64,000 nt of DNA from Armillaria gallica (Eukaryota > Basidiomycota > Agaricomycetes > Agaricales > Physalacriaceae). The DNA is taken from NCBI GenBank assembly GCA_037576215.1, contig JBANDB010000010.1, positions 1,364,001 to 1,428,000 of the forward strand, written 5' to 3'. Below the pieces are notes generated by a model that did not search any database, was not told the DNA's origin, and saw nothing but the letters and a program-made list of their open reading frames with translations. The position numbers and the translations under genes are program-made. Below, piece by piece: positions 1 through 64,000 of this stretch (its first letter is position 1; every line of letters begins with the position of its first letter).

Positions 1-481
1 CATCACTGAGCTGCTTTCCATACCATACCAATCCTATGCTCTGCTCCAAATAGACAGTCTAAGGTAATATTTTATAAGACCAGAAGACAATTGTGTTTAT
101 ACAATTGTTCTCATAGACAGTGTTGCACACTGTCTACAATCCTCTTTTAATCTATTGGCAGTCTCCTTAGACCATAACAGAAACATTGTGGTCCAATGTT
201 TATGTTGCCTCTCACTTATTAGCTCATTCTAAATATTGTTGTACTACATTTATTTCATTCCTAGTGCCATATTGTCATATTACAAGCTACGTAAGTATCA
301 TTATACCACTACAGAAACCACTGATTAATGCCCAAATACAGTCCAGCAAAAACAGTAAAGTCTGAGCAACAAATCAGCAAATCAACTACATTGCGCAATA
401 GCTGTCTTACTGTAGAGTTCAGCAAAAACAACACAATGAGAAGCCCTATGATCACCTAATTTTTATAGAATGACTAGGTAA

Positions 482-527
482 GCACATCGTCTTTCACCAT
501 GTCTGTACTAAAGGTGATCACGATGTG
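482..527. repeat. Imperfect inverted repeat with adjoining short direct repeat
   Basis: A left arm at 482-498 (starts gcacatcgt) pairs with a right arm at 512-527 (ends acgatgtgc) around a 13-nt loop. The 12-mer cgatgtgcaaat occurs once at the right arm and again about 20 nt further on. This could be the end of a degraded transposable element, since the next 2 kb is decayed repeat-rich DNA. There is no gene in 1-1330. Confidence 0.35.
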
Positions 528-1330
528 CAAATGGATCGCGATGTGCAAATTTTAGTTTTTAGCACGTTCTAGCAAGTTATTGGCTTCGGAGTTTTTTTTG
601 ACAGCTCAATGAATCTATATAACTAATATTGCACAAGAATTTTATTTGTAGGGTTAGAGGAAGCCTTGCGAGGCAGCAAAAACTAGTCGAAATTGGCCTT
701 TGTAAGGACCGGCTACCTCCGGTTTCACACTCGTACCATTGAACAGCCTCGGAATGACTTGAGGGCATGATTAAGGCTTATCATAAGAGTTCAAAACAGA
801 AAAAGCGGGCCTGTAGCTGGAGGGATGCACGAAAAATGAGAGATACATTGAATTCAGCGTTACAAGATGTGACAATTTCAACGTCCGCTCCGCCGCTCTT
901 CGGTGCCAATTGCAGCCTGAACGTGTTTCCTTGTGAGCAAGCCGTAACCGGCAATGTCGGACCTCCAATTTCACCGTGACATTTGCTGTGACGAAAATTT
1001 GCATATAGCGATTTTTTGACACTTGCACCTCGGCCACCGTCCGATGCTTGCTCTACTGAACGATATCCCCAAGGATATTTACCTTGGCATTGGAACACAT
1101 TTAGGAAGATACGGTTAAAAGTTCTAAGGAAACAGAGCCCAGGTGAGAGCTACAGAAAATCATTTATCGAAATTTTGCATTTCCCGACCACCTATAGTAC
1201 CGCTGAGATGCTGACTCTTGTTGCTCCAAATATAGATTCTACTAGAGTCTGTTCCTATATCTCTGGAACTTGCTGCTATGATAGTGGAAATACCATTCAC
1301 ACTCACAGTCTCTCATTCTATCAGTTCATG

Positions 1331-2090
1331 TTAGCTTGGAAATGTGAACCAGTGACATACTGTAACAGTTTGGACCCATGCAGTGCCCTCAGTGGTCAGC
1401 TTGGATACACTCCCATCCCTTCTCTCAAAAACATAAACAATGCCATGGTTGCTTCCACTCATGACAATTTTGGAATCTTGAGTAAAGGCAACTTGCCATA
1501 GCCACGGTGTTTTCATAGTCTTGACTGGAGGGATTTTGACTTTTGCTCTGTCCACAATGTGATAAAGGGCTATTCCTTCTGAAGGATCATCTATACTAAA
1601 CACATTCTTTGCAGTGTTTACTGTTGCATGACCGCTGTAATGCTATCAGTGTAATTTGAGTGGCAGAATTGATATATGTACATGATACCTCCAGCATCAT
1701 ATGTTTCTATCATTGTCCCATCATTCCCTCATAGCAAGTATCTGTAGATAGAGCAATGTGACACTAGCAAATGTACATTTTGCCAGAGTGACAACCAAAC
1801 ACAATCATATTCTGGCTCTCTCCATTAGGGAGGAAGTAGATGGCCCTCAGGTCACAGTTCTGGATGATGACAGAGACATAGCCATGTAGCTTCATCTGAG
1901 TATCCACTTTGTGCACCTGTATGGTACCATTTTGGGTGGACAGCACCAATCAACGAGATGGCAGATCAAAGTCAAGTGCTGTTATTTCAGTGGTGCTGTG
2001 TTACGTGCATGCCACAAACCTCCGCTTCACACTGACTTCAAGCATAGACTTCACCTCAATAGATCACACCATCGGACCTCTGCTGCCTCC
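1331..2090 (-). pseudogene. WD40 repeat protein, decayed fragment
   Basis: Reading the minus strand from 2090 to 1331 gives broken pieces of a beta-propeller protein. One piece contains EITALDFDLPSR followed by TQNGTIQVHKVD and NMIVFGCHSGKMYI. After a gap with stops, a second piece has FSIDDPSEG, IVMSGSNHGIVYVFERRDG and WVQTVT. SGSNHGIVYVFERR is the typical strand pattern of a WD40 blade. From memory, the spacing and wording match a WD40 family expanded in Agaricomycetes. There are in-frame stops (near 1976 and 1764) and a frame change between the pieces, with no start codon, so it is a pseudogene. It lies directly upstream of the gypsy element in the repeat-rich block. Confidence 0.6.
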
Positions 2091-2519
2091 AGCTGCTTAC
2101 TATTCACTCTGCTCCATTTGATATTTCATTTCTGTTTTATTTTACTAGTTTATATATTAAATCTAGAATCCAAATCTGGTAGCAAACAGACCTCTATCAG
2201 ACTTGGACTTAGACTACCTACATATATATACTATAGAACTACTTGTAGATACTCAGTTTGAATATCAACTTGGTTTAGCCAAATCTCTCTCTGACTCCAA
2301 GTCTAATCCATTGCTCTACAAGTCTGCGGCCTCAGCTCTGTTGGACTATCTTTACTCTATCCAAACCTTTACTCTCTGTGGACAACCACACACACTTATC
2401 CCCCAGAAACAGGTGAGGGCCTGAAATGGAAAACACCAATATTTTCCATAGATGATAACCTGTTGCTGCGGAATCTGACGATTCTAGGAGCAAAACTGAT
2501 ACCCCCACTCACACTGCAA

Positions 2520-3253
2520 ACTGACACAACCATGGTGACAAAGGGGATGACTCCCAACCGGGCAGTCCAAATGAACCTGGAGGACCCAGCAGCCCTAATG
2601 GACCAGGAGGTCCAGGTGGTCCTGACAGACCCAGTGGTCCTGGAGGCCCTGGAGGCCCCAATGGTCCCAGAGGTCTGTCCGGACCTGGTAACAACCCTCC
2701 CAATGAGCAAGACTTCCTGCAGAAATTCATGAATCTGTTGCACAGGGTTTCCACTTTGTTAAACAACCCTCGACCCAACAACATCTGCACCAAGGTCAAA
2801 GAGCCTGATACTTTTGACAGCTCTGACCCGTGGAAACTCAAGGCTTTCATTGTCTCTCTCCAGTTGAACTTTAATGACAGACCCACTGCTTTTGCGGTGG
2901 ATGTCAGTAAAGTCAACTATGTTATCTCTTTTCTTTCTGGCACTGCTCTTGACTGGTTTGAACCAGACATCCTCCACCCAAACCCATGGAATCTGCTGGC
3001 ATGGCAATACTCCTATGCCACCTTCCTGATGAACTCTGAACCAACTTTGGTCCTTTCGATGCCAAGGATGCCCTCAAACATCTCCAGATGCACGACAGAG
3101 ACTGAATCATGAAGTACATGGTTCAGTTCAATCAATACACCTCCCAAGTTGGCTACAGTGACAATTTCCTCTGTCATGCCTTTTACCACAGACTTTGCAC
3201 TCACATCAAAGACGATATGGCTCACCATGGAAAGTCTAACAATCTCTGTGACA
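2520..3253 (+). pseudogene. Gypsy Gag, N-terminal and capsid part
   Basis: In the frame that runs from about 2534 the product begins with a collagen-like Gly-Pro-rich stretch (repeats such as GPGGPGGP and GPRGLSGPG), followed by a capsid-like part containing [28 protein letters not shown] and YSDNFLCHAFYHRL. LSGTALDWFEP is a hallmark of Agaricomycete gypsy Gag proteins. A stop interrupts the frame near 3105. Coding similarity ends at about 3254, where an ACTAGT-rich insertion begins, and resumes at 4604 with the nucleocapsid part. Confidence 0.75.
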
Positions 3254-4603
3254 TGCGTTGATGTGCTCGGTAATGGCGAGTGACAAAAGACTAGTGGGTG
3301 GCAATGAACACCAACCAACACTAAACCTCTCTACACTCTACACTATCACCAATGTATTGAATTCAGGTGTTTCAAGTATGATAGAAGCACTCTGCAGACT
3401 CAATAATCAAGGTAAGTTGTTCAAAAGATGTTTTATTCATTACTAGTGAGTTTTACAAGCATACTACTTGCACTAGTGGGGTGGGTAAGACACAATTGAA
3501 TGAAATGTGACTTGGTTTGAGCTATTGCGCTTGCTGGGACTATGACTGCTTCAAACTATTGGTTCTCTTGGCCCTGTACTTCTTCCTACAAGTGATCAAC
3601 ACTTGCTTAGTTCACACTCTTGGCTTACTAGTGGCACTCTTGGCCTAAGAATAATACTTTAACTTTGAGAAACTGCAAGATCTAACTTCAGAGCACTCTT
3701 TGCCTTTGCAGGACACAATAGTAGACTCAAATGGACTTCAATTCACTCAATTCTATAGGTAACTTAGTGACTAGTAGCTGCTTTGTTGAGGTTAAGCACA
3801 AAAGCCTTTAATTGGGGGCACTAGATACTAACTAGTCTGTCACAATCGCAGGGATGGCTTGCCTGCTGTGCAAGGGACTATTCTACTACTTATATACTGT
3901 AACGTAAGGTACAAAGTGATGCAAATAGCTATACTAGTGGGGTATTATCGGTACAGATTTCTTGACTGGGCTCAAAATATTGTGCATAAGTACACAATAG
4001 TTGGTTTAGAAACTGCTGCTGGACAACTAGTGAGCCCTGGAGCTCAGCTAGTGGTTTAATTTCACATTCTTGACCTAGCAATGTGCCACTAGTGCCAAGG
4101 ATGAATGACTAGTCACACACCCTTGTACTCACAACCATAGTCAGCGCAGCCAGGCTATACTAGTGCTGATCATAATAGATCTGATCACATTAGTCAGATC
4201 TGGGCATAACATTAATCCATTGCTAATTCATTTCTAAATCCTGCTTTGAGATTGCCATGTGACTAGTTAACCTAACTTAGGCATTTCTGCCCCAATCAGT
4301 TTGCTAGTGACTGAACTTCACAAGATCTGTGTATTCTGCTTCTTATTTGGGTACGCTAGTCATGTTACTTGTCTACTAGTGGCCTTACATTAATTAGTCC
4401 AGCTAGCATTCAAGTTACTAGTATGGCCAGCTGGTAGATTTGACCCACTAGTGGTATCGCATCTAAGTCCTGGCTTCACTAGTTGCATACTGCTGTAACT
4501 ATCAGCTCGAAGCCTTGGCTATAGTCCTTTTATTATCACTAGTATAGGATAGATATGCAATTGTATTGTTACAAAATCACAAAATCTAGATGTGAATGTG
4601 TAG
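3254..4603. mobile_element. ACTAGT-rich insertion inside the gypsy gag gene
   Basis: About 1.35 kb of non-coding DNA separates the two halves of gag. Removing it would join NNLCDM to AYQHFLAQELN, which fits a normal Gag. The stretch holds 17 exact copies of the palindrome ACTAGT by my count, many extended to CACTAGTG or ACTAGTGG and spaced tens of bases apart, where chance would give less than one. Many TIR elements carry dispersed subterminal motifs bound by their transposase, so a non-autonomous DNA transposon is a reasonable reading. The ends are not sharply defined: a short ATG is present at both junctions, but no convincing terminal inverted repeat was found. No protein is encoded. Confidence 0.55.
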
Positions 4604-5035
4604 ATGGCATATCAGCATTTCCTAGCCCAAGAACTCAATGCTCACTATTGGACTCGGAGGACTGAGATATCCTATGAAAACCAGAAAAACAAGTCCTCTA
4701 GTTCATATTCCAACAACCCTAAATCCAAGGGCTCCAATTCCAACTCCAGTTCTTCAACTTCCGGATCAGCTCTGAAGCCTTCCAATTCCAATTCCTCAGT
4801 ATCTGCTTCTAACCCTAAGCCCTATGCTGATAAGCTAGGCAAAGATGGACACTTCACTCAAGAAGAAAAGGACTGTCACCAGAAGAATAATCTCTGTATG
4901 TTCTGCAGAAATAAGCACAAGACTGAGGACTGCAATAAACACAAGGCCACAACCTTCACTAAAGACCATGCTGCAGAAGTTGAAGAACCCACTCCTGCCT
5001 CTGAGGATCTGGCTCCATCAGAGCCAGAAAACTAG
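4604..5035 (+). pseudogene. Gypsy Gag, C-terminal nucleocapsid part
   Basis: The open frame continues Gag after the insertion: AQELNAHYWTRR, a Ser/Asn-rich linker, then a CCHC-type zinc knuckle (CMFCRNKHKTEDC, preceded by GHFTQEEKDCHQK), ending with an acidic Pro/Glu tail and a stop at 5033-5035. Zinc knuckles of this form bind the element's RNA. The stop at the end of Gag is normal for this clade, in which pol follows in the same or another frame. Here the next segment is displaced by a second insertion at 5096-6962. Confidence 0.75.
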
Positions 5036-5095
5036 AGAGCAGCCCTATATCCTCCATGCAAGAAGCTGTGGACAGCAATATTAGGCTTTATACTA

Positions 5096-6962
5096 TGGAA
5101 CTAGCTACAAAAACCTAATGCATTCTCAGTGGAGCTAGCCACAGGCCTGGCTAGCTCCAGAAACCGGTGCCATATGGCTGCCAGACTATTAACCAGAATA
5201 GTCAGGAGGAAGCTCTGAAAATTGAGTTTTTGAAGGTAGATATGCCTCTACACAACCAAAGTACTGTAGATTGTCAAATAAAGTGTATGTAGCAATTATA
5301 TAGTACACCATAAACTCATATTTTATGTTGCCCTGAGTAGCATATGCTACAACCATATCTAATAACGAAAACAAGCTTAAAGATGTTCACAACTTTTGTG
5401 TTGAATCAACTTTCACTTAAGGCTTCAAGTCAGTAAAAAGGCACATATATGTAGATTGGGATAGATCGGACACCTGGGGCTGGTAGTAAGATATACATAG
5501 TACTATTAGCAAAAGGAATTACATTTATTGAGACAGTGTATAGGACTACAGAACTGAAATACTGTTCAAAATATACAAAATTCAAAGTTTTGATGATTAA
5601 ATAACAAATATCAACCAATTATAAAACTTTAAAGTTTTAAAAACTATATATATAGAGTGGGTGGTTCACGCAGGGGATGCATTCTGAGAGTGTATTCTGT
5701 TCACTTGATCACCCTAGACCGTAATAGTATGTTTCATTTATTTCTTTTACTTTTAATATTGTTTTAGGTCTTTTCAGCACATCTGGTGGTCCTAAGAGCC
5801 TCAGATTGTGTGCATCCTACCCCCACCACCCACGTAACCCCTCAAATGAGGCCACCCTGTGCACTACACCCATCAATGACTACCATGATGTCCCCAACAT
5901 TGATGGCGACGACAATGGCTGCAATACCCCACTATAGCTATGAAAATAGCCCCCTCATCCCTATCCTGACCTACCCAGCTCCCCCCACATCAAGATCGGT
6001 GCCAATTGCTGCCACACACGAGTTCCACACAGAGGAGGGCAGGATAATGATCAGGACGCCGACGGCGAACATGTGTCCCCCCTTTTTTAGGCTGGGGAAT
6101 ATGAATCTGATCCATGCCAAGTGTCCCGATATCCTGATTATCATGCACCGTCATCCCATCCCCATCCCCAGGCTCACTTCTGGATACCCTCTCCCATGGC
6201 CCATCTACCATGATGATGACCTCACCAGCCCCATTTTCAACATCGGGAAACACAGTGGTGAGGTCCGTTTCTCTTGTATATCTCTCCATTGCTGTGAATG
6301 CGGCACTGACACCTCCCTGCCCATTTTCCCCATGCCACTGACGTTCTAATGGCCATGACAGCCTCCCAACCATCCATATGAATGCACAGGGTGCCCACCC
6401 CCTCGATGAGCACTTCTCCCATGCCCGCCGCCGATGTCTATGCCCATGCTGCTCACAGCAGCAATATTTATTTTTTTGTATTTCTGAAATATTTGTATTA
6501 TGTGTATAAAAAGAATATAATTTTTGTACACATAATGATTTTGTGGCATAGTGGATAAGTGTTGTGTCTCTTCTTCAATGTGAGTAAAGAAGGTCAAAGT
6601 TTGAATTTTTTTGAACACACTTTTTTTTTTTTTTTTTTTTTAAAAAAAAAAGGTAATCCAAGCTCAGCCCAATGAATCCAACATTTAGCAGGTGCCTAGT
6701 GTGGGGGTTGCATTGGGAATGGGTTCTAAAATATATTTTTAAGTTAGTCAATTTTTTGCCCATCTTAGCAATGAATGGGAGGGCACAAAATTGAGCTCAA
6801 TGCCTGGCATGACATTGAGCTAGCTATTTTGCCTGTGGCAGTGCCCCAAGTAGATGACAAAGCAAACTGGATTCAGAATATAGGCTACTGGTGTAAATGT
6901 GAAGCTAGCCAGCAGCTGGCTAGCTCCACTGAGGATGCATTGGGTTTTTGTGGCTAGGTCCA
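5096..6962. mobile_element. Non-coding TIR element with hairpin ends inside gypsy pol
   Basis: The left end (5098-5140) and the reverse complement of the right end (6918-6960) match at about 39 of 43 positions. The outermost bases are TGGAACTAG at the left and TGGACCTAG at the right. Each end also holds its own small hairpin: ggagctagcc at 5131 pairs with ggctagctcc at 5149, and agctagcc at 6903 pairs with ggctagct at 6918. No matching target-site duplication is visible. Inside are only low-complexity frames, a tRNA-like segment near 6540 and a T-run/A-run near 6620-6652; no transposase is seen, so it is non-autonomous. Confidence 0.7.
6536..6652 (+). repeat. Possible tRNA-derived SINE head with T/A tract
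   Basis: A box-A-like sequence (tggcatagtgg, 6544) is followed 43 nt later by a weak box-B-like sequence (agtttgaattt, 6598), the spacing of an internal RNA polymerase III promoter. It ends in a long T run followed by an A run at about 6620-6652. Box B deviates from the GTTCRANNC consensus, so this is a tentative call. It lies inside the TIR element at 5096-6962. Confidence 0.3.
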
Positions 6963-6989
6963 GAATGAGAGGCAAATACAGGTGTCCAC

Positions 6990-7588
6990 AGGTGGTGCGA
7001 GATCAGGGTTGTGTTGACTGTAATTGCACATTGGAGGTTGTCACCCTCAATGCTGCTGCTCTTTCCAACTATTCACTCATTGTATCACTCTCTTCTAAAG
7101 TTGGCTCCAGTACGGAGTCCGACAACTCTCCAATCATTACTATCCTTCATTTTCTTGCCTTAGTTGACTCTGGTTCTAGCCATTGTTTCGTCGACTCCAA
7201 ATATATTGAGGATCACAACCTTCCTACCAAACCTATCCCTCCTGTCCAACTTCAGCTCCTTAATGGCTCCCCTGGATCTCATATCTCTCAATCCATCACT
7301 CTTCCAGTCTGTTTCCCTTCTGGAAAAATCATCTCTATTGACTTCTATGTCACTTGCCTAGATTCATCCTGTAACATTGTTCTGGAATACAACTGGCTTT
7401 CCTGCTGCAATCCGTTGATTGACTGGGCAAAGCACAGTATCACTTTCCTTTCACCATTACCAGGTGCTTCTTCCCCTGCAAGCGCTTCTGTGGCATACAA
7501 TGCAACTGCATCTAACTGCATGGACATCTCTCGTCCAACTTCTATTCCTAATTCCAAACCGGCTTCCAAGCCAATTCTGAGATCCTGA
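6990..7588 (+). pseudogene. Gypsy aspartic protease part of Pol
   Basis: The frame encodes a retropepsin-like domain: ALVDSGSSHCFVD is the catalytic D-S/T-G motif in its usual setting, followed by the second half with VLEYNWLSCCNPLIDW, equivalent to the common VLGYNWL..NPxIDW. The N-terminal side is lost at the junction with the TIR element that ends at 6962. A stop follows at about 7586. Confidence 0.75.
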
Positions 7589-7649
7589 CAGACCCCGCCG
7601 CCATACAAACCTATCTATTCCTACCCTACCATCCCTTCCTTTTCTGCAT

Positions 7650-9240
7650 TGGTTACACTCAAGATCTGTGGCTGCCTTTGTTCAAGCATGTGCTGAAGAT
7701 GGAGTTCAACAATATACCCTCCAACCTTTGATACCTAGCATTAGTGGTATGGCCAGCTCCATGGCCCTGCCAGATATGACAGATGTACCAGCAGAATATC
7801 ATGACTTTGCCAATGTATTCAGTGACTCACTCTCTGAGAAACTCCCTGAGCATTAACCATATGATCTCAAGATTAATATTGAGGAAGGAATGTCTCCCCC
7901 GCTTGGACCAATTTACTCACTCTCGGAGTCTGAGCTCAAAGCACTATGTGAGTTTATTGATGATAACCTCCATAGTGGATTCATTATGCCCTCACATTCT
8001 CTCCACAGAGCTCCGGTCCTCTTTGTCAAGAAAAAGACTAGTGAACTCTGTCTCTATGTCATTTTCCATGGCTTAAACAAGATATCCAAGAAAGACTGTT
8101 ACCCCCTTCCACTCATTTCCAACCTCCTTGACTCCATGTGCTCTGCTCGCATCCATACCAAAATTGGTCTTTGACATGCTTATCATCTTGTACACATAGC
8201 CAAAAGTGATGAATGGAAAACAGCCTTCTGGACCTGTTATGGCTTCTTTGAATGGCATGTCATGCTTTTTGGACTCACCAATGCTCCCATGGCATTCCAA
8301 CACTTCGTGAATGATATTTTTGCTGACATGCTTGATATTTCCATAGTCATATACCTTGATGACATCCTCATATATTCCAACAACCCTGTGGAGCACCAGG
8401 AACATGTATGCAAAGTCCTGTGCAGACTAAGAGCAAACAGGCTCTACTGCAAAGGATCCAAATGCGAGTTTCACCGAGACTCCATAGAATATCTAGGCTA
8501 CATTTTATCACCAGAGGGCCTCCACATGTCTGAAGACAAGGTCAAAGCCATTTTAGATTGGCCGGTTCCATGGAAAGTCAAGGATATTCAATCCTTTCTT
8601 GGCTTTGCCAATTTCTACTGCTGTTTTATCCACAAATATAACGACATTGTTATTCCTTTAACACACCTCACATGTAAAGGAACTCCATGGAAATCCAATG
8701 ACAAATGTATGGCTGCTTTCAACAAACTAAAGCAAGCCTTCACTCATGCTCCTATCCTCACCCATTGGGTTCCTGACCATCAATTGGTTGTGGAAACTGA
8801 TGCCTCTGACTATGCTATTGCTGCTATCCTCTCTATCTATCTTGATGATAGCAAAATCCACCCTATTGCTTTCCTATTCTGGAGCCTTCACAATGCCGAA
8901 CTCAACTACAACACCTATAATAAAGAGCTTCTAGCTATCTTTGAAGCCTTTAAATACTGGTGTCACTACCTTGAAGGCTCCACAGACCTGATTGACATTG
9001 TTACAGACCACAAGAATCTTGAATATTTTTCCACTACCAAGATTCTTACCTGATGGCAAGTCCGGTGGTCCAAATATCTCTCCCAATTCAATCTAGTAAT
9101 CTGTTTCCACCTGGGGAGACTCAGAGGAAAACCAGATGCACTCACTAGACAATGGGATGTCTATTCAAAAGAGAGGGATAGTCAATATGCAGCAGTCAAT
9201 CCTCACAATTTCCAACCCGTATTCACTTAAGAACAACTCT
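7650..9240 (+). pseudogene. Gypsy reverse transcriptase and RNase H part of Pol
   Basis: The reverse transcriptase is recognisable by APVLFVKKK, LFGLTNAPMAFQHFVND and the active-site motif YLDDILIYS. The usual linker follows (YLGYILSPEGL, FLGFANFYCCFI), then RNase H with ETDASDYAIAAIL and TDHKNLEYF. Stops interrupt it near 7854, 8172 and 9051, and a second piece ends near 9229. The catalytic YLDD is intact, so inactivation is by nonsense mutation and not by loss of the active site. Confidence 0.85.
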
Positions 9241-9256
9241 CCATGCTAGTGCTATA

Positions 9257-10580
9257 ATGGATATTGACAAGCTCTATTCAGATATCAAGCAAGCACAATC
9301 ATCCAACTCTGCAGCCTCCAAAGGTTTCTGGCAGGCCAAATCCTCCACTTCCACTTCTCCCTCTCAGTGGTCCATAGATGAATCAGACATTCTTCATCTT
9401 GATAATCACATTTATGTCCCAGACTCTGAGGATCTCCATCTCTGTGTCCTACAGAATAATCATGATCACATCTTAGCAGGTCATTTTGGCCAAAATCAGA
9501 CCTTGGAATTAGTCCAATGGAGCTATACCTGACCACAGATGCATAAATATGTTTGTCACTACATCAAATTGTGTATGGTTTGCAGTCACAACAAGACACC
9601 TAGACATTGTCCTTATGGTTTGCTTAAATCCTTGCCAGTTCCAGAACATCCATGGGATTCCGTTTCAATGGATTTCATCGAACAGTTACCAGACTCCAAT
9701 GGGTTCACTGCTATCCTTGTAGTAATTGACCATGCAAGCAAGCCATCTTTATTCCTACACATGACACCATTAATTCTAAAAAACTTGCCCGATTATTCAT
9801 CATTCATGTTTTCTCTAAGCATGGCATCCCTAACCACATCACCTCTGACCGCAGCTCCGAGTTTGTCTCCCAATTCATGCACACCCTTGCTAAAGCCTTT
9901 GACATGGAACTTCACTTCACTTCCAGATATCACCCAGAGGTTGATGGACAAACTGAATGTGCAAACCAAACCTTGGAACAGTACATCCGCATCTATTGTT
10001 CTTATCAACAGGACAACTGGGATTTACTACTACCTATTGCAGAATTTGCATACAACAATGCTCCAAATGCCTCCACTGGAATCTCTCCATTCTTTGCCAA
10101 CAAGGGCTATCATTCTAATATCACTGTTCATCCTGAACATGATATCACCTCTGCTTGGGCTTGCGACTTTGTAGTCAACCTAGATAAACTACACCAATTC
10201 TTATGTGATGAAATCACTCAGGCACAGTCTTGCTACAAGATTCAAGCAGACAAGCGCCAGAATCTGGCTCCTTCTTTCAAAGTAGGTGACAAAGTCTTCC
10301 TTAGTTCCAAGCACATCAAAACTACTCACCCTACTGTGAAATTTGTAGAAAAATTCCTTGGCCCATTTGAAATCATAGCTCAACCAGGTTCCCATTCCTT
10401 CACACTCAAACTTCTGGTGTACCTCTGTGCCATCCACCCTGTCTTCCATGTATCACAACTTGAACCTGTAGAAGAAAACACTATCCCTAATCACACCCAA
10501 CCTCCACTGCCTCCAGTGGAAGTCGATGGTGAAGAGCAGTACAAAATAGCTCAGATCCTAGACTCCAAGATTGATTGCTG
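9257..10580 (+). pseudogene. Gypsy integrase part of Pol
   Basis: An HHCC-like region (HDHILAGHFGQNQT, then CHYIKLCMVCSHNK) is followed by the catalytic core. SMDFIEQLP carries the first Asp, TSDRSSEFV the second, and DGQTECANQTLEQ the Glu, so the D-D-E triad is retained. A stop lies at 9529-9531. A deletion of a few bases near 9740 (repeat AAGC) shifts frame between the first Asp and the rest. The downstream part contains FKVGDKVFLSSKHI, the SH3-like C-terminal domain of gypsy integrases. Confidence 0.85.
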
Positions 10581-10762
10581 ATTCCGATGCCCTCTTCTCT
10601 ACAGGATTCAATGGTTAGGCTATGAAGGCACCGACAAGGAATTTTCCTGGTTACCGGCCACCGAGTTCACTGCCGATGATTTCATTGAAGATTTCCACCA
10701 TCGCTATTCACACAAACCAGGACTATTAGCCAAAGTCACCATCTGCAAATCCACCATCTAAT
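10581..10762 (+). pseudogene. Gypsy chromodomain
   Basis: After a TGA at 10579 the same frame continues with a chromodomain-like segment: RIQWLGYEGTDKEFSWLPA resembles the conserved xVxWxGYxxxxxTWEP core. It ends at a stop at about 10760. Chromodomains at the integrase C-terminus define chromoviruses and help direct insertion to heterochromatin. This is the 3'-most part of the element that can be recognised. Confidence 0.7.
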
Positions 10763-11326
10763 TCTCTACCCTAGCTTTGAGCTAAGTTAATACATACCGG
10801 ACTTACTCTCCAACTTCTTGCTATGCATTAACCACTTGCACTCACAGTCTGCAAGTATTGCCACTCCCTTAGGCTCAACCCAAAGTGCGAGGTTGTCTAA
10901 AGGCTTGTGCTTACTTGTTCCACCCAAGTCCAGGCATAACACTTCCCATCCATGTCGACGACGGCCTGACGGCTACAAACTCTGTCTCCCTCTACAGCTG
11001 GCTCATTAACGAACTGAACAGATGATTCTCAATCAAAGATCTAAGACCTGCATCGATGTTCCTTGGGATTCGTATCGAGAGAGATTGAGCTGTGCATAAG
11101 CTGTGGCTCTCACAGAAACATTTTGTTATGGACCTGCTCGAAATGCACAACATGCTACAGTGTACAAAATCATCTGTTCCTCTCCACACAAAGCTGCACC
11201 AACTCCCACCTCTAGCTGAAAATGCACTGCCAGATGTCGCCGACAAAGATATCCAACTTCTCTACCAAAGTCTTACCGGTTCCTACATCTACCTCACGGT
11301 CACTACCAGGCCCGATCTTGTGTTCA

Positions 11327-11833
11327 TAGTGTACAGCCCGGGTAGCCTGGGTCATGCTGGGTTGCCGGGTTGGGTGCCTGCCGGGTTGGGCTCGGGTCAG
11401 AGATTTGAGACCCGGGGTATACCTGGTTCACCCGGATGACCTGGCTGTATTACTAATGTGTCACAAAAAACATCAAGTCATTTGGCTGAGTTGTTGTAAC
11501 TGCTGTCTCTTACTATTTTGGATGGTCCGCAGATGTTCAAATCCTGCACCAACCAAAAATTTGGGCTCATGGCAGAGGTTATGACGCACTCGGACGTCCA
11601 AAATCAGTTTTCAGGAGGTGCAAGTGCATCATAAAGCATGCGCTAGGTAAAATAATTCAATTTCGTGTATTAAAAATTTAATTCTCTATCTATTTAAATT
11701 AATCCAGGTCGGGTGACCCGGTAACCCATGTGACCCATAGCTTACCTGTGACCCATGTGATGGGTACGGGTTTTTTCCGGGTTCAGGTCAGGTCAGAAAA
11801 TTCAGACCCGGACCCGACCCGGGCTGTTCACTA
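11327..11833. mobile_element. hAT-type MITE, 507 bp, with 8-bp target duplication
   Basis: The ends are TAGTGTACAGCCCGGGT (left) and, on the reverse complement, TAGTGAACAGCCCGGGT (right), 16 of 17 identical. The flanks are tgtgttca (11319-11326) and tgcattca (11834-11841), an 8-bp duplication with two changes. Removing the element plus one repeat rejoins copia codons as RPDLVF-MAMALGQY, exactly as expected for copia Pol. Eight-base duplications are characteristic of hAT transposases. It is rich in CCCGGGT motifs near the ends and encodes no transposase. Confidence 0.85.
11476..11557 (+). repeat. tRNA-like segment (SINE-type promoter) inside the hAT MITE
   Basis: tggctgagttg (11483-11493) fits a tRNA box A. 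gttcaaatcc (11535-11544), 41 nt further on, fits box B, and the bases around it can form most of a T-stem (gcag with ctgc). The region reads like a degenerate tRNA and not a functional one: acceptor arms do not pair well. A tRNA-derived SINE captured by, or at the origin of, the MITE is the likely reading. Confidence 0.45.
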
Positions 11834-12493
11834 TGCATTCATGGCTATGGCCCTTGGACAGTATAACACTGCACCTACCTGGTCTCTTCTCTCTGCTGTG
11901 AAAGGTGTATTGAGATATCTTAATACCACTTCAGATTTTGCACTGGAGTATGGGGGTGAGTATCACAAGGAGAAAGTTGGACCTGATGCGGTTCTACGCT
12001 CGGATCTGGCTTTGATCAATGCAGATTGGGCCTCCGATGAGAGGGATCAGAAGAGCATATCAGGCTATGCGGTTAATCTTTTTGGAGGTTTGGTGTTGTG
12101 GTCAAGCGTAAAGCAAAAATCAGTCTCCTTGTCTTCGACAGAGTCAGAATACATGGGTTTGACTCATGTACTCAAGGAACTCTTGTGGATCTGAATGTTC
12201 CTGTGTTTGCAACAGCTGCTGATTCCTCATCCTTTCCCACTTGGTTCAGACAATCAGGCTTCTCTCGAAGTTGCTGGCTCTTACTCATCGACGTTGCACA
12301 TGAAGCATATTGACATCAGATATCACTTTATACGGGAACATCTTCGCACCTCGAATTTCACTATGCACTGGATACCCACTCTTGATATGACTGCTGACGT
12401 TCTCACCAAACCACTCACATCCCCACTCCATGCAAAGCACTGCATGTTCTTGGGCCTTGTGAAGAGATAAAGACCATCATAGGAATGGGGGTG

Positions 12494-12725
12494 TGTTGGA
12501 AGACCTAGGTTCTTATTTGTATGATTTACTTTACTTTCTTTTATTTGACGCATATTGTGCCTTTTTTAGTTATATGATTTTCACGTGATGTCACGGACAC
12601 TTAAATACCGGTTTTCCTTTCTTTTCCTCCTCAGTCGCTTACCCATTCCTGAGCCCTGAGGAGGTCAGTATATTTCTTGTTTACCTACCTACACGATTCT
12701 CACAGAAACTTATAGATATCTAACA
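12494..12725 (+). repeat. 3' LTR of the copia element
   Basis: A 232-bp block begins TGTTGGAAG and ends TCTAACA, the TG...CA inverted ends usual for copia LTRs (TGTTRG...CYAACA). It is preceded by a purine-rich tract (aggaatgggggtg) suitable as the polypurine primer, and lies 24 nt after the Pol stop. A TATA-like aaata and a pyrimidine-rich part lie inside. No 5' partner exists in the window because the element is truncated. Confidence 0.75.
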
Positions 12726-13570
12726 TTCATGTCTACGGTACAGGTACCTGGTCTAACAACCTATGCTCTCCACAGACTCCACTCTGCAATTCAATCTCAG
12801 GGCTTCAGCTCAAGGGTGACGTTGCTAATAGCTTCGTCAAAGCCCATGCACTCTGTGGACCTCTGCTCATGCATGTTGCCTTGTCTATTTGACATGTCCC
12901 TAACATTATGCTGAGCATATGCTGCATTTAAAGTACACCTAAATTTAAGATTTCAGGGCATATTTAAAACTTTGAAAAATCATCTTTGCAACCATTGTTT
13001 TCCAAGCATCTGAAATCCCGGTCGGAATTATTGCTCTTGGTGCCAATTCCAACATCACCTATATGATAAGTTTCAGTGCTCCTGAAATGTGATATTAAAA
13101 TGAGTGATTTTGGCATGAGTCTCAGGCCATTTCACATGTATGTTTCTGAGCATCCTGAAAACTGATGTTAAATCTTCTATTGTGAGTCTAATTTAGGCCT
13201 TCCTTGAACCTTCAATAGCATACATAGTTTAAGGGAACACATTGTTTATTGCTAAACCTCATGTATCTACCTAACAATAGAACAGGTTTCAATTTCTGTA
13301 TTCCTAGTGTGCGAGGGATAAAGACAAGACCGGCTGCCAGATTATGTAAAATTACATAATAGACCCACTTACAACTACTAGACTAATTTATACCTATACA
13401 GAAGCATATCCGATGGAAGTTGCCAATGGACTTCATGTGACAAGGTCACCCAAAACTGATACATATAGAAATTCAAGTCATTTGCAAAATTAACAACGAA
13501 AGGGATACAAGTACAACAACACACAAAGACGAAATATGGCCCACAGAGTTGTTAGAAGGAGAACATAGGC
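12726..13570. other. Intergenic, no recognisable feature
   Basis: About 850 nt of AT-rich sequence between the copia LTR and the first gene block. No convincing coding frame, RNA gene or repeat was found. Confidence 0.5.
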
Positions 13571-14230
13571 TCACATATGGGCACTGGCAGTAAGGATATC
13601 TGTCACAATCTCCTTCGTCTTATTAAACCCTTCCTGAGACAAAATGTCCAGATCCCACTCCCCTTCCAAGAAGTTGCGCGGTAAGATGCGGTTGGGATCA
13701 GGGCGGGCTTGATATTGCGGCTGAAGGGTGCCCGTGGCGGTGTCCCCACGATAAACTCGAAGTGATGTGCCGAGCAGGCTCAAACCCCGCAAGCGAGGCA
13801 GGGGACACTCTGGCATTATGGAGCTGCTCGTTAGCTGCCAGGCGGAAATCGGGCTTACCAGCCTAGCCATCATCCTTGATCTCAGCGATCAACACCGGTT
13901 GGCACTGCTTGTTGAATAACACAATAAATACGATAACCTCAACGGCCTCGAGGGCATTTAACTCGCTGGGAGGATGCTGCGGCGCGACGAAGAACTGGAA
14001 GGAGTCTGTTTCAAAGCAGTAGTTCAGCAGTTTGTCGTACGTGCCGTAGTATCGGTATTCAAAGGGCTGGTTCTGTTGACGACAGATGGAGAAGATTTTG
14101 ATCAAGCCTTGGGGCCAGTTAGTGTCCGTGGAGAAAGGCATGATCCTTGAAATTACATGTGTCAGCGCAATTCAGAGTTTGAAGTCCTTTGAGACTTACG
14201 AGAGCTTGAATATGAGCTGGCGGTGAACGT
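13571..14230 (-). pseudogene. Agaricomycete EIK-motif family protein, disrupted
   Basis: The main exon (from about 14151) encodes PFSTDTNWPQGLIKIFSIC, RYYGTYDKLLNYCF, FFVAPQHPPSE and VLIAEIKDDG, then CPLPRLRGLSLLGTSLRVY and LEGEWDLDILSQEGF. I recognise this as a lineage-expanded family of unknown function in mushrooms. The AEIKDDG string resembles the ExK half of a PD-(D/E)XK nuclease motif, but that is inference. The codon after DDG is TAG where the family normally has Trp, and the frame then shifts near 13820 before CPLPRL. The likely upstream exon (about 14203-14260, spliced with GTAAGT...CAAG) also has stops. It is therefore a pseudogene. It lies tail-side of the basic protein gene on the same strand. 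Confidence 0.65.
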
Positions 14231-14389
14231 CGTGGCCAAGTTGCAGTTAAACGAAACTGATCGGCCGTCCTTATTGCCCCGTGATATTCGCGTGATGCAA
14301 AAATTTGGTTGCAGGAAAATTAAAGATATACATATATGAACAACACACAACCATGTCCATCCATTCAACAGAAAAATGTAAATATATGC

Positions 14390-15448
14390 TCAACTCTCTT
14401 CTGTCAAACCATCAGTGGCCTATCTTGACAAATACAGAGGAATAACTTACCTTTGGTACCAGGTGCGGCGAGATGCGGGTCGATCTGATCTGGAACGGAG
14501 CCAGAGGCAGGAGTGGTAGGTGGTTGTGATGACGTCTGGAATGGCGATGGTGCAATGAGGGAGCGATGGAACCGCGCACGGAACTCATTAGTTGGATCCG
14601 GCGGCGGGGGAGGCTGCTGGTACACAGCGGTATTGTGCTCAATGTCGACGGTAAATGCAGGCGGAGGGGGAGGTCCACCGTTAGCCGCCGCTGCCGCTTG
14701 CTGCTCGTAGTGCAATTGCCGCTGCCAAACAAAGAAGGTTATTACGCGCCTGCACGGAAAGAAAGCGCGCACATACCTGGTGATTCCATTGATCCCACGC
14801 GTCGGCAATAATGGGTTCGAATGACGCGAGCTCCTCGTTCGACATGTTGAGAGTTCGCAGTAGGTGCTGCTTAAGCAACGGTGCGCAGGAGAAAGATAGA
14901 AGAAGGGTAGTGGCAAACGTCTGGCCGCCGTGCTGCTGGCCGTTCGGGAATGGGGGCTCATGCGGCGCCAATGTAGGCTGCTGTTGTGAGAGCTCGCCGA
15001 GCACTTGCTGGTACTGCTCCTCCTCGACGCGATACTGGACGTCGTCCATACCCTGGAGGAGCTCGTTACCCATGTCCAAGCCAAGCTCGCGCATCTTGCG
15101 TTGTTTTACAAGCTGACGATGCTTGCGCTGGCGTTCCCTCGCTGCAGCACGCACACGATCGCGACGGGCAATTTCGTCGGCGGTCATCTCGTGGGTGACA
15201 AACTCTGGGGCTGCCGGTGGTTGGGATTGCTGGGATTGCTGTACAGCTGGAGGTTGCTGTGATGTAGATGGTTGCTGTTGGTGAAGGACGACGAGGCCCA
15301 AACCTATTGCTCTGTCCCGCTCGCGTTTGCGGCGCTGACGCTCGGCGGCCTTTTCTCGCTTCACTCTCTGGCTGGGTGTTTCGTTTTCTCTGGCCCGTCG
15401 TCTGGAGCTGTTAGAAAGGGGAGTGGCTGGTGGCACGGCTTCCATCAT
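14390..15448 (-). CDS. Basic, glutamine-rich protein with bZIP-like N-terminus
   Basis: The model has three exons (15448-14777, 14721-14451, 14400-14390), introns of 55 and 50 nt with GT-AG ends, and 317 aa. The N-terminal third is highly basic (SRRRARENETPSQRVKREK, ERQRRKRERDR, then RRDRVRAAARERQRKHR), separated by a Gln/Pro-rich segment. The middle contains MSNEELASFEPIIADAWDQW, and the C-terminus is Pro-rich with PTNEFRARFHRS. The basic clusters suggest nucleic-acid binding or nuclear location, but no leucine zipper of full length is visible and no function is assigned. I recall similar uncharacterised proteins in other Agaricomycetes. The last 11-nt exon is uncertain; without that splice the protein ends a few residues later at 14404. 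The 3' neighbour on the same strand is the EIK-family pseudogene. Confidence 0.7.
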
Positions 15449-15714
15449 AGTGAACTGGCAATAAATTGTGATTTCTGCTGGTACGGTAGCGGTACCGTCC
15501 TGGATGCGCTGTGATCCTAGTGTGACCGGGACGTGCTCGTTGGCCGGCCTTCAGTGACAAGTTCGTGACGGGCAGTGACGGGAGTAGTGCAGAGGGTGTC
15601 ACATACACACCTACAAACCCTCAAAAAGGGACAACGTGGCATATTTCTCACGCCACTTCATTCCAATATTTCGCAATGAATTTATGTATTATTTAAAAAC
15701 AATGCTAAGCTGCT

Positions 15715-17265
15715 CTAGTAAATCATGGAAGACATATCAGAACGTATGCGGTTGTAGTCGAACAGTCCCTCAATACTTCCAAGAGCGGCCAAAGCGAACT
15801 AGAACACGGTAAGCAGACATATGACACAGCGGCGCAAGACACTTACATCTTTATCCCAGAGATACTTTTGCGCGACACGTTTAATATCAGCAACAGAGAC
15901 GGCATCGACGGCGTTCTCGATCTGCTGAGGCGACATCCTTCTTCCACTGGTGACAAGCTGTCGGCCAATATCCTCAGCAACCGCGGTAGTACCATCCAAA
16001 CTCAGCAACAAGCCAGCCTTGAGCTGACTCTTGGCGCGTTCAACCTCGACCTCCTCAGGAGAAATGCTCATTCTCGTCCATTCCTTCAACGTGTTGTGCA
16101 GGAGGTCGTCCAAGTTCATCAGGTTCTCGGATACCAGGTAGATTCCCCACAAACCAGTATCGGAGTAAGAGGTCGAGAAGGACAGGAACGAGTTGGCGAG
16201 GTTGTTGCTGGAAAGGATGTGCGAGAGCCGGGAGGAAAGGAGGTTGGAAGCGCCGAGGCTGCGATCCCAGTTACCGAAGATGGACTGCATGACCATCATG
16301 GGGAAGTAGTCGGGTGAACTCCAGCCGACACCTTCGACAGCGATGGCAATGTTGGCAGTAGGAATGGTATCGTCACGAACCCGGACTTCAGAGCCTACAA
16401 ACGTGGGCTTCGGGTGCGAGAGACGGCCGAGGGGTATGGGGTTGGTAGACACAGGAAGAGACGCAAAGTGCTTCTCGGCAAGTTTAACCAGTGCCTCGTG
16501 CTCAATGCCTCCTGTACCAACGAGTACCATGCGGTCAGCAGTGTAGTTGGTCTTGATATAGGAGGACAGATCGTCGCGGTTGATGGAGAGGATGTTTCCC
16601 TTGGGTCCGAGAATGGTACGGCCGAGAGACTGCCCTGTAGAAATAAAAATCAACACCGTTTTAAATTGGGAAAAGACCTGACTGACCTTGAAAGGCGACA
16701 GAGTGGAGGTGGTCAAAGACGACCTCCTCGAGCTGCTTATCGACCTCTTCCTGCTCCCTGAGAATAACGCCACGCTCCCTTTCAATAGCCGAGTTCTCGA
16801 GCTTCGAGTTTTGCAGAATGTCGCTGATGATGTCCATGGCCACGGGGACGTCCTTGCTGAAGCTTTTGGCGTAGTAAACGGTCTGCTCGCGGGAGGTATA
16901 GGCATTAAGATGGGCGCCAATGTTCTCGACCTCTACTTCGAGCGAGTGTTGTGTCCGTCTGCCGGTTCCCTTGAAAGCCATATGTTCAAGGAAGTGAGCG
17001 GTACCGTTCGTCTTGTCGGTTTCCGCCCTAGAACCCGCGTCAATCCACACCCCAACGGTCGCTGTCTGCGCATGAGGCTGGGATTCGGTCGCGACAGTAA
17101 GACCATTCGAGAGAGTCGTGATTTCTGTCTGGGGCCCGACATTGTGAACGGTCGCAAACGCCCGTCTATATGGTCGCTACATAATATAAGGATGGATGTG
17201 AAAAATGGAAAAAGAGGAGCTCTTACAGGAGCGCGAATGGCGCTTCGAACGAAGCGAGAAAGCAT
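15715..17265 (-). CDS. MAS1: Mitochondrial processing peptidase beta subunit
   Basis: The model has four exons (17265-17227, 17176-16687, 16634-15847, 15798-15715), three introns of 50-52 nt, and 466 aa, the usual length. The catalytic subunit of the matrix peptidase removes targeting presequences from imported proteins. [11 protein letters not shown] is the inverted zinc motif HxxEH (M16 family), and the distal Glu lies in the following helix region. [11 protein letters not shown] and the second M16 domain are present. The N-terminus ([13 protein letters not shown], then RPYRRAFAT) is itself a basic mitochondrial presequence. The first ATG at 17265 is used because it opens that presequence. 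Splicing is supported by exact restoration of conserved text at each junction (for example AFQ-GQSLGR). A CCAAT box lies upstream. No defects are seen. Confidence 0.95.
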
Positions 17266-17390
17266 GATGGATGACGCCGACGACGACCAGCGAGGTTGAA
17301 AAGATGTGTGAGCTGTTCCGGGCGTCAACGGAATTATCCCGCTGTCTCCGGCTTGCGCCGGCACCGATTACCTGACATCTTTCTGGACGC

Positions 17391-17397
17391 TGATTGG
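17391..17397 (-). promoter_or_regulatory. CCAAT box of the MAS1 homologue
   Basis: On the minus strand this reads CCAATCA, the core bound by the fungal HAP complex, which activates nuclear genes for mitochondrial proteins. It lies about 126 nt upstream of the start codon at 17265, a typical distance. The assignment rests on motif and position only. Confidence 0.4.
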
Positions 17398-17399
17398 TT

Positions 17400-18464
17400 G
17401 GACTCGGGTAGGCTCACAAAGTTCATCCGATTCATGTATTTGCTGGGGATACGTATATAACTACTACGAAAGCCGTACTGCCGTATCCACACCTTTATCG
17501 ATGCTAGCGTGACAAAATCCGATTCCTGACATACACAATGGAGTTATCACGGACACAGTTTGTGCTGCGAGCAAAGGATCATTTCGATAAGTGATGCGTG
17601 ATGCTTCGCGTAAACGCTGAGACTACCTGTTCAGGCTTGATGAGGGAAAATAGCTAGAGAATGACCGCAAAACCATCTGCACCCTAGACTCGGAACGCAG
17701 CCAGCAGAAGCGTTCACTGAACAGAGTCTGCCAAGTCCGACTATGGTTCTCGTACGGACCCGCATTAACTGCGAACATGTGATGGAAGTACCTGTGATGC
17801 CAATGAAACTTGGAAGATTATCGTTCCTTGGACCTTGATGATTTCGCCAAGATGGTATCATTTGGATTGAGGGGGCGCCGCTGCACCACAAGAAAATATT
17901 CAAGCAAGATATGATACGTAACCGCATATTTGTTCGGGCTGCAGAAGCCGCGCATTAAGATAGACAAGAGTTCTACTGCGGAATGGGTGCATCCCGTAAA
18001 GTATTCCGTTTGGTGGATATAACTGAGCTAGAAGACAGAGTATTCACCGAGCGAACCCGTAGGCAGATACCGACGATAGAGTTCTCGTATGTAAGATTGC
18101 CTTGGAATAACAAGAAGTAAAAGAAGAAGCAAGTGGACTTGAGAATCCGGAACGAAGGGTCGATGTGTCCCAAAAAGGCAATCACGCTTGGCAACTTTCT
18201 CACAGTTGGTCGACACAGGGCCTTCGACTTTCTCAACACCCCACCGGTCGGCACCTCAAGGTTAGACTCCCCATTTTCTCTGTTTGCGCGCTGGAGGCAT
18301 GGTCGAACGTATAAACCAAGAACGAGATCCATCAGGACGGTATTTTGGATGGATGGCTCAAAGTCTGGTTGGATGACGCTGCGAAAATTTTCATTCGACT
18401 TGCTTCCTGCACCAAACTTGCTGTGGTAGAAACGCGCTAACCCTCGACTTTGCAGATATTCCCT
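17400..18464. other. Intergenic region between divergent MAS1 and RPL25
   Basis: About 1.06 kb without a supported gene. It must contain the promoters of both divergent genes. Just before the RPL25 ATG, gctaaccctcgactttgcag (18437-18456) looks like the branch point and acceptor of a 5'UTR intron, or alternatively an AACCCT-type ribosomal-protein promoter element. The donor could not be fixed. Confidence 0.4.
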
Positions 18465-19151
<687 letters not shown>

Positions 19152-19492
19152 GTAGTACATTTTTGTATGCGCTGGGACCCAATATGCATATGAGTGACTG
19201 CCATTTTATTTTGAGAAAGATAAATAAATTATCCGGATTGGTTCCGAACTACGTATTTGTTCCTGTTTCGTTGCTATGATATTAGAAGCCGAGATGTTGT
19301 CACAGATGTCACATTCTGATCTCTTTTCGCCGCTCTTTCTTCTGGTTGGCGTCGTCTTTGACTTTTTGGCATTTACGCCACTTTCTCGTCCGCTCGTGCA
19401 GCCCCCACGCTCCTTCCCTTACCCGCCTTACCACTGGCAGTCTTATTTCTCCAGCTGTCCAGCGACAGCGACAGCAACCCATAATCCTCTCC

Positions 19493-22400
19493 ATGCCACC
19501 CATTCTGCATATTTATTCTCTTCTTCTCTTCATCGTGCTCCTCGCTGTTCATGCCGACGCTCTTCACGCCTCTTACCAACGCTCTCATGCACGTCGTTCT
19601 CTTTTGAATAAGCGGCAGATCCTTGACCTGGACATTGGTGCGTTGCTGGCCTTGTTTTCTGTTCACAATTCTCACATATACCAGGCGCCGGCACTTCCGC
19701 CAGCGACGGTACTACTAGTCAGACGTCGTCCGACTTCGTCTCTAGCATCATTCAGAGTACCGTTGGCGGCACTTCGGATACGGGCTCCAGCAGCATCAAT
19801 CTCAGTATTTTGCCTCCATCCTCGACACCCCCACCAGACACATCATCACCGTCAACAGAGGCATCAACAGTGTCGACGACTGATTCATCCACGTCGGCGA
19901 CATCGTCCGTTGATTCCGCCACCCTGACCACGGCGTCCACGACCGATTCATCGGCTTCCTCTTCCTCTACACTCAGCCAAGAAACTGCTTCTGCGACCTC
20001 GACCTCGGCCACGTCTACTGGTGAATCTTCCACGTCTTCTGATTCCAGTGTTGTCTCCACTCATACCAGTGACCTCCTTCCATCAGATACCGCCACGTCA
20101 CTGGAATCGAGCTCAACAGGCTCTACTTCATCGACTGATTCATCGCAAACATCTACCGCGGCACCCGTAACAGATTCCACGGCCTCCATCACTTCGACTG
20201 ATGTGAATTCTGCCTCCAGTACTGCCCCATCTGGAGACTCGACCACTTCATCTGTAGAATCGACCGCTACCTCTGATTTTAGTTCTGCTGTCCCTGTCAA
20301 TACGGATACATCAGCCTCGACCCCTACCGCCGCATCCACCTCTGATAGCGGAGTCACCAGCTCCGCTGACGCTTCGTCAACTGCACCAGCATCTGCGTCG
20401 TCTCCCGACAGTGGTAGCACAGCTAGTTCTCCCGATTCTGCCTCGTCGAGCGCAACACAGGCACTCCCTTCCACTTCGGATGGATCTACTTCAACCACCG
20501 CTATCGACTCGTCAACCAGTGATGTTTCGGCCTCCTCATCAACAAGCAATGCAGCGCTGACTTCTTCGGCCGATTCACCGGCATCAACTTCTTCAGATGG
20601 GAGTAGCGTCACACAGTCAAGCAGTGCAGAGGCACCAACTTCCACATCCTCAGATGGCGAGATTCCAAGTAGTGCTCCGAGTCCTTCCCAGTCATCGACA
20701 GGTTCGGATGTGTCAGTATCGACCTCAGATGCGCCGACTCCCGCGTCTTCGGACAGTGCTAGTGCTACCTTCTCTAGTCCTCCCGAGTCGACGTCCAATG
20801 CACCTGTGACTACGACGTCGGATGGGAGTTCCGTGGCGCAGAGTGGGACCGCCTCTGCTACTGATAGCATCCCAGTCACTCAGAGCGCATCACCAACCGA
20901 TAGTGCTCCGGTGACGAGTGCGACCGCCTCTGCTACTGAAAGTGTTCCCGTCACCCAGAGCGCATCACCAACCGATAGTACACCAGTCACACAAAGCGCA
21001 AGCGCCTCTACTACTGACAGTGTCCCAGTCACTCAGAGCGCATCACCAAGCGATAGTGCTCCGGTGACGCAGAGTGCGACCGCCTCTGCTACTGATAGTG
21101 TTCCCGTTACCCAGAGCGCATCACCAACCGATAGTGCACCAGTGACGCAAAGCGCAAGTGCCTCTACCACTGATAGCGTTCCAGTCACTCAGAGCGCATC
21201 CGCAACCGATAGTGCACCAGTGACACAAAGCGCCAGCGCCTCTGTCACTGAAAGTGCTTCAGCATCTGCGACGCAGACGGCAAGCGTTTCTGCCACTGAT
21301 AGTGCATCCGTCTCTCAGAGCGGAACCGCCTCTGCATCGGACAGCGTTTCAGCGACACAATCCGCGAGCGTCTCCGCTACAGATAGTGTTTCGGGGACAC
21401 AGTCCGCAAGTGTTTCTGCTACGGAGAGCGTGTCGGCCTCTCAGAGTGAAAGCGTGTCGGTCACTCAGAGCGAAAGCGTTTCTGTTACGCAGAGTGTGTC
21501 GGTTTCCCAGAGCGGTAGTGTTTCTGTTACGGAGAGTGTGTCGGTGACGCAGAGTGGTAGTGTGTCCGTTACGGAGAGCGTCTCGGCGTCCCAGACGGTA
21601 TCGGAGAGCGTTTCAGTAACACAAAGTGCCAGTGTTTCTGCTTCCGGCAGTGTATCTGTCACTCAGAGCGGCAGCGACTCTATTTCAGCATCGTCGAGTG
21701 CCAGTGCAAGCGAATCTGTATCTGCCTCGTCGACTGGTAGTGCAAGTCATTCTATCATCAGTGAGACGTACACCAACACGGCCACGTTATCGTCCTCCAC
21801 CATCACATTCCCTTCCGGCACCAGCACTCCAGAGACTGCTACCATCACCTCCTCTGTATTCAGTGTGAGCGTAACGACGACCACCGAATATCAAGTGCCA
21901 TCAGATCTCAGCTTTGTGTTGACGGCATCCTCGCTCCAGATCGACCAACCCACAACGACGTCCTCCCAGAGCTTTTCTAATCCCGACCAGGTCACTACCA
22001 GCATCCCGGATATTCAGAGTACACCTGCGACGACATTTAGCGCTGCCAGTCTCCCTACCAACCTCCCGTCGAGGATTTTCCCCAAAAACAGCATGTCAGG
22101 AGATGAGGATCTCACCGGGTATACCTTCATCAGCATCGCGTTCTCGACTGCTACGTTGGGTTGGGTTTATGTCACGCAGAATTCTCTTACATCAAGCCAA
22201 ATCCTGGCTTACACGCCTGCCATTTTAGTAAATGCGCTTGGACTAGCGAGTACGTTAATCATCTGCAATGTTCTGAACAGATGCTAACATTCATACATTC
22301 ACAGATGATCAAGTAATGTCATGGTGTCTCCAAGTCAACATTCCATCTGGATACCAGGATTCGTCCGACGCCGCCTTGTTACAGACCATGTGGACCGGGT

Positions 22401-22975
22401 ACATCCCTTCAAGTAGTGTTGACCCGCTTGCGTCTCTCCTCCGTGTCTCGTCGTCCCAACTCTATACCGACAATACGGACCCCGTCGCTCAAGAGCTCGC
22501 CTCCCAAATCCAAAGTGCCGTTTCACTCTTCTCCGTCTCCGACCCCAATTCCTCCGGATCTACTGGCTCTTCCAGTCCTGCTTCTGGAAGCACGTCGACA
22601 GATACAACCCGCCAAGACGCTATTATTGGCGTTGTCAGCGCGCTGGGCGCGATCGCTGTTCTGGTTCTTCTCTTCCTCGTCTACCGCACTGTGCAGCGTC
22701 GCCGGGAGCTCGCGCACCGTAGGCTCTCTGATCCACCCGATACGGTGGGTATCCGGCCAGCGGGAAGAGACTTTGACCAGGACACTGTCGGTGGGCAGAG
22801 GCGGAGAAGTTTCTTCTATGCGGAGGATTCGCTCAGAGGCTTCCAGGGAGACCGTCCTGTTGAGGACAGTTACGACGCACGGACAACCAGCCCTTCGGCC
22901 ATGACCCAGCGAAGGACCGTCATGCCTTCTGCGATCTCGGCGCCAATCTTGAGAGAGAGCAGTATGAACTGGTGA
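19493..22975 (+). CDS. MSB2: Msb2-type signalling mucin
   Basis: The model has three exons (19493-19637, 19685-22249, 22305-22975), introns of 47 and 55 nt, and 1126 aa. Msb2 is a plasma-membrane mucin that senses surface or osmotic cues and feeds the Cdc42-MAPK (filamentation/Hog) pathways. An N-terminal signal peptide (LLLFIVLLAVHADA) is followed by NKRQ, a Kex2-like site. A Ser/Thr-rich ectodomain of about 700 residues follows, with imperfect repeats from about residue 440 to 735. The conserved membrane-proximal region then shows FISIAFSTATLGWVYVTQN, SQILAYTPAILVNAL, QVNIPSGY and LLQTMWTGYIPSSSVDPLAS. One membrane segment lies at about 1008-1029 (IIGVVSALGAIAVLVLLFLV), with a basic tail of about 97 residues. 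Frame is kept through both splices. The assignment rests on architecture and the membrane-proximal motifs. Confidence 0.85.
20860..21740 (+). repeat. Degenerate tandem repeats in the mucin ectodomain
   Basis: About 20-residue units with the core DSxPVTQSAS repeat from 20860 to about 21250, in alternating forms that make a higher period of about 120 nt. They merge into shorter SVSVTQSGS-type units up to about 21740. Such Ser/Thr arrays are O-glycosylated in Msb2-like proteins and often vary in copy number between strains. Confidence 0.8.
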
Positions 22976-24447
22976 TATTTGTATTCGGACTTTTTGTTTT
23001 TTTAAAGCTTTGCCCTGCCCTCCCCACCAGTTTCCTACGACCTCTCCCCCTCCATCCTTTACTCCGGATCTCAATACCGATAACTGCATATACCAAGGTT
23101 CTTGTCGAATTTGGTCTGCGTACGTCTTTTCCCATTCATTGTTTCTTCTTTCACGTTGGGGATAAGGCGCCGTCTGATTTCAAAAACGACATCTGTGTGC
23201 TTCTTAATTTATCTTTTGAAGAGCCGCATCTTTTTACTGCTTATTTCTTACATGATAAATGCTGTTTAGTTTTCTGTTACTCTTTCTTTATCTCTATGCT
23301 CGGGGCTTTTTTGAAAGAAGTATGTGTGCATGCAGGTCTAGCAACCAACTTGAAGCCAGATCCCTTTTTTCAATGTAGTTCATTGGGATCGCTCTTAGAA
23401 AACTCGCTTTATTGAGTGTTGATTGTTTTACCTGTATAGTCAGTCCACCTTGGTATCCACTTTCTAAGGACTATCTTTGTCTGATGTATATGATTAAAAA
23501 AAGTCGAAGCATGTATATAGTGACGTTCGATGTCGGACAAGTCTATTCTTGCGAAAATGGGTGTCTTCTTGTATCGCGACGAGACGCTGGGGTTGGAAGC
23601 GAATTCGGACTCGAGGACGGTATCTTGGCTTTGTTGGACACACACGGTGTCGTCGTTAAGTCTCCTTCCGCATTTTTTCTCAGGCTATCTTCCCGAACCA
23701 ATGTAAATATGTGACCGCGCTTTTTATATGTCCTTATCTGAGCCGCTGCCTCGCAGTGCCGGGAACATGATTACTACTGGCGGTGCTCATGGTTTCTTGT
23801 CTGCTCGGGATCTATCACCTCGGTTCAAGCTACTATCAATTTAGTGTACAATGGCATTTATCATGCACAGGATTCAAACTTAAATTGACGACTCCCATGA
23901 CTACGGTACTCCCAAGGCTCGGGTACAGGACCTAGAAAGTTCTCGGTCAGACTGTTGGGTGCTGCTATCGCCATCCTCGTTCACTATCCCAGAGGTCCAC
24001 GAGCCAGAACTTCCAGAAGGTAGTCCTCATTCCCCGAGTCTCCCCTCCCATCTTACTAACCAACATCATATCAGATGGGAATATCTACGATATATTGTCC
24101 CTTCTTGATCCATCTAGGACCAACCTCGCTGCAGCTGCCGATTCCCAGCCGCCTAAGGCGGGCCTGGAAACAAATTACCACACGACCCTAAAAATGAAAA
24201 CGACAGCATGGCGTCAGAATCAACAAAATGGGAATCTCTTGATCTTCAGTCGTCTACTTACCAGCGACAAACGAAAAGCAAACAGTGGATACGAATTGGC
24301 GATCACCCTTCATGACGGCTCTACTCAGTATTAGTACGCCTTTGACCTGTCAAACATTTAAACACTCAGTTACACAGTTATGCACTTAAGGCCCCGAACA
24401 AACTCCCATCCTAACTACTGCATCGAGAAAAGATTGTCGGAACGACG
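22976..24447. other. Intergenic, no supported gene
   Basis: The 3' flank of the mucin gene followed by 1.4 kb without a convincing coding region. Short frames exist (for example at 24095-24334), but they lack recognisable motifs or paired splice sites. Confidence 0.5.
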
Positions 24448-25034
24448 CTAATCCATGTCATTGACATTCTCGAAAATCCAATCTTGTCCCTGACTAGCCA
24501 ATGACTAGCACCGATCTGAGCGAGAACAATCTGGGAAATGTGAGCTAAACGCAACCTAAGAAAGAGCTCGCTCACATCGTCGTTTTTGTTCACACTCCAA
24601 ACCAGGTTCGTATCGACAAGACGTATCCTGTAACAAGGCAATGTGAGTGTGAGGTAAGGCCCCTCTTCGACCCAACTCACTGGAATTTCTGGCGATCAAC
24701 CAGGTCAAGATTCCAAGAGTTAGTAACTCCCAAAGCCGCCAGCGACCTCGTCCCGATCAACTTTTGCCCAGTCTCCACCGGCCAATCCGAGCTCGCAAAT
24801 GACACACTCTTGAACAAGTTCGTCCCGGGGATCGTCTCCAAGTCCCACTACCAAAAGACTGCGTCAGAGTACAAATTAAAATTAAAAAATATTCTTCACA
24901 GTCTGATCCGCCAAATTCAATCGCGAGACCATTAAAGACGCGCCATCAGTCGAATCCCCGCCCTCGACAGTGGCCGTAGCTTCTGCCTTTGCGTTGATCA
25001 AGTGATGTGCCAGGCTCAGGGACTCCGACGTTGG
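24448..25034 (-). pseudogene. Aldos-2-ulose dehydratase, 3'-end fragment (unit 1)
   Basis: The 210 bp at 24825-25034 is nearly the same as 32114-32333 at the 3' side of the unit 2 AUD. Beyond that homology the minus strand reads on as DLETIPGTNLFKSV and AALGVTNSWNLDLVD. This matches the C-terminal domain of aldos-2-ulose dehydratase as I recall it (WNISHVPGTDMYE, AAMGLTSRWAV). After a likely intron the frame may end at the TAG at 24448. The piece stops abruptly at 25034, where P2O sequence on the other strand begins. It therefore holds only the C-terminal part, cut off from its N-terminus by a deletion, and cannot make enzyme. Confidence 0.7.
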
Positions 25035-26313
25035 CACTCGCGAGGTTCGCGGTATCCCTTTGCCACCAGACGCCGCTCCGAGAACAAGAAATTTGCTACC
25101 TGGTCTGGGTCTAACACCGTGCTCGGCGAAGATCTTTCCACAAACAAGAACCGCCGCTTCACACTCTCTCCTGAGACTAGAGTCACCCGCCTTGTCCGTG
25201 ACCCTGCCAATCCTTCCAGAATTGTAGCCGCCGTGTGTCGCAAACTCAAGACAGACCGTGATATTCTAGTCGTTGCTAAGGTTTGTCGTAATGACACTAT
25301 CAAGTATGTTATATTGACCTTACTGAATAGACTTTTGTCGTCTCCTGTGGATCGGTATGCACACCTCAAATCCTTTGGAACAGCCGCATCCGCCCGGATG
25401 CGCTGGGAAAGAATCTTACGGGACAGTCTATTTCCTTCTGCCAGGTGCGCCTGCCTGAGTCCTCTACCCTCCGTCTTACCTACTGCCTATAGATTGTCCT
25501 TAAACGATCGATCGTTGAAGCTATCAGCAATAACCCTGCCTACAAGGACCTTGTCACTGAGCACCGCGAAAGCACCCCAACGACCCTTTGCCAATCCCGT
25601 TCGACGACCCCGAACCACAAGTAACCATTCCGTACTCCTCCAAGCACCCATGGCACACTCAGATCCACCGTGATGCGTTCTCGTACGGCGACGTCGGCCC
25701 TCGGTCCGACCCCCGCGTTGTAGTAGATTTACGCTTCTTTGGTAAATCCGACATCGTCGAGGAAAACCTAGCGACGACCACACCGATATCTATGGCTTGC
25801 CACAACCGACTTTCTCTGTCAAGCGCTCTCGAGAGGATGGAGAGCGTGACCACAGGTAAGTCTCCTAAGTCCATATACCCCGCCGCTAATGCTCGTTATC
25901 TTCACTGGACAGAATGATGCAAGACATGACCAGCATCGCTAACATCCTGACTCCTGGGTGGATATCTTCCCGGGTCTGAGCCTCAATTCATGGAGACTGG
26001 TCTTGCCTTGCGCATCACTGTACTAAGCTCATTCCTATTCGCTGTTGCTCGTAGCTCACCCTCCTCCTTTCAGGGTACCACTCGTATCAGTAATGACCCC
26101 AAGACGTCGGTCGCCGATCCCTCCTCCAAGGTACACGGCTTCAACAACCTCTGGGTTGGCGGTAACGGGTGTATCCCGGACTCGACCTCATGCAACCCTA
26201 CTCTCACCAGTGTAAGCACCCACAGCTCAATTTCAGGTCACGGTCGCTGATTTCCTTGCCAGCTTACTATCGCTATCAAGGGTGCCGAGTCTCTTGTTAC
26301 ATATCCGAAGTAA
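25035..26313 (+). pseudogene. Pyranose 2-oxidase, 5'-truncated copy (unit 1)
   Basis: This copy corresponds to the part of the unit 2 P2O gene from 37685 to 38960, starting mid-exon at RRRSENKKFATWSGSNTVLG. Exon-intron structure is the same (introns at 25281-25330 and 25445-25492, then three near 25857, 26030 and 26210). Recognisable strings include [39 protein letters not shown] and [15 protein letters not shown]. The FAD-binding N-terminus and flavinylation site are missing. Lesions are a 1-nt deletion near 25571, a 7-bp insertion near 25950, and the out-of-frame join after EEN that is shared with unit 2. It is the downstream partner of the AUD fragment across the deletion junction. Confidence 0.9.
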
Positions 26314-28344
26314 AACCACATTCAATTTTATATCGCTTGCTTGATCGTGTAGTTCATATTCTGTGGTAACTGGTTGATCGTGATTGGTCTGCTCCGGGTC
26401 CGAGTACTGTGAGAACAGTATCTGTTATCCATTCTCTTGGTCAAGCGTCTGTTTATCCAGAATGCATAAAGGATATGTGGGAATAAAGTGCATAGTAATC
26501 TCACCTTTGCGGATTGCAGGATGAGTCAGGAATGGTGATGTAGGGTATGGCGAAGGGACGCCGCCCTGTGACCAGCCCATGAGCGAGTGGAGCGGATCAA
26601 AATGCTTTGCCTTTCTTGACCGGACATCTAACTTATTTCTTTCAAAGCGTCTCAGCCAAATTTCTCCCCGTAACAAGGCTATCAAGAATGCAACAATAAC
26701 AAAACCTTCAAGGACTAATAGCGCTATGCTTCACTTGTGTCTTTGCTGAACTTCCTCTCAATCGTCTGGGTGCACCATTTCAAAGCTTTCTGCTACCCTA
26801 CGGCGTGTCTGGGGAGAGTGTACGTGGAGCCGATAAAAGCGCAAGACTCATGAGTACAAGGCTGCCTCACACCCGGCGCCTTCTAATGCTCCTGCCCTAG
26901 CCTACTAGTATTCTATCTTGATTTCGCCTCGAAGCTGAACAGAAATCTTATCTTGGCTGTCAATCTCATTTAAGCTGGAGTGTATTCTCTGTGAGGTCAT
27001 AAACGCCCTTGGCTACTGGCCGACTCATTCTAGAACCCACATAGCTCACGAAGGAGGGGATGCCCAGAGTTGAAACAGAGTCCGAGTCCGATGCTCCTCC
27101 GACTGCATTGTAGAGATCTTAGACAGATCCTGATTAATTGTCGGGCATTCCGTTCGAACGATGAAAAGACGCCAGTTGATGATGATGTAGCACGAGCAGG
27201 CAGTCCTTTCATATTACTGCGAAAGTGTATGCTGTATCCGGATTTCGAAGCTGCTTTGAACACCTGGCCTTCCTTACGAGATTCTTGAAATTGTCTGTCC
27301 GGAAGCCTGAAGGCCTATCATCCTGTGTTCCTCCTTCTGAACAGACCCCCGGCTTGACCTGGATCATTGATCCCTTAGCTCATCGGCTACCTCGTTGAAT
27401 GACCAGTTTATGCCACTTGGAAGGCATCACGAAAGCTAGGAACATGTTGAGGGAGTGCGTAGTAGCAAACACCATGAATTTATAGTACAACCCCAGGTGC
27501 AAAGGGAGTCTGTACCAATCTTGAAGAAGACGGTCCTACAGCTAAACCTGCTAGTTCGGCATCTTTCAAAATCATCAACTCGAGTCAATATAGTTACGTG
27601 GTCTATATACCCTTTGTTGGTAATGAGCATTCACTGTCTAAGCGGCACTAAGTAGTGGCTGCTCTGGTATCGATCCGTCTCCACACGAACTGGCACCGCC
27701 AAGTCAATAGGTCGACTGCCATAGACTAAGACAAAACATTATTCGGTGATTACCGTTTTTCTCTTTTCCCTCCTTGAAACGCTAGAACTATCATTAGCGC
27801 TTTGTTATGGAACTGAAAAAGGCAAATTCATGATTGTCTGTGTCAAACTATGTGATGCGTCCCTTAGTATCCCCACGAATTCGGATGTCATCATCCTCCG
27901 GTATTGACGTTGGTGCCGGCGGCATTGAGGCTCACGCCTAAAATAAATGGCCATGAGGTACAGGCTCAGGAACTGAGGCTTGAGGAGGACCACTCGTTGC
28001 ATACGGCGCTTGGGCATATGGCACCCAGACTTGGTAGGACGGGAGAGAAGGAAGTCCTCCCATGCACGCAAAAATAGGATAACTACTATTGAAAACTTCT
28101 AGTCTAGGTATCTACGTGAATTCTGATGACAGACGGAATGGTTACGAAGAAGGATACGATTCACATTACTTAGGTCTGGCGATCGCGTACTCTGGAATAG
28201 GAACTGGCGACAAAGGTTCGAGGCAACGCAGTTCGAGTCATGACTTTCCGCGTCCAAAGGATCAGGGTTGACCGTGCGTAAACTTTGTTATTCTCTACTG
28301 ATCAATTATGAATGAATTGAAGAACAGGTGGGCAACAGCTTGGC
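26314..28344. other. Duplicated intergenic spacer (unit 1)
   Basis: About 2 kb of non-coding DNA between the P2O remnant and the 213-aa gene. It is matched over most of its length by 38961-40997. No gene was recognised in either copy. Confidence 0.6.
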
Positions 28345-29041
28345 TTACACCTGGCAGTCATCGCCGCCGGAACAACGGCAAAGAGGCCTTGAAGCTTCCC
28401 GTCCGTTGTAATTCATCGTCAGGCCACTACACCTGCGCGCCACCGCGTCGCGCAGTTTTCCTTCCCGATCCTGGATAATCACGATCTAGGCAGGAATTTT
28501 CCGTCAAAAGGTGATGCACCTGTAAGCCGTAAGATCGTACCTCCATACTGTTCTTCAAGGCGTTGATTTCTTGTCGATAACGATACGCATTGATCCAGAT
28601 GTATTTTTCCTGGCACAGGTAGAAGACAAGAGAATCACAGCTCGTTAAAGATAGCCTTTGGTCATCGAGGAGCGCACGCTCGAGTGCGCACGTATCCGCT
28701 TCCAGGCTGCGATATATATCGATGAGTGTCCGGTGAATATGGGTTTCCGATATATACCGTAATAATTGGATGTTGATATCCGCCGCATTCGCCAGTAGTA
28801 AGAGGCCGTGCTCTTGAAATAGGGCAATGGCCTCTTTGACGGTTCCTCTGAGTTGTATGACGAGACCCTTTGGACTCATAGGGGGGAGGAATGGATATAC
28901 CCAGAATCGGAAGAACAAACCCGCGCATACGAAGATGGACAGGCCCGAGCCCCATGTGGAAGGTAGAAGAGAGATGAGAGAGATGCTAGCCTCCGGGGTG
29001 ACTTTAATTGGTGCCATGTTGAGTTGAACATCCAGGTTCAT
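28345..29041 (-). CDS. 213-aa protein with N-terminal membrane segment, copy A
   Basis: Two exons (29041-28541 and 28485-28345) with a 55-nt GT-AG intron encode 213 aa. The family was not recognised. Residues about 18-50 are hydrophobic and aromatic (for example WGSGLSIFVCAGLFFRFWVY), suggesting one membrane anchor. The remainder is mostly helical-looking (RGTVKEAIALFQEHG, LEADTCALERALLDDQRLS), and the C-terminus after the splice is Cys-rich (RRCSGL, RPLCRCSGGDDCQV). Splicing is supported because both duplicated copies open the same frame through the same junction with an identical exon length. Copy B lies at 40998-41695. Unlike its neighbours P2O and VPS74 in this unit, it has no stop or frameshift. 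Confidence 0.65.
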
Positions 29042-30986
29042 TGCTTCCTGCTATTTAACAGACACTCACGACTAACATATTGCAGGTGGAGCGCCAGTTT
29101 CGTGATTTTCAGGGAAATGAAGTCCTCGCAGCATGAGAAGACAAGATATTAAACATTGTGGACATTAAACATGGTGGATATTCAAGCATGGTGCAAGTGA
29201 CCGGGGCATTCCGCCTGGAACCAGTGCGCGAAGTCGTTTCAGTGGATGCCAGTCCAGACAAGGCAGACAAGAGCATTCAATTCGTTGCGGCAGTCTGCGG
29301 TTGTGCGTCATAGTGAGTTCTTTTCCATTTCTTCAGGTCACTTACTGGCACAGATATCTGCTCGTCTGAAAAAGAGAACCCATCACCCAGATCCAAGCAG
29401 CATTTAATTTTAGCTCAGAATCGTTGGAACTGCCACAGTTACAATGTTGTTTTCATCTCGCATGTTCTATACGAGCGATACTGTAGCGCCTTTTACCAAC
29501 TTGGAGCTGGAGTAGTGCCATAGACTACTATCCTGGGAGGCTGTAGAAACGCGCTGTAGAGTCTGGACTCTTGAGCGCCTGTATGATAAGAATCCCCACA
29601 GACAGTGTGCGTGAAAAGGTCCGATGATGCTGGAGGTCTAAGGAATATACCGAGCGGCGAAGCATACGATAATAGCAATACCGAATTTTTGGGCTTGAAG
29701 ATGGTGGTAGTGTCGTGGTTTGTGTGTGTACCGGTGCAAGAACCCAATCATGAACGGCCGGGTCCACAGCCCTGACAGGCCAAGTGATGTGCTGTGGCCA
29801 TAAAGGCTCATATTGTTGTGATCGCACGGTTGCATACGTCTCGCGGAGTAGAGACACTTCGTGGGGTACATTGAGAGGGAATCAGCATAATCGATCAGTG
29901 CTTTTTTCCGTGAACAGGGACTGGCAACGACTGAATGCGGGTGGAAGGTGGTGGTCGACGAACTTGGCGATGTGATTCATGTGAGCGTGTTCAGAGACAC
30001 GAAACATCAACGAATAGCACAGACTTGGTCCAATATGTCTATCGCGGATTGAGTCATATTATTCTGTCTAATTAGTCTCCACATCGACAGACGACCAACA
30101 CCAGGAGAGATTGACGGATACGGGACGGGAAAGTAAACAACGGATTCGTGGACTTGCACGCATTTGTTACTTTGGCGTGGTAATGGTCTTTGAATGTTTA
30201 TATTTACGTGACAGCGCTGATATCATCGTGACGACGGGAGGCAGAGGCGATACACAAAAACCACCAGCAGGAAGGGATGTGAACCTGCTGGACTCGTTTT
30301 CATCAATGCGGTAATCCCATCGATGTCCCGCCGTAGGCGGAAAAAACAAGACAGATATGGGACACATGCACGGACGACAATCAAATGCGACCAACATCAC
30401 GATACGACAGACTTGGAGTGACAGGATGGGACATAGGCAACGAAACAACGAAGATCACAGAAAAAAAAGCGATAGAACAATAGGAAGGGGGATGGCAGGC
30501 AGTGTTACATATAAAATCACAAAACGCACGTGTAGGGCAACTGCAAGCAACACAGTCCACTTTTTTGTATGACAAACAGTAGGCTTCAACCTTATGACAG
30601 CTGACAGAACACAAAATTTGGTGGCCATGGTGAAAAAGATATTTTGTCAGGGAAAATGCAGCGACCAGTTAGAGTCCAAGGCTAAAAGACATGGATGAAG
30701 CTGCAGGGGAAGCCAATGGTAGAGCGTGACTGGGGACGTCAACTGCCAGCCTAGGTTTCGAGTTCGGCAAACACATAATTCTGCCCAAATTTGTTTGCAT
30801 GGAAATATAAATCCAGATCTGAGAGCTGTCATCGAATGTAAGTCGTAGAATGAGAAGAATAGGATGGCCTTGAAGAATTCGAAGCCATCAAAATGATGTC
30901 TCGTGATCAAGATGAACTGCCGCAGGGCTGCGCTTCAGCCTCTTTTCGTTCAAGACACACCTTTTTACCCTTTCCTCCAAAATCTC
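29042..30986. other. Spacer between the 213-aa gene and the VPS74 pseudogene (unit 1)
   Basis: The two outer parts match unit 2 (41700-42531). The middle, 29702-30876, has no counterpart there. It is bounded in this unit by the direct repeat cttgaaga (29694-29701 and 30869-30876), so unit 2 probably lost it by repeat-mediated deletion. No gene was recognised. Confidence 0.55.
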
Positions 30987-32111
30987 ATGGCGTCAGGCCT
31001 GTCGAGACGACGAGTAGCGGCCTCGTCGTCGTCAACGTCGCTCTCGTCACCCACTCCGTCCTCGACCAATAGCGCCGGCGGCACACTCAAATACCAATGT
31101 AAACGGCGGCGGACACGCAGGCTCAGCATTCGAAGGCGGCACCAGGATCGCATACGACCCACGAGATCTCGCAAGTGCAGATTCTGAGCAGCAGCCGAAA
31201 CTGACCTTGATGGAAGAGGTTCTGTTGCTGGGCATCAAGGACAAGCAAGGGTACCTCTCTTTTTGGAACGACAATATTTCGTATGCCCTTCCCGGCTGTA
31301 TACTCCTCGAACTCGCTCTGCGACGACGTATACTGCTCGTCAATGATCCGAACCGTCGCCATCTGTCCCTTGCAGAGCGCCTGGTCGAGGTGCGAAGTGA
31401 GAAACTCACCAGCGAGACTATTCTCGACGAGACGCTGAGAATGATGAAGTCCCAGGAATCTTTCGAAAGATTGAGCGTTGGCAGCTGGATTGATTTGTTA
31501 TCTGGTGCGTGGCGTCACGAACTATGAAATACACATCATCATATATTTCTATACAGGCGAGACGTGGAACGTCCTAAAAATTGGTTTCCAGCTTAGACTC
31601 GAACCAGTCTCACCGCCAGTTGATGACAATCGATCAACTCGGGCAGGCGGATGTCGACTGTCATCAACCGAAGTGGGGACTGGCTCGAGTCTATTTCCAG
31701 CTCAAGCAGGTCCGAGAGCGCCTTGCCAAGGGCCTGTCGACAAGGGTGTCCTCCGCACTGAGAAGCGCAACTTTCTCCTGTTTGAGATGGTGACTCACCC
31801 AGTCGCTGACGTGCGCACGAAGGAATCCATCATCACTCGTGTCGTTTCTCTCCTTACCGCCACCACGTCGACTGTACCTCCAGAAGCCCTAGGGAAGGAA
31901 GAAGCTGTCAAAGAGCATACAGCGCGCGCCGTTTGTCTCGTCTGCGCAGCTTATACCGCCAGCGTCCTCGACAATGCATTCGGCAGGCTTGGATACGAGG
32001 AGCGTGAGGGTGCGTTCCAGCAATGCGACGAGATACTTGCAGAGTTTAGTGTCTGGCCGTTTGGATCAGAGAGTGGGCTGGGGAACGCGAGTAATTCCAG
32101 GAGAAGGAACA
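30987..32111 (+). pseudogene. VPS74/GOLPH3 homologue, broken and 3'-truncated copy (unit 1)
   Basis: It matches 42532-43556 closely. The start ATG and N-terminal exon are present, but two bases are missing near 31086, shifting frame after SSTNSAGGTL. Further on, the GPP34 strings LTLMEEVLLLGIKDKQGYLSFWN and FGRLGYEERE remain. The second exon is split by a 100-bp MITE at 31594-31693. The copy ends at about 32111, where AUD sequence on the opposite strand begins, so the last 50 or so codons are lost. It is not expected to give functional protein; the intact copy is at 42532-43714. Confidence 0.92.
31594..31693. mobile_element. 100-bp foldback MITE with perfect 9-bp target duplication
   Basis: The insertion is absent from the unit 2 VPS74 gene. 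It is flanked by tttccagct at 31585-31593 and 31694-31702. It begins TAGACTCGAACCAGTC and its reverse complement begins TAGACTCGAGCCAGTC. The similarity continues inward, so about 31 of the outer 41 positions pair and nearly the whole element is one inverted repeat. Nine-base duplications are typical of Mutator-like transposases. Confidence 0.85.
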
Positions 32112-32113
32112 GA

Positions 32114-34960
32114 TGTGTACAAGTTCGTCCAGGGATCGTCTCCAAGTCCCACTACCAAACTGCAGAGTACAAACTTAAATGTGAAAATATTCCTCACAGT
32201 CTGATCCACCAAGTTCGATCTCGAGACCATTAAAGACGCGCCATCAGTCGAATCCCCGCCCTCGACAGTGGCCGTAGCTTCTACCTTTGCATTGATCAAG
32301 CGATATGTGCTCGACTCAGGGACTCCGATGTTGGCCTCCTTTGCCAGTGAAATAAAAGGCGGAAATTCTAACGCTACCCAAACATCAAACTTCTGTTTGT
32401 CGGGGTCACCGTTTCCCACGATCCACGCTAAAAGGGTCAAAACTGTCAGAAAGATAGAATTACACAATTGTCGAGCTCACCATGCCATGGGTAATCCACT
32501 GTTCCATTATCCCTGAACCGCGGCATCCCGTCCACAGTTGTCCTCCACAACGGTCCATGTTCTGACATGCTCGGTACCACCACACCTGAATATGCGCTCT
32601 TATCCGGATTTGCAGGATCAAAATCTCCATCCGCAACGGTTGCCCAACTCATCCCTCCCTCGCCCGTACCATTCACAATACACGCATGAATCTCCAAGAA
32701 AATTTGCCCGGTGTGATTGTGGAATCCAGCAGAGACGTTCACCCCAGCAGTCCAAAGCTGGATGTGGCAAATAGGCTCATCAGAGTCATCTGCATAGCGG
32801 ACATGGAAGCGGACAGGCAATATTCGATCAATTGATAAAGCACTGACCTTAAATCTTCCATTATCCCAAGGCGTATCTTCTACTTTGACCCAAGGGAATG
32901 TCGTATGATGCACTGCGCTTGGGAAACGAAGAGGGAATAGGTTATGTGCACAAAGCTGATTCATATCAGTGAAAAGCGGCTGGCCTGAAGTGGTGGACTT
33001 TTCAAAGAGGACAAACACCGCGCCTTCGTACGAGTGGATATAGTACCGTCTTCTGCTTTGATAGTGATGGTGCTCGCCTCAAAAGGAGCTGGCGCCTGAG
33101 TGCGTTCGTGTAGCTTGCCATCCTTGTCTGGCCAGATAACTAAGCCAGCATCAGATCTGAACTAAAGGATGCTATGGATAATCATCTCGTCCAGCAATGA
33201 CCTTGACACCATCTCCTTGCTTCACTGGATACCGGGGAGGAACAACAACAAGAGCCATTTTCTGGCCGACTACATCTGGAAATTCTACCTTATCCACCAT
33301 ACGGATCGCATCAGGACGAAGCACGCCGAATAAGATTTCGTCGTTGAGTTTTTCAGCGGTGATAGGTGCAGCTTCATATAATAGTACGAGCGGGATGGGA
33401 GACTCGAAGTATCCGGGGACCGAGTAGGAGACCGTTGCAAAATCCTAGATTTCATCTGTACTTCAATAACAATCACGACGATTATCAGAAACAACTGACA
33501 AGGACATGGGGTGATCGATAATTTCCTCTGGCGACTCTCCCGGCAGAGACATCACCGAGTTTGAACTTGGCGAACTTGCCATTTTTGAGATCAACGGCTG
33601 GAGCGTCCTCAGGGAATGGGTAGAGCAAAAATAGAGATAAAAGGACATACGTTTATAGCACCATACGCCTGTTCTTTCCCATGAAGGAGGCTTGGAGCCC
33701 ATCACTACCAGGAATTCGTCAACGCCATCACCATCAATGTCAGCGCACACGACTTGGTGGATGACCCCCGGGGCTGGCCAGTGCCCGGTGAAGTAAAGTC
33801 ATCGAGGACGTGACGAGTCCACCGAACACCGGCAACCTGATTTGGGAGTGTATCCTCGTCCTTCACATAGACCGTGACATGATTACCATGCATTGCCTGT
33901 TAGTCGTGTATGTTTAGAGAACCGATGAATGGTACAGATCATTTACCTCGGATGAAGCGATGTATCCCGCACAATCATCGTGAACCTTTCCAACACCGAC
34001 TAAAGTAGGTCAGCGTCTGCGGTGGTATAAAGTCACAAAAGGCATACCACTGCCAGAACCCTAGAACCGATTGCCTGGAATTTGAGAAAGATATATAACG
34101 TACCGACGACTTCGTGAACTACGCGGAAGTTGGAATTGAAAGGAATCTCCTTTTCCCACCCTGAGGCTGACATGGGATCATCTGGTTTTGTGTAAATAAT
34201 GACGGGAACTGGGGTATCGAGATCATTGGACTTGGTGATGACAGGGAGAGCAGCAATCTGGATCACATCTGTTCGAGTGAAGTGTCTCACTGAGTCGAGT
34301 TGAACTTATTCAGCTTTATCATAGCAATAGCTGGGTATGGCCCTAACCTCTAAGACGGTGCATTCCGGGGCTCTGACCAATGTACCGAGGCTGCCACTGC
34401 TCCTTCCTGGGTCTCCAATGTTTTCGAATCGTTGGATGCGACCTCCGTCAGACCATATGTCATCCATAGAGGGCCCGTAGCGATCCGCGATGATAACTGA
34501 ACGACAGGATCAGACGAGCGTCAAGGACGACAAAGCGAGAACACAAACCGCCGTTGTAGCCATTTCCGCTGATATCAGCAAAACTATACCGGAAATCAGC
34601 AGGCGTATTTAAGAAAAAGACAGAGCCAGACGAACGCCATAGTCACAGGGAACCAAAGTGAAGCGAGGGTCACCTTCTCCCAACCTCCCATACTTTGCTT
34701 GTGCAATCTATGAAACGGCCGAGTCAGCTCTATGCACAAGTTTAGCAACAAAAGGATACCAACGTGTTCTCCGGATGGTACTGGTTGTGGAATATTGTAA
34801 TATCGCTTTTTCGTTCCTTGGTACCAAGACCGTAGGCGATAACGCTGGGATGCAGGTCGTCATTGGCGCAGTGGAACGGGAATTTCTCTATCCAGTATCT
34901 GTCCTCGATGGCGTCAATGATACATGGAAAGAAAGAATGCATGTCAGAGTAAGGGATGCT
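32114..34960 (-). pseudogene. Aldos-2-ulose dehydratase homologue, 3'-truncated and frameshifted (unit 2)
   Basis: The minus strand encodes, over about ten exons, a protein closely following aldos-2-ulose dehydratase. An N-terminal FG-GAP/VCBS beta-propeller contains YGLGTKERKSDI, SMDDIWSDGGR, HFTRTDVIQIAALP and HQVVCADIDGDGVDEFLVV. Then come SVPGYFESPIPLVLLYE and the cupin-like part with AHNLFPLRFP, HIQLWTAGVNVSAGFHNH and EHGPLWRT, and finally FDVWVALEFP. The enzyme dehydrates 2-keto-glucose (dicarbonyl sugars made by P2O) on the way to cortalcerone. Damage: single-base frame shifts near 33046 and 34407, loss of about 45 residues near 34040-34110, and truncation at 32114, where the broken VPS74 copy begins. 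The exact start exon was not resolved. The AUD 3' end survives separately at 24448-25034. Confidence 0.85.
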
Positions 34961-35040
34961 TGTATTGCTGACGGTCGCTCTTTAATATATAGACTGCAGT
35001 TCTGATGACAAGACGCCTTAACGAGGTATTGAATCCAAAG

Positions 35041-36640
35041 TTAGATATTGTGGAAGTCGAGATCACAATAGGATCTGCTATTGCGCTGCAAGTCATGCTG
35101 AATGACAACTCCAGTCAAGTTGAAGATGGATTTGAAAGAACCCGCAAACCAAGGACGTCCGATCTTTAATATTTTGTCGACAAATGATGATAGATGGTTT
35201 GATGAATGTCTTGTAGAGTCTTCTGTCGCGTTTAAGTAGAAGCTTGGAAGTGTTTCATAGGATAAGAAGTTGACGACAGACAGCAAGCTGTATTGAAGAT
35301 AATTTTGGGTTGTATTCCGGGTTGCCACAGTAAAACTTTGAACACGTACTTCAAGATGAATAAGCTCAGTACTATCACAGTAAATTAACCGTTCCCAAGA
35401 CGTTTTGAAGGAATGTATAGCTCAATTTGAATAATACACCGAATACATCGGTGCAGTTACCTGTTTCAATATAGCAGACAAGCAGTATTGTGCAGACGAA
35501 CCGGATGCGTAAAATTGACTTGTGAGAGCGTGAATTGAATGAATCGGTCTTTGAATCTCGCCATCGGACTCCACACCGAGAAGATGAACAGTTTCTGGCA
35601 TAACTGAAACATTTCGCGAACGAAGCCTCCGAAGGATCAAGAAACCTCTGAATACCAACTGAATCCTGTGTAAAACCAGACAGAGATTATTTAATCTCTC
35701 GAGAGTAGGATTCCAGAGTAAAATTCCGACTTCTCTCTGGCAATCAAGCTCTCGAGACTCGAATGGGCCGGGTGGGCGGGTTGAAAATCGGTAGTGATGG
35801 CAGACAATGAGACGCGTGGCGATTGACCGTGACGCGATCATCCAAGGTTAGTCAGCATCTTGCACTCTGACGTCCATGTCCAAAGTTAATTCAGCATGTT
35901 GAGTCAATATTTAATGCTGAATGATGCCAAGATTGTTATATCGGGCTGACCAGTTTCTCCTTGTCTTTTCTCCACGAATGGATAATGATAGCTTGCATAA
36001 ATTCACCTGCCATCATTTCTTGCGAAGTATCGACACGCAAAATTCTTGGGAGCATCAAATCGAGGCCCTCATGTGCGGCTTGAGGAAGCATTCTTCGAAG
36101 GATATCTGTTGTCCCTTGGATCATCGACGGTCGAATGATACTGCTGGTAGAGTCTAGATTCGGAGACAACGAAGTTGCGAGATCATTTGTCTGTTGCCTT
36201 CGAAAACAATTTAGAAGGTGAGTATGTCGTCTTCAAGACTTCATGAATATCGTCTGAAAGCTTCTCATTCCTGTCATTAATTTCAGAGCATTCGATCCAT
36301 CGGTACGTCTTTACCGCGGACACATGAACTCGCCCTAGGACCCAAACCTCTGGCCTCATTGATGTTGTGCTGTTACGCCTTATATTCAACGGTATCTGAT
36401 TTGAGAGGACTCACAAGTTCCCACAAACTATTTCTACCATATATATACATCATACCGACGACCCATATGGTATTGTTCGGTATGTATACCTCCCCTCTTC
36501 CCCGGGGTAACCACGACGATCCACTTGTAATAGGAGATTCATGTGGCTCCAGTTCAACCTGTCCATCGACCCACTGTACCCAGGCTACTGTGATGTGCCA
36601 AAATCTCATAAACAGCAGCGAAATATCGACAATCATGTCC
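35041..36640 (-). other. Unclassified open segments between AUD and P2O
   Basis: Several minus-strand frames in the region between AUD and P2O look partly protein-like: 36636-36373 (EVYIPNNTIWVVGMMYIYGR), 36389-36183 (WVLGRVHVSAVKTYRWIE), 36169-35936 (GTTDILRRMLPQAAHEGLDL), 35841-35422 and 35328-35041 (RNTTQNYLQYSLLSVVNFL). They could be exons of one decayed gene of about 1.6 kb, but joining them needs guesses and no family was recognised. It may equally be ordinary intergenic DNA between divergent promoters. Confidence 0.25.
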
Positions 36641-36880
36641 GCAAAAATTGACTGTCATGTAAATGAATCCAAAGTCTTGATTTATTTATTCTTCTTGTAC
36701 AAAGATGCAAGCTAGTATCACGCTGACATCCGCTATCCACGGTGCTACGTCAGAAACTGACCATCTGGACATGTACGACTCACATCCTCAGCTTCAGTAA
36801 ATTTGGGACAACCGCCATATAACCAGCCTGAAATCTCCCTCCAGGCCTCACCCACTCTTATCCATCCTTCCGTACTCGCA

Positions 36881-38960
36881 ATGTCTCCATTTCGCTTATC
36901 TGAAGAAGCCGTCCAGAGTCTACTCGCTCATGTAGCGAGAGGGATGCATGCTGCTCCTTCAGATGATACTCCCCTCATCAGAACGGATGTCTTCATCGCC
37001 GGCAGTGGCCCTATCGGCCCGACCTACGCCCATATCATCATCGACCAAAATCCTAACGCCACTGTGCTGATGGCAGACGTTGGTGTTCAGGAAGATGTGG
37101 TTATTGGCGCTTACCAGAAAAATGCAGTCAAGTACGTCGCTTTTTTATCGTCGTTTGGATCACTATATTAATTGGTTTCTCAGGTTCCAAAAGGATATTG
37201 ACTCGTTTGGTATGTACAAAGCTCCTTGGGTATATTCAATAACTTCTCGTGCCATCTACAGTATACACCATCAAGGGTGCTCTTCAAGCCACGTCTGTCC
37301 CAATGCCCGCCTCGTATCTTCCCACCCTTCCAGTCGTTTCCTGGGCTCCAGTTGATACTGATATTCTTGTCATCATTGGGTTCAATCCCAAACAACAAGT
37401 CTCTACTGATCTTCCTGCTTGCGCCGTCACGCGCGCTGTCGGCGGGATGGCTACTCACTGGGCTTGTGCTTGTCGTATGTGCTTCACTCATTCTTGTCCT
37501 ACCCTTCTCAATTCTCATCAGCTGAGCCACACGCCGAAGAGAGGAAAGAAAACCCGATCAATCAAAGGGAACTCGATACTCTTCTACAACGCGGAAAGGC
37601 CCTCCTTGATGTCAATGGGGACCAGTTCGACGAGTCTATCCGCCACAGTGTCGTCAAGAGCACTCTCGCTGACGTGCTGAAGGGCACTCGCGAGGTCCGC
37701 AGTATCCCTTTGGCCGCCAGACGCCGCTCCGAGAACAAGAAATTTGCTACCTGGTCTGGGTCTAACACCGTGCTCGGCGAAGATCTTTCCACAAACAAGA
37801 ACCGCCGCTTCACTCTCTCCTGAGACTAGAGTCACCCGCCTTGTCCGTGACCCTGCCAATCCTTCCAGAATTGTAGCCGCCGTGTGTCGCAACCTCAAGA
37901 CAGACCGTGATATTCTAGTCGTTGCTAAGGTTTGTCGTAATAATACTATCAAGTATGTTATATTGACCTTACTGAATAGACTTTTGTCATCGCCTGTGGA
38001 TCGGTATGCACACCTCAAATCCTTTGGAACAGCCGCATCCGCCCGGATGTGCTGGGAAAGAATCTTATGGAACAGTCTATTGCCTTCTGCCAGGTGTGTC
38101 TGTCTGATTCCTCTACCCTCCGTCTTACCTACTGCCTATAGATTGTCCTCAAACGATCGATCGTTGAAGCTATCAGCAATAACCCTGCCTACAAGGACCT
38201 TGTCACTGAGCACCGCGAAAAGCACCCCAACGACCCTTTGCCAATCCTGTTCGACGATCCCGAACCACAAGTGACCATTCCATACTCCTCCGAGCACCCA
38301 TGGCACACCCAGATCCACCGTGATGCGTTCTCGTATGGTGACGTCGGCCCTCGGTCCGACCCCCGCGTTGTAGTAGATTTACGCTTCTTTAAATAAATCC
38401 GACATCGTCGAGGAAAACCTAGCGACGACCACACCGATATCTATGGCTTGCCACAACCGACTTTCTCTGTCAAGCGCTCTCGAGAGGATGGAGAGCGTGA
38501 CCACAGGTAAGTCTCCTAAGTCCTTCCATACACCTCACCGCTAATGCTCATTATCTTCACTGGACAGAATCATGCAAGACATGACCAGCATCGCTAACAT
38601 CCTGGGTGGATATCTTCCCGGGTCTGAGCCTCAATTCATGGAGGCCGGTCTTGCCTTGCACATCACTGTACTAAGCTTATTCCTATTCGCTCTTGCTCTT
38701 AGCTCACCCTCTCTCTCTTAGGGTACCACTCGTATCGACAATGACCCCAAGACGTCGGTCGCCGATCCCTCCTCCAAGGTGCACGGCTTAAGCAACTTCT
38801 GGGTTGGCGGCAACGGGTGTATCCCGGACTCGACCTCATGCAACCCTACTCTCACCAGTGTAAGCATCACAGCTCAATTTTGGGTCTCGTTCGCTGACTC
38901 CCTTGCCAGGTTGCTATCGCTATCAAGGGTGCCGAGTATCTTGTTGCATATCTGAAGTAA
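36881..38960 (+). pseudogene. p2ox: Pyranose 2-oxidase, full length but frameshifted (unit 2)
   Basis: P2O oxidises aldopyranoses at C2 to keto sugars with release of peroxide and is the source of substrate for AUD. Exons: 36881-37131, 37184-37209, 37262-37474, 37522-37929, 37980-38093, 38142 to about 38505, then three more to the TAA at 38958-38960. DVFIAGSGPIGPTYA is the FAD Rossmann motif. GGMATHWACAC holds the His that links covalently to [18 protein letters not shown] is the substrate-domain signature. LALHIT and CNPTLTS carry the catalytic His and Asn. Lesions: a 2-bp deletion near 37811 (compare 25160), an extra base making TAA at 38394-38396, and a shared out-of-frame join after IVEEN at about 38420 where about ten bases seem lost. 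AUD lies divergently upstream. Confidence 0.92.
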
Positions 38961-40997
38961 AACCGTATTAAGTTTCATATCGCTCGCTTGATCGTGTAGT
39001 TCATATTCTGTGGTGACTGCCAGTGGTTGATTATGATCAGTTTGGTCTGCTCTGGGTCCAAGTACCATGAGAACAGTTCTGTCGTTGATTCTTTTAGTCA
39101 AGTGTCTATTTATCTAGAATGCATCAGTGATATGTGGGAATAAAGTGCATAGTAATCTCACCTTCAAGAATGGTGGTGTAGGGTAGAGCGAAGGGACGTG
39201 GCCCGGTGACCAGCCCATGAGCGAGCGTCTAAGCGGGGAAATTGCGGGGAAAGAAAGTTCTGGCCGGCGCGAATCAAATTGATCTGCCTTTCTTGACTGG
39301 TCATCTAACTTACTTATTTTTTTCCAAAGCGCCTCGGTCAAATTTACCTCCGTAACATGCTATAAAGAAGACACTAACGATCAAACTTTCAAGGCGTAGT
39401 GATGCTATGCTTTACTTGCGTCTTTGCTGAACTGCCTGAACTCGTTCTTCTCAATTGTCCGTGTGCATTATTTCAAAGCCTTCTGCTACCCGACAGCGCC
39501 AGGTCTATGTCTGGGGAGAGTGCATATGGAGCCTTAAATGCGCAGGATGCATGAGTATATCGCTTCCTCACACGTAACGCCTTCTTACGCTCCCACCCTA
39601 CCCTACTGGTATTCTGTCTTGATTTCGCCTCGAAGCTGAACAGAAATCTTATCTTGGCAGTCAATCTCATTTAAGCTGGAGTGTATTCTCTGTGAGGTCA
39701 TAAACGCCCTTGGCTACTCGCTGACTCATTCTAGGACCCATGTAGCAGGGGATCACCCAGAGTTGAAACAGACTCCGAGTCCGATGCTCCTCCGACTGCA
39801 TTGTAGAGATCTTAAATAGATCCTGATTAATTGTCTGGCATTCCGTTCGAACGATGAAAGAGCACCAATTGATGATGATGTAGCGCGAGCAGGCAGTCCT
39901 TTCATATTACTGCGAAAGTGTATGCTGTATCCGGGCTTCGAAGCTTCTTTGAACACCTGGCCTTCTTTACGAGATTCTTGAAATTGTCTGTCTGGAAGCC
40001 TGAAGGCCTATCATCCTGTGTTCTTCCTTCTGAACAGACGCCCGGCTTGACTGGATCATTGATCCCTTAGCTCATCGGTTGCCTCGTTGAATGGGCAATT
40101 TATGCCACTTGGAAGGCATCACGAAAGCTAGGAACATGTTGAGGGAGCGCGTAGTAGCAAACACCATGAATTTATAGTACAACCGCAGGTGCAAAGGGAG
40201 TCTGTACCAATCTTGAAGAAGACGGTCCCGCATCTGAACCTGCTAGTTTGGCATCTTTCAAAATCATCAGCTCAGGTCAATATAGTTACGTGGTCTATAT
40301 ACCCTTTGTTGGTAATGAGCATTCACCGTCTAAGCGGCACTAAGTAGTGGCTGCTCCAGTATCGATCCGTCTCCACACGAACTGGCATCGCCAAGTCAAT
40401 AGGTCGACTGCCATAGAGTTGGACAAAACATCATTCGGCGATTACCTTTTTTCTCTTTCTCCTCTTTGAAACGCTAGAACTATCACTAGCGCTTTGTTAT
40501 GGAACTGAAAAAGGCGAATTCATGCTTGTCTGTGTCAAACTATGCGATATTCCCTACTATCCCCACGAATTCGGACGTCATCATCCGGTATTGACGTTGG
40601 CGCCTGCGGCGCCTAAAATAAGTAGCCATGAGGTACAGGCTCAGTAACTGAGGCCTGAGGACCACTCTTGCCGTTGCGTACGGCGCTTAAGTATATGACT
40701 TCATTCCCTCCCGTCCTACTAATTCTGGATGTCTTTCCGTGCATGCGATAATAGGATATGAAAGCTTCTAGTCTACGTTTCTACGTGAATTCGGAATGAT
40801 AGTCGGGATGATTACGAAGAAGGATATATACGATTTACATTATTTAGGTCTGGCTATTGCTTACTCTGGAATAGGAACTGGCGACAAGGGTTCGAAGAAA
40901 CGCGTCCAAAGGATCAGTCATTGACTGTGCGTAAGTCTTGTTATTCTCTGCTGATCAATTTCGAATGAATTGGAGAACAGGTGGGCAACAGCTTGAC
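38961..40997. other. Duplicated intergenic spacer (unit 2)
   Basis: Non-coding DNA matching 26314-28344, with small indels. No gene was recognised. Confidence 0.6.
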
Positions 40998-41695
40998 TTA
41001 CACCTGGCAGTCATCGCCGCCGGAACAACGGCAAAGAGGCCTTGAAGCTTCCCGTCCGTTGTAATTCATCGTCAGGCCACTACACCTGCGTGCCACCGCG
41101 TCACGCAGCTTTCCCTCCCGGTCCTGGATAATCACGATCTAGGCAGTAACTTTTCCGTCAAAAGGTGGTGCAGCTGTATGCTGTGAGATCATACCTCCAT
41201 CCTGTTCTTCAATGCGCAGATTTTTCGTCGATACCGGTACGCATTGATCCAGATGTACTTTTCTTGGCGGAGGTAGAAGACAAGAGAATCACAGCTCGTC
41301 AAGGATAGCCTTTGGTCGTCGAGGAGCGCACGCTCGAGTGCGCACGTATCCGCTTCCAAGCTACGAAATATATCGATGAGTGTCCAGTAAATATAGTTTT
41401 CCGATCTATACCGTATTAATTGGATGTTGATATCCGTCGCATTCGCAAGTAGTAAGCGGCCGTGCTCTTGAAATAGGGCAGTGGCCTCTTCGACGGTTCC
41501 TCGAAGTTGTATGACGAGACCCTTTGGACTCATCGGGGGGAGGCATGGATATACCCAGAATCGGAAGCACCAAACCGCGCATGCGAAGGCGGACAGGCCA
41601 GAGCCCCATGTGGAAATTAGAAGAGAGAAGAGAGAGATGCTAGACTCCGGGGTGACTTTGATTGGTGCCATGTTAAGTTGAACATCCGGGTTCAT
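40998..41695 (-). CDS. 213-aa protein with N-terminal membrane segment, copy B
   Basis: Two exons (41695-41195 and 41138-40998), with exon lengths identical to copy A (501 and 141 nt) and a 56-nt intron. The N-terminal hydrophobic segment is retained although its residues changed (WGSGLSAFACAVWCFRFWVY). The central helix-like part is almost unchanged (LEADTCALERALLDDQRLS), as is the Cys-rich end. By my alignment about 27 of the first 167 residues differ from copy A, with no indel. The function is unknown. It sits between P2O and VPS74 on the opposite strand to both, so it shares its 5' side with VPS74. Confidence 0.65.
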
Positions 41696-42531
41696 TACTT
41701 CCTGCTATTTAACAGATACTCACGGCTAAAATATTGCAGGTGGAGCGCCAGTTTCGTGATTTCCAGGGAAATGAAGACCTCGCAGCATGAGAAGACAAGA
41801 TATTATTTGCTATTAAATCATGAGGTTCTCGAAAAAGAAAAAATGCGACGTGCAGCCTGATCTTTGCCTGATCTTCAGCCTGTACGATCTGAGACAACCC
41901 ACGAAACTCATGACGTCGATCGTCATAGCGGCCTCTGAATGCCGGCTCAGAGGTCTTTAAGCGGGGCCCTGGGTCGTTACCAGTTCGGACAAGGCAGATA
42001 AGAATATCCAATTCGTCGAGGCTGTCTACGGCTATACGTCGCGGTGAGTTATTCGCCATGTCTCTGGGCCATTCTATCTACTTACTGACACGCATATCTG
42101 CTGGTATATCGACAAGCTCGGACGTGTAATTTTAATTCGGAACCATCGGAACCACCACAGCTGCAATGTTGTTTTCATCTCGCAGGTTCCGTACGAGCGA
42201 TACTGTGGACGCGTTACCAACTCGAAGTAGGAGTATTTCCAACGACTACTATCCTGGGAGGGAGGCTGTTCAACTTCTTGAAACCAGCTGTAGAGTATGG
42301 ATTCTTAGGCGCCTGTATGATACGAATCTGCACAGAAAGAGTACACGAAAAGATCCGATGAAGCTAAGGAATATTTAGTAGCGTAGCATACGACAATAAC
42401 GATTGGACTTGCAATTGAAGAATTCGAAGCCATCAAAGTGATGTCTCGTGATCAAGATGAACTGCCGCAGGGCTGCGCTTCAGCCTCCTTTTGTTCAAGA
42501 CACACCTTTTTACCCTTTCCTCTAAAATCTC

Positions 42532-43714
42532 ATGGCGTCAGGCCTGTCGAGACGACGAGTAGCGGCCTCGTCGTCGTCAACGTCGCTCTCGTCACCCACC
42601 CCCTCCTCGACCAATAGCGCCGGCGGCACACTCTCAAATACCAATGTAAATGGTGGCGGACACGCAGGCTCAGCATTCGAAGGCGGCACCAGGATCGCAT
42701 ACGACCCACGAGATCTCGCGAGTGCAGATTCTGAGCAGCAGCCGAAACTGACCTTGATGGAAGAGGTTCTGTTGCTGGGCATCAAGGACAAGCAAGGGTA
42801 CCTCTCTTTTTGGAACGACAATATTTCGTATGCCCTTCGTGGCTGTATACTCCTCGAACTCGCTCTGCGACGACGTATACTGCTCGTCAATGACCCAAAC
42901 CGTCGCCATCTTCCCCTTGCAGAGCGCCTGGTAGAGGTGCGAAGTGATAAGCTCACCGGCGAGACTATTCTCGACGAGACGCTGAGAATGATGAAGTCCC
43001 AGGAATCTGTTGAGAGATTGAGCGTTGGTAGCTGGATTGATTTATTATCTGGTGCGTGGCGTCACGAACTATAAAATACACATCATCATATATCTTCATA
43101 CAGGCGAGACGTGGAACGTCCTAAAAATTGGTTTCCAGCTCAAGCAGGTCCGAGAGCGCCTTGCCAAGGGCCTTGTCGACAAGGGTGTCCTCCGCACCGA
43201 GAAGCGCAATTTTCTCCTGTTTGACATGGCAACTCACCCAGTCGCTGACGTGCGCACGAAGGAATCCATCATCACCCGTGTTGTTTCTCTCCTTACCGCC
43301 ACCACGTCGACTGTACCTCCAGAAGCCCTAGGGAAGGAAGAGGCCGTCAAAGAGCGTACAGCGCGCGCCGTTTGTCTCGTCTGCGCAGCTTATACCGCCA
43401 GCGTGCTTGACAATGCATTCGGCAGGCTTGGATACGAGGAGCGTGAGGGTGCATTCCAGCGATGCGACGAGATACTCGCAGAGTTCAGTGTCTGGCCGTT
43501 TGGATCAGAGAGTGGGCTGGGGAACGCGAGTAATTCCAGGAGAAGGAACAGGATTGCCGAGGGCAGCAGGGCTGATGGTAGAGAAGCTGTCATTGGCTTG
43601 GTTAGTCAAGTCAAGCGTGAGGCTGGGGGTCCGTCGGGGGAAGGGGAAGATACCACATTTGAGCTCGTCGCGGCCGTGCTGGATGTCCTCGCCAAGCTGG
43701 ACTCGTTGATATGA
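42532..43714 (+). CDS. VPS74: Vps74/GOLPH3 Golgi phosphoprotein (GPP34 family)
   Basis: Two exons (42532-43051 and 43104-43714) with a 52-nt intron encode 376 aa. Vps74 is a PI4P-binding peripheral Golgi protein that retains glycosyltransferases by contacting their tails. The N-terminus is a disordered Ser-rich stretch with SRRRVAAS, the arginine motif that contacts coatomer. The GPP34 domain starts with IAYDPRD and LTLMEEVLLLGIKDKQGYLSFWN. It continues with LRGCILLELALRRRI, SWIDLLSGETWN, LKQVRERLAKGLVDKGVLRT and FLLFDMATHP, all near-invariant in the family. The intron falls inside SG-ETWN and splicing restores it. The second exon has a longer C-terminal insert (Gly/Arg-rich, about residues 318-355) than yeast Vps74. 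This is the intact copy; a broken one lies at 30987-32111. Confidence 0.96.
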
Positions 43715-44777
43715 TCACGTCGATAAATAGGTTCAATGTTCTCAACTGCTAGGGGTGGTCGGGGGAATGGATTTGGTGGTGCGCATACGCGATTTCTGAG
43801 CAAATAAAATAAGCCTGACGTGTATTCATTTCCCTCCAGTATCGTGTACTATTACATGCCTAATTCAGGGATCTCATTATATCTGCATGGTTTTCGGTCT
43901 TTATCACCCTCTTCGTCTCAAGTCGAGCAGTCACAGAATATCCCGAATATTTTATAGATCGACCTAACCTCATATCTGCTCTATACCCAATGCTAACATT
44001 CGTGGATCACAGACTCTAAGCTCTGAGTGGAATGCAGTGTCAAAGGTGTGTACCTTGTTCTCGCACGCGCCCAAGCCAATAGTCGACACCGCGATGGCAG
44101 TATTTCACCTTTCAGCTCACAGAATCATTCTAGCAGGATATTTGGGATTCAATATCTTGATTCATGAAGCATGTGGAACAATCCCTAACCCGCAGTTCTC
44201 ACTACCAATATCAACGGTAGCGCTATTTTCTCGGAACGTCCTTCTTAAGTATACCAACATTCATGGCATTCCGTATCCCATCTCGTAATCGTTACTGCGG
44301 AGTGCATATTTTGTGTTCGGTATTCAAACGCTCAACGCTCAACGTCGGAGCCGCTAGACATTTAAGCGTTTAGGTATATGTGCTCAAGCAAATTTTAACT
44401 TTTTCATTTCTGTTTTCGTACGTCTTCTGTGATATCGGAAGTCTCCACGTGGCTCCCGACGATCATCCGTTCCAGCTACGTAGCCACAGCCCGCCTCAAA
44501 AGTAAACCCATTAAACTAACAGCCGGAATGATCGCAACCGCTTCGGTGTCATAAGCCACCCACCGCTTCACGCTCAGAAAAAAGTCCCAAAAGCATGTTA
44601 ATACTTAGTCTATACATGATGAAAATCCTAGATAAAATAACTAAAACAAAGCAAGCATTTAAAAAAAGAGGGCCCCAATGACAATAATACCCTCCCGCGT
44701 TCACCTTCGCAACGAACCCTGTCGCCTCCCCTCGAAACGGCGCCACGATACGGAATACATACAAATACCCAGCTCGC
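43715..44777. other. Intergenic between convergent VPS74 and the SH3-TBC gene
   Basis: About 1.06 kb between two converging genes. No supported coding region or RNA gene was found. Confidence 0.5.
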
Positions 44778-47700
44778 TCATCTTACAGGTAACGATATCC
44801 CTCTCCCTCGCCCCCCAACAAGCGCCTTCCCCCTTCCCTTCCCTCTCGTCTCAAACAAAATACGCGTCATCTTTGCACGCTCCCGGCGGATCTGCAGCCA
44901 CATTAGCAAATGAAAACCCCAAGAACAAGAAGCTTACCTCTTCCTCTGGGACCTTCCACCCCCGCTCCCGTCCGATCCGCTCAACCTCACCTCTCCCAAC
45001 ACACACGCCCCGTCTAAGCAAGTCCTTCGCCTCGGTATCGGTCTTACAGCTTATCAATTTTGCTCGAAGGAGGGTCACGATTGTCAAAAGGGTTTTTATC
45101 ACCGTCGGCAGGCCATCACATACCCACGCGTCCCACACTCGCCGAAGCTCCTCCTCATCACCGTCAGAGTCCCGTATGACACCGATGAACCCCTTCCGCA
45201 CGCCCGCTTCGCGGATGAGCCTCCCAGCGGGTATCCCCAGCGTCACGAGGAGATGATGGGCAAGCTGACTATCTGCCTTGCCCAGCGCCCGTGCAAACAG
45301 CTCGCCGTCAATCTCCAGCGCCTGTTCGTCTGCCGTAAAGTACCCACGTAGCGATGAGTCCATCACGCAGCAGAATATCCAAAACGCATCTTGTTCAGGC
45401 GCGAGGATGAGGAGGAAGGTGAGAATCGAGGTCAACTCGTCGCTCGCAGCCACATCTGGACACATCCTACGGTATGCGCGTGCGAGCTTTTCAGCTGGAG
45501 AGGAAGCACTGGAAGTTTCGGATGCAAGTAGAGCGGTTAGCGCTGCTTGGGACTTTCCGCGTGGACCAGAGGTGAGTATGCCGCCTCCCATTGCGCCTAA
45601 GATAAGCATTGATGAGTATGATGGTATGTCTTTCGCGTGCAGGTCTTACCATTCGTACTAGGTTGTTCCTTGCCATCTTTCTCTCCGCCGACCAACTCCA
45701 TCCAGACCAGCCACCGCACGCTCATCGGTATACCACCTCCTTCCATAACCAACTTTCGCAACTTCTTTTGCTTCGATTTCGGGGTAGACAGTATAGCGAG
45801 AAACTTGTTCTCGCGATCTCGATCCTGTTGCTTTTCTTGTGCCGACCTTTGCCTTTCTACAGGCATTGGTCTAGTTGGAGGGAACGGCGACGATGGGCTC
45901 GAGGTTGAAGGAGAAGTGGATATTGGGGATGGGGCTACAAGTTCGAAGTCGGTGCTCTTGACTTGGATCTGCTGCGCGCTTGACTGAGATTTGATCGAGC
46001 CGGTATCGAGAGATGGCCTGATACTCTCTGAAACGCTAGGTCTGGACTGGAATGATGGAGGGCGTTGAGCTTGAAGTGTAGCCACACGGTGTGAGACGGT
46101 ACGTGCGCGGAGATTTGGAAGGGAGAGTTTACGCGGCGGAGATGTGGTAGGTGTGATAGATGGCGGTGGTAATGTCGGCGGCAGAGGGAAGGAAGACAGA
46201 GAAGCAGGCGAATTTCCCCTTGGAGGCATAGGAAAGGCAGAGAGGGATGCTGGTGATGATGCAGTAAGCGGAGATTCGTTCGATGGAGGCGGTAGCAACT
46301 CGGAATTCGATTCAGGAATTTTGGTGAGCAAGGAAAGAGAGTGAGATGCAGAGGTGGTTGTAGGTGAGGAAGGTGCCGGAGAAGGAGGGGACTCGAGTGA
46401 GAGCCGTGTTAGAGTGGGCTTTGGAGCAACTGAGTTTGAACGGAGACGAGACGGAGGAGATGGGGTTGTCGTTGTCACAACTGGTGGTGCCGCGGATGCC
46501 GTTCGCATACGTGTCGGTGATGGTGTTATCTGCTGCACCGCTGCTGCATGCAAATCCGAGAAACTTCTGCTTCTGGGACGTGGTGCAGGCGGTCCGTTGA
46601 AAGGTCGCGGCAGTGGAGACGGAGATTCGCGTAAAGCTGAGACACTGCTCCTTGTCCTCAAAGGGCTGCTGGTCCGGGGTGCAAATATCGGTGGAGGAGG
46701 AGGCAGCGGAGGCGGGTCAACGGTGAATGTGATACCCACTGGCCCAAATGCACTGGAGAGATCAGCCAGTGTTCGACCGTAAATCGTGGCACCGTGTGGT
46801 AGTGTGAGAACGTGTTTGAGTGTCGGGATGAGGTTGTTGGAGGTTGGAGGCTCCTCGGGGGCAGTCGAGGGAGCCCGAGGCGCGTTTGGGTGGGGGAGAA
46901 AGAGAGATTCGCGTGGTCCATCTGATGCAGATGGATGAATCCGCTTCCGGACCATCAGAGGCGGTGTTGACGGCGGGGACGTGATTTCTGGAGGAAGAGA
47001 AGGCGCGAGAGGTGATGGCGGTGGCAGCAAAGCCGCGGTAGAGACGGGAGAAGCTTCGGGTGGGAATGTAGACGATGTTGGCGAGGCCGACACGGGAGAG
47101 TTACTAAATCGGGTGTGGAGAAGGGGAGAAGGCAAGGTCTGGGAGGGGCCGTTCGTGGAGTGGATGGAAGACGTCGACAGGGATTGATGCATTGTCGCTC
47201 TAGAGTAGCGGTAGTCGTCATAAATATCCCACACCGACAGACTCGGCGACTTTGACGGATCCTCGTCGCTGTTACTCTGCTCCTCCTCTTCCTTCGCAGT
47301 CTCCCGCTCTTCTTCTACTATCGTCGTTGTCGTCTCAGACATTATCGCCGCAGTCTCCTCTTTCATCAAGTCTTCCGCGATCTTCTTGCTTGTCTCCACC
47401 GCGGGCAACGTGTCTTCTTCCGAGCTGTATATGCTGCTGTCACCTTCGTCGTCCGACTCTTGCAGCAGCGCAAACCCAATATTCATCCCAGCCGATTCTC
47501 TGTCCACCGCTGTTTCTGCCACGCTTATTGTGGTCGACTCGCGTACGGTTGACGACCTGGACATTGATTCGGGCAGCGAAACGTCGCCGTCAGATAGTGG
47601 ACGCACGTCCTCAACAGCGTCCGTGGTCGTGGGAGGCGCGATAGTGAGACTCTCCTCGGCCTTATCCTCGACCTCTGGAATCTTCTCCTCTTCGATGAAG

Positions 47701-48109
47701 GTTTCTTTTGAAAAGAGCGGGCTTTTAGGCGTGTCCAGGATTTCTAGCGAACTCAGTCGAGTGCTCCCTCGTTTCGCAAGTACTGGTTTCTTCAATCGTT
47801 CTCCCTTCTCAAACTGAACGTCTGCGCCATTGAATCGTCCAACAACGCCTTCACAGTAGCCGAGGTACCACCCTTCGTCGGGTGACGGTAGTTGCATGAG
47901 AACGATAATTGGGTCGTCCTGCAAGTAGAGAAGAAATGTCGTATTCAGATATCAGTAACTGTGAGCTCTATGAAGAACATCCAAGGACATACCTTGAGAA
48001 ACATTAAATCATCCCCACTCTCCGCAATACAGTCTCTTATAGCCATACACTTTCCAATTCCTCCCTTGCCTGCAAACCGCGTCCACCGCGCCAGCTGCGC
48101 CCCGTCCAT
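44778..48109 (-). CDS. SH3 domain plus degenerate TBC (Rab-GAP-like) protein
   Basis: The model has four exons (48109-47993, 47918-45650, 45596-44938, 44891-44778), introns of 74, 53 and 46 nt, and 1052 aa. Residues about 7-75 are SH3-like (ALYD-equivalent CMAIRDCIAESGDDLMF, then DEGWYLGYCEGVVGRFN), split by intron 1. A 650-residue Ser/Pro-rich, probably disordered region follows, with polyproline runs that could bind other SH3 domains. From about residue 740 a TBC-like helical domain starts with KLRKLVMEGGGIPMSVRWLVWMEL and continues with DAFWIFCCVM and LAHHLLVTLGIPA. The arginine-finger (IxxDxxR) and glutamine-finger (Yx QG) motifs of active Rab-GAPs are not found. Exon 4 (IRRERAKMTRILFETRG) was chosen because of a clean GTAAGC...CTAAT...GCAG intron. 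Start at 48109 has context ACCATGG. Confidence 0.82.
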
Positions 48110-49389
48110 GGTGACCTCGGACAGCGATTAAGAATATTAAGTAAGGGAGCGTACAGGGTATCGTTCGAAACAGAAAGGAGGGTATAGAAACCGCAACAGA
48201 CAGCTGGGAGCTGTGGGTAGGGGGGGAATTAAGCAACAAGTTGCTGCCGAAGTTCAAGGATATTTTTCCTGCCACGTGAAGAGGTATTTTCCGTGATGTC
48301 ATCATTTCTGCTATGACGGGCCGAGACCCGATGCCACGCTAATCTCGCCACATCCCTTTGCTGCCTAACTTTACTTCTATCCTTAATTAACCTTATGGTA
48401 AGGCCTACAATCCACTTCCGCCAGTTTTCCAAGCATTATACCTATGTTTCTCTCTATGGTGATACGCCGGCATTCTGTGTCATGCACATCATGATCCATG
48501 ATGTGAACAAGTTGATGAACATGCACGGCTCCAACAGCAGCGATAGAATGCTAAGGAATCAGGCCGGTGCCTAATAATAGGCCTAACACTCGGATCACAC
48601 TCTTTGCTATTCTCGTCTAGGTTCGCGTTTTAGCTTGCTTTCGGCCTGTTTCTCTCCCCACTGCTTTGGAGGGAGGACGGGCATTCTATGCTATTGCCTC
48701 CCTTTCACCGGACCAACGTGATTCTTTTACGGCCGTGTGACCTCTCTTACAATTCTCGGTGTCATTTGGGACCTTGGATGCACAAGCAGCTCTTGGTTTG
48801 GATACCATCATGATCATACCGGTCGTGAACGTTTAGCCTCTCCCGACAATACCATTCAAAACACAGGATCCGCATCTCATCCTAACTTCTGAAAGTCCGA
48901 CACATTAGAGTCACCGCCCTGGGTGACGTTAGCCAAGCCGTTTTTATATGGAGAGTGTATCGTACGATCATGACGCGTCAGGATATTGGACGCAGCCTCT
49001 GGTTTCCGAATATGCATCATTCTCCGAGGGAACAATTTATCTCAAGTACGTGTTTCCATACCGAGTAATGGTCGCATGGGCTTCCTAATAACGACTTCCT
49101 AGTTCCCATCATTGGCCATGGCTAAAACGCCACCCCCTTGTCCCATTCGACGACAAACCGATGCCTTTGAAACCCTACACGCCAACAACAAATACATAGA
49201 TGAACCACGTAGCTGTATCAAGACCTCGAATAATCTCGAGCCCTCGCGTTGTGGACTTGAGATCCTACAAATACCACCATCAACAATATCCCAACCCGCC
49301 TCACAAAAGGAATCGTCGCGTAATTACGGAACCATCATCAACACATTTCCTCTTCACACCCGCACATTTACTGAGGGTCGTAGCATTCA
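48110..49389. other. Intergenic, no supported gene
   Basis: About 1.3 kb upstream of the SH3-TBC gene. Open frames at 49112-49612 are antisense to the P-loop fragment and lack protein-like features. Confidence 0.45.
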
Positions 49390-50640
49390 CTACAGCATCC
49401 TCCAAAAGATTCTTCGGAGACATGCTTTAAACATTTCGAACGTTCGACGAAGCGAACGACGAGTCCGGAGATATTCAGTCAAGCTGAGGGTCCGCACGGA
49501 GGAATGCAGGATGCTATGTTTCCCTACATCGACGCGACGGTTAAGGAGGGCGTTAAGGAGCTCGCGGATGTCAGTCGGAAGACCCAGCAATCTAGCAAGG
49601 CAGTTTCCATGAACTCCTGCAAAGGATCCCTGACAGATACCGTTCTCATCTGGTTTGGCGACATTGCGCGGCTGCAATTGGGCCCATAACCAGCGACGCC
49701 GGCAGTCATCCCCCGATAGGTTTTCTAGCATCAATTGCGAAGGTCTCTTGAAGAAAAGCAAGTTACCAAGAAGAGCGTCACTGAAAAGACGATAGGTGTA
49801 CTGCCGATTGAAACCCAGATAAGGGCCAAAGGTGAGGTTTTCCTTCGAAAGAAGAACATCCTGAAAATGACCTTGATCATCAAGACACCTCAGGGCTTCA
49901 TCCATATCCTTGGACCCCAATTCAAAACAGTCGACCGTCGCTGTGAAATAAAATCCCCAGTTGAGACAGAGCCCTTCCAGCAGAAGTCTCGTTTTTCCAG
50001 AACCGGACACGTTGATGAGAAATCTGCAATTCGATGTCGAGAAGTGAATGTCTTTGCAAGCTCACGTGTGTTTACCCTCCTGAAAGATATTGGCTAGGCA
50101 CACGCTCAAAATGGGGTCGTTGCCAAAGTCGCCAAAGGCCTGGAGTACAAGTGCGGGATCCGTGTCTATCTCCTGGTCTTCTTCGCTGAACCTTCGGCGA
50201 AAAGCGGGAATCTTCAAACTCTGTATGTAGCGTCGATGCTCCTCAGGCTCGTCGGAAGGATTGAGTAAGATGGCCCTCCAATACTCCGGGAAGAGTGTAT
50301 CGGAGATTGTCTTCTCCACGCCTTCCTTCAGGTCTTCTGAGAGCGACTCGCATATTGCGAGATATCGGCTACCAAGCCAAGTCAGTTTTGGTGTAGAAGT
50401 GCTGGTAAGTTCGATCAATGGCCTAGGAGGAGCGAGGTTCTGAGGCAAAAGGATCAACGAGTTTCCTTCAACGCGGAGAGGTCTTGGTGATGATCTTGAA
50501 GCATAATGTGCAGCAAGGGATTCTCAATGAGAAGTTTGAGACACGTCGGGTAAATCAAAAACTCGGACTCGGTGTCCTTATCCTCCTCGATAACCTCACC
50601 ATTGAGAGTAACTTGGCGGTGCGTTCGACTTCGTGAAGAC
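49390..50640 (-). pseudogene. P-loop (VSGSGKT) protein, degraded
   Basis: The minus strand reads VIEEDKDTESEFLIYP and then PKLTWLGSRYLAICESLS. After a GT-AG intron (about 50066-50021) it gives FLINVSGSGKTRLLLEGL followed by NWGFYFTATVDCFELGS. GSGSGKT-type strings are the Walker A nucleotide-binding loop. I recall the combination GKTRLLLEGLC.NWGFYFT from a large uncharacterised Agaricomycete family that sits in variable regions. Beyond WLWAQLQP the frame loses family resemblance, and a frame break lies near 50470, so it appears truncated and inactive. No Walker B was seen. Confidence 0.5.
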
Positions 50641-51219
50641 GTGTGGCGTACAGGGAGGGGACCATGTTGGTAGCTAGCTCAGATGACGGCGAAGGAACGA
50701 TATTATAACTCGACTAGAAAGCGTTGTTAGGTTCCCAGGGTAAGCCGCGCCTTCTTCCCGGAGCCCGATATCTCTTGTATTCTGCAGCCTTTCACCATGC
50801 GTCGCGGAGATGGGAGCCATATTTCGATATCAAAATCTGATAAGATATCAGGCGCGGAACAATCATCAACCATCATTCTCTGAATGGGTATCTTGGTCCT
50901 GGATCACAAACGGAAAGAACAAATACGCTGAATAGGATCATCTCGTATCGAGACGCTTGAAACTTCAAACAAGCACTGCAGACTGGTACATTTTGAATAG
51001 CTTAAAACGGGACCTTAAAAGGTTTCGATTTCAACTTCCGATTTTACGCGCCGTAAAACGAGAACCTACCCAAGTCCATTGTCCCATAGAGGGAAAGCTT
51101 TTCATACCGTTTTCCTGGCGGCCTTTCAGGACCGAGAAAGGCGTCTTTAAATCAAAACCTTTTAGAGTTTGCTTTTTACCAACTAAGCCGCACTGGCCTC
51201 TGCTGTGAAGCTCCGCTCA

Positions 51220-51365
51220 ACAAAACCAGCCATACGAGTAGCTACTGATGTCGTTTGTGTTTCGAAGACGTGAGCAACGGCGGCTGTGTATGGATGGGTA
51301 TGTGAAGATACGAGAAATAGCACATACTCAGGGGAAGATTATACGGATACACCCAAGATTTGATG
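51220..51365 (-). pseudogene. Chitinase gene scrap
   Basis: This segment is a diverged copy of the chitinase gene from about 52650 to 52795, covering the end of exon 7, intron 6 and part of exon 6. Shared pieces include acgagtagctactga and the pattern around cacatac. Frames are broken by several indels. It lies about 1 kb downstream of the 3' end of the intact chitinase gene, in the same orientation. Confidence 0.6.
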
Positions 51366-52343
51366 CTTCCATCCCACCACATCTAATGATAGTGATGTCG
51401 TATCCAAATTCAACACAAAAAAATGAGGCCGGAATGTGGGCAAGACATGGCGCGGTGACCAGAGGGATCCAAGTTCCAGGTCGTCAATTGAAGCGGGATT
51501 TTGACGAAGTCAAAGGCAACTCAAGGGCAGAACCCTGCTGTTGAGCGCGGTAGCCAACTGATCGAATCCTTTGTGTTTGATGCCCTAGAGAATGTCGTTG
51601 CTGAGAGTGAAGGACAGCGAGGGCAAACGGAACTCGGCCCGGACTCCTCGAATATCAGTGGCTGTGTCGCTCGGCCTTCTACCGGCCATGTATATACATT
51701 GTGTTCTCAAGTTTCTACGGTGCAACGACCTTGTAATTCGAGTAACGTCGGATTCAGAGAAGTCCTACCCCTCCTATTCAGTACTAGACGAGCGCAAGCT
51801 CTCCAGGTTCTCCAAAATTGCTACCCCCGAATGCGAATTACACGAAGGCTGGCAAATCTGGCAAATATAGTCTCCTTTGCGTTGTTGCTGAAATTACAGG
51901 TATCAAATCAAGAGCTTTTCTGAACCACAGTCCGATGAAGATGGTCAGGACTGTCATCCGGATCCACATAGCTATACTAGTCCTTAATCTGGAGTCTTTG
52001 AAAAGAGGCATAACTCTCTCGAGCCAAAGAATTATGTCCGGACGCTGGCAGCATGGATCAGCGTTAGACGTAGAAGTTTGTATGAAGGCAGTTGGATAGA
52101 GTCAGAGAAGCTTTAATATTATGTATCAATCAATGAACGATATTTACTGCCTCAATGCTGTAACCCAGACGACAAAATAGGTCCCCTACGCCGCTGTCAA
52201 GTGTATCCTAAGGTCATTCAATGACCCCCACGAAAATCGATGACGTGATGAAGTGCATCTAGTTGTTGGTCACTAACGAAGGAAAGTAAAATGTGGTATC
52301 TTGTCTGTTCGGTATATAATTAAGATAAAATAGGTACCATAGT
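51366..52343. other. Intergenic, no supported gene
   Basis: Almost 1 kb on the 3' side of the chitinase gene, without recognisable coding sequence. Confidence 0.4.
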
Positions 52344-54038
52344 CTACCACTGGCCCATGTTGCTCCTGATGTTGTCCCATTTGCTATTAGGATAATTGAT
52401 GTGGTTCTTGGTCTTGTCAAGAGTGCCCAGGACACCAGCGGCGGTGCCTACAAGAGATTCGGAGCCGACTTTATCGGTTGAAAGCTACGCAGCAGATCAC
52501 GCGTCAGCCTTGGCTAAATGATGAGCACGCCGGAAAGTTGACTGACCTCCCAGAACATAGAACCAGCGAGGCCACAGTCGTTGATATACTTCGCCTTGAG
52601 TGCGACAATGTTGGGCGTATCGTATGAGACGAGCTCTCGGCAAGACCAGTCGTACGAGTAGCTACTGACATCGTCTGTGTTTTCGAAGACTTGGGCTCCG
52701 CCAACTGCGTGAATGGCGTTAGATAGGTACGTGAACGGGCAAGAAGTAGAAGGCACATACGAGGAAGAACGTTATACGAATATATCCCAGATTCAAGGGT
52801 TCCGGAGCCGGTCTGAAAATAGACGTCAAAACCTAGGAGTCAGAAGATAGTCTTGGAAACGCACACCACTGTATGATGCTCCCAACCCGTCGGTATTCTC
52901 AAAGATGCGTCCATAGAGAGGAATACCCATGTTGATCTTCCAGGCATCCGCGCCAGCTGAAATGAAATGCTGCACAGCAGCATCGGTGTTGACACCCGTG
53001 CGGGCACCGCCGTAGAGATTGGCTTGGTTGTCCGAGTAGTCCAACCAATCACCAGAGTAGTCATAAGACATGAGATTCCAATACGTCAAAGCAGCGTTCA
53101 TCTGGGGAACGACGAGATTGGCATAGTTATTGGGACCAGCGGCCACAGCAGCGGATAATTGGTATGGGGTTTTGTCGCCTTTAGAGTTGGCGAGATTGTC
53201 AAAAGCGGTACGAAGCTCCGTGAAGAGGTCGGCAAAACCTTGTCCTTCAGCGGCGTTGGCTGGGTATTCAAAATCGAGGTCACTGCGGCTTAGGTTAGTG
53301 CAGGGAGAGACGCAACGGAAAATTAGACTTGCATTCCATCGAAACCGTAGTCCTCGATGAGTGTGACGGCAGTGGAGACAAATGTGGCCCGGCTGGTTTC
53401 GGAAGTAACGAAGGCGAAATGGCCGGCCTGTGAATATGTCCAGCCGCCAATGGAAAGGAGAACTTTAATTTTCCGGTTGGCAAGCTTGATGAGGTACAGC
53501 TGCTTGAGACAGCCGTACAAATTCGTGCCACTTTCGGTCCAGCTGTCCCCGTCGTAATGTTTCTGTAGAAACGCGTTAATGAAGAATCGGATACGAAACG
53601 CATGCAGTGTACCTCTTCATCGGCCCACGAATCGGTAAGCCTTATGGCTCCAGACCAGGGGTCTACATCAGCGAAAGAGTAGAGAATGTCTATCAGTTAC
53701 GATACGTCAGCTGTGCAAAGAGAAGTCGGAATATCCGTACGACTCAAGCTGTCAGTGACAATATCTTGAGGTTCTGTTGGTTCTGTCAGAGCGATGCGTA
53801 TGCCAAAGACTGGACACTGACGAAAATTGGCACCGTATATGCCCCAGTTGGTAAAGTAAGCAACAGACGCCTTTCCTTTGTGACGTTCTTCAAGGTCGCG
53901 GGCTTCTAGAGTCGTGTTCGGGTTGATAGTGATAGGGGAGTCCTTGTAATTGTCGGGACGCCGCATCACAGCGGTTGCGTTAATAGCCACCACGGCGAAG
54001 CAAGCAATACATAATAAAAGAGTGTGTTTGAAGCCCAT
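52344..54038 (-). CDS. Secreted GH18 chitinase
   Basis: The model has eight exons (54038-53822, 53773-53741, 53689-53613, 53562-53333, 53282-52865, 52812-52761, 52704-52547, 52484-52344) and encodes 441 aa. It hydrolyses chitin beta-1,4 bonds. The protein starts with a signal peptide (MGFKHTLLLCIACFAVVAIN). It then has SVAYFTNWGIYG, SHILYSFADVDP and KVLLSIGGWTYSQ, the catalytic motif FDGIDLDFEYP (DxxDxDxE with the acid Glu), LMSYDYSGDW, INMGIPLYGR and a final GLAGSMFWE. These are the ordered signatures of class V fungal chitinases. The DGID motif needs a GC-AG intron at 53283-53332. Each splice restores family text and the total is in frame. The inner ATG at 54038 is preferred because it opens the signal peptide and lies about 90 nt below a TATA box; the ATG at 54107 would be too close to it. 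Confidence 0.93.
53283..53332 (-). other. GC-AG intron in the chitinase gene
   Basis: On the minus strand, GCAAGT...CCGCAG (50 nt). Splicing turns GGA AT and T GAC into Gly-Ile-Asp and completes the catalytic DGIDLDFE. Using the nearby GT as donor gives a stop codon at once. Confidence 0.85.
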
Positions 54039-54128
54039 TATTGGGGGACGGTCAAGCTGAGGAGTATGGGAGGAAATGGAGGAAGTCTTCAAGAGACGTG
54101 AAGACATCCAACATGGCTGCGGGGGACA

Positions 54129-54135
54129 TTTTATA
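54129..54135 (-). promoter_or_regulatory. TATA box of the chitinase gene
   Basis: TATAAAA on the minus strand, 91 nt upstream of the chosen start codon. This agrees with a short 5'UTR and with use of the ATG at 54038. Confidence 0.5.
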
Positions 54136-54139
54136 GTGC

Positions 54140-55600
54140 TGCTCCCGAGGTACGAGAAGGTCGATGAAGTAAAGAATGAAGTAAAGATGGTAACAAGGGG
54201 CCGTCAATTTCCTATGATGTAGCATATGGGGACAGGGAGTCGGTGGAATGAAGGCAACCCAGACGGGGAGTGAAAAATGCCCCGAGGGCTCACATGAGTG
54301 AATTTCAGCGAAATGCTAAGGAAAAGAGTCATACTAGGTAATATTACGCGCCAAAAAGAGAGCACATACGAAAATACGGATCACATTCATTTACGACGTA
54401 TCGGTGAATTACCGTGACGTTCTGTTGTGACGACGCAAAACTAACTTTCATCTAATATTAGGTAGGCCAACGGAGGCGAGGAGCGACCCAGCAAGTAGTA
54501 GCAACGAAGACCTGAGGCTGGGATCCTGGGATTGTTTTATGTAAAAGGAGTGTCAGTGGAAGAGCAGCAAGCGTAGGCAAATTTGTTGGGAGTAACGACG
54601 GAAGGTCGGATGCTCGTGGTTCGAACCAAGAAAGGGTCGAGTTGATCGCGCTTCTTTTTACAGGCAACCCCATCAGGGACACTTATCTGGCCCCTCATTC
54701 CATGCCTTACGCGACATCCAAGAGCCGTGTGCACCTTGTGGAGGAGTGCCACCTAAAAACGGTTGCCTAGCTCCCACTCTTTTTCCGGGTAATCCAGCAA
54801 AATTTTCGCCTACGTTGACTCTCGAGGTGGAGCCCAGCAAGACGACATCCTTTCGCCCTTTCTAGAACTTGAAGACGCCGGCGTTGGCCCAGGACCGCAA
54901 GGTAACACTGAGACTCGTGGCAGCGAGCACTGGAACGTGGCTTAACCACCGGTACTTAACAGGAGGAAAGCTAATTCAGTTGTTTACTTCGACCGCTGCC
55001 ACGCAAAAGTGCCTTCTTAGCTGCTTTCAGAGTCAACGGGATTCACTTGAAGGACCTTCGCTAGCACTAGTGCAAATTTCTTTCACTGGCAGGCGCGTAT
55101 GTTTTGCTTTACCGATCAGGATAGTAACTTCTGATCTTTTCTGCCGACCAGATCTTCCTCGGACTTGACATACAATACAACCTCCTCACGTTCCCAAATT
55201 TCCTCTCCCCGGTCCAAGAACTAACCGACGCATTGTTGTTGAGCCTAGGACCTTTAGTATACGCGAGCCTTAGGTCGACAGCTGCGGGAAGATAACGGCT
55301 AATGTTCGACCTACTTATTCGGACGTGCAAGCGAGACACCTTCAATGCTAGTTGCCTCGCTTCTCATACTAATCGACGTCACCCCTTTTCTTTGGAATCC
55401 AGTCGATTAATCATACCGAGTGTCGTAGTATCATCTTACATGTCTTCAGGAAGATCACACCGTATGCCAACTAGCGAAAGACTATACTACATACCTAGTA
55501 ACGATTTTTTTCCGCAGAGAAGAAGTAGGGTTTGCACTCAGAGGAAGCGACTTCATTGCTGCCAGACGCCTGGCAACCAAATAGGCCTCATAAAAGCAGC
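54140..55600. other. Intergenic, no supported gene
   Basis: About 1.45 kb with short frames only. A tRNA box-B-like ggttcgaacc near 54618 has no T-stem or box A around it. Confidence 0.45.
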
Positions 55601-55619
55601 AATTTCAACCGATACTCCC

Positions 55620-56340
55620 ATCTTTATATATTCTCCTTCGCTCTGCCGCTTTGTTTGGATTCCTTCACCCCAAAGGTAGTCTCTCAAGACATTAACATTG
55701 CCGAAGTTGCACAAACCTTCATTAACGCCGATGTGAGCTTTGGCAGGTTTCCTGAAATAACACTTTGATCCTTGCCCCTTCAAGAATTCCGAAGACACCA
55801 ATGTCAAGTTCGATTCGTCCTTCCTTCTTGATGTTTCGCTGCCTCAGGAAACCAGCTCTACGATCGTCTTGAAGGCAGCAGTTGAGCTCCCCCGCAACGG
55901 TATTAATCATCTGTTGGTCAATGTTACTTCGCCCATTCTACTTGCCCTTCAGCGACCCTCGGGTCACCCTCGTTACCCTCCTGGGTCAGAATATCGGCAC
56001 ATGTTTATTAGATGTGACCCCAGTCGGCCCGGATGTCATCCGACACCAAATTGCCATCCTATGGGGGAACATTCTGGCAGAACCTATTTCTGCTGGCTGT
56101 GCTGTCTTATCGAACTCGCTGGTACCGGTACATATCGGTAATATTATCCGCATACTTGAAAGCAACACCATGCGAAGGAATGTCTTCATGACATTCAGCC
56201 AACCTCAAGGTTTCAACGACCAGACGCTCGTCAGCTCCACTTCGCCATACTGGTCTTGGAATATTAGCGCGTTCAGTGAAGCCGTGGGCCTCGAGGACTC
56301 GATCGCTGGGACCTTCATGTTGGCGGAACATGATCCATAG
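55620..56340 (+). pseudogene. PEBP-like protein, decayed paralogue
   Basis: It follows the plan of the intact gene at 57314-58087: a hydrophobic leader ending VVSQDINIAEVAQTF, an exon with FDSSFLLDVSLPQETSSTIV and AAVELPRN, then MTFSQPQGFNDQTLVSS and SAFSEAVGLEDSIAGTFML. A start codon is missing in front of the leader. After the second intron the frame that begins ATLGSPSL reaches a stop, and the rest continues in another frame, so the DPDAP ligand-pocket segment is lost. It is a tandem duplicate of the neighbouring gene in decay. Confidence 0.8.
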
Positions 56341-57313
56341 GGAGTCTGCGCTCTGTTCCAGTCGTTAAAGCTTGTATGTAGTAATTAATTCATACAAGTG
56401 CGGTTATCCCAACTCGTATTATTTCCGAGCATGTGAACTACTTCCTCATTAAAAGCTTGCCTACGAGTGCACGCCATACGATCTCCGAGGATTACGACAC
56501 GGAATGTTTCGCAGAAGCTGTCAAGGAATGTATGTCTAACGACAAATCTATTTAAGCGGGAGAAACTTTAGAAACCTCTATTCCTGGCCTGTACACGCCG
56601 TGCGGGAAAAAATGTGTTCGGGTACTCGCATCCCACGACGAGTGCATGTGCTGAGCGGGTAGATGGACTCCGGCTGATAACAAGCGGTAAAGCACTGGGA
56701 GAAAGAAGACAGAAATTCACGCCATTCAACCACAAGTTGTCGACTGACTGCGCATGCGTGACTATAAGAGGAATCCGTGCTGAACTTCTCGATAGCCGAC
56801 TGTGTTGTTTCTCACCCCCAAAGCACATCAGGTCTTACACTCCGTTCAGTGAATGCGGTCAGGCCCACGGACATTGTTTCGAACACGAAGTCCACAACGC
56901 CGGGATCGCGAGGTTTAAGAGAGGGTAAATATCGGTTGCAAACGAGACGGTGCTACATTAATGCAACAGTTCTATCCCAAAACCGCGGGCAGTTGAAGTA
57001 ACGAATATGTAGAGGTAATGAAAGGATAATATCAAGAATGCTAGTGAGCAGCGACTGATGAGAGGAGCGACGAGACAGCGTAATGATCAGTGTCGTAATT
57101 CGGTGCCAATGTAGCACGAATATTTAGCAGGATCATCTCACGCGCTGGCTTGCTCATATGAGTGAGAACAATCACTCGTCACCATTTCCATGGGAGTTAC
57201 TTACTCATTTTTGTATACAAATAGCAAGCGGGGATCGCACTTCCTGACCCACAGATACACCGGCTTCCGCTAGCTTATTAAAGCAAAGAGACGTGTACTC
57301 GCACTTTTTAACC
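56341..57313. other. Intergenic between the two PEBP copies
   Basis: About 970 nt without a supported gene. A TATA-like tgtatacaaat at about 57213 lies 100 nt before the intact PEBP start codon. Confidence 0.45.
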
Positions 57314-58087
57314 ATGATCTTCGCCTTCATTCTATTGTTCAGCTTCCTCACACAGCTGGTAGTCTCGCAAGACACCAGCTTGGCGAAGATAAAACAAGCG
57401 TTCGACATCGCCCACGTAAGTGTCAATCCCCCTTATACTTGCGCTCCATGCTCATTCCCGTGCTCCACAGATCCCAGAAGATATCGCCCTTCCATTCGAT
57501 CCGTCGTTCCTGCTTGAAGTCTCCCTGCCTCAAACAACAGGCTCTACAATAGTCCTCAAGGCAGGGGTCCAACTTCCCCGCAATGGTTCGTCCCTGAATG
57601 CTATTTCTGCTCTTTCTGATACTTTACAGCAACCGTCGGCCCTCCTTCGTTCGCCCTCATCGGGCGTGATGTCGGAAACGGTCCTTTCGTCATCGCGACA
57701 GTCGACCCGGATGCTCCTACTCCCCAGGATCCCAACATTGCTCAAGTTCGGCATTTCCTCGGGGGGAACTTCGTGTCGGAGCGCCTCTTTGCAGGCGCCA
57801 CTGTCCTAACGAATAGGACGGCGGCAGTTTCAGGATGGCTTCAGCCAACACCTCCCGCAGGTTCAGATGCTCATAGGTGAGTGAAGTGGATTTGCTGAAA
57901 CTGAATGTTCATCGCTTGAAGGTATATCTTCCTGGTGTTCAAGCAGCCCCGGGATTTCAACGACCAGGTTCTCGTTGACGCTGCGACGCCTGTCACATCT
58001 TTCAACATCAGCGCGTTTGGTGCAGCGGTGGGACTTGGAAAGCCCATTGCAGGAACGTTCATGTTAGTGGCCCCAGATCCTGCGTAA
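57314..58087 (+). CDS. Secreted PEBP (phosphatidylethanolamine-binding family) protein
   Basis: Four exons (57314-57415, 57471-57585, 57630-57876, 57922-58087) with introns of 44-55 nt encode 209 aa. PEBP-fold proteins bind phospholipid or phosphate groups and in fungi include carboxypeptidase Y inhibitors; the ligand here is unknown. The N-terminus MIFAFILLFSFLTQLVVSQ is a signal peptide, so it should enter the secretory pathway. Then come FDPSFLLEVSLPQ, GPPSFALIG and the family's core VDPDAPTPQDPN. The HFLGGNF region replaces the usual LHWLV-type string, and YIFLVFKQP and FNISAFG complete the fold. All splice junctions restore family text. A decayed paralogue precedes it in the same orientation. 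Confidence 0.9.
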
Positions 58088-58261
58088 AAAGAGCGTTTTA
58101 ATGTAAAAAGAAATTCATATTACGCACTAACAGTGTACGCGTTTTGGCGCCCAATCCTCGTTCTCGTTACAGGCATAAGAATAATCAAACAGTAGATCTA
58201 GAGAATAACGCGCTGTAGAAATATAAGGTGCGTAATACATATCCAAAGAAGAAAGAGGAAA

Positions 58262-59653
58262 TCAAAATGGCTTGGGGTTCGACTGGGATCTAGTGATCTG
58301 AGGTGGGGGAACCAGCGTTACCGTACTAGCGTCATAATTGTTCGTGATAGGGTGCGATCGTGTACGTGTCATCGTGGGCGCATTTAAAGGTGTGCTCAAG
58401 TCGCGCGGTGGAACTGGGAGGTCGAACACGGACGATTCTAGGGATTTGCAAAGCGCTTCAAACAGCTTCCTCGAATCATCGGCGCCAAATCCACCGGAAG
58501 TCATAGCATTGACCAAGGATTTGAGTTTGGGTCCGACCTTAGGTAGCTACACTATTCATTAGGAACGAATTCTGCGTGTTGCCAAGACATACATTAAACA
58601 GCAGCCGGTCGATCATCACTCCACATTCCTTGACGTCTTTTATGTAGGTTGCTTCCGAGTGACCCGTATCCTGTACGGCAGAGGAGAGGTTGGCATAGTA
58701 GTACTTGACGGGTAATTTGGAGCGGTCGAAGTGCTCAACCGAAATAGTAGAGCGGGTGCCAGCACCAATGTCGATCATGAACGAGGCAGGATTGAAACAC
58801 GACAGCTCGGATATATAATGTTCATGAAGAAACGTGAGGCCCTGGAGACCTTTTGAATATTATTTCATCAATCTTGGCTGTTCAGACTCACCTCTAACGA
58901 CTGCCTCAAAAAGTCGAGGTAGTTGGCCACGTTTCGGAATGGAGGTTTGTCGAATTGGAATAATCTTTGCAGGCATAGGAACACTTTCTCGCCGCGCTCT
59001 ACCGCACAAAGGATATGGGGAAAGGGATTCCAGGGATCCGTGCGGTATTCCGGATGATTAAACTCCAGAAGAAGGAAGAGTTCTGGAGAAGTCCGTGACA
59101 GCGATTTTATCATAAGGGAGTCATTGGATGTAGGCGTTGATGGTTCCACCATGACCTGCACACAAGCGGCGTTAAAGGGGCTCAGCACCTTATTCGAGTG
59201 TTCGACGTACGAGACAGTTGGATTCGTAAAGACCAGGATCCTTCAATAGCAGGTCATCGATAAGGCTCTCGTAGTCGCTTCACAGAGAATGAACATCCCT
59301 AGACAGCAAATGACCCAACACAAGACGTACATATCAAACACGACAGACGAGCTAGTCGAGGTGGACGAGTCCGACTCTGAATCGCACGATGACCAGCCAC
59401 TCCTGTAATACGAGCTCGCGTCATCGTCGCTGCTTTCTATGCGAACCATGCGCTGCAGTGGATGACCCAACCCCCATCTCGGATAGGAGTCGATATCCTC
59501 AATTGTCCCGTCGGAACGAGCACCGTCGCTATCGCTGTCGCTGTCGCTATTTTCTGAGTCTGTGTGCTCCGGCGACTCGACTACATCTCTTCCCAGAATT
59601 ATCTGGACGGAACGCGACATAAGTCGCGATGGGCGGGCAGAAAAGGGTGCCAT
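58262..59653 (-). CDS. Protein-kinase-like protein lacking catalytic motifs
   Basis: Five exons (59653-59331, 59277-59211, 59155-58892, 58841-58593, 58546-58262) with introns of 46-55 nt encode 395 aa. The N-terminus is acidic and Ser-rich (SENSDSDSDSDGARSD). After it come YESLIDDLLLKDPG, PWNPFPHILCAVERGEKVFLCL and LDFLRQSLEGLTFLHEHYISEL, then SFMIDIGAGTR and LPVKYYYANLSSAV. I recognise the layout FLHEH..H.D......MD......YYYIDFGLS from kinase-like proteins common in basidiomycetes. Here the HRD-equivalent and the DFG-equivalent (ANL) have both lost their Asp, so it is probably a pseudokinase. The C-terminus is Pro/Ser-rich. Convergent with the PEBP gene, 3' ends 175 nt apart. Confidence 0.7.
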
Positions 59654-60210
59654 TTAAATGATGTCCAAATTCGATTTACTTCCGCTATTTGCTTGAACTG
59701 CCGTTATCATAGGTTCTGGGAGTGTCGTCGAGCAAGACTTTAGAGTAGAGTGCAGCGAGGCATAGTGGATAGCAACGGTGATAGGCGCTCAGATACGTGG
59801 TGGGAGGAAGGCAAGGAACGGGGAACGCCGGAAGGTGCTCGGGATCATGACAATGTCCAAATCCGGCCTTCAACTCCAAGGTGCTTAGCGCTGAATGTCA
59901 CTGTTTACCACGGTGATGAAACGTTGTGAGCTTCAAATACGACGGTAAGTAAGTTCCTCAGGAAGTCGCAAGATCAGGGATAACATTGATAGACATTGAC
60001 AGTCGCTCACTTACATCTCACGGCACAACAAAGGTAAGTGAATGATATATCAGCAATCGATTGATCATGGCCTAAGAGGTGGACAGCTGTTCAGAACGCG
60101 GCGGGCTCCAGATGTAGGTGCTCGGTCGGGGAGTAATATTAGAGAGAATTGCCTCGCAGTCTGTTTATCTTACAAAACTCACATGAATCGTACTTTGAAG
60201 TGTACACCTA
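59654..60210. other. Intergenic, no supported gene
   Basis: About 550 nt between the pseudokinase start and the lipase 3' end. Nothing was recognised. Confidence 0.45.
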
Positions 60211-61626
60211 TCATCCCCCGAGTTCTCTGATCAGCCTCACGTATTCCCTGCTGTCATGAGCACTAAGCTCCAAAAAAGCATGATCACTCAATGCAGTAGG
60301 TGTCAGCTTCTTCATCCCGTCCTCTTCAACGAGCAGAACTAGTTCCCACCAGGATAAAGACTTTGGTTTGGTAGAGCCGAGTACGGTGGTATATTGGGCT
60401 ACCTGGCCTGGATTGCGAGGTACCTTCCGACCGTTTCTGCTACCCATGTTGCATAGGGAAGATCTAGGCGCGGAACAGGATCATTGCGATTGATAAAGGA
60501 TACAATACGATCGTTCTGTCGAGATGAATGTACAGGGTTTGGGACGGAGACGATAGCTGCAGAACCGAAGGTGATGCAATGGATATCCTTGACTGAGTGC
60601 GAGTTAGTGACGCATGAGAACAGAAAAGGGAACACCGCACAGGCACTGAGTTCTGCATCGTTTGCGTGTACCCGGAAGTAGTGGTAAAGGTAGAACGCCG
60701 TGCCACCGCCAGCCGAATGACCGCAGAAGGTCAGAGTGGGCCTTAAGTTCAAGCCCTTTGCAGTGTTCAGGACTGCACTTTTCGCCTCTTGAAACATAGA
60801 TTCCACTACCTGCAGGAAGCCTCTGTGAGCCCTGAAAGTTCCCTGGTTCTCTCTCTATCGAAATAATGAGATAGCAGACTCAAGGATAGTCTTTACGAGA
60901 AGACACGCCTTGGTGTCGAAAACATCCATTTCTTGGGCGTCCAGATTCGTCAAATTGTCAATTACAGCAGAAATTCCAGAGGTAGATGTCCCGCGTACAG
61001 CAAAATACATGTTGCCGTTGCTACTGTCTTTGAATAACGTCCAGTTCTTCGTATTTGCGAGATAGCTTTCCGGTTTCCCACCAAGGACAGTGGCGGGCTC
61101 TGCCTTAAGGAGGGTCATATCTGAGCCTGCGATCGGCACAGATTTCATCCTCCGGTTGTCGATGGCTTGCTTGGTTCTGAGGTTATAAACCTCTCTTGAA
61201 CTGTAGATAGCAAGGCGGACGTGAGGAAGTAGACTTTCATTGTCTCTATGTCGCCATAAGTCAAGCGCAAGAAAGAAAACAGGGGATGGAACTCATACTT
61301 CTTCCAGTCTTCCAGTTGGTCGATGAAGCCAGGATCAACGCTAGAGCGCAGAGTAGGATGTTCATCCAATGCAACACCTAAGCTCTCAAAAGCCTTTTTG
61401 ATCTCCTGAAGACCTGTTACGTGACGCGTCTACAATTACAAGTCGGTAGAAGGACACTGTCGCACTCACCGATCTCTCCATTCTCGTAGGCTCTCATAAA
61501 AGCACCTACAACTGCAGCAAAGTTCTGCGAAGCACGGCTGGACTGTGCGCTTGCGGAAACCTTGCCTGACACGCCAAGTGATTGAATCTCGGAAAGGGTG
61601 GCACTGCGACTGCTTGAGTGCCCCAT
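60211..61626 (-). CDS. Class 3 (fungal lipase-type) alpha/beta hydrolase
   Basis: The model has six exons (61626-61470, 61413-61299, 61245-60880, 60831-60641, 60592-60444, 60402-60211), introns of 41-56 nt, and 389 aa. It should hydrolyse ester bonds of acylglycerols or phospholipids. TFCGHSAGGGTAFY holds the nucleophile elbow GHSAG. SFINRNDPVPRL supplies the catalytic Asp, and the His is probably in LSDHAFLELSAH. YNLRTKQAIDNRRM and MYFAVRGTSTSG precede the elbow, as usual for this family. No signal peptide is present, so an intracellular location is likely. The last intron is only 41 nt and is the weakest splice; it joins ATW to VAQYTTV. The gene is divergent from the NCQHF gene with about 214 nt between start codons. 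Confidence 0.85.
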
Positions 61627-61840
61627 ATTTCTGGAGATCACCTAGTTAGATGCAATGAATAATCTTATAAACCTGCTGTGGGGAGCGAGGCGAGAGGTAT
61701 CGATGTGGCTGTGCCGGCACCCGCGCACCGTATGTGCATCTAAAAGATCCGACTCTTCAGTGCGCAAGCACCGGTTACAATCTCTCCTGTCAGTCGATAT
61801 CAACGGACGGGATTTGCCTTTCACCCAGCCCTCTTACAAG

Positions 61841-63752
61841 ATGTCGATTTCGCAGCGAGATGCTCCTCCCAAAGAGACCGTGACTGTGAAACGATCTTGG
61901 CCAACTTGGGAGACCAGCCCCAGGCAGGGCAAGGATGCGATCATCACCGAAATATCCAATCTCTTCTGGATATCCGCCGGTGAAGCTATTTCCTGCCTCA
62001 TAAGCGACACCATCGACGTCGCAAAACGCGCAGGCATAGATGTAACTGCCCTTTCGAAGAAAAGTATATCCAAACCATCGAATAGTTCCCAACCATTCAG
62101 TCCAACGGATGAAGAAAGGGCTTTTACACACGTCGCTCGTTGCCTCCTCCAAGCTGCGGGTTTGTTGACTTCCAGAAAGACCGCTACGTCTGCTGAGAAA
62201 TACCTTTATAGGCTTTTTCGACCTCAATTTACTTCTAGAAGATAGACGATTGGGAGAACGTATCGGGACACCGATTGAAGCCCTTGACTGGATTTTCAGC
62301 AGAGACGTCCTTCGGTTCACTACCCGAGGTCTTCTGCACTGGGGAAACGCCCATGGATCCATCGTTTGGGGTCCGTTGAAGTTTGAAACTGGAATCAAGA
62401 CTGAAGATGACCTGTAAGCGCCGCCTGTGTGTCCAATTTCATTGGAATTTCACTTCGCATGGCAGGGTTTCCGGTGTTCTGATTACCGCGCGATATAACC
62501 CAGCAGGAAAGCGGGCAGCTCTGCGTCTCGTTCCTGTTGACGGAGACCCACACCCACTTCGAATGGACGCAACCGACCTCGAGCGAATTCCTGTCGATAC
62601 TGAGTCCCGGATCCGAGCGTTCCCAGTGTTCGCAATGGTGAAGGAAGTTATCGACATGCTTTTCGTCCAAGTAAATAAAAAGGACCATTATACTGAAGCC
62701 GTGCTTGACGCATTCGTGGAACAGACTCTGAAGTATCATCACAACAAGTTTGTGAAGCGCTTGCGTCCATCTGTGCTTGAAAAATCAAGGGTCGCTTGCG
62801 CTTCCCAGGTCGTGGAAACCTGGAAGGACCACCAGAGAAGCAAGGCATTCGAGAAGCTTGTCAAGGATGAGGTTGGGGCATTCGTCGACCTCATTTGGGC
62901 AAAGCCTGACACCGTGCGCTGGAGGGCTATGATCCAGAACTGCCAGCACTTCTGCACCGACGTCCTTCAGTCCAAATGCTTTCTTCGAGTAGATGGACAC
63001 GATAGGGACGGGCCATTAACGGCGGTTCCAGGAGGACCCGAAGGTTTGAAGACGTACCAATCATCTCTTCCGAGCGTATCCAAGGTATTCACCCTTGTGG
63101 ATGATACAACACCGAAGATTACTCCAGCATTTGCAGACTACTTTTCGTCTATCCAGCGCTCCAAGGAAGGGGTGACAATGATGAGATCAAAGGGACACTC
63201 CAATTGCAGCCAGGGAGAAGCTCGCTCCTGGACCTTCGAATGTTTGGAATTCCAGTTCTCCCCAGCACAGTCGAATACTCCAAAGTGAATGAGCGCCTAG
63301 GGGTACGTCCAAACGAGCCCAACGATGCTTGGTTCGCACCATCCGCGGCATCGCTTTATTTCGTTGCCACCTCCGATCCATTAAGCCAGATCACCAAAAG
63401 ACTGGAGGGAACTTCGCGACCCCGCGGATTAGGCATGCTTAGCCTTGGAATATTTGAATGGCTGGAGAAGGCGGCTGATCCACGGCTTGTCAATTCAATC
63501 ATGTTTAGCGCGATGAAAGAGTTGACCGAAGCCGAGCGAGCAGCTATCAAAGATGACGGGAAGTATGCTGAGATGGTACGAGAAGCGAAAGAAAAATTGC
63601 AGAAGGCGGAGGCATCAAAGAAAACAGAAAAGATTCAAGAAGCTGAACAGCGATTGCTAGCCATCAAGGCTTGCAGGGACTTCTTGGTTGATGTTCCAAA
63701 GGTCAGAGCCAGACAACGGGGAAGCTGGGACTTCCTGTCAACGCTAACGTAG
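61841..63752 (+). CDS. Uncharacterised protein with His...NCQHF motif
   Basis: The model has four exons (61841-62159, 62212-62413, 62466-63053, 63137-63752), introns of 52, 52 and 83 nt, and 574 aa. The third intron is the least certain; without it the frame shifts near 63170. The family was not firmly recognised. RGLLHWGNAHGSIVW followed 200 residues later by IQNCQHFCTDVL resembles the His and Asn-Cys motifs of permuted papain-like folds (LRAT, PPPDE and similar), so a thiol-peptidase-like or acyl-transfer domain is possible by inference. The C-terminus is coiled-coil-like and Lys/Glu-rich (EAKEKLQKAEASKKTEK). There is no signal peptide. It shares a short divergent promoter with the lipase. 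Confidence 0.65.
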
Positions 63753-63958
63753 GGGCAACCGTTTTATTACAAATCATGATATAATACGTGGGCCGTGAGA
63801 CGGCAGTGCGTTAAGGAAGTCAGTCCTGCAGTGGTATGAGGCCTGTGCCACGCCAAAGGTAGGTACATATAAATATTTAGACGAGTCAACTTTGCAACTA
63901 CAACATACATAGTACAAGTATTCAATGATTTCCTCTAGTGGGTATCAGACGGGGACAT

Positions 63959-64000
63959 TTATCTTGTCTTCAGCCATTCCTCCATCGTCTCGATGAAATT
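63959..64000 (-). CDS. Possible 3' end of a gene leaving the window
   Basis: The last 42 nt read on the minus strand as FIETMEEWLKTR and stop. The composition is protein-like, but the piece is too short to identify. Confidence 0.25.
   Translation of the reverse strand, partial: NFIETMEEWLKTR

Follow-up and report, generated by a model that had tools for sequence, protein, structure and literature searches.

The 64,000-nucleotide stretch of Armillaria DNA analysed here (hereafter the window) very probably holds a redundant paralogous pair of genes for pyranose 2-oxidase (P2O) and aldos-2-ulose dehydratase (AUD) that has turned into pseudogenes. This pair was duplicated in tandem together with a neighbouring gene, its copies are broken throughout, and the same genome possesses a second, unbroken P2O-AUD pair on another contig (C21).

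Broken P2O and AUD genes

The features of the window on which the analysis draws are the following:

24451-25039, minus strand: AUD-A, the C-terminal end of an AUD gene (spliced alignment to P0121; tblastn)
24811-32112, no strand: unit A of a tandem segmental duplication (self-BLAST and global alignment with unit B)
25033-26313, plus strand: P2O-A, the 3' part of a P2O gene, with 4 frame breaks (spliced alignment)
29660-30868 (about 1.2 kb), no strand: stretch present in unit A and absent from unit B (alignment gap; repeat-like)
30987-32112, plus strand: copy A of a GPP34 (Golgi phosphoprotein 3) gene, 3' end missing (comparison with the copy-B model)
32116-43551, no strand: unit B of the tandem segmental duplication (self-BLAST and global alignment with unit A)
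32116-34942, minus strand: AUD-B, with frame breaks near 34407, 34101, 33776 and 33029 and a stop near 34063
36881-38960, plus strand: P2O-B, full length, 9 exons, with frame breaks near 37815, 38391 and 38419 (spliced alignment)
42532-43714, plus strand: copy B of the GPP34 gene, whose frame stays open with one intron (two ORFs match Pfam PF05719)

The original prediction had named the two genes correctly. A single exon of P2O-B matched the solved P2O 4mif (E 2e-25), and the translation of this copy contains GSGP, GGMATHW and [12 protein letters not shown]; a single exon of AUD-B matched both the solved AUD 4a7k (E 1.6e-65) and the Pfam AUDH_Cupin domain (E 1.7e-57), while another matched AUDH_beta_propeller (E 1.3e-16), the AUDH propeller and cupin families (PF22301 and PF18637) both being found on AUD-B exons. 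The same domain arrangement characterizes 4a7k (P0150, from Phanerochaete/Phanerodontia chrysosporium), in comparison to which AUD-B is truncated and carries frame breaks, and AUD-A represents only the last part; the solved P2O structures 4mif and 1tt0 belong to the same family by sequence, the window copies being broken and the C21 copy not. The predicted head-to-head pairing at 32.1-39.0 kb is likewise real by coordinates and opposite strands (AUD-B from 34942 to 32116 on the minus strand, P2O-B from 36881 to 38960 on the plus strand, 1938 bp between them), and it has a published precedent: the genes for P2O and pyranosone dehydratase (AUD) adjoin in several wood-decay fungi, Phlebiopsis gigantea among them (PMC4256170). 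The passages on that pair do not describe it as broken, whereas in the present genome one pair out of two has been duplicated in tandem and is in decay.

Lesions were counted with a purpose-written spliced protein-to-DNA aligner, in which GT-AG (and some GC-AG) introns of 38-180 bp are cheaper than frame breaks, a setting that biases the outcome towards intact genes. The counts were repeated with 7 P2O and 7 AUD references, and the C21 pair was run by the identical method as a control, in which P2O was free of frame breaks and stops with 6 of the 7 references (1 break with P0017) and AUD with all 7. Many of the interruptions previously seen by eye proved to be ordinary introns (about 45-60 bp), but true breaks remained after splicing; introns as the sole cause were rejected, since even an aligner that prefers them still required frame breaks in all four P2O and AUD pieces. 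P2O-B had 3 breaks with 6 of 7 references (1 break and 1 stop with P0017), and P2O-A, which spans only residues 207-548 of a 548-residue reference, had 3 with four references and 4 with the other three. AUD-B had 4 breaks with every reference and a stop with 5 of 7 (poor alignment around residues 210-260 makes the stop near 34063 and the break near 34101 less certain than the remaining three breaks); furthermore, its propeller has two gaps of 18 residues each and its C-terminus is missing, cut at the duplication joint. For AUD-A (about residues 742-876 of 876; 2 breaks with P0121), the three Armillaria references gave 2, 2 and 1 breaks, the remaining 4 of 7 scoring negative and hence being uninformative.

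Neither P2O-A (4 breaks) nor P2O-B (3) has the continuous reading frame of a pyranose 2-oxidase (AA3_4), and neither AUD-B nor the AUD-A fragment combines a continuous frame with a complete C-terminus. The strings GGMATHW (which we take to be the flavin-linking His string) and HITGTTR and SCNPTLT (HITGTTR and CNPTLT presumably being the catalytic His and Asn strings) all occur in the P2O-B translation, but in different frames. Judged by their sequences, P2O-A and P2O-B are pseudogenes of the AA3_4 family and not working members of it. A loss of a catalytic residue (GTTR in place of the GTHR of Trametes) was considered and rejected, as the aligned 4mif likewise reads GTTR.

Several of the breaks are short indels, read from the assembled sequence alone, and could on that account be assembly or base-calling errors in genes that are intact in the living strain. 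We regard this as most improbable: the same assembly shows 0 breaks across the 874 and 572 residues of the C21 genes, the defects include large ones (the deletion of 5.3 kb described below and the loss of C-terminal and propeller residues), and the duplication joint, with probably some of the breaks, is common to protein models of A. gallica.

Tandem duplication and divergence of its units

The four had been described as copies or pieces carrying lesions; they are indeed all broken, but they are not independent, as self-BLAST and global alignment assign them to a single tandem segmental duplication with two units. The duplication is direct, with its joint at 32112/32116 in the self-comparison of the window, and self-BLAST (E 1e-5) detected no similarity between the units outside 24811-32112 and 32116-43551. 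Unit B comprises, in order, AUD-B (minus strand), P2O-B (plus strand), some 3.5 kb of further sequence and the GPP34 gene. Unit A carries a 3' terminal piece of AUD and a 3' portion of P2O, together with downstream sequence and a GPP34 copy that ends at 32112. It has no equivalent of about 32338-37683, a loss of about 5.3 kb that takes in the body of AUD and the 5' part of P2O, and at the deletion scar, where the end of AUD-A is fused to P2O-A, a 3-bp GGC was seen by eye on both sides. Within the stretch present only in unit A, about 170 bp recur in the genome (at least 47 matches, itself included, with 40 of 151 candidates scored). In comparison to the copy-B model, GPP34 copy A has 2 frame breaks (near 31086 and 31734) and about 100 bp extra near 31594-31694, the second break depending on how this insert is handled; for copy B, 6 candidate introns keep the frame open, so that more than one model fits and its self-alignment is no independent test.

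The P2O copies of the two units are 96.2% identical in exons (973/1011) and 90.4% in introns (234/259; exon versus intron p 0.0003), the identity being 86.6% (251/290) in the 3' flank, 89.3% (2207/2471) in the next stretch and 96.1% (1089/1133) in the GPP34 part. Within P2O, identity declines from 5' to 3' (first shared exon versus last two, p 0.010; introns 1-3 versus 4-5, p 0.051). The copies differ by 15 synonymous and 26 non-synonymous changes (dN/dS 0.53), and we count this ratio as evidence for relaxed constraint, in view of the 0.11-0.13 obtained when either copy is compared with the C21 P2O (on saturated dS, 1.7-2.0). The neutral test found a marginal excess of synonymous changes (15/41, p 0.047, with transition bias uncorrected and 32/41 changes being transitions), which, together with the closer exons, indicates that the copies may have kept some constraint after the duplication. 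Early constraint followed by none, or exchange between the copies, would both fit this pattern. The longest identical run (130 bp) was rejected as proof of gene conversion, as 12% of shuffles reach 130 bp, and a dN/dS value for AUD-A versus AUD-B (100 codons, dS 0.87, 0.46) was set aside, as the aligned rows exceed the shared 230 bp into unrelated sequence.

The closeness of the P2O exons relative to the introns could also be read as the mark of a residual role, with the broken P2O-B or AUD-B still transcribed into a truncated protein or a regulatory RNA. Such a role appears very unlikely in the face of a dN/dS raised to 0.53, an AUD-B that has no C-terminus and whose breaks fall within the propeller and close to the cupin region, and breaks that differ in part between the copies and from those of A. 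gallica.

An unbroken second pair and two Armillaria paralog clades

The genome (86,048,263 bases in 28 contigs) was searched with one P2O query (P0005) and one AUD query (P0124). Of the 13 matches to the former, 8 fell in the window and 4 at C21:648800-650803, the last being a fragment of 35 codons at C21:639540 on the opposite strand; the latter gave 20, divided equally between the window (10) and C21 (10). Beyond the window, the searches thus located the following:

C21:643892-650899, head to head: AUD-P2O locus, the only further one found in the genome
C21, 647291 to 643892, minus strand: AUD, 874 aa, no frameshift or stop
C21, 648788 to 650899, plus strand: P2O, 572 aa, no frameshift or stop

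The two genes are spaced by 1496 bp, the AUD being 97.0% identical (848/874) to an A. gallica protein and the P2O 94.6% identical to a protein of A. nabsnona. The C21 P2O keeps the strings GGMATHW, HITGTTR and CNPTLT, and three stretches of matching sequence with 4mif extend between residues 43 and 564 (E 9e-124). A blastn comparison of 30 kb around the C21 pair with the window gave matches only within the two genes. Among the 3 C21 frames scanned, the nearest with a Pfam match was an M28 peptidase.

The breakage of all four pieces in the window had been taken to suggest a recent loss of the route from glucose to cortalcerone in this lineage or strain. By this route the two enzymes would convert glucose into an antibiotic. 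We reject this reading and consider it highly unlikely, given that own-genome searches and spliced alignment recovered the C21 pair, which is head to head, free of frame breaks and stops and still equipped with the strings named above; with such a pair present the route need not be lost, and a broken pair in one window does not imply its loss, however tempting that inference. It is the C21 pair that, we infer, carries the function. In PMC6509819, the distribution of P2O is described as patchy, the gene having apparently been lost in many fungi.

When 7995 candidates were scored against the P2O-B protein, 523 reached E <= 0.001 (the first nine of the 120 listed being from Armillaria), and the search with AUD-B returned 45 matches (the first eight being from Armillaria), which very probably places the window in this genus. 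The P2O tree was built from 32 rows (29 of the 120 listed matches, the two window copies and C21), and the AUD tree from 29 (26 of the 45 matches, the two window pieces and C21). In the former, Armillaria forms a clade of 14 rows (support 100/100), within which a window clade of 8 rows (100/100; A. gallica, two of A. luteobubalina, A. fumosa, A. mellea and A. nabsnona) and a C21 clade of 5 rows (100/100; A. nabsnona, A. mellea, A. luteobubalina and P0068) are found, with A. ostoyae P0005 separate from both. The AUD tree is split alike, with 11 rows alongside the window (100/100) and 5 alongside C21 (100/99, A. ostoyae P0126 included); the position of AUD-A says little, as this piece occupies just 15% of the alignment columns. 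The P2O of A. gallica stands nearer to P2O-B than to P2O-A at 92/83, which lies below the 95/80 mark. Between the window and C21, dS is 1.67 for P2O-B and 1.93 for AUD-B (dN/dS 0.13 and 0.10, respectively), and such saturated dS with low dN/dS implies that the paralogs are old and were long under selection. The trees make the pair in the window an older paralog of the C21 pair, each clade containing several species, and the pair would have been duplicated before the sampled Armillaria species diverged, giving rise to clade 1 (the window) and clade 2 (C21).

Decay in A. gallica and possible decay in other species

On the A. gallica side, the comparison rests on protein models. ARMGADRAFT_1076416, 1076420 and 1076421 (P0155, P0123 and P0003) are two AUD pieces and one P2O, recorded on contigs of equal length and with near-consecutive locus tags, a set that resembles the window. 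The end of the AUD model P0123 matches antisense GPP34 in the window (32251-31907; copy B 43489-43346), and as this run from AUD into antisense GPP34 is the one seen at 32112/32116, the tandem duplication would predate the split from A. gallica. Copy A of A. gallica (P0155) keeps more of the AUD body, including sequence that unit A of the window lost, which makes the 5.3 kb deletion younger, or at least not shared; the breaks of the two loci differ in part. Under the order of events that we propose, the clade-1 AUD may have been joined illegitimately, at its 3' end, to a GPP34 gene in the ancestor of the window strain and A. gallica, yielding a tandem duplication of about 11.4 kb; the joint would have cut the C-terminus of AUD-B and the 3' end of GPP34 copy A, frame breaks would then have accumulated in both units, and a deletion at 3 bp of shared sequence would have removed some 5.3 kb from unit A, with the body of AUD and the 5' portion of P2O.

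When P0003 is aligned to P2O-B, the breaks near 37815 and 38391 are bridged by introns, while the one near 38419, which is also present in P2O-A, is still called; at this position P0003 retains VTFSDDH. The A. gallica model thus looks bent round the same two P2O-B defects (37815 and 38391), which are probably shared breaks. Contrary to the earlier suggestion, the decay is neither only recent nor specific to the strain: the joint and probably two P2O-B breaks are common to A. gallica, and annotated clade-1 models of several other species look damaged too. Moreover, P0123 and P0155 have in common an odd stretch that by eye is absent from AUD-B, and they group together (100/99), so that the AUD tree pairs the two A. 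gallica pieces with each other instead of one with each window unit, an arrangement not predicted by a simple history without exchange. Lesions found in both copies of one genome and not in the other suggest, on the protein models at hand, exchange between dead copies.

With the C21 proteins as the standard, models of other species (14 P2O and 16 AUD) were examined for unlike stretches, leaving aside the variable N-terminus of P2O. All 6 clade-1 P2O models contain unlike stretches (P0001 1, P0002 1, P0003 4, P0004 2 including one missing N-terminus, P0006 5, and P0087 6 including one terminal stretch), and in clade 2 P0007 and P0008 have 0, P0009 has unlike ends only and P0005 has none beyond the variable part. 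The 9 clade-1 AUD models have between 1 unlike stretch (the seemingly whole P0121 of A. novae-zelandiae) and 8 (P0123 and P0155), three of them being short (P0156, P0158 and P0159, 400-423 aa), and those of the C21 clade have 0 (P0124 and P0126), 1 (P0128) and 2 (P0127). The measure is noisy, as outgroups also show unlike stretches (P2O: P0017 1, P0034 1, P0033 2 and P0061 4; three AUD outgroups: 3 to 5). A genus-wide decay of the clade-1 pair is suggested by these comparisons. We would go further only tentatively, to a picture that we hold as somewhat less probable than its negation, in which one of two ancient P2O-AUD pairs may be dying independently and in parallel across Armillaria, with exchange between tandem copies spreading lesions in the A. 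gallica lineage (concerted decay). Should DNA comparisons bear out parallel decay across the genus, the clade-1 pair would offer a natural experiment on the death of a redundant two-gene cluster.

A search of the open-licence literature at record level found no publication on the decay of a P2O-AUD pair, and the available part of PMC7368018 contains nothing on it. What the window shows is the death of a paralog, an ordinary event that is well documented here. Some of the Armillaria P2O and AUD proteins in public databases resemble pseudogene models in which introns are spurious, and counts of these oxidases would be inflated by them. As a proxy for neighbourhood, 15 of the 45 AUD matches lie on contigs equal in size to that of a listed P2O match of the same species; these 15 include two extra pieces (P0155 and P0158) and three contigs of less than 70 kb, and the A. 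gallica tags among them are consecutive (1076420 and 1076421).

GPP34 copies and the stretch confined to unit A

The tandem duplication took in a GPP34 (Golgi phosphoprotein 3) gene together with the P2O-AUD pair, and left one copy in each unit:

30987-32112, GPP34 gene, copy A
42532-43714, GPP34 gene, copy B
29660-30868, stretch of ~1.2 kb in unit A with no counterpart in unit B

Copy B has an open frame; copy A, measured against the copy-B model, carries two frame breaks, lacks its 3' end and has one frame that continues into antisense AUD. As regards the stretch confined to unit A, ~170 bp of it recur in the genome (at least 47 matches, with 40 of 151 candidates scored), and it is therefore probably a repeat element, the insertion of which would be later than the duplication.

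P2O fragment on C21 and annotated protein models

The contig with the unbroken pair (C21) holds, ~9 kb from its P2O, a lone fragment that is possibly the fossil of a further P2O copy:

C21, 639540-639644, strand opposite to the C21 P2O, single P2O exon fragment (~35 codons)

Five public Armillaria proteins, three annotated P2O (P0003, P0006, P0087) and two annotated AUD (P0123, P0155), seem to derive from pseudogenes whose gene models contain spurious introns.

Left flank of the locus

A retrotransposon (8175-10581) lies to the left of the P2O-AUD locus, and a long Ser/Thr-rich open frame is followed by one with a membrane-like stretch (identified by eye):

8175-9050, reverse transcriptase and RNase H domains
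9730-10581, integrase-like frame (by eye)
19627-22287, open frame of 886 aa, rich in Ser/Thr and containing tandem repeats
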